From NCBI GenBank assembly GCA_021372615.1, contig JAJFUB010000070.1, positions 1-52,441 of the forward strand: a stretch of 52,441 nt of DNA, in the 5' to 3' direction. This document shows positions 1-52,441 of this stretch, in pieces (within the stretch, counting starts at the first letter, position 1; each line of letters opens with the position of its first letter). Both the position numbers and the translations under genes were made by a program. The notes under the pieces are model-generated. The model did no database searches, was not told the DNA's origin, and saw only the letters and a list, made by a program, of their open reading frames with translations. Source of the stretch: a bacterium (GTDB taxonomy: Bacteria > Armatimonadota > Zipacnadia > Zipacnadales > UBA11051).

Positions 1-21
1 TCGGCGGCCAAACCCGCCGTC

Positions 22-70
22 GTGGGGGCTTCCCGCCCGCCTTGGCGTCGGGCGGGCTGGAAGCCCGCAC
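22..70. repeat. REP-like inverted repeat upstream of cinA
   Basis: The stretch reads GGGCTTCC then a CCCGCC arm, a short centre, then a GGGCGGG arm and GGAAGCCC, so it can fold into a long GC-rich hairpin. It lies outside any gene. It resembles the dispersed GGGCTTCC/GGAAGCCC palindromes often seen between genes in GC-rich bacterial genomes. No T-run follows it, so I do not call it a terminator. Confidence 0.55.
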
Positions 71-138
71 TACCCCACAGCGCACCTGGGGCCGCGCAAC
101 CTCGCTGACAACCGGGGGGGGCCAGGCCTGAGCCAGCC

Positions 139-168
139 TTGACGCCACCCCCCTGCTTCGACTAAAAT
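139..168 (+). promoter_or_regulatory. Predicted sigma70-type promoter for cinA operon
   Basis: TTGACG at 139-144 and TAAAAT at 163-168 are separated by 18 bases, close to the TTGACA-N17-TATAAT consensus. Transcription would start near 175, giving a leader of roughly 105 bases before the preferred cinA start at 282. It is the only good promoter match upstream of the cinA-thpR-recA-recX run. Confidence 0.55.
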
Positions 169-281
169 CCCATCGTTAGCAGCGCGTTAACATCATGCGC
201 GATTGAGTGTATTCGCGCGCTGTCATTCGTACATGTGTTCGCACCTTCCACTACAGCAATCCAATCAGGCAGCCACCACCC

Positions 282-1526
282 TTGAAAGCGGAAATCGTCT
301 CAGTTGGCACCGAGCTTCTGCTGGGCGAGATCGTTGATACCAATGCCTCAACTCTGTCGCAGAAACTGGCGGAACTGGGGATTGACGTCCACTACCGGCA
401 CACGGTGGGGGACAATCACACTCGCCTGACGGAAGTCATAGCGACTGCCCTTGGCCGGGCGGATATTGTCATACTCACGGGTGGCCTCGGCCCCACCGAG
501 GACGACCTCACCCGTGAGGCTATTGCGGCGGCCACCGGGCAGCCTCTGGTTCGTGTCCCCGAGTCCGAGCAGCGTCTCCGCGAGTTCTTCGCCGCGCGGA
601 ACCGCCCCCTCGCCGACAGCAACCTCAAGCAGGCTGACGCCCCCGTGGGCGCCGTCCACCTCGAGAACGTGTGCGGCACCGCGCCCGGCATCTTCATGCG
701 CTGGCAGGGCCGGCTGATCTTCGCGGCGCCCGGTCCCCCGACCGAGATGCGCGAGATGGCTCAGCGCAGCATCCTGCCGATCCTGCGGCAGGAACTCGGC
801 GGCGCCCAGCAACTCTTCACGCGGTCGCTGCAGCTCATGGATATCGGCGAGTCGCAGGTCGCCGACATCCTCGGGGACATCATCTCCGCCCAGACCGACC
901 CCACGCTGGCCCTGTACGCCGCCCCGGCCAATGTGCGTATCCGCATGGCCACCAAGGCGCCCGATGAGGCCTCGGCCGAGGCGAAGTTCGCCCCCGTCGA
1001 GGCCCGGATCCGCGAGCTGCTCGGCAACCATGTCTTTGGCCTCGACAGCCAGACCATGGCCGAGGTCGTCGAGCAACTCCTGCGCGAGCGCGGGCAGACA
1101 CTGGCGGTGGCCGAGAGCTGCACGGGCGGCCTGCTGGCCAGCCGCATCACAGACATCTCCGGCGCCTCCGATGTCTTCCTCGCGGGCGTCGTGTCCTACG
1201 CCAATGAGGCGAAGACCAGCCTCCTCGGGGTGCCGGCGGAGATCATCGCGGAGCACGGGGCGGTCAGCGAGGAGTGCGCCCGGGCCATGGCGGAAGGCGT
1301 ACGCCGCGTAGCCGGGGCCGACTATGGCCTGGCCACGACGGGCATCGCCGGGCCGACCGGCGGCACGGACGACAAGCCGGTGGGGCTGGTGTACATGGCC
1401 CTGGCCGACGAGCGTGGAACGATTGTGCAGAAGCAGTTCTGGCCGGGCACGCGCGAGCAGTTCAAGCAGCGCGTGTCGCAGATGGTGCTGGGCATGTTGC
1501 GCAAGAGGATACTGGGGGTCGAGTAA
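282..1526 (+). CDS. cinA: CinA-like protein / NMN amidohydrolase (PncC domain)
   Basis: CinA family protein of about 414 residues, the normal family length. The N-terminal MoCF-like domain starts directly with KAEIVSVGTELLLGE and contains GGLGPTEDD. The C-terminal PncC domain (from about residue 265) carries AVAESCTGGLLA, VVSYAN and TTGIAGPTGG. Family members recycle nicotinamide mononucleotide to nicotinic acid mononucleotide, and some act on ADP-ribose; the cellular role is pyridine-nucleotide salvage in the cytoplasm. In many bacteria the gene sits next to recA and is linked to competence, as it does here. The TTG at 282 was chosen because family homology begins there. An in-frame GTG at 207 would add 25 residues with no family similarity. 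Confidence 0.93.
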   Translation: MKAEIVSVGTELLLGEIVDTNASTLSQKLAELGIDVHYRHTVGDNHTRLTEVIATALGRADIVILTGGLGPTEDDLTREAIAAATGQPLVRVPESEQRLREFFAARNRPLADSNLKQADAPVGAVHLENVCGTAPGIFMRWQGRLIFAAPGPPTEMREMAQRSILPILRQELGGAQQLFTRSLQLMDIGESQVADILGDIISAQTDPTLALYAAPANVRIRMATKAPDEASAEAKFAPVEARIRELLGNHVFGLDSQTMAEVVEQLLRERGQTLAVAESCTGGLLASRITDISGASDVFLAGVVSYANEAKTSLLGVPAEIIAEHGAVSEECARAMAEGVRRVAGADYGLATTGIAGPTGGTDDKPVGLVYMALADERGTIVQKQFWPGTREQFKQRVSQMVLGMLRKRILGVE

Positions 1527-1538
1527 GGCGAGGCGGTC

Positions 1539-2132
1539 ATGGACCGGAAGCCTGACGACATCCTGCGGCTCTTCTTCGGAGTGCTGTTGCCATCGGACGT
1601 GCAGGAGGAGATGGGGGCGCTGCAGCAGCGTCTGGCGGCCTCCGGGGTGCGGGTCAAGTGGGTCGAGCCGCACAACCTGCACGTGACGCTCAAGTTCCTG
1701 GGCGAGATGCAGGCCCTGGTGTTGCGTGACCTGAAGCTGCTCGGGCACAAGCTGGCCGCCGAGATGCCCCCCTGGACGGCACGGTTGCAGGGCCTGGGCG
1801 CTTTCCCGAAGCTGGCGCGGCCGCAGACCCTATGGGTCGGCCTCGGCGAGGGCGAGGAGCCGATGGCGCACCTGGGCAAGCACCTGAACCAGAAGCTCGA
1901 ACACGAGATGATCGCCGCGACGGACACGAAGCCCTTCCACCCGCACTGCACATTGGGGCGGGTCAAGCAGGAGACGGGGCTGCGCGGCCTGACTGAGCTG
2001 GTCCATCGGGAGATGGAGTTCACCAGCCAGCCTTTCAGGTGCGATCACTTCGAGTTGATGTGCAGTACGCCGTCCGCCGCCGGGCCCACCTACGAAGTGC
2101 TGGCGGAGTTCGACCTGGGCACGCGCGGCTGA
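1539..2132 (+). CDS. thpR: RNA 2',3'-cyclic phosphodiesterase (2'-5' RNA ligase family)
   Basis: 197-residue member of the 2H phosphoesterase superfamily. Both catalytic HxT motifs are present: H48-V-T50 in the segment [11 protein letters not shown], and H136-C-T138 in HPHCTLGRV. Homologues hydrolyse 2',3'-cyclic phosphodiester ends of RNA to 2'-phosphates and can join tRNA halves in vitro; the in vivo substrate is generally unknown. It starts 12 bases after the cinA stop and ends 40 bases before recA, so it is probably cotranscribed with them. The cinA-thpR-recA order recurs in several Gram-positive-like phyla. The function call comes from motifs and family membership. Confidence 0.9.
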
Positions 2133-2172
2133 GCGGCCAGCCCGCTCGGATACTACTCGGGAGGGGAAGACT

Positions 2173-3240
<1,068 letters not shown>

Positions 3241-3282
3241 CGTCGTGCGCCGGACCTGCCTTGTGACCTCAAATGGGAGGGG

Positions 3283-3951
3283 GTGAGCGTGGCCGAGGAA
3301 CACGTGATCACCGCACTGTCGCAGGGCCGCAGACGGGGGCGGGTCGCCGTCCTGGTGGATGGCGAGCCGGTGTTGGACTTGCCGAAGGCCTTTGCCGAAC
3401 AGGTGGGACTAGTCGTCGGGCGTAGCCTCTCGCCCGCAACGCAAGATGAGATCCGCCGGCAGGCGGCACAGCATGAGGCGCGAGTGGTGGCGGTACGGAT
3501 GCTGGGTCGTCGCGCGCTGACGCAGGCCGAACTGCGTCGGCGTCTGTTCAGCCGTGGGCTGCCCGAGGAGGCGGTTGCGGCCACGGTAGACTGGCTGACG
3601 GACCTCGGGTACCTCAACGACGAGCAGTACGCCGAGCGGCGCTGGGAGACGCTCCGCCAGCGTCGGATGGGCACCCAGGGAATCGTGTACACGCTACGAC
3701 ACGAGGGGGTGCCCGGAGAAGTCGCCGACGAGATTCGGTCCCGACAGGATGACTCCGCGCAGGATGAAGCGCTCGCCAGCGAACTGGCCGAGCAGCGCAA
3801 TGCGGACCTGCAGCGGGTTCCCTGGCCTCAGCGCCGGCAGCGCCTCTACATGTTCCTGGCGCGCCGCGGCTTCGAGGCGCAGACCATCAATACTGTAGTC
3901 GGCAGACTGGAACCGGCGGATGACTCGTCCGAGGTGAGTGAAGAGGCATAA
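3283..3951 (+). CDS. recX: RecX regulator of RecA
   Basis: 222-residue RecX family protein. The characteristic tandem three-helix repeats are visible, for example the motif around [18 protein letters not shown] (about residues 85-105) and the following [15 protein letters not shown]. RecX binds RecA filaments and limits their growth or activity. It lies 42 bases downstream of recA, the usual arrangement, and overlaps the upstream part of the rny reading frame. Two in-frame GTG codons compete as start: 3283, which almost touches the GGGAGGGG ribosome-binding site, and 3289, whose spacing is better. I kept the longer form, and the true protein may be two residues shorter. Confidence 0.93.
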
Positions 3952-3967
3952 ACGCGGAGGTGGACGG

Positions 3968-5521
3968 ATGTCCGCTGTTAACATACCCTTGATTGTAGTG
4001 ACCGCAGTTAGCATCGCTGCCGCAGTAGTCGCCTGGTGGTACTATGGCGCGCGCTCAGCCCAAGCGACGGGGGATCTTCAGGGCAAGATTGACGACGCCG
4101 AGAAGCTCCGTGCCCAGTTGCAGAAGACCATTGAGGCCGAACGTCGGGAAGCGCAGCTAGCCGCTAAGGAAGAGATGATCCGCCTCAAGGCGGAAGTGGA
4201 GAAAGACAACAAGTCGGCGCGCGTCGAGATTGACCGCGCCAAGAAGCGCCTGGAAGAACGCGAAGACGCTGTCGAGCGCAAGAAACAGGACCTGGACAAG
4301 CACGCTCAGAAGCTCGAAGACCGCGAGCGCGGCCTGGAAGCCAAAGAGCAAGAAGCCCTCGACCTCATCAAGGAGCGCCGCCGGGCCCTGGAGCAGGTCG
4401 CGCACCTGACCACCCAGGAAGCCAAGGATGCCCTGCTGCACGAAGTGGAGCAGGAGATCGCCGACGAGACGACCGTCATCATCGGCCGCGCCGAGCGCGA
4501 GGCCCGCGAAGAGGGCCGCCGTAAGGCCTCCTGGATCATCGGCCAGGCCATCCAGCGCTGTGCCGTCGAGCAGACCACGGAGACCACCGTCTCGGTCGTG
4601 CCGCTGCCCAGCGATGAGATGAAGGGCCGCATCATCGGCCGCGAAGGCCGCAACATCCGCGCCTTCGAGCAACTGACGGGCATTGACCTCATCGTGGACG
4701 ATACCCCCGAGGCCGTCGTGCTCTCGGGCTTCGACCCTGTGCGGCGCGAGACGGCCCGCGTGGCCCTCGAGAGCCTGCTCACCGACGGCCGCATCCACCC
4801 GGGCCGCATCGAGGAGACGGTCGAGAAGGCCAAGGAGAACGTCGAGGAGCGCATTAAGGAAGCCGCCGAGAAGGCCTGTTTTGAGACCGGCGTCTCGGGG
4901 CTGCACCCGGAGATCATGCGCCTCATCGGCCGTCTGCATTTCCGCACCAGCTACGGACAGAACGTGCTCAACCACTCCATCGAGGTGTCCCACCTGGCCG
5001 GCGCCATGGCCGGCGAGTTGGGCGGCCGCGTCGGCATCGCCCGACGCGCGGGCCTGCTGCATGACCTGGGCAAGGCCGTGGACTTCGAGCGCGACGGCTC
5101 ACACGCGCAGATCGGCGCCGACATCGCCAGCAACCGCGGGGAGCATGGCGTGGTCGTGGAGTCGATCCTGGCCCATCACGAGGAAGTGGAGATCAAGTCC
5201 CTGGAGGCGGCGCTGGTGCAGGCCGCCGACGCCATCTCGGCCTCCCGTCCCGGCGCCCGCCGCGAGACGCTGGAGAAGTACCTCAAGCGCCTCGAAGAGC
5301 TGGAGACCATCGCCCACAGCTTCGACGGCGTGGACAAGGTCTATGCCATCCAGGCCGGCCGCGAGGTGCGGGTCATCGTCAAGCCGGACAAGATTGACGA
5401 CCTGTCCGCCCACAAGATGGCCAAGGGCATGGTGGACCGCATCGAGAGCGAGATGGACTACCCCGGACAGATCCGGGTCACGGTCATCCGCGAGACGCGG
5501 GCCGTGGAGTACGCCAAGTAA
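3968..5521 (+). CDS. rny: Ribonuclease Y
   Basis: 517-residue RNase Y, the membrane-anchored endoribonuclease that starts mRNA decay in Firmicutes-like bacteria; B. subtilis RNase Y is about 520 residues. Domains in order: one N-terminal membrane helix ([18 protein letters not shown]), a long charged coiled coil to about residue 200, a KH domain with [10 protein letters not shown] (about residue 218), and an HD domain with metal-binding HDLGKA (about residue 365) and ILAHHEE. The ATG at 3968 was chosen because GCGGAGGTGG precedes it and the membrane helix follows directly. An upstream start at 3938 would overlap recX and add a basic leader. It is followed by a strong palindrome before ymdB. 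Confidence 0.96.
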
Positions 5522-5572
5522 GACAACCGGGTCGTGCTGAGGGGAGTCGGCATGGCTCCCGGTAAGGAGCGT

Positions 5573-5598
5573 CCGGGCCCGCCGCTTGGCGGGCCCGG
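5573..5598 (+). repeat. Perfect 11-bp hairpin between rny and ymdB
   Basis: CCGGGCCCGCC, a four-base loop GCTT, then GGCGGGCCCGG give a perfect stem. No U-rich tail follows, so it is not a standard intrinsic terminator. It may stabilise the upstream 3' end or mark an RNA-processing boundary, which would be apt next to an RNase gene. It stops 33 bases before the ymdB start. Confidence 0.7.
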
Positions 5599-5630
5599 TG
5601 GTTAGCGGAGATGGTCTGCGGAGGTGCGAT

Positions 5631-6440
5631 GTGAAGATCTGCTTCGTCGGTGACATCGTCGGCCGGCCCGGGCGGCGGGCTCTGGTCCTCGCCCTGCCAC
5701 AGATCGTGGACAAGCACGGCTGCGAGTTCGTCATCGCCAACGGCGAGAACGCCGCCGCGGGCTTCGGCATCAGCCGCAAGGTGGCCGACGAGATGTTCGC
5801 CGCCGGGGTGGATGTGCTTACCAGCGGCAACCACATCTGGGCGGATAAGGAGGCCCCGCAGCTCCTGGCCGAGACCGACCGCATCCTGCGCCCGGCCAAC
5901 TTCCCCGCCGAGAACCCCGGCTATGGCAGCGGCGTCTACGAGACTCACAACGGCCACACTGTGGCCGTCATCAACCTGATCGGCCGCATCTTCATGGACC
6001 CGGCCGACAGCCCCTTCGTGCGCGGTGATGAGGAACTCGCGAAGGTCTCCAGCGCCGACGCCATCATCATGGACGTCCATGCCGAGGCGACCTCGGAGAA
6101 GATGGCCCTGGCCCACTACTTCGACGGTCGCGCGTCGGCGGTCATCGGCACCCACACCCATGTCATGACCGCCGATGAGCAGATTCTGCCCGGTGGCACG
6201 GCCTACATCACCGACTGCGGGATGACCGGCCCGCCCAACACGATCATCGGCATCGAGAAGGACCTGGCGCTGCGCCGGTTCTTGACCGGCCGGCCCGTCC
6301 GCTTCGAGGTGCCCAAGACGGGCCCGGCGATACTGTCGGCGGTAGTAGTGGACGTATCTCTTGACAACAAAGCGGCTCTCGATATACAAAGGATTTCCCT
6401 GCACATAACGGAGAGGAACCCGGACCTGGTTGAGTTGTGA
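5631..6440 (+). CDS. ymdB: YmdB-type metallophosphoesterase (2',3'-cAMP phosphodiesterase family)
   Basis: 269-residue calcineurin-like phosphoesterase of the TIGR00282/YmdB family. Metal-binding segments visible: FVGDIVGRPGRR at the N-terminus, ANGENAAAG, SGNHIW and GTHTHVMTAD. B. subtilis YmdB hydrolyses 2',3'-cyclic AMP and affects RNA levels and the biofilm/motility switch, and Deinococcus DR1281 is a structural homologue. The rny-ymdB-spoVS order seen here is the classic Firmicutes order, which supports the assignment. The GTG at 5631 is preceded by GGAGGTGCGAT at good spacing and opens straight into the first metal motif, so the extra 15 codons upstream are not used. The exact substrate in this organism is unknown. 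Confidence 0.93.
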   Translation: MKICFVGDIVGRPGRRALVLALPQIVDKHGCEFVIANGENAAAGFGISRKVADEMFAAGVDVLTSGNHIWADKEAPQLLAETDRILRPANFPAENPGYGSGVYETHNGHTVAVINLIGRIFMDPADSPFVRGDEELAKVSSADAIIMDVHAEATSEKMALAHYFDGRASAVIGTHTHVMTADEQILPGGTAYITDCGMTGPPNTIIGIEKDLALRRFLTGRPVRFEVPKTGPAILSAVVVDVSLDNKAALDIQRISLHITERNPDLVEL

Positions 6441-6611
6441 CCATCGGCATATCTGAAGGGGCTTGAGCGTGGGGTTGGAGCGAAGCAGCCAGCGATTATC
6501 AAGCAACACTGTAACCAGTTCGCAGCAGAGCATCAGCATCGTAGCGGCACGGCCGCGTGGGGCGCACGCGGCCAGTGACGTCAGCATCGCAGCATGAAGG
6601 GGGCACCTTCG

Positions 6612-6872
6612 TTGAGTGTCTTGAAGGTCAAGTCAACGTCGGACCCAAACAAGGTCGCGGGGGCGCTGGCCGGCACGATCAGGGAAGTCGGCAAGGCGGA
6701 GATGCAGACGATTGGCGCGGGCGCGCTGAATCAGGCCATCAAGTCTCTGGCCATCGCCCGCGGCTTCCTGGCGCCTTCCGGCATTGATCTGGTGTGCTAT
6801 CCGGCCTTCGTGGACGTAGACATTGATGGCAGCGAGCGCACCGCGATCCGCCTCTTCATCGAGCCGCGTTAG
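6612..6872 (+). CDS. spoVS: Stage V sporulation protein S (SpoVS)
   Basis: 86-residue SpoVS, an Alba-like small protein. It is strongly conserved: SVLKVKSTSDPNKVAGALAG, then IGAGALNQAIKSLAIARGF and a C-terminal ERTAIRLFIEPR. In B. subtilis spoVS is needed for late spore coat and cortex development, but the gene is also found in non-sporulating phyla, so its presence does not show sporulation. The TTG at 6612 is preferred because AAGGGGG lies about eight bases upstream and the protein then aligns end to end with B. subtilis SpoVS. An ATG at 6594 would add six residues. About 170 bases separate it from ymdB, so it may have its own promoter, although I see none that is convincing. Confidence 0.95.
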   Translation: MSVLKVKSTSDPNKVAGALAGTIREVGKAEMQTIGAGALNQAIKSLAIARGFLAPSGIDLVCYPAFVDVDIDGSERTAIRLFIEPR

Positions 6873-6892
6873 GCGCTACACCAAACAGCTAG

Positions 6893-6921
6893 AGGCGCTG
6901 TCTGCACCGCAGGCAGCGCCT
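6893..6921 (+). terminator. Intrinsic terminator after spoVS
   Basis: AGGCGCTGTCTGC, loop ACC and GCAGGCAGCGCCT form a 13-bp stem with one G-T wobble, followed by CGTTCTGTGT. It sits 20 bases after the spoVS stop and before the convergent alpha-galactosidase gene, so it may serve both strands. Confidence 0.7.
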
Positions 6922-6961
6922 CGTTCTGTGTCCCGGTCCGGGCCGCACTGGGGCAGCCCCT

Positions 6962-8923
6962 CTACGACAGCCGGCGATACACCAGCACCCTCGTCCCCGG
7001 CTGCTCGCGGATCGTGACCCTCAGGCCGGCCGCCAGGTCAGCCCCGCTCCTCTCCCCCATCTCGCCGTCGTCCAAGTCCTCCAGCACATAGGTCGCCGCC
7101 TCATCCAGGCCGTGTAGCTGCGCCACGATTGCGGCCTGCGGGCTCTGGGGGCGACGGAAGGCGATGACACAGCCCTCCCCCAGATCGGGCCGGTCGAACT
7201 GCCACGCCGCCCACGCCTCGTTGTCCAGGCTGTAGCCCTGCAGCGGAGTGAAGTCGCCGTAGAAGTACGGGCGCAGCCGCTGCTGCTGTTGCATCATCTG
7301 CCGCAGCCAGTCCACCGGCGCGAAGTCCACCGCGTCGCGCTCGTAGATGTTGGTGGTGATGACCAACCCCGGGCTCAGGGCGCTGCGGAAGCCGTAGGCA
7401 TCGAAGCGCTCGCACACCCCGGCCGACAGCGGCACCCACAGCGACAGGCCGTGCGTCTGGCTCTGCAGCCCCACCGGGTCGTAGCCGGGGAAGCACTGGT
7501 AGTCGCTGCGCCACAGCGCAACGGAGCGCGAGATCATCTCCAGGTCAATCCGCCGCCCGCCGCTGGAGCAGTTGTCAATCATCAGGCCGGGGTGCCGTTC
7601 CAGCAGTTCGTCCCACATCGCGTACAGGCCCTCGATGTGGCGGATCTCACTCATGCCGATGCGGTCAGGCGCGTCCGCCGCCTCCCAGTAGGGGGCCGGA
7701 TCGGTGTTGAAGTCCTGCCGGTAGCACGTCACCTGCCCGTCGCTGATGAGCCCCGAGAGCAGGTCCGTCATGGCCTGCCGGGCCGCGGGGAGCCCCAGGT
7801 TGAACAGGAAGTTCGGCCCGATGGGCCCCAGCAGCCACTCGGGCTGCTCGCGGGTGAAGAAGGTGCCCTCAAAGACCCGCTCTGGCTCCACCCACAGCAC
7901 GAAGCCCAGGCCCATCTCGCGCAAGGCCTTGCCGACGGGGCCCAGCCCCTCGGGATACGGCCCCTTGTTGGGCCACCAGTTGCCCACGTGCCGTCCCCAC
8001 TCGCTGTTGAAGACCGTCGAGTCCTCGCGGAACCTCCCGTCGCCATACCAACCCGCGTCAATCCAGAAGTACTCCAGCGGCAGGTCACGCTCGCGCCACC
8101 AGCGGGCCTTGGCGACCTGCTGCGCTGCCGTGTTCTCGCCCCAGACGGCGTTGCACACGGGCGCCTGCAGCGGCTCGCCGTTCCTCTGCGGGGTGTAGTG
8201 GCGCAGGATCAGGCGCCGCAGCATGTTGTGCCCGTGCAGGCGCTCGCCCTGCCAGAACAGGAGCAGCATCCGCGGGGTACGGATGCTCTCGCCTGGCAGC
8301 AGCCGCAGGTGCGTCTTCTGCATTCCGGCGCGCAGGCGCATCCCCTCGGGCTGACGGGCGAACTCCGCCTGCCAGGAGCCAGTCCAGCCGATGGCGCCGA
8401 TGAGCCCATGGTCGCCCGACTCCAGGTTGAAGAAGGGCAGGCAGTGGTATGACGAACGCCCGAGAGAGGAGTGGATGGTCCGCGTCGGGTGGTTGTAGAA
8501 GGTGGCCTGCTGGGGGGCGAAGTCCTCGAGGTCGCAGTCGCTGCCCTTCGCCCAATGCAGCACCGTGTTCGGGCCGAGGTCGGTGAAGACGCAGTCGAGG
8601 GGCCGGATGTCACTGAGAACCGGGGTCGGCTCAGGGCCCACGTTGGTCAGGCGCACGACCCACTCCACGGCCGGCAGATCGTCGTAGCAGCGGGCTGAGA
8701 CCTGCACCTGCAGGCCGCCGGCGGGGTCGGTCCACACCACAGTACGGTCGTGTGAGCCATCGCCGGGGGCCTCGGACTGCTCCACCGACCACCGAGGGAG
8801 CAACTCGGCAAGCGGCTGGTCGCCGCACGTACAGGACAGCGGCGGCGGCGCGCCGGCGGCCATGGCGCCCTCGAACCAGGCGCGACATCGGGACATCTCG
8901 GCAGCGAGAGGCTGGCTGGACAT
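6962..8923 (-). CDS. GH36-family alpha-galactosidase
   Basis: 653-residue glycoside hydrolase of family GH36 (melibiase-like). An N-terminal beta-sandwich domain is followed by the TIM barrel: WIDAGWYGDGRF (about residue 288), VLWVEPERV (about 343), the nucleophile segment CYRQDFN with D404, then NCSSGGRRID, and W-R-S-D474 as the likely acid/base. The 70-residue gap between D404 and D474 equals that of characterised GH36 enzymes, which carry KWD and SD motifs at these places. It should release terminal alpha-galactose from oligosaccharides or polysaccharides. No signal peptide is seen, so it is probably cytoplasmic. It is the last gene of a minus-strand run of secreted proteins and starts 42 bases after the preceding gene. 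Substrate specificity is inferred only. Confidence 0.88.
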   Translation of the reverse strand: MSSQPLAAEMSRCRAWFEGAMAAGAPPPLSCTCGDQPLAELLPRWSVEQSEAPGDGSHDRTVVWTDPAGGLQVQVSARCYDDLPAVEWVVRLTNVGPEPTPVLSDIRPLDCVFTDLGPNTVLHWAKGSDCDLEDFAPQQATFYNHPTRTIHSSLGRSSYHCLPFFNLESGDHGLIGAIGWTGSWQAEFARQPEGMRLRAGMQKTHLRLLPGESIRTPRMLLLFWQGERLHGHNMLRRLILRHYTPQRNGEPLQAPVCNAVWGENTAAQQVAKARWWRERDLPLEYFWIDAGWYGDGRFREDSTVFNSEWGRHVGNWWPNKGPYPEGLGPVGKALREMGLGFVLWVEPERVFEGTFFTREQPEWLLGPIGPNFLFNLGLPAARQAMTDLLSGLISDGQVTCYRQDFNTDPAPYWEAADAPDRIGMSEIRHIEGLYAMWDELLERHPGLMIDNCSSGGRRIDLEMISRSVALWRSDYQCFPGYDPVGLQSQTHGLSLWVPLSAGVCERFDAYGFRSALSPGLVITTNIYERDAVDFAPVDWLRQMMQQQQRLRPYFYGDFTPLQGYSLDNEAWAAWQFDRPDLGEGCVIAFRRPQSPQAAIVAQLHGLDEAATYVLEDLDDGEMGERSGADLAAGLRVTIREQPGTRVLVYRRLS

Positions 8924-8965
8924 GTGGAGAGCTCCCCGGGCAGAGTGAAGCGCTTGAAGCGCGTG

Positions 8966-10261
8966 CTACGGAGCAACGGTGAACGGGATCAGACCGAGCG
9001 TCTGCTCGCCGGCTTTGAGCACCACGAACCACTGGCCGCGCGGGAACGCCTCGGTGTCGGTCGGGTAGAAGGTGACGACGAACTCGTCCTTCTCCCTGGC
9101 CTCCACCAACGTGCGCCGCTTGGTCTTGGCGTCGTGGTACAGGGTCACAAGCAGTTGCGCCTGCGGCGGCGTCTGCACGGCGCGCACGTACAGGTACACC
9201 GTGGAGCTGCCGGCGGGCATGACATCGCTCGGTTCCACGCCCCGGTTGTCCGCCGTGCGGCGGCTACCGACGATGGCTGTCAGCACCGGCGTCTCGAGCT
9301 TCCCCCCCTGGCCGGAGGGCGTGCCCTCGGGCACCTGTGGGCGGCCGCCGACGGTCGGGGGCATCGTCCCCGGCATCGTCCCGGGAGTGCCCGGCGTCCC
9401 CGTCGTGGGTGGCGGTGTCGTCGTGGTGCCCCCGGTGGGGCCGGGGGGCGGCGTGCCACCCGCCGTCGCGGTCCCGCCGCCCTGGTTCCCTGTCGTCGGA
9501 GGGGGTGTTGTGGTGCCCCCGGTGGGGCCGGGGGGCGTCGTGCCGCCCGCCGTCGTGGTCCCGCCGCCCTGATTGCCCGTCGGCGGCGGGGGCGTCGTGG
9601 TGCCCCCGGTGGGGCCGGGAGGCGTCGTGCCGCCCGCCGTCGTGGTCCCCCCGCCCTGGTTGCCCGTCGTCGGCGGGGGTGTGCCCCCGCCCCCATTGCC
9701 CGACCATGGCGGCGGGGCGGTCGCCCCCTTCTCCACGGCGAAGGGCGGCAGACGCAACGTCAGCGGCTGCGGGTTGGTGAGGCCCGCGCCCTCGCAGGCC
9801 AACTGCGGGCAGTTGAGCTCAATCCTGACGAAGCCCAGACCTTCGCCGCCGGTGCCGGTGACCGTGCCATTGCCGCGGAGGTTGCCGACCGCGCCGTCCG
9901 CACCCGTGAACGTCCCCGAGACGTCGGCTGTGCCCGTGATGGAGTCGGGCGCCCTGGCGTCGAAGCTGCCATTGACACGGACGGTGAGCTGGTACTTGCC
10001 GGCAGCCCGACCACCGGCGGCCAGTTGCGGGCCGGTCTGGTTGGTGGTCGGCAGACCGAGGGTGACGTCACCGGCGATGGCGCCGGCCGGAACGCAGTTG
10101 AGCGTGCCGGTCATCACGCGACCGTCGGCCTGCACATCGAGCTTGGCGGTGAAGGCCAGTGCGGCCGAGGCGGTCGCGAGCATCGCGGCCACCATCATGG
10201 CTGGCGCCGCCTGCCTCGCTATTGCTGCTGCTCGCCCATGAGCACCTTGAGTTCCGGACAT
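8966..10261 (-). CDS. Secreted protein with Gly/Thr/Pro repeat linker, unknown function
   Basis: 431-residue protein of unknown function. From the ATG at 10261 it opens with a basic stretch and a hydrophobic segment (APAMMVAAMLATASAALA) typical of a Sec signal peptide. A compact N-terminal domain of about 140 residues follows. Next comes a low-complexity linker made of three near-identical 29-30 residue units rich in Gly, Thr and Pro, and a C-terminal domain of about 120 residues with beta-strand character ending in GLIPFTVAP. The start at 10261 has AAGGTGG seven bases upstream and lies 43 bases inside the preceding gene, suggesting translational coupling. An ATG at 10198 is the alternative. 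It belongs to the HtrA/paralog block and is probably an extracytoplasmic partner of those proteins; this is inference from context. Confidence 0.75.
   Translation of the reverse strand: MSGTQGAHGRAAAIARQAAPAMMVAAMLATASAALAFTAKLDVQADGRVMTGTLNCVPAGAIAGDVTLGLPTTNQTGPQLAAGGRAAGKYQLTVRVNGSFDARAPDSITGTADVSGTFTGADGAVGNLRGNGTVTGTGGEGLGFVRIELNCPQLACEGAGLTNPQPLTLRLPPFAVEKGATAPPPWSGNGGGGTPPPTTGNQGGGTTTAGGTTPPGPTGGTTTPPPPTGNQGGGTTTAGGTTPPGPTGGTTTPPPTTGNQGGGTATAGGTPPPGPTGGTTTTPPPTTGTPGTPGTMPGTMPPTVGGRPQVPEGTPSGQGGKLETPVLTAIVGSRRTADNRGVEPSDVMPAGSSTVYLYVRAVQTPPQAQLLVTLYHDAKTKRRTLVEAREKDEFVVTFYPTDTEAFPRGQWFVVLKAGEQTLGLIPFTVAP
9404..9667 (-). repeat. Three tandem 87-90 bp coding repeats (Gly/Thr/Pro linker)
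   Basis: Three consecutive copies encode units that begin TGNQGGGTTTAGG and end in TGGTTTPPP(P/T). Copies one and two are 29 residues and copy three is 30, with only a few substitutions. The near identity at DNA level suggests recent expansion by slippage or unequal recombination, and copy number may vary between strains. Confidence 0.85.
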
Positions 10262-12480
10262 GTGAACACCACCTTGTCGTGGTCGTTCCACGAGAAGAAA
10301 TGTCTCCTGAGGCTCTCCGCCAGCATGTTGCTCATGTACGGGCTCTTGTCCCCGGGCGAGTTGACGAACACGTTCATCAGCTTGCCGGTCGCCGGGTCTA
10401 TGGAGATGCGGACGGAGTAGCGAGCGATCTGGCTCGGGTCGCTCCGCGGGCGCGGGACCATCACGAAGGTGTTGGCTTCCTTGCCGCCCACGGCGATGCG
10501 GGGTGCTTCCGGCGTGGCCCCGCGCTTGGTGTAGACGTACCAGCCCTGCATCTTCTCATACTGGCCATCGTCAATGAGCTTGTTAACGAAGTTGACGTAG
10601 GCTTCCTGGGCCTTCACCAGGTCGCCGCCCGGGTCGCGCATCGTCTTCTCAATGCCCGTGAGGGTCTTCGTGTAGTCAGGCCGGTCGGCCATGGTCTCCG
10701 AGACCGACCGGAAGGGCGTCCGATGCCCCGATTTGAGTTCGGTCAGGTGGGTCCAGATGTGGTAGCCCTTCTCGCCCAGGAAGAAGATGGGGTCGCCGAC
10801 GGTGTCGCCTTCGAGGTTGTAGTACCGCTCCGTCCCGTCGGCTGACTTGCGGATGGCCACCTGCCGGTTCTTGTACACCACGAAGGGAGCGTCCTTGGGC
10901 TTTCCCTTGAAGTCCCCGACGATGGCGTACTCGGCGTCGGCCACCTCGACCTTCTCGCCGCCGGCCAGTTGCTTCTGCTGTCGGCCGTTCAACTGGAATG
11001 ACTTGCCGCCGAACTTCTGGGACACCTCGGGCGGGATCGCCCCCTCATCCACGCCTGCCGCCGGCACCGCTCGGGCGGAGTTCGCCGAGAAGGTGCGGAT
11101 GCCCTGCAGTCCGAGATTGGCCACGGCGCACAGGTTGGCGACGTGCTGGTCCCAGGTCAGGGGGTTCGTGCCATCCGTACCCATGTGGTAGATGGCGTTG
11201 CCCTCGATGCAGGTGCACAGCACCGCGCTGATCCACTTGCCGACATAGGGGATGCAGGTGAGCGCGTTGAGCGCGACCTCGCCCAGGTCGTCGGAGGTGC
11301 AGGCCAAGTAGGCGGTGTACAGTAGCCCGCCGGTGGTGTATACGTCGCCGATGCGCAGGGCGGTGGAGACGACGAACCAGGCGTAGTCGTCGGTGATGGC
11401 CTCGGTCGTCTGCCAGTAGGGCATGACGAAGGTCGTGATGTCCGCGCCCTTGTACTGGGGCGGCGTCGGCACAGTGTCACTGATGGGGCCGAGCAGCGGG
11501 TATGGAGGTTGCTGCCACTGGATCTTGAAGGGGTTGGCGCCGCGCTGGACGATCCAGTCCGCCCACCACCCGAAAGCCTTCAGACGGTTCTTCTGGCCGT
11601 CGTTGAGGACCAGGCAGCGGTCAATGTGCGCCCGGATGAGGCCCTGGCACTCCAGCCAGACGCTGGCGGCCATGACGGAAGCCTGCTGGTACGAGAAGGG
11701 CCCAGTGGGCGGGGCGAGCGGGTCGAGCGAGGGGGCACTGGCCAGATCACGAGCCGCCTTCAGCTTGGCCCCCAGCAGGTCCAGGTACTTGTCAATCGCG
11801 GCGGGGTTGATCGGCGGGTCGGCGGGGAGCTTCTCCTCTGCCTGTGCGCCGTACACCCCCCGGGCGGCGAAGTCCTCGTGTACCCGCCGAGCCATGGCCT
11901 TGACCGCCGCCACGCCCTCGCTGATGTAGGCATCATCCTCAGCCTTGCCCAGCGGCAACCCCCGGCGCCATCCCACCTTGAGCTGCACGTTGCCGCACAG
12001 AATGCGGGCTTCCGGCTTGAACGTCATGCCGGCATAGCCGGCTCCCGCCGAGGTGGTCATGAACTGCTGGAGCTTCTGCTCCTTTTCATTGTCACGCTTG
12101 AGGTACTCGTCGAAGTTGCTCTTGGACGCCTCGGGGCTGAGGAAGATGGTAGTGACGACCGACCACCCGACCTTGCCCTCTGGGGTGTTGAGGGTGTCGT
12201 CACTGTAGACCCACCATTCAGGCTGGTTGTGCCATACGTCACCGATGGTGACGCCGTAGTTGGCCATCCACTCCGGCACCCCCACACTGAACCCCATCTC
12301 CCGCAGGATCGTCCGGGCCTTATCGGCCTGCTGCCTGGCGTCGTCCTTGCTGATCGTCGCGGGGTCGTCCACGGCCGCGGCCGGGGTCAGGGCGAGGCAG
12401 AGCCCTGCCAGCAGTGCCACGGCAAGCTGGCAGAGACAGAACGGGGCACGACGCGGCTGGGCGAGGGCCGGGGTTCGCAT
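10219..12480 (-). CDS. Secreted protein of unknown function, tandem paralog B
   Basis: 753-residue protein with a clear Sec signal peptide (basic start, then LAVALLAGLCLALTPAAA). I recognise no family. It is collinear over its whole length with the upstream neighbour, sharing blocks such as LAPPTGPFSY, WLECQGLIRAHID, LKAFGWW, GGKSFQL, GDPIFFLGE and KLIDDG-YEKMQG. Cysteines in CGN, CQG, ACTS, LCT and FTCP are shared and could form disulfides. A hydrophobic central stretch (about residues 370-420) contains LTCIPYVGKWISAVLC. The C-terminal part carries RISIDPATGKLMNVFV. The ATG at 12480 was chosen because a conserved 12-base leader element sits at the same distance in both paralogs; a GTG at 12513 would add 11 residues. 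It overlaps the next gene. Confidence 0.8.
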   Translation of the reverse strand: MRTPALAQPRRAPFCLCQLAVALLAGLCLALTPAAAVDDPATISKDDARQQADKARTILREMGFSVGVPEWMANYGVTIGDVWHNQPEWWVYSDDTLNTPEGKVGWSVVTTIFLSPEASKSNFDEYLKRDNEKEQKLQQFMTTSAGAGYAGMTFKPEARILCGNVQLKVGWRRGLPLGKAEDDAYISEGVAAVKAMARRVHEDFAARGVYGAQAEEKLPADPPINPAAIDKYLDLLGAKLKAARDLASAPSLDPLAPPTGPFSYQQASVMAASVWLECQGLIRAHIDRCLVLNDGQKNRLKAFGWWADWIVQRGANPFKIQWQQPPYPLLGPISDTVPTPPQYKGADITTFVMPYWQTTEAITDDYAWFVVSTALRIGDVYTTGGLLYTAYLACTSDDLGEVALNALTCIPYVGKWISAVLCTCIEGNAIYHMGTDGTNPLTWDQHVANLCAVANLGLQGIRTFSANSARAVPAAGVDEGAIPPEVSQKFGGKSFQLNGRQQKQLAGGEKVEVADAEYAIVGDFKGKPKDAPFVVYKNRQVAIRKSADGTERYYNLEGDTVGDPIFFLGEKGYHIWTHLTELKSGHRTPFRSVSETMADRPDYTKTLTGIEKTMRDPGGDLVKAQEAYVNFVNKLIDDGQYEKMQGWYVYTKRGATPEAPRIAVGGKEANTFVMVPRPRSDPSQIARYSVRISIDPATGKLMNVFVNSPGDKSPYMSNMLAESLRRHFFSWNDHDKVVFTCPELKVLMGEQQQ

Positions 12481-12498
12481 CTGTAGCACGCTCCCTGA

Positions 12499-12510
12499 CG
12501 GCGGAATGGG
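12499..12510 (-). promoter_or_regulatory. Leader element shared by the two paralogs (copy B)
   Basis: On the coding strand it reads CCCATTCCGCCG and lies 18 bases before the ATG at 12480. The same 12 bases occur at the identical distance before the other paralog. It is either a remnant of the gene duplication or a retained 5'-UTR signal; its function is unknown. Confidence 0.5.
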
Positions 12511-12621
12511 CACCTACACATGCGCAAATGGGAGGACGCGCCGCACAGCCCCGGGCCCCCCCCGAGAGCCGTCGGCGACCATCACAGCCTGCTTTGCCGG
12601 GCGTCGCGCCCGCACACACCG

Positions 12622-14841
12622 TCAGGGCGTCCCGAGAGCGCCCAGGAGGGCCTTGAGGTCCGGGCAGGTGAAGATCACCTTGTCGCAGTCGTTCCAGGCA
12701 TAGAAGTGCTTCTTGAGGCTCTCGGCTAGCATCTCGCTCATGAAGATCTCGGTCGGCTTCTTCGGCGTGATGACGAAGACATTCATGAGCTTCCCGGTCC
12801 CCGGGTCAATGGAGATGCGGATCGGGTAGTGCGTCACCTGGCCGGGGTCGGTCGTCGGGCGCGGCACCCGGATGAAGGTGTTCGCCTCTGCATTGCCCAC
12901 GGGGATGCGCGGCGAAGTCGGCGTGGCGCCCTGCTTGGTGTACTGGTAGAAGCCCTGCATCTTCTCGTATGAGCCATCGTCAATGAGCTTGTTGACGAAC
13001 CCGATATACGAGTCCTGCGCCGCCTTGAGGTTGCCCTGCGGGTCGCGGAAGGTCTTCTCGACGTCCTTGAGCGTACCCAGGTATTCGGGGCTCTCGTCCA
13101 TGACACCCTTGACCGAGGGGAAGCCGGTCTTGTGACCACTCTTGATCTCCGTCAGGTGCGACCAGACGTGGTAGCCCCGCTCACCCAGGAAGAAGATCGG
13201 GTCTCCCAGCGTGTCGCCGTTGAGGGCGAAGTAGCGCTCGTTGCCGTCCGTGTCCTTCAGGATGGCCACAGTGCGCTTCTCGTAGCCGACGAGCCCCTGG
13301 GCGGTCTTCCCCTGGTAGGGGCCGACCACGGCGTAGTCCGCGTCGGCCACCTCCACCTCGAGGCCCCCCGGCAGTTGCTTCTTCTGGCGGGCGCCCAACT
13401 GGAAGGACTTCCCGCCAAACCTCTGGGCGACCTCGGGCGGGATGTTGCCGTCGTCAATGCCGGCCGCCGGGTTGGCCCGCGTGGCGTTCGGCCGGAAGGT
13501 GCGGTAGGCCTGCAGGCCCGTGAGAGCCACCCCACAGATGTTCGCCGCGTGCTGGTCCCAGGTCAGCGGGTTCGTGCCGTCAGTAGCGAGGCGGTAGACG
13601 GCGTTTGCCTCCACGTACGTGCACAGCGCGGCGCCGATCCACTTGCCGATGTGGGGGATGGAGGTGAGCCCTGCCATCGCCACCTCAGCGAGGCTGTTGG
13701 AGGTACACGCGAGGTAGGCGGTGTATAGCAGGCCACCGGTGTAGTAGATGTCGCCAAAGCGGAGGGCGGTGGAGGCGGTAGCCCAGGCGTAGTCGTCGGT
13801 GATGGCCTCGGTGGTGCCCCAGTAGGGCATGACGAAGGTCGTGATGTCCTCGCCCTTGTACTGCGGCGGCGTCGGCACGGTCTGGGCGATGGGGCCGAAT
13901 AGCGGGTATGGGGGCTCAGTCCACTGGATGCGGAACGGGTGGGCCCCGCGCTGGACGATGAAGTCCACCCACCAGCCGAAGGCCTTCAGGCGCTGCTTCT
14001 GCGCCTCGGTTAGCAGCAGGCGCTTATCTATGTGCGCTCGAATGAGCCCCTGACACTCCAGCCAGACGGTCTGAGCCATCATGGCAGCCTGTTCGTACGA
14101 GAAGGGGCCGGTGGGGGGCGCGAGCGGGTCGAGGTTGGGGGCGCTGGCCAGCTCGCGTGAGGCCTTGAGCTTGGCGGCGAGGAGATCCAGGTAGGCGTCT
14201 ATGGCAGCCGACGGGATGGGCGGGTCGAGGTCACGCGCCGGCCCCGCCACCGCCCGACAGAAGCCCTTGGCCACGAAAGCGTCGTGTACCCGCAGGGCCA
14301 TCTGCTTGACCGCGGTGAGGCCTTCCTCGCGAGTGGCCTCGATGGCGTTCACGCCCTCCGGGACGCCCTTCTTCCAGCGCAGGCGGAACTCGGTGTTGCC
14401 GCAGAGGAACCAGGCGTTGTGGAAGTACATGACGCCGGCGTGTCCCTCGCCGGCGCACGTGGTCATGAACCGCTGTACGTCGTCCTTGCTGTCACTCACG
14501 GAGCGCTGGTAGCGGTCGCGTGCGTCCGCCGCCCGCAAGGATACCTGCACCACCACGTCCCACGCCACCTCGCCGACCTTCACGCCCGAGGCGAGGTCAC
14601 CGGGGCTGGTGGCGTACCAGCTCGGCATCTCGCGCTGTTGCCCGTTGACGGTGAGGGTGAACCTGGGGTACCACTGAGGCGGGCCCATGGGGAAGCCCAG
14701 GGGTTTGAGGATGTCGCAGGCCGCGACGACTTGCTGCCGGGCCTCGTCCTTGGTCAGATCGGCGGCGTCGGCCGGCGGCAGCCCACCCACAATGTACAGC
14801 ACCAGAGCCAAGACGAGTACGTTCGGACGATGGTCACACAT
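12622..14841 (-). CDS. Secreted protein of unknown function, tandem paralog A
   Basis: 739-residue paralog of the downstream gene, with its own signal peptide (VLVLALVLYIVGGLPPADA). The same block order is present: a small N-terminal domain starting LTKDEARQQ, FMTTCAGEGHAG, WKKGVPEG, LAPPTGPFSYEQA, ECQGLIRAHIDK, FVMPYWGTTEAITDDYAW, a hydrophobic centre with IPHIGKWIGAALC, NPLTWDQHAAN, FGGKSFQLGARQKK, and a C-terminal RISIDPGTGKLMNVFV with FTCPDLKALLG. It is presumably exported. I cannot assign a function. The centre (small hydrophobic helices, then a D-G-T-N-P-L-T-W-D-Q motif) faintly recalls linker domains of polymorphic toxins, but this is speculative. It starts 60 bases after the HtrA-like gene. 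The ATG at 14841 was preferred over a GTG at 14877. Confidence 0.8.
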   Translation of the reverse strand: MCDHRPNVLVLALVLYIVGGLPPADAADLTKDEARQQVVAACDILKPLGFPMGPPQWYPRFTLTVNGQQREMPSWYATSPGDLASGVKVGEVAWDVVVQVSLRAADARDRYQRSVSDSKDDVQRFMTTCAGEGHAGVMYFHNAWFLCGNTEFRLRWKKGVPEGVNAIEATREEGLTAVKQMALRVHDAFVAKGFCRAVAGPARDLDPPIPSAAIDAYLDLLAAKLKASRELASAPNLDPLAPPTGPFSYEQAAMMAQTVWLECQGLIRAHIDKRLLLTEAQKQRLKAFGWWVDFIVQRGAHPFRIQWTEPPYPLFGPIAQTVPTPPQYKGEDITTFVMPYWGTTEAITDDYAWATASTALRFGDIYYTGGLLYTAYLACTSNSLAEVAMAGLTSIPHIGKWIGAALCTYVEANAVYRLATDGTNPLTWDQHAANICGVALTGLQAYRTFRPNATRANPAAGIDDGNIPPEVAQRFGGKSFQLGARQKKQLPGGLEVEVADADYAVVGPYQGKTAQGLVGYEKRTVAILKDTDGNERYFALNGDTLGDPIFFLGERGYHVWSHLTEIKSGHKTGFPSVKGVMDESPEYLGTLKDVEKTFRDPQGNLKAAQDSYIGFVNKLIDDGSYEKMQGFYQYTKQGATPTSPRIPVGNAEANTFIRVPRPTTDPGQVTHYPIRISIDPGTGKLMNVFVITPKKPTEIFMSEMLAESLKKHFYAWNDCDKVIFTCPDLKALLGALGTP

Positions 14842-14859
14842 TCGCGATACACCCCCAGG

Positions 14860-14871
14860 CGGCGGAATGGG
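14860..14871 (-). promoter_or_regulatory. Leader element shared by the two paralogs (copy A)
   Basis: CCCATTCCGCCG on the coding strand, 18 bases before the ATG at 14841, matching the copy before paralog B in both sequence and spacing. The flanking bases differ, which argues that this short stretch has been kept. Confidence 0.5.
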
Positions 14872-14900
14872 TACCACACTGGCGAAGCGCGGGATACCGC

Positions 14901-16037
14901 CTAGCCGCCCCTGAACCCCGGGTGGCGGCCGGCAACCATCGGGACCTGCACTTGCTGAGCGTCGCGCTGGATGCTCAGGGTGATCGTCTCGCCGATCTTG
15001 CGCTTGAGGATCTCGTCGCGCAACTGGTCCGGGCCCTGCACCTTGGCGCCGTTGACGGCCAGCACGACGTCACGGGGGCGCACCCCGGCGCGAAAGGCCG
15101 GGCTGTTGCGGTCCAGGCCCGCCACCAGCACGCCCGCGGGCGTGGACAGCCCGAAGTACTGCGCCAGGCCCGGACTGTTGGCGATCATGCCCTCTTCTTC
15201 CAGGCCGATGTAGGGCCCTCCGTACGTCAGGTAGTACAGCACACGCTTGGCGGAGTTGATCGGGATGGCGAAGCCGATGCCGACGGTGGCGCCGGTCGGG
15301 GAGAAGATCATGTAGTTGATGCCCACGACCTGGCCCGCCAGGTTGATGAGTGGCCCGCCGCTGTTGCCCGTGTTGATGGCCGCGTCGGTCTGGATGACGT
15401 TCTGGTAGCGGTCGCGGGATACCGAGCGGTAGCCCATGGCGCTGACGACGCCCACGGTCACCGTGTGCTCGTAGTCATACGGGTTGCCGATGGCGATGGC
15501 CCATTCGCCGACCTGAAGCTTGTCGCTGTCGCCCAGCGTGGCGCTGCGCAGGTCGCTCGGGGGATTGACCAGCTCGATGACGGCGATGTCCGAGACGTCG
15601 CTGGCGCCAGCCAGGCGGCCCTGCATCTCGCGGCCGTCGGTGAGCTTGACGACCAACTTGTCGGCGCCGCCGGCGACGTGGTTGTTGGTGAGCACCAACT
15701 GCCGCCCCCCGTGGTTGAAGACGAAGCCGGAGCCGATGGCGACCTGCTCCTGGGGCTGGCCGCCAAAGAGGTAGTGCATGGGGTCCATCGGCGCGGCCTG
15801 GGCGGCAATGACCTTCACGACCGAAGGACCGGCCGTCTTGACCGCGCGCACGATGGCGCTACTCTCGCTCTGGACTTCGAGCTTCGAGGTGGGACCGGAG
15901 GCAGGCAGCGGCTCAGTGACCGTCACGCGCGGCGCCGCGCGCCGGCTGACGAGATACCCCCCCAGGCCGCCGCCGATCAGCCCGAATACCAGGGCAATCA
16001 GGACGACGCACCCCACACCCGCACCTCGCCTGTCCAT
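14901..16037 (-). CDS. HtrA/DegP-like trypsin-family serine protease with PDZ domain
   Basis: 378-residue membrane-anchored HtrA-type protease. An N-terminal transmembrane helix (VVLIALVFGLIGGGLGGYLV) is followed by a chymotrypsin-fold domain with the full catalytic triad: H120 in LTNNHVAG, D150 in SDVSDIAV and S226 in NTGNSGGPL. A single PDZ domain follows (about residues 265-365) with GVLVAGLDRNSPAFRAGVRP. Such proteins degrade or refold misfolded envelope proteins. It heads the run encoding two large secreted paralogs and a repeat-linker protein, so it may process or quality-control them (inference). The ATG at 16037 has GAGGTGG upstream; an upstream start at 16058 lacks support. Confidence 0.93.
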   Translation of the reverse strand: MDRRGAGVGCVVLIALVFGLIGGGLGGYLVSRRAAPRVTVTEPLPASGPTSKLEVQSESSAIVRAVKTAGPSVVKVIAAQAAPMDPMHYLFGGQPQEQVAIGSGFVFNHGGRQLVLTNNHVAGGADKLVVKLTDGREMQGRLAGASDVSDIAVIELVNPPSDLRSATLGDSDKLQVGEWAIAIGNPYDYEHTVTVGVVSAMGYRSVSRDRYQNVIQTDAAINTGNSGGPLINLAGQVVGINYMIFSPTGATVGIGFAIPINSAKRVLYYLTYGGPYIGLEEEGMIANSPGLAQYFGLSTPAGVLVAGLDRNSPAFRAGVRPRDVVLAVNGAKVQGPDQLRDEILKRKIGETITLSIQRDAQQVQVPMVAGRHPGFRGG

Positions 16038-16051
16038 GAGCCACCTCGCTG

Positions 16052-16115
16052 AAGGCAAAGAGAGAAGACAGAAGAGAGAAGAGGGAAGACGGAACGGGAA
16101 AGGGACGACGGAGGC
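16052..16115. other. Polypurine tract between ribH and the HtrA-like gene
   Basis: About 64 bases on the plus strand are almost only A and G, with GAAGACAGAAGAGAGAAGAG as its core. It corresponds to a pyrimidine-rich leader just upstream of the minus-strand HtrA-like gene. It could favour unusual DNA structure or be simple-sequence drift. No gene is seen in 16038-16172. Confidence 0.6.
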
Positions 16116-16172
16116 CGTCAGCGCTCGTGCGCCACTGACCGGCCGGGCCGGTTGCCTGTCTCGTCAGTCCTC

Positions 16173-16640
16173 CTACGCGCCGAGGCGCTTGAGCAGGTTG
16201 GCCATCTCGATGGCGGCCAGGGCCGCTTCGGCGCCGCGGTTGGACAGCTTGACACCGGCGCGCTCGATGGCCTGCTCGATCGTGTCGGTCGTGATGACCC
16301 CGAAGATGATCGGCACGCCGGTCTGCAGCATCGTCTGGCCGATGCCCTTGGCCGACTCGCCGGCGACATAGTCAAAGTGGGGCGTGCCGCCGCGGATGAC
16401 CGCGCCCAGGGCAATGACGGCGTCGTACTTGCCGCTCTCAGCCAGCTTCTTGGCGACCAGGGGGATCTCAAAAGCCCCCGGGACCCAGAAGTTGTCGACG
16501 TTGTCGAGGCTGCCGCCATGGCGCGCGATGGCGTCATGCGCCCCGTCGAGCAAGCGGCGGGTGATGAGATCGTTGAAGCGGCTGATGACGATGCCGAACT
16601 TCAGTCCGGCAGCTTCGAGTGTGCCCTCGTAGTTGCTCAT
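16173..16640 (-). CDS. ribH: 6,7-dimethyl-8-ribityllumazine synthase
   Basis: 155-residue RibH, which condenses 3,4-dihydroxy-2-butanone 4-phosphate with 5-amino-6-ribitylaminouracil in the penultimate step of riboflavin synthesis. Conserved segments: [37 protein letters not shown] and [11 protein letters not shown]. It contains the catalytic His in the HFD motif. The length is normal for a capsid-forming lumazine synthase. The ATG has GGAAGGA upstream. It is the last gene of the rib run and lies 84 bases after ribBA. Confidence 0.97.
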
Positions 16641-16724
16641 GTCGTGATGTCCTTCCCCGTTGGGCTCATGCGGGCGCCACTGCCCCGCCGTCCGCCTCAG
16701 GATGTACGTGCCGTGCCGGTCCGT

Positions 16725-17981
16725 CTACGCCCCAGCCTTCCCCGCCTCACCGTTCCCCGTTTCCGCCTCTCCCGTTCCCGCCGTCTCCGTCAACAGGTGC
16801 CCCATCTTGTCCCGCTTGGTCAGCAAGTACCGCAGGTTGTACTCATTGCTCGGGCATTCCAGCGGCACGCGCTCGACGACCTCCAGCCCGTAGCCCGCCA
16901 TGGCGGCGTACTTCTTGGGGTTGTTGGTCATCAGGCGCATCTTCGTGAGGCCCAGGTCGGCCAGCACCTGCGCCCCCAGGCCGTAGTCCCGCAGGTCCGG
17001 CGGGAAGCCGAGGGCCTCGTTGGCCTCGACCGTATCCAGCCCCTCCTCCTGCAGGTGGTAGGCCCGTATCTTGTTCGCCAGACCGATGCCCCGTCCCTCG
17101 TGGCTGGGGATGTAGACGACGACTCCACAGCCCGCTTCGGCGATCATCGTCAGCGCCACCGAGAGCTGCCAGCCGCAATCGCACTTGCGCGAGCCCAGGA
17201 TGTCTCCGGTCACACAGCCGGAGTGGACGCGCACCAGCGGAGCCTCGCACGTCGCCGGGTCGCCCTTGACGATCGCCACATAGTCGGCGCCGTCCAGGAC
17301 GCTGGTGTAGATGATGATGTCGAAATCGCCGAAAACGGTGGGCAGGAAGGCCTGTGCCTGGCGTTCCACGAGGCGCTCGCCGCGGCGCCGCACGCGGATG
17401 ACGTCGGCGATGGAGACCATCGGCAGGTCGTGGCGGTCGGCGAACTCGCGCAGCTCCGCCAGGTGGGCCGGCTCGCCGGTGTCAGTCAGGACGCGGCAGG
17501 TTACCCCCGCGGGATACAGGCCGGCCAGCCGCGTGAGGTCCACGGCGGCCTCGGTATGCGCGGCCCGCACAAGCGTGCCGCCCGGCGCCGCCCGGATGGG
17601 CAACACATGGCCCGGCCGCAGCAGGTCGCGCGGGGTCGTCTCCTCGGCGACCAGGGCGCGGATGGTCGTGGCCTTGCCGGCCGCGCTGTCATCGCCCCCC
17701 GCGCGGGCGTCCACCGACACGGCGAAGGCGGCGCGCTCACCGTCGTCGTCCCAACTGTCGGAGACCATCGGCGGCAGGTCAAGCTCCGTCAGGCGCTCGG
17801 CCGTCAGCGCCACGGCCATCGTGCCGCGCGCCTGGAGCATCATGAAGTTGAGCTGCTCGGCCGAAGCGGCCCCGGCGGAGAGCAGCAGATCACCGGTCGT
17901 GTCGGGCTCGTCGTCGTCTATGACGATGACGAACCCGCCGTCGCGGAGCGTGCTCAGGATGTGGTCGAGATCGGTAGTCAT
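16725..17981 (-). CDS. ribBA: RibBA-type protein: GTP cyclohydrolase II with degenerate DHBP synthase domain
   Basis: 418-residue two-domain protein. The C-terminal GTP cyclohydrolase II half looks intact: zinc cysteines in HSGCVTGDILGSRKCDCGWQL, EGRGIGL, and DLRDYGLGAQ then TNNPKK. It should open GTP for riboflavin synthesis. The N-terminal half has the DHBP synthase fold but lacks key residues: the usual D-R-E-N-E-G-D loop is E-P-D-T-T-G-D (residues 25-31), and the C-E of the normal G-V-I-C-E motif is C-R163. HTEAAVDL is kept. The DHBP synthase activity is therefore doubtful, and another source of ribose-5-phosphate-derived DHBP would be needed. The gene lies between ribE and ribH. Confidence 0.9.
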   Translation of the reverse strand: MTTDLDHILSTLRDGGFVIVIDDDEPDTTGDLLLSAGAASAEQLNFMMLQARGTMAVALTAERLTELDLPPMVSDSWDDDGERAAFAVSVDARAGGDDSAAGKATTIRALVAEETTPRDLLRPGHVLPIRAAPGGTLVRAAHTEAAVDLTRLAGLYPAGVTCRVLTDTGEPAHLAELREFADRHDLPMVSIADVIRVRRRGERLVERQAQAFLPTVFGDFDIIIYTSVLDGADYVAIVKGDPATCEAPLVRVHSGCVTGDILGSRKCDCGWQLSVALTMIAEAGCGVVVYIPSHEGRGIGLANKIRAYHLQEEGLDTVEANEALGFPPDLRDYGLGAQVLADLGLTKMRLMTNNPKKYAAMAGYGLEVVERVPLECPSNEYNLRYLLTKRDKMGHLLTETAGTGEAETGNGEAGKAGA

Positions 17982-18006
17982 GGTGATAGAAGGAAACGAA
18001 TCAACC

Positions 18007-18170
18007 GCGTCCCACCCCCTACCCCCTCCCTAAGGGGGGGGGCCATGTACGCCCGGTTGGCGGATGCCCCGGCCCCGTCGTCGCAGCGGATGCCCCGATC
18101 GCGTCGTCGAAACCAGTAGCCAGTCTGACTGATCCCCCTCCCTTCAGGGAGGGGGTAGGGGGTGGGACGC
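18007..18170. repeat. Perfect 25-bp inverted repeat with 114-base centre, inside rib operon
   Basis: The arms at 18007-18031 and 18146-18170 are exact reverse complements, beginning GCGTCCCACCCCCTACCCCC on the plus strand. Each arm also continues into a smaller local hairpin (CCCTCCC with GGGAGGG or G-runs). The element fills almost the whole ribBA-ribE spacer and holds no gene. It resembles a miniature mobile element or a pair of dispersed palindromes in opposite orientation. Confidence 0.85.
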
Positions 18171-18172
18171 CG

Positions 18173-18805
18173 TCAGAACCCGTGTTGCCGCAGGAACTCC
18201 TCGGTAATGCCCTGGCTCTCCAAGCCCATGGCCCGGCGCACGTACTTGGCGAGGATATCTACCTCGATGTTCACGCGCGCACCCGGCGCCATGTCCGCCA
18301 ATGTCGTGTGGGCGAGCGTGTGCGGGATGATCGCCACACTGAAGGTGCTGCCCGTGATCCGCGTCACGGTGAGGCTGACGCCGTCCACGGCCACGCTGCC
18401 CTTCTCGGCCACATACAGCGCCTGGTCGTCGGGCAGGTCGAAGCTGAACTCCGTCGTCTCGCCAACGGGCGTGCGTCCGGTGCAGACACCGACGCAGTCC
18501 ACGTGTCCCTGCACGACATGACCGCCCAGGCGGGCGCCGGCCTGCAGAGCCTGCTCGAGGTTCACCCGTTGCCCGCGCTCCCAGTCCCCGGCCGTCGTGC
18601 GGGAGACTGTCTCGGCCCCGGCGTGGCAGGCGAAGGTCCCACTGCCGAGGGTGACGACGGTCAGGCAGGTGCCGCTGACAGCGATGCTGTCGCCGATCTG
18701 AGCGGCGGCGGCAATCCCCGGGGCGCGCACGGTCACATCACGCCCGGTGGCGGTGGCGCGGACGCTCTCGATCTCGCCGACTTCCTCGATCAGCCCGGTG
18801 AACAT
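18173..18805 (-). CDS. ribE: Riboflavin synthase alpha chain
   Basis: 210-residue riboflavin synthase, which dismutates two 6,7-dimethyl-8-ribityllumazine molecules into riboflavin and the RibD product. It opens with MFTGLIEEVG, the family signature, and has two lumazine-binding barrels. The first has DSIAVSGTCLTV and the second GSVAVDGVSLTV; RLGGHVVQGHVD lies between them. The ATG overlaps the ribD stop by 16 bases, so the two are coupled. The stop lies two bases from the inverted-repeat element. Confidence 0.97.
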   Translation of the reverse strand: MFTGLIEEVGEIESVRATATGRDVTVRAPGIAAAAQIGDSIAVSGTCLTVVTLGSGTFACHAGAETVSRTTAGDWERGQRVNLEQALQAGARLGGHVVQGHVDCVGVCTGRTPVGETTEFSFDLPDDQALYVAEKGSVAVDGVSLTVTRITGSTFSVAIIPHTLAHTTLADMAPGARVNIEVDILAKYVRRAMGLESQGITEEFLRQHGF

Positions 18806-19893
18806 GGGTATGCCGTTACCAACAGGTCATTGCCGACACGCCGCGGCGTCCCCTGCCGCAGTTCCACTGCCAGGGCCTCGTCCATCCGCTCCAGGCCCAG
18901 CGGGCCAATCCCCGACAGGCCCTCGGCTCCGACGAGCTTCGGGGCGTAGAACAGTCGGTACTTGTCGGCGAGCCGGGCCTTGACCAGTCCTGCCGCCAGC
19001 TCGGGGCCGCCCTCGCACAGGATGCTCATCACGTCCCGCTGTCCCAGGTGTGCCATCAGGGCTGCCAGGCTTACGTGCTGCCCCGTGGCGGGCAGCTCGA
19101 TCACCTCGACCCCGGCCTCCCGCAGCGCCCGCACACGGCGCTCCGGCGCCCCTTCGGACACCGCAATGAGGCATCCGCCCGGCCCGGTCACTACCCGGGA
19201 GCGGGGTGGGGTCACGGCCCGGCTATCGGCGATCACCCGGAGCGGCTGGCGGCCATCGCGCGGGGCGGGGCGGACGGTCAACTGCGGATCGTCCGCCAGC
19301 ACGGTCCCGACGCCCACGAGCACGGCATCGCTCTCGTTCCGCCAGCCATGGACCAGCGCCCGGGACTGCTCGCCCGTGATCCAGCGCGAGTCGCCGCTCG
19401 CGGTCGCGACCTTGCCATCCAGCGTCAGGGCCAGCTTCACCGTCACGAACGGTCGGCCGGTCGTCTTGTGCTTCACGTACGGCTCGTAGTGCTCGGCGAT
19501 CCGCCCGCGGAGCAGCTCCTGCTCAACGACGAGGCCCGCCTGCCGCAGCATCTCCGCCCCGCCCCCTGCGCAGCGCGGGTCCGGGTCGGTCAAGCCGTAG
19601 ACCACCCGCCGGATGCCGGCGGCGATGATGGCGTCGGTACACGGCGGCGTGCGACCCTGGTGGCAGCACGGCTCCAGGGTGCAGTACAGCGTCGCCCCCC
19701 GCGCGCTCTCCCCCGCCTCGCCCAGGGCCAGCGGCTCGGCATGGGGCTCCCCGGCCCTCCGGTGCCAGCCGCGCCCCAGGAGGGTCCCGTCGGGGCCAAC
19801 AACGACAGCGCCAACCGGGGGGTTGGGGGAGGTGCGGCCCAGGCCCCGGCGTGCCAGCCGGCAGGCGCTACTCATCCAGCGGGAATCACTCAC
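18790..19893 (-). CDS. ribD: Bifunctional riboflavin deaminase/reductase
   Basis: 367-residue RibD. The N-terminal deaminase has the zinc site H-A-E (in EPHAEPLAL) and PCCHQGRTPPC, preceded by RRGLGRTSPNPPVGAVV. The C-terminal reductase has VKLALTLDGKVAT, SRWITG and VGVGTVLADDPQLTVR, then a NADPH-binding CEGGPELAAG. It converts the GTP cyclohydrolase II product to 5-amino-6-ribitylamino-uracil 5'-phosphate. The GTG start at 19893 overlaps the TGA of the upstream membrane-protein gene as GTGA, evidence of translational coupling and the reason for choosing this start. Confidence 0.96.
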   Translation of the reverse strand: MSDSRWMSSACRLARRGLGRTSPNPPVGAVVVGPDGTLLGRGWHRRAGEPHAEPLALGEAGESARGATLYCTLEPCCHQGRTPPCTDAIIAAGIRRVVYGLTDPDPRCAGGGAEMLRQAGLVVEQELLRGRIAEHYEPYVKHKTTGRPFVTVKLALTLDGKVATASGDSRWITGEQSRALVHGWRNESDAVLVGVGTVLADDPQLTVRPAPRDGRQPLRVIADSRAVTPPRSRVVTGPGGCLIAVSEGAPERRVRALREAGVEVIELPATGQHVSLAALMAHLGQRDVMSILCEGGPELAAGLVKARLADKYRLFYAPKLVGAEGLSGIGPLGLERMDEALAVELRQGTPRRVGNDLLVTAYPCSPG

Positions 19894-20273
19894 GGGCCGT
19901 CATGCTCGTCCGGTTTGCTCCGCAACTGCTGCTCCAAGCCCGCCAGGTTGCGGTACAACTCCGCTTGACGCTGGTGCTGGGCGCGCGCCACCTGGCGCAG
20001 GTCGAGCCACGCCAGGACGATCACCGCCAGCGGCAGCACCGTCAGCAGCCCCCAGAATCCCAGCGCCAGAAGCGGGTCGGTGAACGGCCTGACGGCGGCA
20101 TAGAACACCAGGCCGATGGTCACCAGAAGCAGCACCCCCGTGACCATGCGCATGGCGAACTGGCGCCCGTTGATCAGGTGCCGCCCCCGGGCGTACGACA
20201 GGGCCTGATAGACCATGCCGATGGCGATGGCCACGGCCGCGCAGACAAAGATGACGCCGACCGGATAACTCAT
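19890..20273 (-). CDS. Small membrane protein of unknown function, first gene of rib run
   Basis: 127-residue protein with three predicted membrane helices (VGVIFVCAAVAIAIGMVY, TGVLLLVTIGLVFYAAV, GFWGLLTVLPLAVIVLAW) and a charged helical tail ending DEHDGP. I recognise no family. The ATG at 20273 is chosen because the extra upstream residues (to 20459) would run into the divergent gene's promoter region and look non-coding. Its TGA overlaps the ribD GTG, so it is translated together with the riboflavin genes. A role in flavin or precursor transport is imaginable but has no sequence support. Confidence 0.7.
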   Translation of the reverse strand: MSYPVGVIFVCAAVAIAIGMVYQALSYARGRHLINGRQFAMRMVTGVLLLVTIGLVFYAAVRPFTDPLLALGFWGLLTVLPLAVIVLAWLDLRQVARAQHQRQAELYRNLAGLEQQLRSKPDEHDGP

Positions 20274-20443
20274 GTTGGCGCTCTGGAGCCTCGATGGAGG
20301 ATGATAGCACAAGGGCACCGGACCTGCAACGTTGGCGGCCATGGGGGAGGGCTGCACAGAACATCTGATCGGGGAAGGAGTTAGCTGCACGTGAGACGAA
20401 GATAGGGTATGGTAAGTCCGTCGCACCGAAAGGAGCAGGTCAG

Positions 20444-22621
20444 ATGCGAAGAGGGGCAATGCCGGCTCGATGGATCGGGCTGCTGGCAGTCGCCATCCTG
20501 CCGATCCTGGCGCAAGGGGTGGCGCCGGCGCAGTCCGTTGTCATCAACGGAGTGCCGCTGGTGACGTCGCGCACGCCGGTGACGATGGGAGGCAGCATGC
20601 TGCTGCCCATGCGTGACGTGTTCGAAGCGCTGCAGTCCGAGGTCAAGTGGTTCGCCAGTGAGCAGAAGGTCATGGCCATCCGCGGCCAGACCACCATTGA
20701 GCTATGGTTGGGCCGCACCATGGCCACGATCAATGGCACTCCCATGCAGCTCCCGGTCGCACCGACGCTTGTGAACGGGAGCACCTACGTGCCGCTGCGT
20801 TTCCCGGCCGAGGCCTTCGGCGGACAGATCGAGTGGCAGGCGGCGACCCGCACCGCTCTGATCACCATCCCGCCTCTCGGCGAGACACCGACGACGCCAG
20901 CCACGCCGACCACGCCAACTACACCGACGACGCCTGAGGTCCCCGTGACGCCGCCGGCGACGCCACAACCCGTGCTGGTTGAGGGCACGCTGGTGCAGGT
21001 GATCCCCAATCCGGCCAGCATCGTCGTTACGACCAGTGGCACCGGGCTGGCCCAGGCTATCCCGATCGGGGCCGCCACGGTCCTGACGCGCCATGCCGAC
21101 GGTCAGCCGGCGCAGCCGGCGACGCTCCAGCAGGCCGAGGCGGGCGACTACGCTCAGGCATCCCTCGACGCCAACGGTGTCGCCCAGACCGTGGACCTCA
21201 CGTACGGCGAGGCCCTGGGGTTCATCGCCGGCATCTCCGAGAACAGCATCCTGCTCAAGGACAACAAGGTCTACGGCCTGAGCCCCACGATCAGAGTAGT
21301 GGACCAGGCCGACAGGACGGTGGCTCTCTCGGACGTGCCCAACGGTGCGGCCGTGAGGCTGCGCTACCAGCCGAGCTCGCGCATGGTCTACGGCATGAAG
21401 GTGACCATGCCGGCACAGCCGGCGGTGACGCCCACGACGGCCAAGCCGCAGATCATCTTGCTCGGCGTCCTCAATGACAGCCCCCTGTTCAAGGCGAGTG
21501 ACGTGATCCGCGTGCAGATGCAGGGCACGCCCCGCGGCGTCGCCAAAGCGTCACTGGGTGACGTCTTCCACGACCTGCCTCTCGTGGAGGCGGAAGAGGG
21601 CAACTACCGCGCCGACTTCAGCGTCCCCGCAGGGGTGAACGCGGCCAACGTCAGCCTGGTAGGCAATCTGACCGTCAACGGTGTGGCCGCGACGCCCGTT
21701 ACCAGCGCGGTGCTGCTCACGGTTGACACGGCCCTCCCCGTCATCAAGGGCATGGCGCCGGCGGACGCGTCCACGATCCACACCCAGGACACCACCATCG
21801 CGGCGAGGTTCGACACCGGCGGCGGCACTGCGATCAACCCGGCCTCGGTCCAGATGCTGGTCAACGGGACCAGGGCCCAGGGCCTCAGTGTGGCCCAGGA
21901 CGGTGTCACGTATGAGGCACACGGCCTGGCCCTGGGCAACGTGCGGGTGCAGGTGGTCGCGGCCGACATGGCCCGCAACACAACCGCGCGCGTATGGAAC
22001 TTCACGGTCGGCCCCGCCGACCCGATCATCACTCGCGCCTGGCATGACGCCAAGACCGTGCTGACCCAGGGCAATGTGCTCTCGGTGTTCATGTTCGTCC
22101 GCGAGGCCGGGGGTGTCGCCACGTACGACATCGGCAACCTGCGCAAGGGCCTGCCGATGAAGCGCGGTGGCACCACACTGGGGTACTTCGGCACCTACAC
22201 CGTCGCGGCGGGCGACCGGTTGGAGGCCGGCACCATCACCGTGCACTACCGTGATCCGGCAGGGCAGCAGGCCAACATGGACATCCCCAACAAGGTGGAC
22301 ATCAACACCGCTCTGCCCACCGCCCTGAAGATCACCGCCCCGGCTAACGGCAGCAAGGTCGGCAACACGATCGTCGTCAGCGGCGAGGCGCCGCAGGCCA
22401 GCCGCGTGCGCGTGACCATCACCTACACCGCGCTCACGATCGTGACCGGACAGCTCTGGCAGGGCATCGTCACCCCGAACGATCAGGGGGTCTGGACCAC
22501 CCAGGGCGTGGCCAGCAGCACCGGCTTGCTGGGCAAGGCCGATGAGTACACCATCAAGGCCGAACAGCTTGATGCGACCAACACCGTCCTGGCGACAGTG
22601 CAGATCAAGCTGGTCAAGTAG
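20444..22621 (+). CDS. Secreted copper-amine-oxidase-N (stalk) domain protein
   Basis: 725-residue exported protein. The signal peptide (WIGLLAVAILPILAQGVAPAQS) is followed by a copper amine oxidase N-terminal/stalk domain (about residues 28-140: VVINGVPLV, LLPMRDVFEAL, GSTYVPLRFPAEAFGG). Then come a Thr/Pro linker (TPTTPATPTTPTTP) and several beta-rich modules, including an Ig-like block (VIKGMAPADASTIHTQDTTI) and a C-terminal module (LKITAPANGSKVGNTIVVSG). Such proteins sit on the cell surface in Gram-positive-like bacteria and Armatimonadota, with no enzyme activity implied. The ATG has AAAGGAG upstream. It is monocistronic, with a strong terminator 30 bases after the stop. Confidence 0.87.
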   Translation: MRRGAMPARWIGLLAVAILPILAQGVAPAQSVVINGVPLVTSRTPVTMGGSMLLPMRDVFEALQSEVKWFASEQKVMAIRGQTTIELWLGRTMATINGTPMQLPVAPTLVNGSTYVPLRFPAEAFGGQIEWQAATRTALITIPPLGETPTTPATPTTPTTPTTPEVPVTPPATPQPVLVEGTLVQVIPNPASIVVTTSGTGLAQAIPIGAATVLTRHADGQPAQPATLQQAEAGDYAQASLDANGVAQTVDLTYGEALGFIAGISENSILLKDNKVYGLSPTIRVVDQADRTVALSDVPNGAAVRLRYQPSSRMVYGMKVTMPAQPAVTPTTAKPQIILLGVLNDSPLFKASDVIRVQMQGTPRGVAKASLGDVFHDLPLVEAEEGNYRADFSVPAGVNAANVSLVGNLTVNGVAATPVTSAVLLTVDTALPVIKGMAPADASTIHTQDTTIAARFDTGGGTAINPASVQMLVNGTRAQGLSVAQDGVTYEAHGLALGNVRVQVVAADMARNTTARVWNFTVGPADPIITRAWHDAKTVLTQGNVLSVFMFVREAGGVATYDIGNLRKGLPMKRGGTTLGYFGTYTVAAGDRLEAGTITVHYRDPAGQQANMDIPNKVDINTALPTALKITAPANGSKVGNTIVVSGEAPQASRVRVTITYTALTIVTGQLWQGIVTPNDQGVWTTQGVASSTGLLGKADEYTIKAEQLDATNTVLATVQIKLVK

Positions 22622-22650
22622 CCCACACGGCGCACGTCCAGACAAACACG

Positions 22651-22682
22651 AAACCGGGACAGGCAAGAGCCTGTCCCGGTTT
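22651..22682. terminator. Bidirectional intrinsic terminator
   Basis: AAACCGGGACAGGC, loop AAGA and GCCTGTCCCGGTTT form a perfect 14-bp stem flanked by A and T bases on both sides. It lies between the plus-strand stalk-protein gene and the convergent U32-like gene and can serve both. Confidence 0.9.
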
Positions 22683-22698
22683 GCTTGCGGGGGGAGAG

Positions 22699-23727
22699 CT
22701 ACAGCGTCTCGACGTTCCGTAGCACCGTTTCCAGCACGCCGGCGCAGTAGCCGCAGCGGTGGCACTGGCGATCGCAGGTGGAGGTCTGCGCGAACCAGTC
22801 GTCGGGGAAGCGCGTGTTGTCCACGATGTACGGGGCGAAGGCCGGGCCGTAGCCGGGCTCGAACAGGTCCAGCAGGTTGCCCTGGTAGCGCCCCGCAACA
22901 TAGGCCGCGATCACAGCCTCGGGCCGGGCGTGCATCCGGGTAGCCAGCTTCACGACCGGGAACAGCTCGTCGTAGTGATGCAGGTCCTCGGGGCGGATCC
23001 AGGTGCTCTGCAGCACCACCGGCCAGTGCGCCCGGTCGGACAGGTAGTTCCAGCACATGTGCGGCCGGAAGCCCTCCATCCGCACCGACTCGTCCACTTC
23101 GGCCTCGTGGGCGACGAGGTTGTCATGGAAGCTCTGGCCCGAGCAGAACGCCAGGCAGCCGCTGTTGGCGAGCATGATGAGCTTCTTGCCCGCCTCGTCG
23201 GCCCAGGCCTTTAGCTCGCGCACATACGCCATGTTGCGCTGCATGTCGCGCTGGATGTGGAAGCTGTCGAACAGGTGGCTGACAAGCTGCATGCCCTGCA
23301 CGGTGCCGATGCGCATGTTGACCGAGGCGCGCACCTCAATATGCGGGTAGGCCTGCTTGACGATCCAGGCGATGGCGGGAGAGGTGGTCGTGACGATGTC
23401 CAGGCCGACCAACTCGCCCAGGTAGTCCAGGACGGAGACGACCTGGTTCTGCAGGTACTGGCTGGCGGCGCGGCCGCCGTAGCAGTTGGCGTTGAAGAGC
23501 AGGTCGAGCTTCACGCCCAGGTCGCGCAGGGCCAGCAGATCCTCCTCGAGTTGGCGCTGGCCGCCCCAGTCCACATAGCCCCGGCGCTCGGTCAGCGCCG
23601 CGCGCCCCGAGGGCATGCTTCCCCACGGGAAGTAGACCTCGGCGATGTGGTCGCGGTAGCGCGCAGCGACTTCGGCGAACGAAGGGTCGCCCGGTTCGGG
23701 CATCTGGTAACCGACGGCAAAACGCAT
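22699..23727 (-). CDS. Peptidase U32-like (PrtC/YhbU-type) protein
   Basis: 342-residue protein resembling the peptidase U32 family: an N-terminal MRFAVGYQMP, then AEVYFPWGSMPSGR, LDLLFNANCYG, TTTSPAIAW and VRASVNMRIG fit the family's TIM-barrel layout. Cysteines near the end (CDRQCHRCGYC) suggest an iron-sulfur or zinc site. U32 members include collagenase-like proteases and RNA/ubiquinone hydroxylases, so protease activity should not be assumed. The ATG at 23727 has AGGAG upstream. The next minus-strand gene upstream encodes a 4Fe-4S protein, so the two may act together in a redox step (inference). Confidence 0.7.
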   Translation of the reverse strand: MRFAVGYQMPEPGDPSFAEVAARYRDHIAEVYFPWGSMPSGRAALTERRGYVDWGGQRQLEEDLLALRDLGVKLDLLFNANCYGGRAASQYLQNQVVSVLDYLGELVGLDIVTTTSPAIAWIVKQAYPHIEVRASVNMRIGTVQGMQLVSHLFDSFHIQRDMQRNMAYVRELKAWADEAGKKLIMLANSGCLAFCSGQSFHDNLVAHEAEVDESVRMEGFRPHMCWNYLSDRAHWPVVLQSTWIRPEDLHHYDELFPVVKLATRMHARPEAVIAAYVAGRYQGNLLDLFEPGYGPAFAPYIVDNTRFPDDWFAQTSTCDRQCHRCGYCAGVLETVLRNVETL

Positions 23728-23823
23728 GAGGGGTTCTCCTACGGTCTGTGCGGGCAGCGGAAGGCGAACGGCACGGCTCTGCCGTTGGTCTCGGTTCGTC
23801 TCCCTTGTGCTGCGTTGGGACGG

Positions 23824-23843
23824 GCCCGACAGGAGTGTCGGGC
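23824..23843. repeat. Short palindrome between the U32-like and QueG-like genes
   Basis: GCCCGACA, loop GGAG, TGTCGGGC form a perfect 8-bp stem, followed by GTACCAC. No T-run follows. It has the look of a dispersed intergenic palindrome. Confidence 0.55.
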
Positions 23844-23872
23844 GTACCACCGCCCGGCCGGCCGGCCAGGGC

Positions 23873-24823
23873 TCAGTCCAGGCGCCAGGGCTGGCGCTTG
23901 CGGAAGGGGCTGTTGAAGCGGTTGCTCACGCGGCCGGTCTCCTCCAGGTGCATGAAGCAGGCCCGCATGCATCCGCGCGCTCCCTCCAGGGCGCCCGGCA
24001 GGTGGAACATCCCGTGCGAGTTGCGGTTGTACGGTATCTCTGCAGCGGCGTAGAAGCGCGTGAAGGCCTCGTCCGTGTCGTAGTCGGGTGGCGTGAAGGG
24101 CGAGAAGTGCGGGTTGGCGCCCTGGTAGCCGCTGGAGCACTTCTTCTCGTCCAGCTTGGCCCACTCATACTCGTGGCCGGCGATGTTCACCTTGACGGTC
24201 TCGGTGTCGCTGAAGGCCCCCACGGTGCAGTTGTGGACGCAGAGCTTGCAGCGGTCGCAGATCTGCCCCTCGAAGATGGGATCGGGCTCCAGGGGCGCGT
24301 CGGTCAGCAGGAACGCGAGGCGCTGGCGCGGGCCGAACTGCGGGCTCAGGAACATCTTGCTGTACCCGATCTCACCCATGCCGCAGATGACCGCGCCGAT
24401 GCGGAAGTGCATCATCACATCGGGGGCCGGCCGGTCCGGCGCCACGGCGCGACTGACGGCCTGGGGGCTGCCGTCGTTGGGGCTGATGGAGGCCATGAAT
24501 ACCATGTTCTGGATCGGCACGGCCTCGTAGCCCTCATCCTCCAGGGCGCTGCACACGGCGCGGAGCGTGATCGGTGCGTCGCGGTAGTTGATGCCGGCAT
24601 AGCCCATCGAGGGGTAGGCGCCGAAGTATGTGCCCTCCTCGATGCCGCGGAAGCAGCCGCGGTGGACGCGGAAGCCCAGGCCGACAATGGCCTTGGCTTC
24701 GGGGAAGATGTAGCGGGGGTCCATCTCCGGCGGGGCGCCCTCGAAGCGATCCATGGACCCGATGCCCACCAGGTCGGCCCCGTGGAGACGGGCGAAGTCC
24801 TTGACTTGTGCGGCAGTGACCAT
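23873..24823 (-). CDS. Epoxyqueuosine reductase-like 4Fe-4S protein
   Basis: 316-residue protein similar in layout to QueG and related corrinoid/iron-sulfur proteins: an N-terminal domain beginning VTAAQVKDFARLHGADLVGIG, then IVGLGFRVHRG and ICGMGEIGYSKMFLSPQFGPRQRL. One 4Fe-4S motif is seen, C-D-R-C-K-L-C-V-H-N-C. The second cluster motif of true QueG is not complete; only C-M-R-A-C remains near the end. It is therefore not a safe QueG call. It could be a QueG relative with another reductive role. The ATG at 24823 is chosen because homology starts there. The gene lies 145 bases upstream of the U32-like gene. Confidence 0.72.
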   Translation of the reverse strand: MVTAAQVKDFARLHGADLVGIGSMDRFEGAPPEMDPRYIFPEAKAIVGLGFRVHRGCFRGIEEGTYFGAYPSMGYAGINYRDAPITLRAVCSALEDEGYEAVPIQNMVFMASISPNDGSPQAVSRAVAPDRPAPDVMMHFRIGAVICGMGEIGYSKMFLSPQFGPRQRLAFLLTDAPLEPDPIFEGQICDRCKLCVHNCTVGAFSDTETVKVNIAGHEYEWAKLDEKKCSSGYQGANPHFSPFTPPDYDTDEAFTRFYAAAEIPYNRNSHGMFHLPGALEGARGCMRACFMHLEETGRVSNRFNSPFRKRQPWRLD

Positions 24824-24937
24824 CGACACCACTCTTTCACAGCGCCGCTGTTGGCGGCCCCGGGATGTTGGCTGCGACCGTGGGTAGGTTCGCTGCCGGA
24901 GGGCGGAGACCTGCGCGAACGGCGTCCTCACCCCCGA

Positions 24938-24968
24938 CCCCTCTCCCTCGCTTCGCTCCGGAGAGGGG
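24938..24968. repeat. Inverted repeat in 24824-25141 intergenic region
   Basis: CCCCTCTCC and GGAGAGGGG pair around a 13-base loop. It lies in a 318-base intergenic region that also holds the heptamer array and a promoter. Hairpins of this sequence type recur between genes in many GC-rich genomes. Confidence 0.65.
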
Positions 24969-25016
24969 AGTCCGCTACGACAACGTCGTGGCTTCCGCGC
25001 ACAGAACCTCTGCCGT

Positions 25017-25079
25017 CCCCAATGCCCAATGCCTAATGCCTAATGCCCAATCCCCAATCCCCAATCCCCAATCCCCAAT
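25017..25079. repeat. Nine tandem 7-bp repeats (CCCCAAT type), G-quadruplex-capable
   Basis: Nine consecutive heptamers, mostly CCCCAAT with GCCCAAT and GCCTAAT variants in the first half. The last four full copies give four runs of GGGG spaced by ATT on the minus strand, which meets the usual G-quadruplex rule. The array ends four bases before the -35 box of the next gene. Confidence 0.9.
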
Positions 25080-25083
25080 CACC

Positions 25084-25112
25084 TTGACGAAGCTGACCGC
25101 TGTTGCTATACC
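25084..25112 (+). promoter_or_regulatory. Predicted promoter of MFS-HEAT gene
   Basis: TTGACG at 25084-25089, exactly 17 bases, TATACC at 25107-25112. The leader would be about 23 bases and contains GAGGCGGTAGG just before the ATG at 25142. The heptamer array directly abuts the -35 box. Confidence 0.6.
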
Positions 25113-25141
25113 GGTCTTGCGCATCTCCCCGAGGCGGTAGG

Positions 25142-27376
25142 ATGTCCACGCTCTCCACCCAACGCACGGCCCACGCCCTCCGCCACTTCACGCTGTGCGG
25201 AGCGCTCTGGTCCATCTATGGCCCGAACGCCACGCCCGCGGCGGCCCTCTTTTCCGGCTACGCGCTGAGCATCGGGATCACTGAAGCCCAGGTCGCCTTC
25301 CTGGTCAGCCTCTCGGCGCTCGTGGGCCTGTGGGAGCTGTTCGCTTTCGCCGCCAGCCGCGCCCTCGCCCGCCGGCGCCGGCTGATGGTCGGCCTGGGCA
25401 TCGTCGAGATCACCTCGGCCAGTGCTGTCATCTTCGTCGGCCTGATCGCGCCTCATCTGCGCTTTGCGTGCATGGCCGTGCTGCTCGTCGTCGCCTATGC
25501 CATCGGCCACACCAACAGCCCACCCTTCAACTCGTGGCTGAGCAATGTGCTGCCTGATGAGGTGCGGGGACGGTACATCGGCGGGCGAATGTTCATCATC
25601 AGCATCACCACGATGGTGTATATCTTCCTGGCCAGCACATGGCTCGACTGGCAGCACAAGACCTACGCCGCGTTCGCCGTCATGTTCGTCATCGGCTGGA
25701 TCGCCGGCATCCTGGGCTACCTGCTCCTGCTGGCCACGGCGTACCCGGCCGCCGATGAGGAGCCGCCGGAGAACCCCTGGCGCAGCCTGCGCCTGCCGTT
25801 GCGCAACCACCCGTTCCTCCTGCTGACGGCCTACTTCACCTGCTGGACCGCCGCGGGTTCGATGGCCGGCGCCTTCTACGGCGTCTACATGATCAACCGC
25901 CTGCAGCTCTCGTACGGCGTCATCGCCATCTACACCAACATCACGCTGGCGCTGATGATGGTCGGCTACCTGGCCGCGGGTAGCATCGCCCAACGCTACG
26001 GCTCCAAGCCGCTGACGCAGTTGCTCATCGTGCCCGCGGCGGCCGTGCCGCTGATGTGGGCCTTCGCCACGCCGGAGACGTATGCGTGGATCCTGCCGGT
26101 GGCCTGCCTCATCAACGGGTTCGCGGTGTCGGGGTTGGGCGTGTCGGCCAGCAACCTGCTGTACAAGGTGCTCCCGCGCGGCGAGGGCAACAGCGTGTAC
26201 TTCGGGGCCTGGGCGGCGGCGCTGGCGGTGGGAGCGGCCCTGGGGCCTTTCGTGGGCGGCCTGCTCAAAAGCGCCCTGCCGACCACGGTCACCCTCGGGG
26301 GGATGGGCTTCTCGGAGTTGCAGGTGATCTTCCTGGTGGCCGCCGCCGCTCACGTCGTGGCGATCATCCTGAGTGCCGTGCTCGTCGAGGGTGAGGCCAC
26401 GTCGCCGCGCTACCTGCTCGGCCAGTTCCGCGGCAACCTGCTCTACATGGCCTTCAGCTACGGCCTGTATGCCGTGGCGCGCAAGGACGAGACCCGGGCG
26501 GACGCGCTGCGGCGGCTGGGCCGGGCCGGATCGCCGCTGGTGGTGGACCGCCTGGTGCGCGGCCTGGACCATGTCAGCCCGCAGGTGCGCAAGGGCGCCA
26601 TCCGGGGCCTGGGCGAGGGTCGCTTCGCCGAGGGCGTCGAGCCGCTGGTGCAGGAGTTGCAGGACAAAGAGTCCGACGTGCGCGCCGAGGCGGCCATGGC
26701 GCTGGGGCAGATCGGCGGCGCCCAGCAGCACCTGTTCACGGCCCTGCACGACGACGACCCGCGGGTCCGGCAGAGCGCCGCCACCGGCCTGAGCCAGCTT
26801 GGCACCCCCGAGGCCCGGGAGGCCCTGCTGGAGGCCCTGTGCGAGCAGCCTGACCGCACCCTCTTCCCCACCCTCGTCGAAGCCGTCGCCCGCGGTGAGG
26901 ACCTCCGCGGCGTGGCGCCGGCCCTGGAGGGGCTGGCTCGGCTTACAGCGCCCGTGGTGCGGATGCACGTCATTGACGGCATCTGCCGCATCATCGGCGA
27001 GAAGAACCACTTCTATCGGCTGGCGACGGCGGACGACCTGGCCGAGGGCCGCATGAGAGAGAAGATGATGGCCCGCATCCGCCGCCTGCTGTCGCGGGTG
27101 CGGCGGGCCGATCGGGAGCAGCGTGCGGCACTCCGGGAACTGGGAGCCGAGCTGGAGCACGCGCTGGACCAGGATCGGCTGGGGGACTTCGCGGACGCGG
27201 CCCGCCGCGTGGCCACGCTCGTGGAGGGCATGGCGGAAGCGCCCGAGGTGGCGCGCCACGCGGCCCTGGCCATCCGGCTCTACCTGGACCAGGAGCGCCC
27301 GCCCCACTCCGAACGCGAGCTGGTGGTCTTCCTGGTCATCTGCCTGACGTCGCTCAGCCGCAATGTGGCGGGCTAG
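25142..27376 (+). CDS. MFS transporter fused to C-terminal HEAT repeats
   Basis: 744-residue membrane protein. Residues 1 to about 440 form a 12-helix major facilitator fold (for example VAFLVSLSALVGLWELFAF, MAVLLVVAYAIGHTN, DEVRGRYIGGRMF between helices). From about residue 450 come HEAT-like repeats: ADALRRLGRAGSPLVVDRL, QVRKGAIRGLGEGRFAEGV, DVRAEAAMALGQIGG and RVRQSAATGLSQLGTPEAR. A helical, charged tail follows. MFS proteins move small solutes. The HEAT part may be a scaffold or sensor for a partner protein on the cytoplasmic face. The substrate is unknown. The ATG follows GAGGCGGTAGG. A terminator lies 31 bases after the stop. Confidence 0.85.
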   Translation: MSTLSTQRTAHALRHFTLCGALWSIYGPNATPAAALFSGYALSIGITEAQVAFLVSLSALVGLWELFAFAASRALARRRRLMVGLGIVEITSASAVIFVGLIAPHLRFACMAVLLVVAYAIGHTNSPPFNSWLSNVLPDEVRGRYIGGRMFIISITTMVYIFLASTWLDWQHKTYAAFAVMFVIGWIAGILGYLLLLATAYPAADEEPPENPWRSLRLPLRNHPFLLLTAYFTCWTAAGSMAGAFYGVYMINRLQLSYGVIAIYTNITLALMMVGYLAAGSIAQRYGSKPLTQLLIVPAAAVPLMWAFATPETYAWILPVACLINGFAVSGLGVSASNLLYKVLPRGEGNSVYFGAWAAALAVGAALGPFVGGLLKSALPTTVTLGGMGFSELQVIFLVAAAAHVVAIILSAVLVEGEATSPRYLLGQFRGNLLYMAFSYGLYAVARKDETRADALRRLGRAGSPLVVDRLVRGLDHVSPQVRKGAIRGLGEGRFAEGVEPLVQELQDKESDVRAEAAMALGQIGGAQQHLFTALHDDDPRVRQSAATGLSQLGTPEAREALLEALCEQPDRTLFPTLVEAVARGEDLRGVAPALEGLARLTAPVVRMHVIDGICRIIGEKNHFYRLATADDLAEGRMREKMMARIRRLLSRVRRADREQRAALRELGAELEHALDQDRLGDFADAARRVATLVEGMAEAPEVARHAALAIRLYLDQERPPHSERELVVFLVICLTSLSRNVAG

Positions 27377-27406
27377 CCGCGGGGGCATGCCGGCCGCACA
27401 AACCAC

Positions 27407-27432
27407 AACTGCCCACCGTCAGGCGGGCAGTT
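27407..27432. terminator. Intrinsic terminator between convergent genes
   Basis: AACTGCCCACC, loop GTCA, GGCGGGCAGTT (one mismatch), then TCTT. It serves the MFS-HEAT gene and possibly the convergent PEP-CTERM gene. Confidence 0.75.
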
Positions 27433-27457
27433 TCTTGGACGGCTCATACGGAGGGGG

Positions 27458-28162
27458 TCAGCCCTCGGTTGCGGCTCGCCGCCGACGCCAGGCTGCGAAC
27501 ACCGCCAGGCCCACGGGCAGTAGAACCAGCGTCGTCGGCTCCGGCGAGAACTCCTCCCCCGGGTAGCCCGACAGGTCCGGAGCTACGTCCACTACCCCCC
27601 TGTCACCCGCCAATGCACTCACCATCCGGAAGTAGTTGACCCCGTTCTCGTTGCCGATCGTGTCGCTCACCGACAGCGCGAACTCGACGAAGTTGTCCGG
27701 GTGCCCGGCCGTGCCGTCGCCCTTCATGGCGGCGATGTAGGTGGGGTTGTCCAGATCGAAGTTGCTCGTGACCGGGTTCCACACGTAGGCTGTCGGCGCG
27801 CTCGAGTTATCGTAGTCCCACTGGATGAAGTAGTCGACGCCGCTCCAGCGGTTGCCGATACCCCCGGTGGAGGCGTTCATGTCCACATCAAGCAACATGC
27901 GGGTGTAGATGCCCGCACCGGGCGACGGCACCGTCCCCGCCGTGTAGTACGAGAAGCAGATGCGGTTCTGGTCGGTGTCGGCCTCGTGACCGATCCAGAT
28001 GATGTCGTAGGCCGCGTCGGCACTGTCCAGGTCTACCGGGTCAGTTGCGGACCAGTCCGGGCTGCCCCAGTCGGCGTCCGACCCGTCGATGGTGATGACT
28101 TCCGCGTGCGCCCACCCCGCAACCAGCACGACCACTGAGAGCGCCAGAGCAGACCGCACCAT
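27458..28162 (-). CDS. PEP-CTERM sorting-domain protein
   Basis: 234-residue exported protein. The signal peptide (VRSALALSVVVLVAGWAHA) is followed by a beta-rich domain rich in Asp, Asn and Trp (for example DGSDADWGSPDW and RMLLDVDMNAS). At the C-terminus is the PEP-CTERM signal: P-E-P, a hydrophobic helix (TTLVLLPVGLAVFAAW) and RRRR. Such proteins are cut by exosortase and delivered to the envelope or extracellular matrix. No exosortase gene is in the window. The ATG at 28162 was chosen for its AGGAAGGGA site. The mature domain resembles calcium- or sugar-binding beta-sandwiches but I cannot name it. Confidence 0.85.
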   Translation of the reverse strand: MVRSALALSVVVLVAGWAHAEVITIDGSDADWGSPDWSATDPVDLDSADAAYDIIWIGHEADTDQNRICFSYYTAGTVPSPGAGIYTRMLLDVDMNASTGGIGNRWSGVDYFIQWDYDNSSAPTAYVWNPVTSNFDLDNPTYIAAMKGDGTAGHPDNFVEFALSVSDTIGNENGVNYFRMVSALAGDRGVVDVAPDLSGYPGEEFSPEPTTLVLLPVGLAVFAAWRRRRAATEG

Positions 28163-28302
28163 GGGAGGTCCCTTCCTGTAGCGCAAGTGGTGATGCCTCT
28201 AGGCCAGGTAGCCAGCCCACTGGCATTCGGACTATGAACGATAGCCTACCCCCATGCGCTGCAGTTGTCAATACCTCCACAGAGGCCGCGCTGCGACGTG
28301 CC

Positions 28303-28926
28303 CTAGCCCCGACTCAGCGCCGCGAACACCCCGAGGCCGATATACACGAACGCCGCGGCATAGCGGCTGACCCACGCCCAACGGCTGGCCCCGTTCACGC
28401 TGTGCCTGACCGTGCCCGCCAGCAGCGCCCACAGGCCGTCCCCCACGGTGGCCATCGCCACGAAGAGGACACCCAAGGTCAGCAGTTGCAGGGGCATGCT
28501 CCCCCGTGTCGGATCGGCGAACTGCGGCAGGAACGCGATGAAGAACAGCGCGGGCTTGGGGTTCAGCAGCGCCACGACGAGGCCGGAGGTGTACGTGCGG
28601 CCGAAGTCCTGCGGGGCGGCCGCAGCGGCGTCCGCTGCTCCGCTCGCCAGGACCCGCCGCACCCCCAGGTAGACCAGATACGCCGCGCCCGCGTAGCGCA
28701 CGACCGCGAACGCCACCGGCGAGGACAGCACCAGCGCCGACAGGCCGAGGGCGCTGGCGACGGCCTGGCAGAGGTTCCCCGTCTCAATCCCGGCGACCGA
28801 GGCCAGGCCGGCACGGCGTCCCTGGCTGAGGCTGCGGGTCACGATGTAGAGCACGGCCGGCCCCGGCGTCGCAATCAGGATCACGGAGGCGGCCACGAAC
28901 AGCGGCAGCCGGGTCAGGTCGAGCAC
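28303..28926 (-). CDS. LysE/RhtB-family exporter
   Basis: 207-residue membrane protein of the LysE/RhtB family of amino acid or amino-acid-derivative exporters. Characteristic start: VAASVILIATPGPAVLYIVTRSL, followed by GIETGNLCQAVASALGLSAL, YAGAAYLVYLGVRRVL and GLVVALLNPKPALFFIAFLPQF. Five to six membrane helices are expected. It starts with GTG ten bases after the large lipoprotein gene and is probably cotranscribed with it. Its substrate cannot be told from sequence. Confidence 0.92.
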   Translation of the reverse strand: MLDLTRLPLFVAASVILIATPGPAVLYIVTRSLSQGRRAGLASVAGIETGNLCQAVASALGLSALVLSSPVAFAVVRYAGAAYLVYLGVRRVLASGAADAAAAAPQDFGRTYTSGLVVALLNPKPALFFIAFLPQFADPTRGSMPLQLLTLGVLFVAMATVGDGLWALLAGTVRHSVNGASRWAWVSRYAAAFVYIGLGVFAALSRG

Positions 28927-28936
28927 GTCGGCTCTC

Positions 28937-31900
28937 TCACGGCGCGGCCACCTGCGCTGTCTTCTGCACCGTCATCCCTGACACCCACTCCCGCACTTCG
29001 ACGCGCCAGGCGCCCGGCGCGGCCGTCAGCGGCAGTCGCAGCGGCAGGTCCAGCACGCCGCTTTCGACCCGCGTGTAGCGCTGGACGCCCTTCCACTCGC
29101 CCTCCGGCGAGGTCACCGTCACTTCCACGAGCTGCCGCCCGGCCACTGGCTTGCCAGACTTGTCCAGCACCCGTACCTTGAGCGGGCTCTCGGTCCCCGG
29201 CTTGAGCGTGGCCGGCAGTTCCACAGCCACCCGCGCGATGGGCTGGGGCAAGAGCGCGATCACCGCCGCCGCACCCGGCGCGAGTTGCAGCGTGAACTGC
29301 TGCTTGCCGCCATCCGTCGCCTGCCCGCCACCGGTCGCGTGGGCGCGCGTGTCCTCACGCGCGCGAATCGCCTCATGCTTCAGCACATCATACACCGCCA
29401 CCCCCGCCGGCACCGTGACTGTCACGTCCTGCGGCAGCCCCCGGTCGCGCAGCGGGCCGCCGCCGTCGGCCGGCATCTGCGTGATCTTGAAGCGCTCCTG
29501 CTGTGGTCCCGGCTCGCGGTGGTCGTTGATGACGAACAGGAAGCGGGCCGCGCCGCATTCGCGGGTGTAGGTGAAGACCTGGTCCTGCGGCTCGACCTGC
29601 GCGAACCGGGGGACGCTGCCGCGCATCTGCCGGGCCCAGCCGCCCCATTCGCGTTCCTGCGTCTCCTGCGGGTCGGCCTGAGTGGCGATGGCGACGCGCT
29701 GGACGCCCGGGATGTCGGCCCGCAGCGCCTGGTCGGCGATGACCTTGCCGCCCTGCCTGGCGTAGGCCACCAGGGCCTTGTAGGTCTTCTCGGGCAGGCA
29801 GTACGCCCCCGGCACCACGACGGCCCGGTAGCGGCTCAGCCACCCCGCCTCGGCGTGGGCGTCGGTGATCCAGTCAAAGGGCAGCCGCGCGCGGGCCAGG
29901 ATGCGCCCGGTGTTGCGGCTGACCCAGTGGCGTATCCAGTTGTCGGTGATGCCCGGCTGCGTGAAGTCCAGCCCCTCGGTCTCCAGCATCGCCACGGCCG
30001 GTTGTTCGAGCGGCAGGCCGCCGACGAGCGTGCCGATGGGCTCGATCAGTCCGTACGTCTCGGCCATCACTTGGTCGCAGGCCGGGTCATAGACTTCGGT
30101 CTTGCGCTCGCCGAGGCCGTAGATGCCCACGCTGTCGGACGGGCAGGCCACCGACAGCCACAGGCTCTCCCGCAGGCAGTCGGGGCTGAGGCACAGCACC
30201 TTGCGCTTGCCGCTGCCGTCATCCACCCACAGGCCGTTGCCATCGTCCCAGTAGACCGTCCCCGGCATGGCCTCGAAGCGCTTGCCCAGTAGCTTGGCCA
30301 TGTTGGCCGTGTGGCTGAAGCGCGCCACGAGGCCCTCGGGGACCTTGGGGTAGCCCCAATAGTCGATCATATCCATGTCGGCGAACTGGCTCACGGCCTG
30401 GGGCTGGTCGGAGTAGTAGACGACCTGCAGCCCCTCCTGCTTCATCCAGCGCGCCAGTTGGTTGTTGAACAGCCACCAGCCCATCCCCCGCTCGCCCCAC
30501 CAGTGCAGGAACTTGTAGGCGGGGACGTCGTCGCTGAGCACCGCCGGGAAGCCGCCCTCCTTGGGGGGTGCGGCATGGACCGGGCTCCGCCCGATCTCCG
30601 GTGGGATCGCCGACAGGCCCGTCTCCTGCTTCATCCAGGCGTAGAACCACGGCTCGTCCTCAGGCTTGGGGAAGGGCGGATCGCCCATCTCCGAGTTGAC
30701 CAGGCAGGACCACACGTTGGGGTTCGCCATCGTGGCGCGGGCCGTGGCCCGGGCGATGCTCTCGCTGCGGCCGCGGTTCCACGGTGACCACGGATGCGGC
30801 ACGGCCTCGCGGATGTCAATACGCGAGTTGGCCCACAGACCGCGCTCGAGCAGCTCGCGCTGGGCCCCGGCCCCGCCGACCACTGCCGCGTTCAGGCCGA
30901 TCTTCTCCAGATCGTCGGTCCCACCCCAACCGTAGATGATGAACCGTCCCTGCGGCTCCTCGAAGACCTCGATCTCGTCCTCGACCACACACCGGGCGTC
31001 TCCCCCGCTGACCTCGACCCTGAACGGGTACCTCCCCGGTGGCATGAGCCAGGGCTTGAACTTCAGCAGCAGGGGCTTGGCGGCCGAGGCCTGGCCGGTC
31101 GCTTTGGCCCCGAAGGCCGGGGCGGCGGCGCTGATGCTGACCGTCCGGTCGGCAAGCTTGGGGGCCAGGGGCAGCACGGCCTCGGCTTCGGAGCGAAGGA
31201 AGGTCAGCCGTGCCGGCTGCCGCAGGTGCAGGGCGGGCGGGGGCAGCTCGTCGGACAGGGGCTTGTCGCGCTGGGCTAACTGGGCCACCTCCGCGTCGCT
31301 GAACCGGCGGGCAAACAGGCACACTTCGTCGAGATCGCCGGACATGGGGGCTCGCTCCAGGAAGCTGCCCCCCAGGCGGATGGTCGTGCCATAGGCCGGT
31401 CTGCCATACTCCACGCTGCAGCGCCCCAGGCGCACGCCGTCGCAGTAGGCGACGGCCTCCTGCTCGTCCCAGGCCAGGGCCAGGTGGTGCCAGCCGTCGT
31501 GCGCGCCGGGCTCCAGCAGCCGCTTGTCCAGGTCGCCGACGCTCATGCGCCCCTTCTGGAAGCGGCTGGCCCACCCGTTGCACGCGTACCACATGCCTCC
31601 GCCGACCGTCCACACCGGCGCGAACCAGCCGGTGCCGAGGGCCAGCGCCGGACCGACGGGGCGCATGCCGCCGCACTCGTCAGGCAGCGGCCGCACCCAG
31701 CAGGCGACGGTACCGGTGCGGCCCTCGAAGTCGCAGCGATCCGCTGCGAAGTCCAGCCATCCTGCCGGGAGGCGCTCCCCGCCCGGGAGCCAAGTCGTGG
31801 GCGCGGTGTTGGAGGTCGGGTAGACCGCGACCTGCTCGAGCTGCAGGCTGTCCGCCAGCACGGCCGCCGGCGCCCCCTCCAGCAGCTCCAGCCCGCCCAC

Positions 31901-32560
31901 CAGCTTCTGCGCCTTGCGCCGGTTGTCCAGCTCCAGCAGCGCCATGACGCGCTGCCACTGGCCGCTCAGGACCAGTTCCCCCGGCTGCGTCACAGTGGCG
32001 AAGGGTGGCGTGACCTTGGCCTTGGGATCCTTCTCCAGCGCGGTCTTGTTCGCGGCCTCGATCGTCTCGCGCCAGTTACCACCCTCCAACTCGTCCCGCA
32101 GCGTCAGCCGTACCTTCGCGCCGGGCTTGTCGGCGCGCAGGTACGCGGAGAGTACAAACGTCATCGTGGGGCGGTGGGGGTTCTGGGCCTGGAGGTCGCG
32201 GGGCGACAGCGTCCACAGCACGCCCGGGGCCGGAGCGGCGGCCTGCAGGGCGCTGCCCTGCTTCGCGGACTTCGGAGGCAACGTCGTGAGTCGCACGTTC
32301 GGACCTGCCACGAAGCCGTCGAGGCCGGTGTCCACGGAGGCCTGGTTGGCGGTCAGCAGGTTCGCGCGGGCGGGCTCCATCCGGTAGGCGCGCAGGAACC
32401 GCCCCGGCACGCGCGGTCGTTCGGGGAGTTCCAGTCGCCAGCCCCGCCCGCACTGCCCGCTGTACCCGTCCTCAAAGCCGGTGTAGAAGATCAAGCCAGA
32501 GACGTCGGCCCGGCACGCGGAGAGCGCGCAGACGAACCAGAGCGGCCACAGGCGACGCAT
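28937..32560 (-). CDS. Large LamG/glycosidase-like lipoprotein
   Basis: 1207-residue predicted lipoprotein. The signal ends in the lipobox L-S-A-C (C17). A LamG/concanavalin-like sandwich lies at about residues 275-430 (FEGRTGTVACWVRPL, GWHHLALAWDEQEAVAYCDG, TIRLGGSFLER, DLDEVCLFARRFSD). The central part looks like a glycosidase barrel (CLVNSEMGDPPFPKPEDE, VVYYSDQPQ, DMDMIDYWGYP). A Rossmann-like segment (YRAVVVPGAYCLPEKTYKAL, YARQGGKVIADQAL) is like the trimerisation domain of GH42 enzymes, then Ig-like strands follow. The Glu in N-S-E is a candidate acid/base. It probably acts on polysaccharide outside the cytoplasmic membrane. Enzyme family and substrate are uncertain. Confidence 0.78.
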   Translation of the reverse strand: MRRLWPLWFVCALSACRADVSGLIFYTGFEDGYSGQCGRGWRLELPERPRVPGRFLRAYRMEPARANLLTANQASVDTGLDGFVAGPNVRLTTLPPKSAKQGSALQAAAPAPGVLWTLSPRDLQAQNPHRPTMTFVLSAYLRADKPGAKVRLTLRDELEGGNWRETIEAANKTALEKDPKAKVTPPFATVTQPGELVLSGQWQRVMALLELDNRRKAQKLVGGLELLEGAPAAVLADSLQLEQVAVYPTSNTAPTTWLPGGERLPAGWLDFAADRCDFEGRTGTVACWVRPLPDECGGMRPVGPALALGTGWFAPVWTVGGGMWYACNGWASRFQKGRMSVGDLDKRLLEPGAHDGWHHLALAWDEQEAVAYCDGVRLGRCSVEYGRPAYGTTIRLGGSFLERAPMSGDLDEVCLFARRFSDAEVAQLAQRDKPLSDELPPPALHLRQPARLTFLRSEAEAVLPLAPKLADRTVSISAAAPAFGAKATGQASAAKPLLLKFKPWLMPPGRYPFRVEVSGGDARCVVEDEIEVFEEPQGRFIIYGWGGTDDLEKIGLNAAVVGGAGAQRELLERGLWANSRIDIREAVPHPWSPWNRGRSESIARATARATMANPNVWSCLVNSEMGDPPFPKPEDEPWFYAWMKQETGLSAIPPEIGRSPVHAAPPKEGGFPAVLSDDVPAYKFLHWWGERGMGWWLFNNQLARWMKQEGLQVVYYSDQPQAVSQFADMDMIDYWGYPKVPEGLVARFSHTANMAKLLGKRFEAMPGTVYWDDGNGLWVDDGSGKRKVLCLSPDCLRESLWLSVACPSDSVGIYGLGERKTEVYDPACDQVMAETYGLIEPIGTLVGGLPLEQPAVAMLETEGLDFTQPGITDNWIRHWVSRNTGRILARARLPFDWITDAHAEAGWLSRYRAVVVPGAYCLPEKTYKALVAYARQGGKVIADQALRADIPGVQRVAIATQADPQETQEREWGGWARQMRGSVPRFAQVEPQDQVFTYTRECGAARFLFVINDHREPGPQQERFKITQMPADGGGPLRDRGLPQDVTVTVPAGVAVYDVLKHEAIRAREDTRAHATGGGQATDGGKQQFTLQLAPGAAAVIALLPQPIARVAVELPATLKPGTESPLKVRVLDKSGKPVAGRQLVEVTVTSPEGEWKGVQRYTRVESGVLDLPLRLPLTAAPGAWRVEVREWVSGMTVQKTAQVAAP

Positions 32561-32584
32561 GGGAAGCCTCCAGGGGGGAAGGGG

Positions 32585-32860
32585 CTAGCTGGTGTCGCGG
32601 AGATGCTCGTGGGGGTTGACGCCGATGCTCAGCAGGTACTCGTCAATGGCCCGGTGCTTGGCGAGCGCCGTGGCCAGGGTCACCAACTCCGCCGGGTCGG
32701 TCTCGTGCAGGTCTACGGTGCCGATCTGGGCGAGCTCGTGCAGGCAGGCGCGGAAGTCCACCGTCCGTGTTACCTTCTCGCCGCGGATGGTGTCATCAAT
32801 CTCGATCTCCACCGTTGCCGGCAGCTCAATCTTGGTCAGCAGACGGGCGCGAATGGCCAT
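32585..32860 (-). CDS. Small hypothetical protein
   Basis: 91-residue, mildly acidic protein with mixed alpha/beta composition: a strand-like IELPATVEIEIDDTI, then a helical second half (ELVTLATALAKHRAIDEYLL). I do not recognise a family. No signal peptide or membrane helix is seen. It has GGAGATG upstream of the ATG and starts a run that continues into the large lipoprotein gene 24 bases away, so it is probably real and coexpressed with it. Confidence 0.6.
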   Translation of the reverse strand: MAIRARLLTKIELPATVEIEIDDTIRGEKVTRTVDFRACLHELAQIGTVDLHETDPAELVTLATALAKHRAIDEYLLSIGVNPHEHLRDTS

Positions 32861-32930
32861 GGGTTCATCTCCGTGAGGTGCAGTAGAGAGAGTGGAGCGG
32901 TACAGATAGTCGTGCGGTGTTGCCAGCCCC

Positions 32931-34001
32931 CTAACGCTTGGGCAGCGCCTCCAGGAGTACGTCGAAGCTGCGCTCGGCGGCGGCCTTCAGGTCGTCGAGA
33001 CGGCTTCCCCCCTGGTCGCGGTCGCGGGCGGCCAGCGAGTCCGCGAGGCAGTGCTCCAGGCGCTCGGGCGTCACCTCATCCAGGTGCAGCACCGGCAGAC
33101 CGCCGCGGCGGGCAAATACGTCCACTTTCGGGTCGTACGAGATCGCCACCGCCGGGGTCTGCACGGCAGCGGCGAAGATCATGGCGTGCAGGCGCATGCC
33201 GATGACGGCGCGCGCGCCTTTGATGACCGCCACGGAGTCCGCGGGACTGAGCAGGTCGCGCGGCAGGTGCACCCGGTTGGGCAGCATGCGCGACAGGTCC
33301 AGGGCCAGCGGCAGATCGCGCTCGAACTGGAAGGGCAGCACCAGCAGGGCTTCGTCGCGGCGGCGTAGTAGCTCCACCAGATGCGGCAGGAGAGCCTGCA
33401 GGCCCGGCCATTCGCGCAGGGCGATGACCATGTAGGGCTGGTCGGGCGACAGGTCAAGCTGCCGCAGAAGCTCCTCACGCCGCTCCTCATCCGAGGGCGC
33501 AACCAGCAGCCCGGGATCCGCGGTCACCTGGACCTCGGGCCGCGACAGACCCCACTCGCGCAGCATCCGTGCCGACTCGTCATCGCGCACGGTGACGGCC
33601 CGCGCCCGACGCAGATTGCGCACCGTCACACCGCGCAGAAAGGCGCTCCGCAGCGGCCCGATGCCCTGCGCGAAGATCATGTACGGGGTGCGTGCCAGGC
33701 GCGCCATGTGCAGCACGCCCAGGTAGTAGATGGGCGACTGGGGGCTCGTCACGTCCTGCAGCAGGCTGCCCCCGCCCTGGATGAGGAAGTCCGCCCGGCG
33801 CAACTCGGACCAGATCACCGGCGTGCGCCACCGGTCTGCGGCATCCACACCGTACTCAGCGCTCGTAGCCGGCGGATCAGCCGACAGGACACACAACTCC
33901 ACCTCCGGCAAGCGGCGGCGTAGGCCCTCGATGATCCCGGCCAGCACCGCCTCATCGCCGGTATTCCGGAAGCCGTAGTAGCCTGACAGGAGTATCCTCA
34001 T
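32931..34001 (-). CDS. csaB: Polysaccharide pyruvyl transferase CsaB
   Basis: 356-residue member of the polysaccharide pyruvyl transferase family (PF04230, CsaB-like). Recognisable segments: MRILLSGYYGFRNTGDEAVL at the start, DFLIQGGGSLLQDVTS, IFAQGIGPL, VTVRDDESARML and IGMRLHAMIFAA. CsaB adds pyruvate to a cell-wall polysaccharide, which in Gram-positive-like bacteria anchors SLH-domain S-layer proteins. The start was set at 34001 because homology begins there and its ATGA overlaps the TGA of the upstream gene, a coupling signal. The pairing with a DUF5693 membrane protein is well known in other genomes. No SLH protein is in the window. Confidence 0.92.
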   Translation of the reverse strand: MRILLSGYYGFRNTGDEAVLAGIIEGLRRRLPEVELCVLSADPPATSAEYGVDAADRWRTPVIWSELRRADFLIQGGGSLLQDVTSPQSPIYYLGVLHMARLARTPYMIFAQGIGPLRSAFLRGVTVRNLRRARAVTVRDDESARMLREWGLSRPEVQVTADPGLLVAPSDEERREELLRQLDLSPDQPYMVIALREWPGLQALLPHLVELLRRRDEALLVLPFQFERDLPLALDLSRMLPNRVHLPRDLLSPADSVAVIKGARAVIGMRLHAMIFAAAVQTPAVAISYDPKVDVFARRGGLPVLHLDEVTPERLEHCLADSLAARDRDQGGSRLDDLKAAAERSFDVLLEALPKR

Positions 34002-36016
34002 ACGCGCTCCGTCCACCAGATTGCACGTAGCAGCCGCTCGCCTACCCATTTCGCCGCCAACCACACGATTCCTACCAGAAGACCGACCCAGATTCCGTTG
34101 ATGACCCGCAGCAGGGAGATGGACAGCGGTGTGTGCAGATGGCAGAAGGTGTTCGTCAGTGAGATCAACCCGATGGTCCCGAACGTGAGCCATACCCAGG
34201 CCGTGCGTGGCCGCCCCCGGAGCAGCAGCGTCAGCCCCAGCAGCAGCGCCGGGAAGCCGAACAGGATCTCCTTGGTGCGCGGGCGCACGACCAGAATCTG
34301 GTCGAGCACCGCCCGCAGCTTCAGTTCCAGACCGGACACCTCGACGGCTGACTCATTGCCCGAACGCATGATCATGAAGGCCACCAGCCCCAGCACCACA
34401 AACACGGCGATGGCGTGCCAGTACTTCACCAGGGCCTCGCCGGCATTCACCAGGCCGCTGCGCAGTCCGGCCCAGCCCGTGGGAGGGGTCACCGACCCCG
34501 ATCCAGGCAGGTCGCGGTCGGTGACCGCTCCCACGGCACCGTACGTCCTCCCGACCATCACGCCCAGCACCAGCACCAGCGGCAGCAGTTGCGCCAGCTT
34601 CACGCCCCGGAACTGCCCGATCTGCATCATGTAGGCTGACGAGCTCAGCATCCCGGCCACCAGCAGCCCGCCCAGCGCCGTGAGCGCGGCGGTGAGGATG
34701 ACGAGGCCGATGGCCTTCCAGGCCGGCGCAGGTCGTGGGGCCCCGTCGGTGTTGCCGACAGCCCACGACTCCCCTGCAGCCCTGGCCCGTGACGCCACGA
34801 CCAGGATCGCCAGCGTCGGGAAGATGGCGGCCGCCAGCAGCGGGAAGGCCGCCTCGGCGAGCCCCCGGGCCGCAACGCTCGCACCCACACCCGCGACGGC
34901 GCCGAAGGCGCCCAGGCCCCAGAACCAGCAGTCGCGGGGCCGCAGCATTTCCATCAGTAGCCACAGCCCCCCGCCCACGACGCCGAGGACCATGAGCATC
35001 AGCGCCGGCCGCGGCACGCTCAGCGGCCGGAAGGGCTGGGGATCGCCGAACTGATAGCCGGCCTTCGCCAGGGCGTCGTGGATGCTGCGCACGTACGCGA
35101 GGTTGGCCTCGACGATGTCGGGCTGAGGGCTCAACATCAGGCGGATGTAGCACAGACGGATGTTGCGCTCGGTGACGCCGAGCGTGAAGCGGTCCAGCCC
35201 CCGCGAGGGCGACGTCTTGAGCATCTCTTCCTGGCTGATGCTGTGGGTGCGGATGATCTGGTACTTGAGGGCCGCTGCGAGATTGGTCGCCCCGTCCTGC
35301 GGGACAAGCTCCACGAAGGCGAACTCCAGGTGGTTGCGGTCGATGATCTCAGCGGTCTGCTTCGCCAGGCCCGCCCCGCCGGCCACGGAGACGCCGTTGA
35401 AGAGCACGGTGTCGCTCAGCTCCCGCGCCTGTCGCATGGAGCCCTCGACGGCCTCGGGGGTCAGCAGGAAGTCGGGCATGGGCCGCGCGACCATGAGGAG
35501 ACCGGCTTCGCGGATCATCTGCACGGTGTCGGGGTCGTACCCGACGCCGAGATCGAGCATCGTGAGCGCCATCTGCGGCACGACGAGGCCGGGCCCCCAG
35601 CCGAGGTACGGCCGGTCGGGCACCAGCGGCGCCGAGGCCCCGCCCTCGTAGGCGCCCGGGAGCTTCGCCATCAGCGCCGTCGTGACGCCCCGGTCATATG
35701 ACCCCTGGAGCAGGACCATGCCGGGCGGTACGGGGGGTCTGTTGGGTGCAGAGAGGCGTCCCGTCTGGAGGAACTCGCCCAGCGTCCGCTCGCTCACCGC
35801 CACGTGGGTCATGCCCGCCTGCTTGACCTGGTCCAGCAGACGCTCCGGCCGCTGCCGCGTCAAGGCCGCCAGTTGCCGCACCTCGACATCATCTACACAC
35901 AAGGCGACGGTCTTGTTGGCGCGCTCAACGGCCATGCGGTTCCTGGCGCTCCACAGCGCGCCCATCAAGCCAAGCAGGAGAAGAGCGGCGACGGCGATGC
36001 GTTGAGACAGGGTCAT
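33998..36016 (-). CDS. DUF5693 family polytopic membrane protein
   Basis: 672-residue protein. One N-terminal membrane helix (IAVAALLLLGLMGALW) is followed by an extracytoplasmic domain of about 300 residues (VALCVDDVEVRQL, GMTHVAVSERTLGEFL, YLGWGPGLVVPQ, TDTVQ-type segments and AFVELVPQDGATNLA). A C-terminal half of about eight helices follows. This is the layout of DUF5693, usually next to csaB. It is presumed to act in synthesis or export of the pyruvylated envelope polymer, with no proven biochemistry. The stop overlaps the csaB start as ATGA. The ATG at 36016 has AAGGACA upstream. Confidence 0.82.
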   Translation of the reverse strand: MTLSQRIAVAALLLLGLMGALWSARNRMAVERANKTVALCVDDVEVRQLAALTRQRPERLLDQVKQAGMTHVAVSERTLGEFLQTGRLSAPNRPPVPPGMVLLQGSYDRGVTTALMAKLPGAYEGGASAPLVPDRPYLGWGPGLVVPQMALTMLDLGVGYDPDTVQMIREAGLLMVARPMPDFLLTPEAVEGSMRQARELSDTVLFNGVSVAGGAGLAKQTAEIIDRNHLEFAFVELVPQDGATNLAAALKYQIIRTHSISQEEMLKTSPSRGLDRFTLGVTERNIRLCYIRLMLSPQPDIVEANLAYVRSIHDALAKAGYQFGDPQPFRPLSVPRPALMLMVLGVVGGGLWLLMEMLRPRDCWFWGLGAFGAVAGVGASVAARGLAEAAFPLLAAAIFPTLAILVVASRARAAGESWAVGNTDGAPRPAPAWKAIGLVILTAALTALGGLLVAGMLSSSAYMMQIGQFRGVKLAQLLPLVLVLGVMVGRTYGAVGAVTDRDLPGSGSVTPPTGWAGLRSGLVNAGEALVKYWHAIAVFVVLGLVAFMIMRSGNESAVEVSGLELKLRAVLDQILVVRPRTKEILFGFPALLLGLTLLLRGRPRTAWVWLTFGTIGLISLTNTFCHLHTPLSISLLRVINGIWVGLLVGIVWLAAKWVGERLLRAIWWTERV

Positions 36017-36088
36017 CTGCGGTGTCCTTAGGGGGTTTGGGGCATTATAGCAGTCGAAACGAGGCGGGGGCAACCAGGCCCGTGGGGG

Positions 36089-36730
36089 TCACCGGGCGCT
36101 GTCGTCGCCCTCGGAGGCCGGGGGGGCGGCGACGGCGGCCCGGGGCAGTCCCACCCGGTAGTGCAGGCACACCAGCCGAATGGCGATGACCAGGAGCATG
36201 ACCACCGGCATGGCGACGGCCTGGGGCACACGCCACTGCGCCAGTCCCCAGAAGAGGGCGGCGCCAACGATACAGGCTGAGGCGTAGACTTCCTTGCGCA
36301 GCACGACGGGCACGTCGGCGGCCAGCACGTCGCGGATGATCCCGCCGCCAACACCCGTCAGGGTCGCCAGCACCACCGTCCCCGCCGGCCCGATTCCAGC
36401 CGCCATGGCCTTGCTCGCGCCGATGACAGTGAAAGCCCCCAGGCCGACGGCGTCAAACACCAGCAGCAGCGTCTCTCCCCGCGCTACCAGGCGATAGAGC
36501 GCAAACACGAGCAGCGCGGCGGCCAGCGAGAGCAGGATGTAGTTGGCGTCGCGGAACCAGAAGGGCTGCTGGCCGAGCATGACGTCGCGGATGGTGCCGC
36601 CACCGATAGCCGTCACGACGGCCAGGACGCTCAGCCCGAAGACGTCCATGTCGCGCCGCGCCGCCTTCAGGGCGCCGGACACGGCGAAGGCGAAGGTGCC
36701 CAGGTAGTCGAGGATGGTCAGGATGAGCAC
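36089..36730 (-). CDS. TRIC/UPF0126-family cation channel
   Basis: 213-residue membrane protein with the duplicated three-helix repeat of the TRIC channel (UPF0126, YicG) family. Repeat one: DYLGTFAFAVSGALKAARRD and AIGGGTIRDVMLG. Repeat two: VGLGAFTVIGASKAMAAG and GVGGGIIRDVLA. The G-G-G-x-I-R-D motif occurs in both, as the family requires. Prokaryotic TRIC proteins form homotrimeric monovalent-cation channels. It starts with GTG at 36730. It may be the first gene of the run into DUF5693 (72 bases apart) or an independent unit. Confidence 0.93.
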   Translation of the reverse strand: MLILTILDYLGTFAFAVSGALKAARRDMDVFGLSVLAVVTAIGGGTIRDVMLGQQPFWFRDANYILLSLAAALLVFALYRLVARGETLLLVFDAVGLGAFTVIGASKAMAAGIGPAGTVVLATLTGVGGGIIRDVLAADVPVVLRKEVYASACIVGAALFWGLAQWRVPQAVAMPVVMLLVIAIRLVCLHYRVGLPRAAVAAPPASEGDDSAR

Positions 36731-36780
36731 AGGTGCCTGCTTTGGGGAGGAACTGTTGTTCGGGCGTCAATGGTGAGGCA

Positions 36781-36810
36781 GCAGGGGAGCCGGGTGACCG
36801 GCTCCCCTGC
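36781..36810. terminator. Terminator-like hairpin between TRIC and lipoprotein genes
   Basis: GCAGGGGAGCCGG, loop GTGA, CCGGCTCCCCTGC: a perfect 13-bp stem. On the minus strand it follows the lipoprotein stop by 20 bases and is followed by TGCCTCACC, so the T-run is poor. Confidence 0.65.
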
Positions 36811-36830
36811 GGGCTGTCATCGAGTGTCGC

Positions 36831-37541
36831 TTAGCCGAAGGTCGCCGTCCACGTGCCGTCGCTACCGTCCGAGTTCTTCCAGGTTCCGGAAGCGCTGGTG
36901 GAGGAAGCGGTGCCCTCGATCAGCACGAACATGTCTTCGTCGTTCACGCCGGCGGCGATCTGGCCGTCGCCGGTCACGACCCCGTGCACATCGTAGGTGG
37001 TCCCGCCCACAGTGATGGTGCCCGACACGACGCCATCGGCGCCCACCGCGATGTTCCCCGTGCCGGTGGCGTCACCGGCGATGTTGATGCTCAGGTTGTA
37101 GGCGGTGCCGGTTCCGTTAGCCCGCCAGAGGTCCACGGGGCCGCTCTCGCCGCCGCCGCGCCACGTGCCGCTGCCGGTGTCATCGGTGTCGAGGTCGCCG
37201 GTGACTGTGGTGGTCGTGCTGCCCTCCGTCATCTGGATCCGGAAGGAGCCGCTCTCGCTGGTAATGCTGCCCACCAGCGTGCCCGATTGCGCAACGGTGA
37301 CCTTACCCAGGACAGCGGCGCCGTCGAACTCCTGCAGGTAGATGTTGCCGTCTTCATCCACATTGAACACGCCGCCGCCGCTCGGATTCCCGCCGGGGTC
37401 GTAGCCCACTGCGGCCCAGGTGCCAACAAACTCCGCAGGCACCACGAAGGCCCCATCGCCGTCGTCGCTGCCACACCCACAGAGCAATAGTCCGACCAGG
37501 GCAACTGCCACCACGAGTACCGCCATTAGCTGTCTAGACAT
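36831..37541 (-). CDS. Secreted lipoprotein of unknown function
   Basis: 236-residue lipoprotein. The signal (MSRQLMAVLVVAVALVGLLL) is followed by C-G-C-G-S-D, giving a lipobox cysteine. The mature part is a Gly/Thr/Asp-rich beta structure with repeated G-T-W and S-G-T motifs (FVGTWAAVGYDP, DTGSGTWRGGGESG, ASGTWKNSDGSDGTW), the pattern of small beta-barrel or lipocalin-like surface proteins. No enzyme motif is seen. The ATG at 37541 was chosen for AAGGAG upstream; a start at 37628 would add a basic stretch before the signal. Confidence 0.78.
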   Translation of the reverse strand: MSRQLMAVLVVAVALVGLLLCGCGSDDGDGAFVVPAEFVGTWAAVGYDPGGNPSGGGVFNVDEDGNIYLQEFDGAAVLGKVTVAQSGTLVGSITSESGSFRIQMTEGSTTTTVTGDLDTDDTGSGTWRGGGESGPVDLWRANGTGTAYNLSINIAGDATGTGNIAVGADGVVSGTITVGGTTYDVHGVVTGDGQIAAGVNDEDMFVLIEGTASSTSASGTWKNSDGSDGTWTATFG

Positions 37542-37750
37542 CACAACCACTCCTTCACTGTTGCACCGGCCACGCCGGTGAGTCTCCCCATGCTCTGTGC
37601 GATGCTTCGGCGCACGATGCCGGTACACCTTCCTCTTCCCCTTGATATCTGGACGGCGCCCCCTTTACGCGGGGAGGTATTGGCGTCTGCTTCGCGAATG
37701 CTCTCCCCGCACGGAACCGCAGACGGATCAGCCGGGAAGGAGACTGCAAG

Positions 37751-38749
37751 ATGAGACGGATCAAGATGGGCGTCATCGGGCTGGGATGGTTCGGGGAGAA
37801 GCATCTAGAGGCCCTGGAGACCATTCCGCAGGTCGAGATCTACTCGCTGTGCACGCGCACCGAGTCACGCCTGCTGGAGCTCCAGGACAAGTTCGGCGCG
37901 ACCAAGGCCTTCACCGACTACAACGAGATGTTGGCCGACCCGGAACTGGAGGCCGTCAGCGTCACCACCCTGTGGGACCAGCACAAGGCCCCGGCCGTGG
38001 CGGCGCTGCAGGCGGGTAAGAACGTGTTCCTCGAGAAGCCCATGGCCTCGACCGTGGAGGACTGCGAGGCCATCGTGGCCGCCGCCAACGCCACGGACAA
38101 GGCCTTCATGACCGGCCACATCGTGCGCTTCAACCCGCGCTATGCTGCTGGCAAGGACGCCATCGCCGAGGGCAAGATCGGCAAGATCGTCTCGATGTAC
38201 GCCCGCCGCAACATCCCGGCGTGGGTCGGCGCGAGCGTGCTGCCCAAGATCGGCCCCATCATCGGCGACGGCGTCCACGACACGGACATCCTGCTGTGGT
38301 ACTCGGGGGACAAGGTCGTCAGCGCCTACGCCCAGACGACCGATGTGCGCGGCCTGGGCCACCCGGACATCGGCTGGACGATGTACCGCATGGCTTCCGG
38401 CGCCACGGCGGTCCTGGAGAACGTGTGGTTCCTGCCCGACACCACGGCGATGCAGATTGACGAGCGGATGGAGATCATCGGGACCGAGGGCTCGGTGCAC
38501 GTGCACGAGACTCACCCGAACTTCTCGATCTGCGACAAGACCGGGTGGCACTCGGTGGACACCACCTACTGGCCGAAGTTCCAGGGCCGCCTGACCGGGG
38601 CGCTGGTGGATGAGCTGACGTACTTCTCCAACTGCGTGATTGACGGCCGCAAGCCGACGATCATCACCCCTGAGGAGAGTATGGCCGCCGTCAAGGCGTG
38701 CCTGGCGGCCGAGGAGAGCGCCCGGACGGGCAAGGTCGTGATGCTGTAG
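37751..38749 (+). CDS. Gfo/Idh/MocA-family oxidoreductase
   Basis: 332-residue NAD(P)-dependent oxidoreductase. The N-terminal Rossmann domain has VIGLGWFGEKHLEAL, SVTTLWDQHKAPAVAAL and the lysine motif FLEKPMAS. The C-terminal domain carries TGHIVRFNPRY, DGVHDTDILLWYSG (the catalytic His/Asp region of the family) and YRMASGATAVLENVW. Members oxidise or dehydrate sugars and inositols. The adjacent genes do not reveal the substrate. The start is an ATG with GGAAGGAG upstream. A 210-base spacer separates it from the divergent lipoprotein gene; nothing else is evident there. Confidence 0.92.
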   Translation: MRRIKMGVIGLGWFGEKHLEALETIPQVEIYSLCTRTESRLLELQDKFGATKAFTDYNEMLADPELEAVSVTTLWDQHKAPAVAALQAGKNVFLEKPMASTVEDCEAIVAAANATDKAFMTGHIVRFNPRYAAGKDAIAEGKIGKIVSMYARRNIPAWVGASVLPKIGPIIGDGVHDTDILLWYSGDKVVSAYAQTTDVRGLGHPDIGWTMYRMASGATAVLENVWFLPDTTAMQIDERMEIIGTEGSVHVHETHPNFSICDKTGWHSVDTTYWPKFQGRLTGALVDELTYFSNCVIDGRKPTIITPEESMAAVKACLAAEESARTGKVVML

Positions 38750-38771
38750 AGATCGTGGCAGGAGACGAGCA

Positions 38772-38790
38772 CGCGTCTGTCGCAGACGCG
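38772..38790. repeat. Hairpin between oxidoreductase and prepilin genes
   Basis: CGCGTCTG, loop TCG, CAGACGCG, an 8-bp stem 22 bases after the oxidoreductase stop. There is no T-run. A second weaker one, CAAC-GCGCA-GTTG, follows directly. Confidence 0.5.
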
Positions 38791-38829
38791 CAACGCGCAG
38801 TTGCGGTATCGCCCCGGAGGTGAGTTGCC

Positions 38830-39489
38830 GTGAGGAAGGGATTCACGCTGATTGAGTTGCTGGTCGTGATTGCCATCATCGCGATCTTGGCCGCGATTCT
38901 GTTCCCCGTGTTCGCCAAGGCACGTGAGAAGGCTCGCCAGTCCAGCTGCCTGTCGAATCTGAAGCAACTGGGCCTGGCAGCGATGCAGTATGCTCAGGAC
39001 TATGACGAGCGGATCGTGAAGTGCTACCTGTACTGGAGTTCGACGTTCAGCCAGACGCAGTACCGCTGGTACTGGCAGGCCAACAGCAACCCGGGCATGC
39101 TATGGCCGTACGTCAAGAACAGCCAGGTCTTCATGTGCCCGAGCGTCGGCAAGCACGCCTACGGCATCAGCTTCGTCGGCCAGACTGGCGCGGACCCGGG
39201 GACGGCGATTGGCACCATCCAGAGCCCGGCTGAGACGGTGCTGTTTGCCGACTCCCTCCTCTGGCACGGAGACCCCGATACCGGTATGGGCGGAGATAGC
39301 GTCCCCGGCAAGGTCTTCAAGTACTCGGACCGCAACAGTGCCGGGCGTCTGACCAGCGGCTGCTATGGCGGCGGGTTGGTGGCCAAGCGACACAACGATG
39401 GCGCCAACTTCGCCTTCTGCGACGGGCACTGCAAGTGGATGCAGCCCATGGCCACCGAGAGCCCGGTCAACATGTGGGACCTGCTGTAG
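38830..39489 (+). CDS. Type IV prepilin-like DUF1559 protein
   Basis: 219-residue protein with the N-terminal cleavage/methylation motif [20 protein letters not shown] preceded by R-K, so a prepilin peptidase should cut before Phe. It is followed by [19 protein letters not shown] and AQDYDE, the pattern typical of DUF1559 pseudopilin proteins in Armatimonadota, Planctomycetes and relatives. The C-terminal domain has [12 protein letters not shown]. Such proteins may form type II secretion pseudopili or envelope structures. GTG start with GGAGGTGA at ideal spacing. A second DUF1559 protein lies 1.7 kb away on the other strand. Confidence 0.92.
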
Positions 39490-39594
39490 AGCCGCCAGGC
39501 ACGTGCCCCGGGTCGCTCGCCGCACTGCCGGCGGTCTCCGCTGCCCGGCGGCCAAGGGCGTGGCGGTGCTGAAGCTGCGGCGCGAGATTGCGGT

Positions 39595-39628
39595 AGCGGT
39601 GGGCCCGGTCCGCATCGGGCCCGCCGCT
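39595..39628. repeat. Hairpin upstream of polytopic membrane protein
   Basis: AGCGGTGGGCCCG and CGGGCCCGCCGCT pair over 13 bp with one G-T wobble and an 8-base loop. It ends 20 bases before the next start codon, so it could act on translation or be a terminator of the prepilin gene lacking a T-run. Confidence 0.6.
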
Positions 39629-39647
39629 GCCTCTGGGGACGTGAGCC

Positions 39648-41219
39648 ATGCCGGACGGGATGGAACCTGCTGAGCGGTCTGGGCCTCGGCGCCCTCCCGC
39701 CCCCCCGGCGCGCGCCGACCGCCTGCTCAACCTGACGGTGGCCCTCGCGCTCTCGGCCGTCATCCTGCATCGCCTGTCGCTCCCCGTGGCCGATGTGGAT
39801 ATCTGGCACGAGATGGCGCTCGCCCGAGAGATCGTGACGACCGGCCACGTCCCGGCCCACGATAGCTTCGCGTACACGCCCACGCTGCCTGTCGTCGTGC
39901 ACCATGAGTGGGGCGCGGGCATGATCGCCTACGCCGCCAGCCGTCTGGGGGGCGCGGCCGGTGTGCTGATCCTGCGCCTGGCCCTGATTGCCGGGCTGTG
40001 CTGGGTGTGCTGGCTGGCGGCGACACGCCGGGGCGCCACGATGAGTTTGCTGCGCTTCGCGGCCATCGTGGCCGTACTGCTGGCCGACGTCGGCTTCGCC
40101 ACCGTTCGCGCGCAGCAATACTCGTTCCTGTGCGCCGCTTTCCTGCTGTTGTGGCTCGACCGCGACCGCACGGGGGACCGCCGCTGGGTGTGGCTGTGGC
40201 TGCCGCTCACTGTGCTGTGGGCGAACGTCCACGCCGGCGTGACGTTCGGCGTGGGGCTGCTGGCGGCCCACACCGCGGAGCAATGGCTGCGTCGTCGCCC
40301 GGTGGGGCATCTGGTGGGGATGGGCGCGGCCATGGTGGGGCTGATGGCCGTCAACCCCTGGGGGTGGCACTACTACAGCTACCTATGGCGCGCCACGACG
40401 ATGCCGCGTCCCCTGGTGACGGAATGGGCGCCGCTGCTGGAGGCAGCCGATCCGGCCCGCCTGGCGCTCTTCGTGGCTTCGCTGCTGGTGGCGGGCTGGA
40501 CCGTCTGGCGGACCGGGTGGCGGCGCTTCGAGGGCCTGCTGGTCCTGCTCCTGACGGCCGCCGCGGCGCTGGACTCATATCGCCTCGTCTGCTTCTACGC
40601 CATCGCGTGGTTCGTCTATGTGCCGCCTGTCCTGGAAGCTGAACTGCGCCAACGGCCAGGGGGCAGGGCGCTGCTGGAGAGCTACAGCCCGCGCGACCGG
40701 ATGCAGTTCGTCGTCTGGGGTTCCGTCGCAGTGCTATTCGTCGGTCTGGCCGCAGGACAGCAGCCCTGGCGGCTGCGTGTGCCCGGCACACCGCTGGTAG
40801 GTGAGTGGCTGCCCGTGTATCCAGTCGGCGCAGTGGACTACCTCGCGGAACACGGGTACCACGGTAACGTGCTGACGTGCTTCGAGTGGGCGGCGTACGT
40901 CTCCTGGCGGTTGTCCCCGGCGGTGAAGGTCTCCTTCGACAGCCGCTACGAGGTGGCGTACCCCCCGGGCGCGCTGGAGCGGGACAAGGCCATCTATGCC
41001 GCTGCTCCGGGGTGGCCGCAACTGCTGCTGGAGTACGGCACCACCGCCGCGATCGTGCAGCGCGACCAGCCCCTCGCGGCGGCTCTGCCGGGCCCGACGG
41101 GGTGGCGGCGGGTCTACCGGGACGAGGTCTTCGAGGTCTGGGCGCCGGTCGGGACACCGGGCCTGCCGCCAGGCGAGGTGATACACCGGGCCCGGGATGG
41201 AGTGTTCCCCGGCGGCTAG
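39648..41219 (+). CDS. Polytopic membrane protein of unknown function
   Basis: 523-residue protein with many membrane helices (for example [64 protein letters not shown]). Early acidic residues ([14 protein letters not shown]) and a C-terminal soluble domain ([27 protein letters not shown]) recall the layout of GT39/GT-C-like membrane glycosyltransferases, but I see no firm catalytic signature. Relatives occur in Armatimonadota and Planctomycetes. The stop codon shares CTAG with that of the convergent prepilin gene. The function is unknown; an envelope-glycan role is a guess. Confidence 0.75.
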
Positions 41220-41824
41220 TCTTCCGCCAGCGAGAAGTACCGGTAGGTCAGCGCCGTCGGCTTGTACCACTTGGCGTGGCCATCCAGGAAACAGGCGTTC
41301 AGGCCGTTGTTGTGGATGTTGTACATGGGGTCGGTCGGGATCTGGTAGGGCCGATCATCGTTGCCGTCAATGCCGCCGTCGTCCTCCGTCGCATCGAACA
41401 GCACTAGCGTCTCAGCCGGCACCACCGCCCGGGCCAGCGCCAGCCCCGAGTACCCCAACTCCCCTGCGTTGAAGCCGTAGCTCCACCAGCGCCCCGAGGC
41501 CGTCGGTGGCGCTGTGTAGCCTGAGTCCGACGGGCACTTGAGGATCTGGTAGTTCTTGACGTAGGGGTTCAGGCGCATCTGGAAGGTGTACCAGCGCCAG
41601 TCGGTGATGCCCGAATCGCCGTCATCGTGCGGCGGGATCATCTCGTCGTAGTCCTGGGCGTAGGACATGACCGCGGTGCCCAGTTGGCGCACGTTGGAGA
41701 GACAGGCCGTCTGGCGCGCCTTCTCCCGCGCCTTGGCGAACACCGGGAAGAGAATGGCGGCCAGGATGGCAATGATGGCGATGACGACCAACAGCTCGAT
41801 CAGGGTGAAACCGTGCCGTGCCAT
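41216..41824 (-). CDS. Type IV prepilin-like DUF1559 protein
   Basis: 202-residue homologue of the prepilin at 38830. It opens [20 protein letters not shown], then [19 protein letters not shown], with AQDYDE and a C-terminal DGHAKWY. The central part ([40 protein letters not shown]) differs, so the two are paralogs rather than copies. Its ATG overlaps nothing. The stop shares four bases with the convergent membrane-protein gene. Confidence 0.92.
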
Positions 41825-42011
41825 GGTACACCTCGCGCTTCGTCTGGTATCGCGGCGCAGGGCTGCCTGCCGTCGGTGTTACCTTCGTGACGCACTTGCC
41901 CGGTACCTGCCGCAAGAGCCGCGTCATCCCCGCAGATCTGAAGGGCAGCCGAGGCGAGAGTTAGGGCGATCGAAACGCCCCGCAGACACGGGTCAAACGC
42001 GCCTTCCTCGG

Positions 42012-42040
42012 TTGACAAAGCCCCGTCGCCGCCATATACT
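42012..42040 (+). promoter_or_regulatory. Consensus sigma70-type promoter upstream of ffh
   Basis: A perfect TTGACA (42012-42017), exactly 17 bases, TATACT (42035-42040). This is the best promoter in the window. Transcription should start near 42047, leaving a leader of about 165 bases before the ffh start at 42212. The stretch 41825-42011 before it holds no gene that I can see. Confidence 0.8.
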
Positions 42041-42056
42041 CATAGTCCGTCTTCGA

Positions 42057-42110
42057 CCGTAGCAGCTACGGGAGGCCGGATCGCAGGTGTTGATCCGGCT
42101 TCGTTCTTTT
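42057..42110 (+). promoter_or_regulatory. Structured leader with internal terminator-like hairpin before ffh
   Basis: Two hairpins follow the predicted start: CCGTAG-CAG-CTACGG (42057-42071), then GCCGGATC, a nine-base loop, GATCCGGC (42075-42099), extended by A-T and G-T pairs and followed by TTCGTTCTTTT. The second has the form of an intrinsic terminator about 100 bases upstream of the ffh start. It is either an attenuator for the ffh operon or the 3' end of a short independent RNA of about 60 bases. A third possible stem (GGAGGCT...AGCCTCC, 42114-42146) follows. Confidence 0.6.
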
Positions 42111-42211
42111 GGCGGAGGCTCGCATCCACTGCACACGCAAGCCTCCACCCGAGCAACCTGCGGGCGGCGCCTGCGCCGTACCGCCGTGTTTGCGTGCATG
42201 TTGCCTGTCAC

Positions 42212-43546
42212 ATGTTTGAGTCACTGACCGATAAGCTACAGGCCGCCTTTCGGCATCTTTCCAGCCATGGGAAGCTGACGGCCAAGGACGTCCGCAACGG
42301 GCTCAAAGAAGTCAACATGGCCCTGCTGGAAGCGGACGTCAACTACCAGGTCGTCAAGCAGTTCGTCCGCGATGTGACGGACGAGGCCCTGGGCGAGAAG
42401 ATCCTGTCAGGCCTCAACCCCACCCAGCAGATCGTGGGGATCGTGCACGAGAAGCTGGTGCACCTGCTGGGCGACGCCGCTGTGCCGATCAAGCTGGCGT
42501 CCAAGCCACCCACCGTTGTGGTCATGGCCGGCCTGCAGGGCAGTGGCAAGACGACCACCGCGGGGAAACTCGGCCGGTTGTTTGTGCGGCAGGGACACCG
42601 CCCCTTGCTCGTGGCGGCGGACATCTACCGCCCGGCGGCCATCGAGCAGTTGCGCCAGGTGGGCGCTGGCGCCGAGATCGACGTCTTCACGCTGGAGGGC
42701 GCCAACCCGGTCGAGATTGCCCGGGCCGGCGCGACGCACGCGGCGAACCACAACTTTGACGTCGTCATCATTGACACCGCCGGACGCCTGCAGATTGACG
42801 AACAGATGATGCAGGAAGTCCAGGACATCGAGCGCTCCTTCGCCCAGACCGAGACGCTGCTGGTCATTGACGCCATGACCGGGCAGGATGCCATCAACGT
42901 CGCGGCGGAGTTCGGCGACAAGCTCAAGCTCGACGGCCTGGTCCTGACCAAGCTGGACGGCGACGCTCGCGGCGGCGCGGCCCTGTCGGCGCGGGCCGTG
43001 ACCGGCGTCCCCATCAAGTTCGTGGGCGTGGGCGAGAAGCTCGACGGGCTCGAGGTCTTCCATCCCGACCGCATGGCCCAGCGCATCCTGGGCATGGGCG
43101 ATGTCCTGACGCTGATCGAGAAGGCCCAGCAGGCCGTTGACGGCGAGCAGGCGCTCAAGCTCCAGAAGCGGATGCTGTCGGCGAAGTTCGACCTGGAGGA
43201 CTTCCGCGCGCATCTGGCCAACGTCCGCAAGATGGGGCCGCTCGACCAGGTCATGAAGCTCATCCCCGGCGCCCAGAAGATGATGGGCAACATGATGCCG
43301 GAGGACTTCGACGAGCGCGAGATGGACGTCGTGGACGCCATCATCTCCTCGATGACCAAACAGGAGCGGCGTAACCCGGATGTTCTCAACGCCAGCCGCA
43401 AGCGGCGCATCGCCGCCGGCAGCGGCACCAGCGTGCAGGACATCAACATCCTGCTCAAGCAGTTCCGCGAGCTGGCGAAGATGATGAAAGCGATGTCGTC
43501 GGGCAAGCCGGTCAACATCGGCGGCATGCGCATCGGCAGGATGTAA
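42212..43546 (+). CDS. ffh: Signal recognition particle protein Ffh
   Basis: 444-residue SRP54/Ffh, the GTPase that binds signal sequences and SRP RNA for co-translational membrane targeting. N domain: MFESLTDKLQAAFRHLSSHG. G domain: GLQGSGKTTTAGKL (P-loop), DTAGRLQID, TKLDGDARGG and GVGEKLDGLEVFHP. M domain: methionine-containing helices from about residue 320 (RMLSAKFDLEDFRAHL, GAQKMMGNMMPEDF), ending KMMKAMSSGKP. The ATG at 42212 was chosen because family homology starts there; a GTG at 42194 would add six residues. No clear Shine-Dalgarno site is seen upstream. It leads the ffh-rpsP-khpA-ylqD-rimM-trmD-rplS operon. Confidence 0.97.
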   Translation: MFESLTDKLQAAFRHLSSHGKLTAKDVRNGLKEVNMALLEADVNYQVVKQFVRDVTDEALGEKILSGLNPTQQIVGIVHEKLVHLLGDAAVPIKLASKPPTVVVMAGLQGSGKTTTAGKLGRLFVRQGHRPLLVAADIYRPAAIEQLRQVGAGAEIDVFTLEGANPVEIARAGATHAANHNFDVVIIDTAGRLQIDEQMMQEVQDIERSFAQTETLLVIDAMTGQDAINVAAEFGDKLKLDGLVLTKLDGDARGGAALSARAVTGVPIKFVGVGEKLDGLEVFHPDRMAQRILGMGDVLTLIEKAQQAVDGEQALKLQKRMLSAKFDLEDFRAHLANVRKMGPLDQVMKLIPGAQKMMGNMMPEDFDEREMDVVDAIISSMTKQERRNPDVLNASRKRRIAAGSGTSVQDINILLKQFRELAKMMKAMSSGKPVNIGGMRIGRM

Positions 43547-43547
43547 C

Positions 43548-43565
43548 GGCGCGCGTCATCGCGCC
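43548..43565. repeat. REP-like palindrome directly after ffh stop
   Basis: GGCGCGCG-TC-ATCGCGCC, a two-base variant of the palindrome found after khpA and in the ispDF-acnA spacer. It begins one base after the ffh TAA stop. A further small palindrome, GGCGCG-CAA-CGCGCC, lies at 43588-43602. Confidence 0.6.
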
Positions 43566-43623
43566 ATGGCCACATCGGTCGCACTGGGGCGCGCAACGCG
43601 CCTCCTTCACATATCTCGCCATC

Positions 43624-43640
43624 CCCCGGAGTGTCCGGGG
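43624..43640. repeat. Small hairpin before rpsP
   Basis: CCCCGGA, loop GTG, TCCGGGG, ending 28 bases before the rpsP start. It could influence the ffh/rpsP expression ratio. Confidence 0.5.
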
Positions 43641-43667
43641 CTGCCAGGGCGAAAGGGAGCAACCGAA

Positions 43668-43958
43668 TTGGCGACTCGCATTCGACTCAAGCGTACCGGA
43701 TCCAAGAAGCAGCCGTACTACCGCCTGGTCGTGGCCGACCAGCGCAGCCCGCGCGGCGGCCGCGCGATTGAGGACCTCGGCGTCTACGGCCCGGTCCTCA
43801 ACCCCCCGCTGGTGCAGGTCAACCAGGAGCGCGTGCTCCACTGGCTGATGCAGGGCGCACAGCCCTCGGACACCGCCCGCTCGATCCTGTCGAAGCTGGG
43901 CATCATGGCCGCCTTTGCCGAGGCGCAGAAGGCGCGCAAGGCAGCGAAGACGGAGTAG
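43668..43958 (+). CDS. rpsP: 30S ribosomal protein S16
   Basis: 96-residue S16. The start ATRIRLKRTGSKKQPYYRLV is the family signature, then ADQRSPRGGRAIEDLGVYGP. The tail is short and Ala/Lys-rich. The TTG at 43668 was chosen because homology begins there and AAAGGGAG lies eight bases upstream; an upstream ATG at 43566 would add 34 residues covering an intergenic palindrome. It is second in the ffh operon. Confidence 0.96.
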   Translation: MATRIRLKRTGSKKQPYYRLVVADQRSPRGGRAIEDLGVYGPVLNPPLVQVNQERVLHWLMQGAQPSDTARSILSKLGIMAAFAEAQKARKAAKTE

Positions 43959-43971
43959 CGAGCGTGGCCAT

Positions 43972-43993
43972 GCGCGCGTGGGGACACGCGCGC
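43972..43993. repeat. Perfect hairpin between rpsP and khpA
   Basis: GCGCGCGTG, loop GGGA, CACGCGCGC. It has a nine-base-pair stem 13 bases after the rpsP stop, without a T-run. It may protect the upstream mRNA segment. Confidence 0.6.
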
Positions 43994-44051
43994 CCACGTG
44001 GTGACATTGGCGGCCACGCGGAGCAACCATACCCATGGACTGGGGCCGGAT

Positions 44052-44282
44052 ATGAACGAATTGGTTGAGTACATGGTCAAGTCCCTCGTGGACGACCCGG
44101 CCAAGGTGCACGTCAACCAGATCGAGGGCCAGGGCGTCACGATCTATGAGGTCTCAGTGGCGCCGAACGACCTGGGCCGCGTGATCGGCCGCCATGGCCG
44201 GATCGCCAACGCACTGCGCACGGTCGCCAAGGCCGCGGCCAGCAAGCACGACAGCCGGGTCACGATCGAGATCATGTCGTAG
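44052..44282 (+). CDS. khpA: KH-domain RNA-binding protein KhpA (YlqC)
   Basis: 76-residue KhpA, exactly family length. It has MNELVEYMVKSLVDDPAKV at the start and the GXXG loop in GRVIGRHGRIANALR. KhpA with KhpB binds RNA and affects cell-wall synthesis and division in Gram-positive bacteria. The ATG at 44052 replaces an upstream start (43998) that lacks family homology. The TAG stop forms the first bases of a REP-like repeat. Confidence 0.95.
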   Translation: MNELVEYMVKSLVDDPAKVHVNQIEGQGVTIYEVSVAPNDLGRVIGRHGRIANALRTVAKAAASKHDSRVTIEIMS

Positions 44283-44283
44283 C

Positions 44284-44301
44284 GGCGCGATTCATCGCGC
44301 C
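44284..44301. repeat. REP-like palindrome after khpA
   Basis: GGCGCGAT-TC-ATCGCGCC, a perfect 8-bp stem. With the preceding T-A-G-C it forms the unit TAGCGGCGCGATTCATCGCG found again near 50250. The khpA stop codon is the TAG of this unit. Confidence 0.75.
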
Positions 44302-44394
44302 GCGCACAATCGAGCATCAGGGACGGGGACAGACCCCCGTGGGCGCGCCGCGCCCGTCATGTTGGGGTCAGTCTCCCCTCGTTGGAGGCGGATG

Positions 44395-44880
44395 ATGGGC
44401 GTTCAAGTCAAGCGGACGGTGATCCTGCGGGCCATCGTCACCGACGAACTCAAGCAGCAGGTCAGCGACGAGTTGCAGGGAGCGGCGGATGAGATCGAGC
44501 AGCGCGTACAGCAGCTCGACTTCTCCACCAAGGCCTACATCACGGACCTGCAGCGGGCCGACCTGCAGCGCGCCATGGCGGTGCGCAAGCAGATCGAGGC
44601 CGAGAAGCAGAAGCAGAACGAACTGCGCGACGCACTGCTGGAGCGCAAGGCCCAGGTTGCCGTCCTCCAGAACGGCCAGGAGGTCATCCGCGGCACGCTC
44701 GAGAGCTACGTGGAGATCAACGAGGGCGACGATCTCTCCGTCCTGCTGGGCGGCACCGAGATTGTGACCAAGGACGGCATCGTCATCGAAATCCGCCAGC
44801 GCAGGCCGGAGGAGATCGTCGAGGCCGAGGAGACACCACTGCTGGTCACGCCGTCCCATGAGCCGTCACGCGAGCAGTGA
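44395..44880 (+). CDS. ylqD: YlqD-like protein
   Basis: 161-residue protein of the YlqD family (PF11068). It starts GVQVKRTVILRAIVTDELKQ, has a coiled-coil middle rich in Gln, Glu and Lys (QQLDFSTKAYITDLQ, RKQIEAEKQKQNELRDALLE), and ends in a small beta domain (GTLESYVEINEGDDLSVLLG, TEIVTKDGIVIEIRQ). The function is unknown. It sits between khpA and rimM as in B. subtilis, which supports the call. GGAGG precedes two ATGs, 44392 and 44395; the second has better spacing. It overlaps rimM by 23 bases. Confidence 0.88.
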   Translation: MGVQVKRTVILRAIVTDELKQQVSDELQGAADEIEQRVQQLDFSTKAYITDLQRADLQRAMAVRKQIEAEKQKQNELRDALLERKAQVAVLQNGQEVIRGTLESYVEINEGDDLSVLLGGTEIVTKDGIVIEIRQRRPEEIVEAEETPLLVTPSHEPSREQ

Positions 44881-45439
44881 GTATGACGTTCAGGTCGGTC
44901 GCGTCCTGGCTCCGCATGGCCTGCGCGGCCTCGTTCGCGTCCTGCCGCTGACTGACGTACCGGACCGTCATCGCACCTTGAAGCAAGTACTGGCGCGTGG
45001 GCCGGGACATCCTGGACCGGCCAGTGGGTCGTCCGGGACATCCGACCCCACGCGGCGCGAGCAGTTCCTGACTGTTGAGCGGGCTGAGCCCGCCCGGCAC
45101 GGCCTGTGGCTGGTCCGCTTCGAGGGCATTGAGGACCGGACGGCGGCCGAGAAGCTGCAGGGCGCCGAGCTGTTCATCCGCGATGAGGACCTCCCCCCCC
45201 TCCCGGAGGGGCGGTACTACATCCACCAGATCGTGGGCCTGCAGGTCCGCACGGTGGACGGGCGGGAACTTGGGCCGGTGACCGACGTGTTGCAGACCGG
45301 GGCCAATGACGTGTACGAGACGCCCGCCGGGTTGCTGCCGGCGACCGCCGAGGTCATCAAGCACATTGACCTGGAGGCGGGAACGATGCTGGTGGACCCG
45401 CTCCCAGGGATGATTGATGAGCCCGAAGATGCGGATTGA
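44858..45439 (+). CDS. rimM: 16S rRNA processing protein RimM
   Basis: 193-residue RimM, needed for 30S maturation around S19/h31-33. The N-terminal barrel has QVGRVLAPHGLRGLVRVLPLTD; the C-terminal PRC-barrel has PEGRYYIHQIVGLQVRTVDG and GANDVYET. An insertion rich in Gly/Pro/Ser (about residues 47-62) separates strands in the first domain. It is translationally coupled to both ylqD and trmD by overlaps. Confidence 0.93.
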   Translation: MSRHASSEYDVQVGRVLAPHGLRGLVRVLPLTDVPDRHRTLKQVLARGPGHPGPASGSSGTSDPTRREQFLTVERAEPARHGLWLVRFEGIEDRTAAEKLQGAELFIRDEDLPPLPEGRYYIHQIVGLQVRTVDGRELGPVTDVLQTGANDVYETPAGLLPATAEVIKHIDLEAGTMLVDPLPGMIDEPEDAD

Positions 45440-46154
45440 CATCATCACCATCTTCCCGGATTTCGTGCGCCAGGCCCTGTCGTTCAGCATCGTTGGCCGG
45501 GCCATCGCGGCCGGGACCATTCAGGCCCGGGCGCATGACCTGCGGGACTACACCCACGATGCGCACCGCACCGTGGACGACACCCCGTATGGCGGCGGGC
45601 CGGGGATGGTCATGAAGCCCGAGCCGTTCTTCGAGGCGGTGGAGGCCATCGCCGATCCGGAGCGGGCCCATGTGGTGCTGCTCACGCCGCAGGGGCGGTC
45701 GTTCGACCAGACGGTGGCGCGGTCGCTGTCGCAGCGAGAGCAGCTTGTCTTGCTGTGCGGTCACTACGAGGGTGTGGACGAGCGGGTCGCGACGTTGGCC
45801 CATGAGCAGATCTCGCTGGGCGATTTCGTCCTCACCGGCGCGGAGTTGCCGGCCCTGGTGGTGACCGATGCCGTCGTCCGGCTGTTGCCGGGTGTGCTGG
45901 GCAATGAAGCGTCGCCGCTGGACGAGAGTTTCAGCGGCTTGCTGGAGTATCCGCAGTATACGCGCCCCCCGGAGTACCGTGGGCTTTGTGCGCCCGAGGT
46001 GCTGACGGGGGGAGACCATGCGCAGGTGCGGCGCTGGCGGCGTCGTGAGGCGCTGAGACGCACACTGGAGCGGCGACCGGACTTGCTGGCGACCGCTGAA
46101 CTGAACGAAGAAGACTGGCGGCTGTTGCGCGAGCTGCAGGCCGCGGAAGATTGA
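45429..46154 (+). CDS. trmD: tRNA (guanine-N1)-methyltransferase TrmD
   Basis: 241-residue TrmD, which methylates G37 of tRNAs with S-adenosylmethionine. It starts [13 protein letters not shown]. The knot region shows [38 protein letters not shown] and [17 protein letters not shown], all family signatures. The ATG at 45429 lies inside the rimM end (11-base overlap); an upstream ATG (45414) is less likely. It directly precedes rplS. Confidence 0.97.
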
Positions 46155-46164
46155 GGTGTTCCTG

Positions 46165-46650
46165 ATGATCAAAGCCCAACTCGAGTACGTCGCGAGCAAG
46201 CACCTGAAGCAGGACCTGCCCGAGTTCGCCCCCGGCGACACTGTGCGCGTCAACGTGAAGGTCGTGGAGCGCGTCCGCAACCAGGACCGCACCCGCCTGC
46301 AGGCGTTCGAGGGCATCGTCATCGCCCGGCGCGGCAATGACATCAACGAGGAGTTCACGGTCCGCCGCGTTTCCCATGGCGTCGGCTGCGAGCGCACCTT
46401 CCCGATCCATTCGCCGGTCATTGACAGCGTGAACGTGGTCCGCCATGGCGACGTGCGCCGGGCCAAGCTGTACTACCTGCGCGACCGCGTCGGCAAGCGG
46501 GCCCGGGTCCGCGAGCGCGCGCGCCGGTCCAAGGAAGTCGAGGCCGCCGAGGCCGCCAAGGCGGCCGCCGCCGCCACGGCAGCGGCTGAGAGCGCGGCTC
46601 AGGCCGAGGACACCGCCAGCGACGCGCCGGAGACTTCGGCCGAGAGTTAG
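46165..46650 (+). CDS. rplS: 50S ribosomal protein L19
   Basis: 161-residue L19. Core: [49 protein letters not shown] and [19 protein letters not shown]. The core ends near residue 118; a tail of about 45 residues made mostly of Ala and Glu follows, longer than usual. The ATG at 46165 is preferred over a GTG at 46156 because GAGGTG lies six bases upstream and the family start is reached. Confidence 0.96.
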
Positions 46651-46682
46651 GGCGCTGCCTCGGCGCCAGCGAGAGCATCGTG

Positions 46683-46708
46683 TGGGGCAGGCGGTCCCGC
46701 CTGCCCCA
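46683..46708 (+). terminator. Terminator-like hairpin after rplS
   Basis: TGGGGCAGGCGG, TC, CCGCCTGCCCCA: an almost perfect palindrome followed by TTGCTCC. It ends the ffh-rplS operon, 33 bases after the rplS stop. Confidence 0.75.
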
Positions 46709-46803
46709 TTGCTCCATACCCATGCCAGTGCTCAACGGTCGCGCCGACAAGTGCCGTTGTCCGCTGCAACGCACCACAGCATCACCGCAAAGAAGACTGG
46801 CTC

Positions 46804-47712
46804 ATGCTTGCTTTCGACAGCCCCTGGTGGATTGTCAGCGCCATCGCCTTGACCGGCGCTCTGCGGGTCTGGATGGCCAACCTGGTGTCCCTGCCCAAGT
46901 GGGTGAGTTGGGTGCTGGTGGCCCTGGTGCCGATCAGAGTCGGGTGGCGGATGCGGGTGTGGTTGAACTCCCCGATGATGCCCGTCTCCCCCCCGGTGAT
47001 GGTGCTGATCCTCATCGCCACGGCGGTCGCCGTCCTGTACCTGTTCGACACCGACCGGGCCCGCAAGCACAAGCCCGGCATCATCGAGCTGATCGACTCG
47101 GCGCTCATCGCGCTGCTCCTGGTCTTCTGCATCCTCCGCCCCTTCGTCATCCAGGCCTTTTTCATCCCCTCGGCCTCGATGGAGAACACGCTGCTCATCA
47201 ACGACCGCATCCTGGTCAACAAGTTCTCGTACTTCTTCCGCGAGCCCCGGCACGGGGACATCATCGTGTTCCGCGCCCCGCCCCAGGCGGACCCGGGGAA
47301 GAAGGACTTCATCAAGCGCGTCATCGGCGTGCCCGGAGACCACATCTCGGTTCACGACGGCAAGCTGTGGCGCAATGGTCAACCCGTGAACGAGCCGTAC
47401 ATCCGCGAGACGCCGCTGTACGCCTGGCCGGTGGTGGGACGCGACCAGTTCGCCACCGGGGTGCTGGCCGACGAGAACGATGGACGACGCTGGATCGTGG
47501 ATGACCACGGCCTGCGGGTGACGGTAGGCGAGGTCATCGTGCCCCCCAGGGCGATCCTGGTCATGGGTGACAACCGCAACGACTCCAACGACAGCCATGC
47601 CTGGACCGACCCGGACACCGGTGCGTCTGCGCCCTTTGTCCCTCGTGAGAACGCCCTGGGCAAGGCCGAGGTCATCTTCTACCCCTTCCCGCGCATCCGC
47701 CTGACACGCTGA
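46804..47712 (+). CDS. lepB: Signal peptidase I
   Basis: 302-residue type I signal peptidase. Catalytic dyad: S125 in IPSASMENTL and K171 in KKDFIKRVIG. Further boxes: RPFVIQAFFIPSASM, GDIIVFRAP and MGDNRNDSNDSH. Three N-terminal membrane helices, two of them before residue 80, make the anchor longer than in short Gram-positive SipS enzymes. It cleaves Sec and Tat signal peptides on the outer membrane face and probably serves the many secreted proteins in this window. It follows rplS as in many operons. Confidence 0.95.
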   Translation: MLAFDSPWWIVSAIALTGALRVWMANLVSLPKWVSWVLVALVPIRVGWRMRVWLNSPMMPVSPPVMVLILIATAVAVLYLFDTDRARKHKPGIIELIDSALIALLLVFCILRPFVIQAFFIPSASMENTLLINDRILVNKFSYFFREPRHGDIIVFRAPPQADPGKKDFIKRVIGVPGDHISVHDGKLWRNGQPVNEPYIRETPLYAWPVVGRDQFATGVLADENDGRRWIVDDHGLRVTVGEVIVPPRAILVMGDNRNDSNDSHAWTDPDTGASAPFVPRENALGKAEVIFYPFPRIRLTR

Positions 47713-47845
47713 GGAGGCCCGGCGCAGGTGCTTTGCGGCCGCCGCGGGGAACCTCGCGCGGCCCGCAGGCTACTCTAGCTCGGGGGATTGTCGTTTCCGT
47801 CGAGGAATTGCCGCGTTTGTCTCGCACCCGTAGGGTAAGATATCG

Positions 47846-47851
47846 TATAAT
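47846..47851 (+). promoter_or_regulatory. Possible -10 box upstream of PIN-TRAM gene
   Basis: TATAAT sits in the 243-base spacer after lepB, about 105 bases before the next start codon, in an otherwise GC-rich stretch. No convincing -35 box stands 16-18 bases upstream, so support is limited. Nothing else is evident in 47713-47955. Confidence 0.35.
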
Positions 47852-47955
47852 GCCGGAGCCGGTTTCCGCCTGCGCGGAGGGAAGACTTCCCCGACCGGTC
47901 GTCCGTCGGCATCGCCTGAAGTGCTAACGCCCTGTTTCCTGAAGGGGGCAACGAC

Positions 47956-49056
47956 ATGATTCTACTTCGTGGGTTGTGGTCGCTTTTCGTGGGCGCAGTC
48001 ACGCTCGTGGGTGTCATGGGTGGCGCCATCGTCCACACCCTGGTGCAGCCCAAGCTGCCCGACAACCTGAGCACGCTGCAGGCCACGTCCTTTCACGTCG
48101 GCTTGCTCGTGGTCGGCGGGCTGGTCGGGTTCCTCGTCTCGGTCTACTCGTTCCGCTCTCTCGTCCATTTCGTGAACCGCATGGAGACCGTGTCCCTGCT
48201 GGACAAGGTCGCCGCGGTGCTCGGCGTGCTGCTAGGCCTCACGGTCTCGCTGCTGGCCACGACGCCCCTCGCTACCGCGAGCTTCGGGCTTCCGATCCGC
48301 ATTTTCGTCGCCATGGTCTTCGTCATCCTGGGGGTCGGCTTCACCATCAGCGCCAAGCAGCAGATCGTCTACGTCTTTCCCAGCCTCGCCACGCGCACGC
48401 CGGTGACGGAGGACCAGGCGCCGGCACGCTCCAAGATGCTGGACACCAACATCATCATTGACGGCCGCATCGCCGACATCTGCGGCACAGGCTTCCTGGA
48501 GGGGCCGGTGCTGGTCCCCGGCTTCGTGCTGCGCGAGCTGCACCACATCGCCGACTCGGCCGACAGCCTCAAGCGCGCCCGCGGCCGGCGAGGCCTCGAG
48601 GTGCTCAACCGCCTCAAGAAGATGCCCAACGCCGATGTGCGCATCTTCGAGGAATACCCGGCCAGCGATCTGCCGGGCGAGGACGTGGATGTGCGCCTGG
48701 TGAAGCTGGCCAAGGAGCTCGGCGCGGGGGTCGTCACGAACGACTACTCGGTCAACGAGATCGCCAAGCTGCACAACGTCAAGGTGCTCAATGTCAATGA
48801 GCTGGCCGGCGCGATGCGGCCGGTCTACCTGCCCGGCGAAGAGGTCATGGTCACGATCGTCAAGGAAGGCAAGGAGCCCGGGCAGGGCGTGGCCTACCTC
48901 GATGACGGCACGATGGTCGTGGTCGAGCACGCCAGCAAGTTCGTGGGCCAGACGGTGCCCGCCGTGGTCACCAGCGCTCTGCAGACCAGCGCCGGCAAGA
49001 TGATCTTCAGCGACCTCGCCACCGATGATGCCCCGCCGAAGGCCGGCCGCAAGTGA
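47956..49056 (+). CDS. yacL: PIN-TRAM domain membrane protein (YacL family)
   Basis: 366-residue protein with four N-terminal membrane helices ([70 protein letters not shown]). A PIN nuclease domain follows from residue 155 ([62 protein letters not shown]), with the acidic residues kept. A C-terminal TRAM domain (ARK-type barrel, about 290-350) has [20 protein letters not shown]. It matches YacL, a putative membrane ribonuclease that in Firmicutes precedes ispD-ispF, exactly as here. RBS GAAGGGGG. Confidence 0.92.
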
Positions 49057-50216
49057 GCGAGCGGGTGGCGGCGCTGATCGTGGCGGCCGGCGCCGGCGAG
49101 CGGTTCGGCGGACCTGTTCCGAAGGTGTTCGTCCCCCTGGCCGGGCGCCCGTTGTTGCTGTGGGCCGTCCAGGCCTATGCCGACCACCCCGAGGTAGACG
49201 CCGTCGCCCTCGTCGTCGCCCCCGACTATGTCGTCCCGGCCACAGAGCTCTGTCGTGAGGTCGGAGACGTTCTCGTCGTCGCCGGGGGACCGGAGCGGCG
49301 GCAGTCGGTGCTCAACGGCCTGCGCGCACTCGGGGCCCGAACGCCCGACCTGGTCGCCATCCATGACGGCGCCCGACCCCTCGTGACGCCCGAGATCATC
49401 AGCGACAGCCTGCGCGTGTGTCGCGCCCACGGCGCGGCCCTGACGGCTGTCGCGGCGACGGATACCGTCAAGCGTGTGGCCGACGGCCGCATTGTCGAGA
49501 CCATTGACCGCCACGAGGTCTACCTGGCGCAGACGCCACAGACGTTCCGCTATGACCTCATCCGGCAGGCCCACGAGCAGGCGGAGGCCGAGGGCTGGGC
49601 CGTGACCGATGACGCGATGCTGCTCGAGCGGCTCGGGCACACAGTGGCCATCAGCCCCGGCCATGCTCGCAACCTGAAGGTCACCACGCCCGACGATCTG
49701 CCCCGCGCGGAGGCATGGCTACGTGGGGAGAGCGGGGGTACGCCGCGGGTCGGGCATGGCTTCGACCTGCACCGGTTGGTCGAGGGGCGGCGGCTCGTGC
49801 TGGGCGGCGTGGAGATCGCGCATGGCAAGGGCCTGCTGGGCCACTCGGATGCCGACGCGGCGCTGCATGCTATTGCTGACGCGCTCCTGGGAGCCTGTGC
49901 CCTGGGCGACATCGGCCGGCACTTCCCGGACACCGACCCGGCGTTCCGGGACGCTGACAGCCGGGAGCTGTTGCGGCAGGTCGTCGCGCTCGTGCGTCAG
50001 GCCGGCTGGCAGCCCGCCAACGTGGATGTGACGATCATCGCCCAGGAGCCGCGCCTGGCCCCGCACGTCGAGGCCATGCGTGAAAGTACGGCGGAGGCGT
50101 TGGGATTGCCGCCGACGGCGGTGAGCTACAAGGCCACGACCATGGAGCGCCTGGGCCCGATCGGCGAGGGTCTGGCCATCGCGGCCGAGGCCGTCGTCCT
50201 GCTGACACCGCAGTAG
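49053..50216 (+). CDS. ispDF: IspD-IspF bifunctional enzyme
   Basis: 387-residue fusion of two MEP-pathway enzymes. Residues 1-225: IspD (MEP cytidylyltransferase) with [29 protein letters not shown] and [10 protein letters not shown]. Residues 230-387: IspF (MECDP synthase) with the zinc DxH in [27 protein letters not shown] and [10 protein letters not shown]. It makes MECDP from MEP via CDP-ME; the kinase IspE acts between the two halves. The GTG start overlaps the yacL TGA as GTGA. The TAG stop belongs to a REP-like unit. Confidence 0.96.
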
Positions 50217-50217
50217 C

Positions 50218-50325
50218 GGCGTGATGGACCGCGCCCATGACCCGCCGGTAGCGGCGCGATTCATCGCGCCCGTCACACACCCATAGCGGCGCGGCCCTAG
50301 CGCGCCCGGCGCAATGAGTTGCGCC
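50218..50325. repeat. Cluster of four REP-like palindromes before aconitase gene
   Basis: Four units lie in the ispDF-acnA spacer: GGCGTGAT-GG-ACCGCGCC (50218-50235), GGCGCGAT-TC-ATCGCGCC (50253-50270), GGCGCG...CGCGCC (50288-50306) and GGCGCAA-TGAG-TTGCGCC (50308-50325). The first three are preceded by TAGC. The first begins directly after the ispDF stop. The whole 137-base spacer is made of these repeats plus the aconitase ribosome site. Confidence 0.8.
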
Positions 50326-50353
50326 CCTACAACGCCCACCGGAGGCAGTACCG

Positions 50354-52276
50354 TTGAAGGGAACCGTAGTCGAGAAGATACTCAAGGCGCACCTCGTGGA
50401 GGGCGAGCTGGTCGCGGGCAGCGAGATCGGCCTGCGCATTGACCAGACCCTGACCCAGGACTCCACTGGCACGATGGCCTACCTGCAGTTCGAGGCCCTC
50501 GGCGTGCCGCGCGTGAAGACGGAGCTCTCGGTGGCCTACGTGGACCACAACACGCTGCAGTCGGGCCCCGAGAGCGCCGATGACCACAAGTACCTGCAGA
50601 CCGTCGCCGCCAGGCATGGCGTGCGCTTCTCGCGCCCGGGTAACGGCATCTGCCACCAGGTGCACCTGGAGCGCTTCGGCGCGCCGGGCAAGACGCTGCT
50701 CGGCTCGGACAGTCACACCCCCACCGCCGGGGGCATCGGCATGTTGGGGATCGGCGCGGGTGGCCTGGATGTCGCCGTCGCCATGGCCGGCATGCCCTAC
50801 TTCATCCCCTGCCCGCAGGTCCTCGGCGTGCGCCTGACCGGGCAACTGTCGCCGTGGGTCGCAGCCAAGGATGTCATCCTGGAGCTGCTGCGGCGACTGA
50901 CGGTCAAGGGCGGTGTGGGCCGGATCGTGGAGTACTGCGGGCCGGGCGTGGCGACGCTGTCGGTGCCCGAGCGCGCGACCATTACCAACATGGGCGCGGA
51001 GCTGGGGGCCACCTCTTCCCTCTTCCCCGCCGATGACCGCACACGCGACTTCCTGGCGGCCCAGGACCGCGCCGCGGCCTTCACGCCGCTCGCGGCCGAG
51101 GCGGACGCCGAGTATGACGAACTCATCGAGCTGGACCTGAGCGCGCTGCAGCCCATGGTGGCCCAGCCGCACAGCCCCGACGCCGTCGTGCCCGTCGCCG
51201 ACCTGGCCGGCCGCCAGGTAGACCAGGTCTGCATTGGTAGCTGCACCAACTCGTCGTACCGCGACATGATGATGGTGGCGGCGATCCTGAAGGGCCGGCA
51301 GGTCCATCCCGATGTCAGCCTGACCATCTCCCCCGGCTCGCGCCAAGTGCTGACGATGCTCGCCCGCAACGGCGCGCTGGCCGATATGCTCAGCGCCGGG
51401 GCGCGCGTGCTCGAGTCGGCCTGCGGTCCGTGCATCGGCATGGGCCAGGCGCCGCTGAACGCCGGCGTCTCCGTCCGCTCGTTCAACCGCAACTTCGAGG
51501 GGCGCAGCGGCACCAAGAACGGGCAGGTCTTCCTGGCCTCACCCGAGGTGTGCGCGGCGGCCGCCGTGGCCGGGGAGTTCGTGGACCCACAGAGCCTCGG
51601 CGACGCGCCGCAGATCGAGCTGCCCGCGCAGTTCGAGGTGGATGACCGCATGGTGCAGGCCCCCGCGCCCGCCGGCGCCGAGGTCGAAGTGGTGCGCGGC
51701 CCTAACATCAAGCCCGTGCCGACGCGCGAGGCCCTCAGCGACACCATCGCGTTCGAGGCGCTGCTCAAGGTCGGCGACAACATCACGACCGACCACATCT
51801 CCCCCGCCGGGGCGAAGTACCTGCCGCTGCGGTCCAACGTTCCGGCGCTCTCCGAGCACGTCTTCGAGGGTGTGGACCCGAGCTTCGCCGGCCGAGCGCT
51901 GGACAGCCGCCAGGGCGCGATCATCGGCGGCGACAACTACGGCCAGGGCTCCTCGCGCGAACACGCCGCCATGTGCCCGCTGTACCTGGGCATCCAGGCC
52001 GTGTTGGCCACGTCGTTCGCCCGCATCCACAAGGCCAATCTCATCAACTTCGGGATCCTGCCGCTGGAGATGGACAAGGCTGCGTATGAGGCCCTGCAAC
52101 AGGGCGACAAGCTGCAGGCCGAGGGCGTCCACCAGGGCCTACGGGCCGGCGTGTTGACGGTCCGGAACCTCACGCAGGGCACGCAGTTCGAGACGCGCAT
52201 CCCCCTGTCGGAGCGCCAGCAGGAGGTCCTGCTGGCCGGCGGGATGCTCAACTACGTCAAGGCACGCAGCGCGTAG
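50354..52276 (+). CDS. Aconitate hydratase (compact form)
   Basis: 640-residue aconitase, much shorter than E. coli AcnA (about 890). The iron-sulfur ligands are in GSCTNSSYRD and ESACGPCIGMGQ. Substrate-binding segments: GSDSHTPTAGGIGMLGIGAGG, GNGICHQVH and, in the swivel domain, GGDNYGQGSSREHAAM. It interconverts citrate and isocitrate in the TCA cycle. The length and start fit the short bacterial 'putative aconitase' group. Homoaconitase or isopropylmalate isomerase is less likely because both domains are in one chain with aconitase-type motifs. The TTG at 50354 follows GGAGG by eight bases. Confidence 0.93.
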   Translation: MKGTVVEKILKAHLVEGELVAGSEIGLRIDQTLTQDSTGTMAYLQFEALGVPRVKTELSVAYVDHNTLQSGPESADDHKYLQTVAARHGVRFSRPGNGICHQVHLERFGAPGKTLLGSDSHTPTAGGIGMLGIGAGGLDVAVAMAGMPYFIPCPQVLGVRLTGQLSPWVAAKDVILELLRRLTVKGGVGRIVEYCGPGVATLSVPERATITNMGAELGATSSLFPADDRTRDFLAAQDRAAAFTPLAAEADAEYDELIELDLSALQPMVAQPHSPDAVVPVADLAGRQVDQVCIGSCTNSSYRDMMMVAAILKGRQVHPDVSLTISPGSRQVLTMLARNGALADMLSAGARVLESACGPCIGMGQAPLNAGVSVRSFNRNFEGRSGTKNGQVFLASPEVCAAAAVAGEFVDPQSLGDAPQIELPAQFEVDDRMVQAPAPAGAEVEVVRGPNIKPVPTREALSDTIAFEALLKVGDNITTDHISPAGAKYLPLRSNVPALSEHVFEGVDPSFAGRALDSRQGAIIGGDNYGQGSSREHAAMCPLYLGIQAVLATSFARIHKANLINFGILPLEMDKAAYEALQQGDKLQAEGVHQGLRAGVLTVRNLTQGTQFETRIPLSERQQEVLLAGGMLNYVKARSA

Positions 52277-52310
52277 GGGCGGCTTGAGGGGGAAAGAGTG
52301 CAACATAATG

Positions 52311-52334
52311 GGCCCGCCGGGAGACCGGCGGGCC
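52311..52334 (+). terminator. Intrinsic terminator after aconitase gene
   Basis: GGCCCGCCGG, loop GAGA, CCGGCGGGCC, perfect ten-base-pair stem, then TGTTCG. It is 34 bases after the stop. Confidence 0.75.
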
Positions 52335-52339
52335 TGTTC

Positions 52340-52441
52340 GCGGTCGGTGACCGCTCGTACACCGCAATCTTGGTGGGAGCCGGTCGCGGTCGGTGACCGC
52401 TCCCACACACCGCAGTGACCCGATGTGGGAGCGGTCACCGA
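52340..52441. repeat. Dispersed repeat units at window end
   Basis: GCGGTCGGTGACCGCTC occurs at 52340-52356 and again at 52386-52402, each followed by a similar (C/G)(C/T)ACAC-CCGCA segment. The reverse complement, GTGGGAGCGGTCACCGA, closes the window at 52425-52441. GTGGGAGC at 52373 pairs with GCTCCCAC at 52400-52407. The array probably continues beyond the window. Confidence 0.75.

Follow-up and report, generated by a model that had tools for sequence, protein, structure and literature searches.

Among described proteins, the HtrA/Do-family serine proteases (DegS/DegQ-like, MEROPS S1C) stand closest to the protease encoded at this locus, which shares with them a trypsin-like domain with its triad, one PDZ domain and an N-terminal membrane anchor, but which scores below the NCBIfam Do-family cut-off and, in this order of bacteria, follows ribH. 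The extracellular domains of the mycobacterial proteins PknH and TiME resemble, at borderline scores, the alpha/beta sandwich predicted for the N-terminal domain of ParA, the first of two large tandem paralogs, ParA and ParB. The paralogs differ from them in an identity of 11–13%, in the lack of a Pfam match and in the joining of the domain to about 540 unrelated residues. DcrB and PsbP, of the Mog1p/PsbP-like fold, also match the model of this domain, but only in partial alignments and with no sequence relationship detected. A further protein of the locus resembles the GH36 alpha-galactosidases through a Melibiase domain above the Pfam cut-off (2.3e-22, 79.9 bits against 27), although the scores of its GH36 N-terminal and C-terminal domains fall short of their cut-offs. 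The window, that is the whole stretch of DNA analysed, is an entire contig of 52,441 bases from a draft genome of 6.4 Mb (171 contigs, 96.7% complete).

Gene order and the extra block

The genes for HtrA, both paralogs and a protein with a repetitive linker (the linker protein) all lie on one strand, as the earlier note had claimed, namely the minus strand (Table 1). The spacers are 59 nt between htrA and the ParA gene, 141 nt between the paralog genes, and either 20 nt or an overlap between the ParB gene and the linker gene. A gap of just 42 nt separates the linker gene from the GH36 gene behind it, which on this spacing is counted in the same gene run. From the opposite side, spoVS and ymdB converge on the minus-strand run, and hairpin sites of the kind found between the GH36 and spoVS genes are no more frequent in the region than in shuffled sequences. 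In the gene list of the block no small gene is evident between those listed. A promoter search of 6500–16800, which is not informative for this phylum, returned no sigma-70-like site.

Table 1. Coordinates of the features of the locus within the window.
Feature	Position	Strand	Basis or remark
ribD, ribE, ribBA, ribH	19893 down to 16173	minus	ribH by Pfam; ribD, ribE and ribBA named by sequence and order
HtrA/Do-family serine protease	14901–16037	minus	N-terminal membrane anchor, one PDZ domain; final gene of the rib block; Pfam and synteny
ParA, first orphan paralog	12622–14841	minus	739 aa from ATG at 14841; signal-like N-terminus, N-domain, helical centre, C-terminal half without relatives
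ParA N-terminal domain	14251–14769	minus	only part of ParA with a relative outside its own genome (L009/L102, G003)
ParB, second orphan paralog	10219–12480	minus	about 753 aa from ATG at 12480; 60% identity to ParA
ParB N-terminal domain	11845–12366	minus	counterpart of the ParA N-domain
Linker protein: N-domain, Thr/Gly/Pro linker, C-domain	8966 to 10198 or 10261	minus	
Linker protein C-terminal domain	8969–9313	minus	common at the ends of other proteins in the order
GH36 alpha-galactosidase-like enzyme	6962–8923	minus	Pfam Melibiase; within the extra block but separable
Extra block, 8.0 kb (8,028 bases)	6873–14900	strandless	by comparison with L047 of sister genus G258
Terminator-like 14-pair hairpin	6892–6922	strandless	where the GH36 and spoVS genes converge

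The boundaries of the block become clear when the window is compared with its closest relative, a member of a sister genus (G258, locus L047). There the order is ribD-ribE-ribBA-ribH-htrA, followed after about 220 bp by spoVS and ymdB. The HtrA of the relative is 60% identical to that of the window and its gene ends near 10574. Facing it, spoVS (90% identical) has its end near 10797, and on the far side of spoVS the genes match those at 207–6440 of the window in order. From this synteny it follows that the window holds 8,028 extra bases, placed precisely in the gap between htrA and spoVS and containing both paralogs, the linker gene and the GH36 gene. With syntenic flanks on both sides, the contig is unlikely to be a contaminant or a chimera. 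The four genes are best read as a lineage-specific accessory block lying between two conserved gene blocks.

Since the paralogs are absent from all 290 other genomes of the phylum, a gain of the block in the lineage of the window appears favoured over a loss in the sister genus, though with codon usage native and no mobile element seen the two histories are not firmly separable. No integrase or insertion sequence was seen at the block, and a search of its surroundings for flanking repeats and mobile-element genes turned up only the paralog duplication and the repeats of the linker.

Several other genes of the window were noted in passing. A 725-residue protein at 20444–22621 carries a copper amine oxidase N-terminal domain and has a 43% identical relative placed equally by the rib block of the sister genus. 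A 1207-residue protein at 28937–32560 contains a Laminin_G_3 domain above the cut-off together with weak MG2 and beta-galactosidase trimerisation matches, and near it are encoded a polysaccharide pyruvyl transferase (32931–34193) and a DUF5693 protein (33998–36073). Two long candidate open frames (25106–27406 and 39648–41219) have no Pfam match.

HtrA beside the riboflavin genes

The identification of an HtrA-type protease with an intact triad is borne out by residues H127, D157 and S233, found in the motifs NNHV (at 125), SDIAV (at 156) and GNSGGPL (at 231), and by Pfam matches above the cut-offs to Trypsin_2 (3.3e-30) and to a single PDZ_2 domain (7e-13; residues 309–372, 49.1 bits against 27). 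Against the NCBIfam model degP_htrA_DO (TIGR02037) the protein reaches 298.9 bits, below the cut-off of 416.2, with 275 of the 434 model positions matched, and it is therefore called HtrA-like only and not a DegP-type Do protease.

HtrA is nearly universal among the genomes compared, with a match at E 1e-40 or better in 30 of the 31 (its own included) and at E below 1e-84 in 26. In all 15 loci compared from the order (L047–L061) its gene is the next one after ribH and reads in the same direction. The genes downstream of it vary between genera, and the paralogs are absent from every one of these ribH-htrA loci. The earlier note had placed HtrA in one system with the paralogs and the linker protein and had called for a survey of whether such genes travel together. 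They do not, given that the protease keeps its place beside ribH across the order in genomes that lack the paralogs, whilst the paralogs occur in a single genome of the 291 in the phylum, their own. HtrA is best read as a bystander, a housekeeping neighbour of the accessory block and not part of a shared system. As an observation in its own right, a membrane-anchored HtrA stands next after ribH across the order (14901–19893 in the window), a conserved riboflavin-HtrA linkage that has no obvious reason.

The orphan paralogs and the linker protein

ParA and ParB are 60% identical over 716 residues, and ParB is the sole other copy of ParA in the genome. They arose by tandem duplication, and the duplicated unit takes in 27 nt immediately before the ATG start codons (repeat family D7). 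Their codon usage and codon-position GC resemble those of neighbouring core genes, and dN is 0.34 against a dS of 0.72 (NG86). They are accordingly constrained coding genes of an old duplication. Several features described in the earlier note hold up, namely the signal-like N-terminal segments (judged by hydropathy alone), the cysteines in common, of which six lie outside the signal region, and the lack of any known family. The hydrophobic centre is present in both proteins but is mild, with a best 19-residue Kyte-Doolittle mean of 1.1 in ParA and 1.5 in ParB, so that this helical stretch, which carries an IPxxGKW motif and lies between the N- and C-terminal parts, is not clearly membrane-spanning.

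At the level of sequence comparison ParA and ParB form an orphan family. Neither matches Pfam, NCBIfam or PHROGs at E values up to 1, and a search of the sequences of solved structures with ParA gave a chance match alone (E 2.1). No relative turned up in genome_contigs, which was scanned with short, exactly matching conserved peptides that would miss distant relatives, nor among the viral contigs, the plasmids and the phages. For the C-terminal half, nothing beyond chance was found in 41 genomes of the order. Weak phylum matches to the paralog profiles (L010–L017 and L064–L075) were set aside as chance, being short, stop-containing or, where inspected, clearly unrelated.

One further protein is found by the profile of the pair (E 0.0017; pairwise E 8e-6), a protein of 715 residues in a genome of another family (G003, L009). 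The match is limited to the N-terminal domain and the remainder of the protein is dissimilar. Invariant positions among the three domains include P-x-W, CGN and then a W. The next gene after that of this relative (L102:10092–12239) encodes a Pro/Thr-linker protein (12309–13970) whose N-terminus is signal-like and which has no homology to the linker protein of the window.

The structure prediction that had been proposed for the paralogs gave a usable model of this domain but not of the rest. Modelled from two sequences, full-length ParA has a mean pLDDT of 41.9 and is unusable past the N-domain, and its helical matches (DnaK lid, CorA, Tom1 GAT) were discarded as generic bundles. Modelled alone from a three-sequence alignment, the N-domain gives an alpha/beta sandwich with a pLDDT of 76.5 and a pTM of 0.75. 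Its best fold matches are the extracellular domain of PknH (4esq) and the Rv0999 ortholog 4tmd, both at Z 8.2, followed by TiME (7.0–7.2), TM1622 and DcrB (6.8) and PsbP (4.3), although these scores are close to the level of 7–8 that models lacking any clear match often reach. The PknH/TiME alignments span 123–127 of 173 residues (123 for 4esq). Foldseek places TiME and 4tmd first to third at borderline values (E 0.03–0.06, best 0.027, above 0.001). Because mycobacterial extracellular domains top both lists, and because PknH and TiME were already among the matches of the full-length model, an envelope ligand-binding domain is the likeliest reading of the predicted structure, at borderline scores and with the proviso that likeness of fold does not establish function.

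The linker protein has no match of meaningful score in Pfam, NCBIfam or PHROGs. The earlier note placed the start of its gene inside that of ParB. An ATG at 10261 would allow this, but an equally good one lies outside at 10198, 20 nt past the ParB stop and preceded by GAGGCAGGCGG. A Thr/Gly/Pro linker of about 138 residues, containing three 87-bp repeats, leads to a C-terminal domain of about 110–115 residues. Candidate relatives of the N-domain in six other genomes (E 0.003–0.01) were judged to be driven by composition, several of them in short or stop-containing frames. The C-domain recurs in the order, with no Pfam match where tested, at the C-terminus or within 8 residues of it in 14 further proteins from other genomes (L078–L091). 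These modular proteins share the domain with the linker protein, several of them behind similar Thr/Pro/Gly linkers, but differ in having various other N-terminal parts and in belonging to genomes without a ParA or ParB gene. As it sits on so many different proteins, the C-domain is a general module and not evidence of a special partnership, and in this respect the linker protein is not particular to the paralogs.

Possible roles of the accessory block

The explanation preferred here, with moderate confidence, is that an accessory block, reading in the same sense as the housekeeping rib-htrA block upstream of it, encodes envelope proteins that are exported and probably bind ligands, with HtrA as a bystander. 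ParA, ParB and the linker protein would be exported by way of N-terminal signal peptides, as their hydropathy suggests. The PknH/TiME-like N-domain of the paralogs may then bind an extracytoplasmic ligand or a component of the envelope, as its predicted fold would allow, and the two copies may have diverged in what each binds. The linker protein could act as a partner by displaying or anchoring its own N-domain in the envelope. Transcription might run on from rib-htrA into the block or start at an unrecognised promoter, and HtrA, present anyway, would provide general envelope quality control only.

Other explanations have been weighed against this one. That HtrA matures or polices ParA and ParB in a dedicated extracytoplasmic system, in complex with the linker protein, would agree with the shared strand and short gaps, and a membrane-anchored HtrA would indeed meet exported paralogs. 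It is nevertheless quite unlikely, as the order keeps HtrA together with ribH where no paralog exists, the C-domain of the linker protein is a general module and the genes are found together in no second genome. The closeness of the GH36 gene within the same extra block would fit a role in carbohydrate use, in which ParA, ParB and the linker protein would capture a galactose-containing polymer extracellularly and GH36 would cleave the oligosaccharide after its import. The enzyme has no signal-like N-terminus, as expected of a cytoplasmic last step. However, no transporter or surface hydrolase lies within the block, none of the three other proteins matches a carbohydrate-binding family, and GH36 homologs (up to 74% identity) occur in 16 of 30 other relatives, all without the paralogs. 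This distribution agrees with the earlier suspicion that GH36 may be an unrelated rider; a functional link to the paralogs is possible but unsupported, and the carbohydrate reading is unlikely.

Tandem duplication, a restricted distribution and the hydrophobic helical stretch with its motif could also fit secreted effectors of interbacterial competition, the centre of which would insert into a membrane. Yet that stretch is just mildly hydrophobic, searches at E up to 1 in Pfam, NCBIfam and PHROGs matched no pre-toxin or toxin family, and the C-terminal halves are as conserved (63% identical) as the remainder and have not been exchanged, which leaves such a role highly improbable. A more ambitious version of the ligand-binding idea is that ParA and ParB are the first members of a new receptor family, large, exported and built of two parts. 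In these receptors a PknH-like ligand-binding domain would be joined to a core of helices and to a C-terminal part whose fold is new, and ParA and ParB would work as a pair with the linker protein as surface scaffold. The succession in G003 of an N-domain protein and an unrelated Pro/Thr-linker protein is a weak independent hint in this direction, and the receptor-scaffold reading is judged improbable.

One part of the finding is ordinary, namely the end of a conserved operon with an accessory block behind it, whereas the other, the pair of orphan proteins, is unexplained. The analysis removes a tempting but unsupported link between the protease and that pair, and the case shows that a conserved operon end can mimic part of a system when one genome alone is read. 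The linkage of htrA to the rib genes across the order is a modest observation that can be tested separately. If the paralogs are real receptors, they would add a large exported family to a fold of which most known cases are extracellular domains of mycobacterial proteins.

Follow-up and report, generated by a model that had tools for sequence, protein, structure and literature searches.

The leader of the ffh operon raises the question of how transcription of this signal recognition particle (SRP) gene is controlled, and whether two hairpins noticed there by the initial annotation act as an attenuator, a sensor or a separate small RNA. The window, i.e., the whole 52,441-nucleotide stretch of DNA analysed, carries ffh, encoding the SRP GTPase, at positions 42212-43546 of the plus strand (TIGR00959, 573 bits; ATG at 42212). 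It is the first gene of an apparent operon that continues on the same strand, according to the ORF list and NCBIfam, with rpsP, a KH-domain protein gene, an unnamed ORF, rimM, trmD and rplS (43659-46650). No NCBIfam model matches the unnamed ORF (44266-44877), which separates the KH gene from rimM and may encode a YlqD-like protein. Upstream of ffh lie two pseudopilin-like genes (38830-39489 and 41216-41824) whose N-termini are near-identical. As of 2009, ffh had not been described as controlled at either the transcriptional or the translational level, according to the relevant part of Meyer et al. (PMC2704228), and a literature search for an ffh attenuator returned only the alphaproteobacterial ffh motif and leader discussed in that study.

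The sigma-70-type promoter claimed for this leader was confirmed at 42012-42040 of the plus strand by pattern scan and by comparison with relatives, with TTGACA at 42012-42017, a 17-nucleotide spacer and TATACT at 42035-42040 (11 of 12 consensus bases). It is the sole exact match to TTGACA-N17-TATACT within the window, where two further sites match the promoter pattern with two mismatches (0.26 expected by chance on average when as many as two are allowed), and it is one of five exact matches in the 6.4 Mb genome, in which the reversed pattern does not occur. From the -10 position only, transcription is predicted to start about 7 nucleotides downstream, at 42047. Both leader hairpins fold as the initial annotation had described. 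The first (42057-42071, plus strand; CCGTAG-CAG-CTACGG) has six pairs, a CAG loop and a folding energy of -5.9 kcal/mol (z -3.1). The second (42072-42102, plus strand) pairs the arms 42072-42082 and 42092-42102, GAGGCCGGATC / GATCCGGCTTC, in 11 pairs around a loop of nine, with -19.4 kcal/mol and z -5.0, an energy that none of 200 shuffles equalled. Directly behind it stands the imperfect T tract GTTCTTTT (42103-42110), separated by 101 bases from the ffh ATG, as stated for this leader at the outset; the intervening GC-rich remainder of the 5' UTR (42111-42211) varies in length between relatives. The second hairpin thus has the GC-rich stem with a short loop and the immediately following U tract of an intrinsic terminator, although that tract is weak in several members. 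A pattern scan of positions 40000-44000 detected one terminator-like site, compared with 1.6 in shuffled sequences, so that the single sequence is not beyond chance and the case rests on conservation in relatives.

For this purpose, ffh was sought in 61 genomes, and then in 41 genomes from the order and 46 from the class. Four of the 41 genomes of the order have no readable ffh start (G003, with no ffh match at E <= 1e-100, and G015, G039 and G040, where it is cut off). Among the 37 with readable ffh upstream DNA, 36 carry TTGACA-N17/N18-TATAnT before the gene, the exception being G037, where a search of 1,400 nucleotides yielded none. A uniform detector, requiring a hairpin of -12 kcal/mol or lower with a T-rich tail within 110 nucleotides of the -10 element, was then applied to all sets. 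It was passed by 27 of the 37 ffh leaders tested, a set with 35 leaders from the order and two from its class (G032, found later, was left out), compared with 8 of the 84 other promoters that match TTGACA-N17-TATACT exactly (Fisher p 5e-12, which is a guide only because related genomes are not independent). Dinucleotide-shuffled ffh leaders passed in 69 of 370 cases and the reverse strands of the ffh leaders in 2 of 37. The detector sometimes takes a larger or neighbouring fold over the conserved stem, e.g., in G006, G008 and G031. The ten leaders that failed (G001, G018, G021, G022, G024, G025, G027, G009, G014 and G041) did so partly through T tails interrupted by G or C, such as GCGTGTTGC in G025 and TGTCGTGTCC in G018, and G031, which passes on another hairpin, has CGTGGTGCGG behind its conserved stem; tails of this type would be expected to terminate poorly. 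Among five class genomes from other families, G042 combines promoter, hairpin and TTTTTT, a T tail is missing behind the promoter and hairpin of G041, G043 and G045 lack the layout, and G044 is cut off. Of the genomes inspected from other classes, several have a promoter and a short leader, and none shows the layout when judged by eye. In this comparison, the layout is known only in one order and one genome of its class.

Stem position, tails and base changes were compared in hairpins drawn by eye in 34 leaders, three of the 37 (G030, G038 and G041) having no drawn stem and G032 again being left out. The 12-nucleotide tails behind these stems contain 200 T in 408 positions (49%, compared with 22% in the leaders and 89 +- 10 T in random windows), an enrichment possibly overstated because the stems were picked by eye. 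From the -10 element to the stem's 3' end the median distance is 64 nucleotides (10-90% range 60-75, n = 32), and loop lengths range from 7 to 32 nucleotides. For the pair count, 14 hairpins from families f1, f2 and f5 were aligned, families f3, f4 and f6 not being included and three rows from genus g3 of f1 having been dropped beforehand, since MAFFT placed their stems out of register. In this alignment 85.7% of cells are paired and both sides have changed in 4 of 12 pairs, a count not above the 3.5 obtained in shuffles because the core GGCCGG..CCGGCC, the stem consensus in the order, hardly varies. The covariation score was 0.311, compared with 0.227 +- 0.027 after shuffling, where one of 500 shuffles reached this value, and no more than 0.152 for slid partners. 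RNAalifold returned this stem within most families taken singly and also for f1, f2 and f5 combined. Other families place a different stem at the same position, namely GCCGCC..GGCGGC followed by TTTTTGTTG in f6, and CGCCGG..CCGGCG or the long-loop GCCGGCGT..ACGCCGGC in f3, which argues for selection on a stem with a T tract rather than on sequence; stems or tails are weak in f4 and some single genomes. Position, T tract, compensatory changes and conservation across the order thus speak well for an attenuator at the second hairpin, and the outcome that the initial annotation would have taken as a refutation, neither stem being conserved, does not hold for this stem. The first stem is missing from G001, the nearest relative, and an upstream stem with compensatory changes recurs only in genus g5 of f3.

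Two other identities for the hairpin were rejected or appear unlikely. It is not the terminator of the upstream gene, as gene 41216-41824 is divergent (minus strand) and the conserved promoter lies in between. A DNA operator formed by an inverted repeat, in place of an RNA stem, is unlikely given the frequent G-U pairs, the loops of 7 to 32 nucleotides and the one-strand T tract. A covariance model of the hairpin mostly returned ffh leaders as its top matches, by construction, with weaker matches elsewhere. Among seven non-ffh matches inspected, four lie between convergent genes, like ordinary terminators, one between same-strand genes and two overlap ORFs, indicating that the lineage places this structure at gene ends too.

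Taken together, the retained promoter, the detector contrast, the stem compensation and the terminator-like hairpins elsewhere make the second hairpin best read as a promoter-proximal intrinsic terminator, and it probably serves as an attenuator of the ffh-rpsP-KH-rimM-trmD-rplS operon. This arrangement suggests that transcription of the operon would be throttled at its very start. RNA polymerase would start near 42047 and, within about 65 nucleotides of a strong promoter, make the hairpin at 42072-42102; it would then either read through into ffh or stop near 42110, within the U tract, and release a short transcript some 60 nucleotides long. The sequences themselves show the promoter, the hairpin, the T tract, their conservation, the compensatory changes and the strand asymmetry; that transcription terminates here in the cell, to a partial extent and under the control of a factor, is what we infer. 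Since no built-in switch is apparent, the read-through fraction would most likely be set by the elongation machinery or by a trans-acting factor touching the hairpin (NusA-like, as proposed for the rimP-leader).

Hairpins in the leaders of other operons of the same order bear on how this reading compares with its rivals. In the rplU (L21) leaders (L309-L338, including G000:C165, L309, in the genome of the window), the detector passes 19 of 28 with a strong promoter, a count drawn from 30 loci under a looser promoter criterion; the three loci scanned (L309, L327 and L338) gave no Rfam match. In most members of the order, the yceD (DUF177) leaders (L279-L308, including G000:C113, L282) also have a short GC hairpin, CGCGGC..GCCGCG or GCCAGCC..GGCTGGC, which is visibly compensating and ends about 10-14 nucleotides before the ATG; a T tail is rare here, and 3 of 29 pass the detector. 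These cases hint that leader hairpins are a habit of translation operons in the order. Elsewhere in the same genome, at G000:C161:32625 (L146), an exact-consensus promoter is directly followed by GCGGGCC-TGCCAC-GGCCCGC-CTTTTG, and the gene behind it is one that we take to be secD-like.

A classical sensor attenuator, in which a riboswitch, leader peptide or alternative antiterminator would read the SRP or ribosome status mentioned by the initial annotation, is very improbable. In its favour is the tandem arrangement of hairpins. Two in a row are seen once more, in genus g5 of f3, with an upstream stem that compensatory changes support in two of six pairs (five sequences). However, the first stem is not shared with G001, and neither a conserved antiterminator with an upstream segment (mean z 0.10 +- 0.14) nor an upstream stem conserved order-wide (mean z -0.11 +- 0.20) was found in 31 leaders, namely those with enough upstream sequence among 32 (family f4 also left out, G032 absent). 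No ATG, GTG or TTG occurs between the start and the hairpin in G000 or G001, and relatives show no consistent leader peptide. An Rfam search of the leader yielded no family at threshold and, at E up to 10, two weak unrelated matches; no riboswitch or known ribosomal protein leader model matches. The leader thus offers no conserved aptamer-like part, SRP-RNA likeness, leader ORF or conserved alternative fold for sensing SRP or ribosome status. An SRP RNA hidden in the leader was rejected as well, the absence of its apical motif having been rightly noted: RF00169, found in 30 of 43 genomes searched, has no match in the leader, and the SRP RNA gene of this genome lies elsewhere (G000:C122:16185-16284, 68 bits), with no T tract directly behind it.

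The main rival is autoregulation by an operon product, in which S16, L19, the KH protein or Ffh would bind the leader and raise or lower termination; it is much less likely than the main reading. The presence of rpsP and rplS in the operon is in its favour, as are the hairpin and T tail in the leaders of rplU, a second ribosomal-protein operon in the order. The E. coli S10-operon leader, as described in the relevant part of PMC10931766, offers a precedent, with L4- and NusA-stimulated termination at a leader hairpin before a ribosomal protein operon. That leader, however, is long and highly structured and includes an L4 site, and nothing comparable is conserved in the ffh leaders, where only the terminator stem persists across families around loops of variable length and where no Rfam ribosomal-protein leader matches. 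Further down the scale, and unlikely, is an independent small RNA of about 60 nucleotides with its own promoter and terminator, either with incidental read-through into ffh or as a by-product with a trans function. The unit is compact from promoter to terminator, an ffh leader RNA appears among the Bartonella small RNAs in the part of PMC7717549 concerned, and 5'-UTR fragments of E. coli can act as sponges according to the corresponding part of PMC7815308. Yet the unit always stands before ffh, and the sequence from the start to the hairpin cannot be aligned between families, so that there is no conserved target-pairing region; outside the second hairpin nothing is conserved between families, its loop and flanks drifting, and the separate RNA first suggested for this locus, while possible, gains no support from the comparison. 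Less probable again is a role of the hairpin in 5'-UTR stability or in pausing, with hardly any termination. Several members have weak T tails, and most yceD hairpins lack a T tract; against this, the excess of T immediately after the stem in 34 leaders and the difference between the strands (27 of 37 versus 2 of 37) both point to termination.

For the promoter-proximal terminator, the closest described analogue is the rimP-leader, an attenuator before rimP-nusA-infB (Naville and Gautheret 2010, the relevant part of PMC2965389), whose authors favour NusA as the trans-acting factor in the passages concerned. In both leaders a short terminator carries a conserved GC motif in its stem and a T stretch, lies at a variable distance from the gene and stands upstream of an operon of translation and transcription genes, and both are without a larger conserved element or visible antiterminator. 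They differ in the downstream genes, here ffh, rpsP, KH, rimM, trmD and rplS, and in the stem motif, which is GGGc..gCCC in the rimP-leader and GGCCGG..CCGGCC in the ffh leader; on both grounds an identification of the ffh leader as a rimP-leader was rejected. The ffh motif or leader RNA of Alphaproteobacteria and 'Cand. Pelagibacter' (Meyer et al. 2009, PMC2704228) is likewise a hairpin in the ffh 5' region unlike the Ffh-binding part of 4.5S RNA, but it consists of one hairpin with a bulge whose cytosines are conserved, and the passages of that paper dealing with it give its function as unknown and assign it no terminator role. It was not matched in the Rfam search of the leader, although Rfam may not contain this motif.

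If the second hairpin does attenuate the operon, it would provide a direct control point for SRP together with S16, L19, RimM and TrmD, would extend sensor-less attenuators beyond rimP, and would account for a possible short abundant RNA at the ffh locus in transcriptomes. More speculatively, the translation and export operons of the order (ffh-rpsP-rimM-trmD-rplS, rplU and possibly others) might share a near-consensus promoter and an immediate sensor-less terminator, which one trans-acting factor of elongation or antitermination could recognise in all of them; this idea is doubtful at present, and, if true, it would imply growth-linked coordinate control of such operons through promoter-proximal termination.
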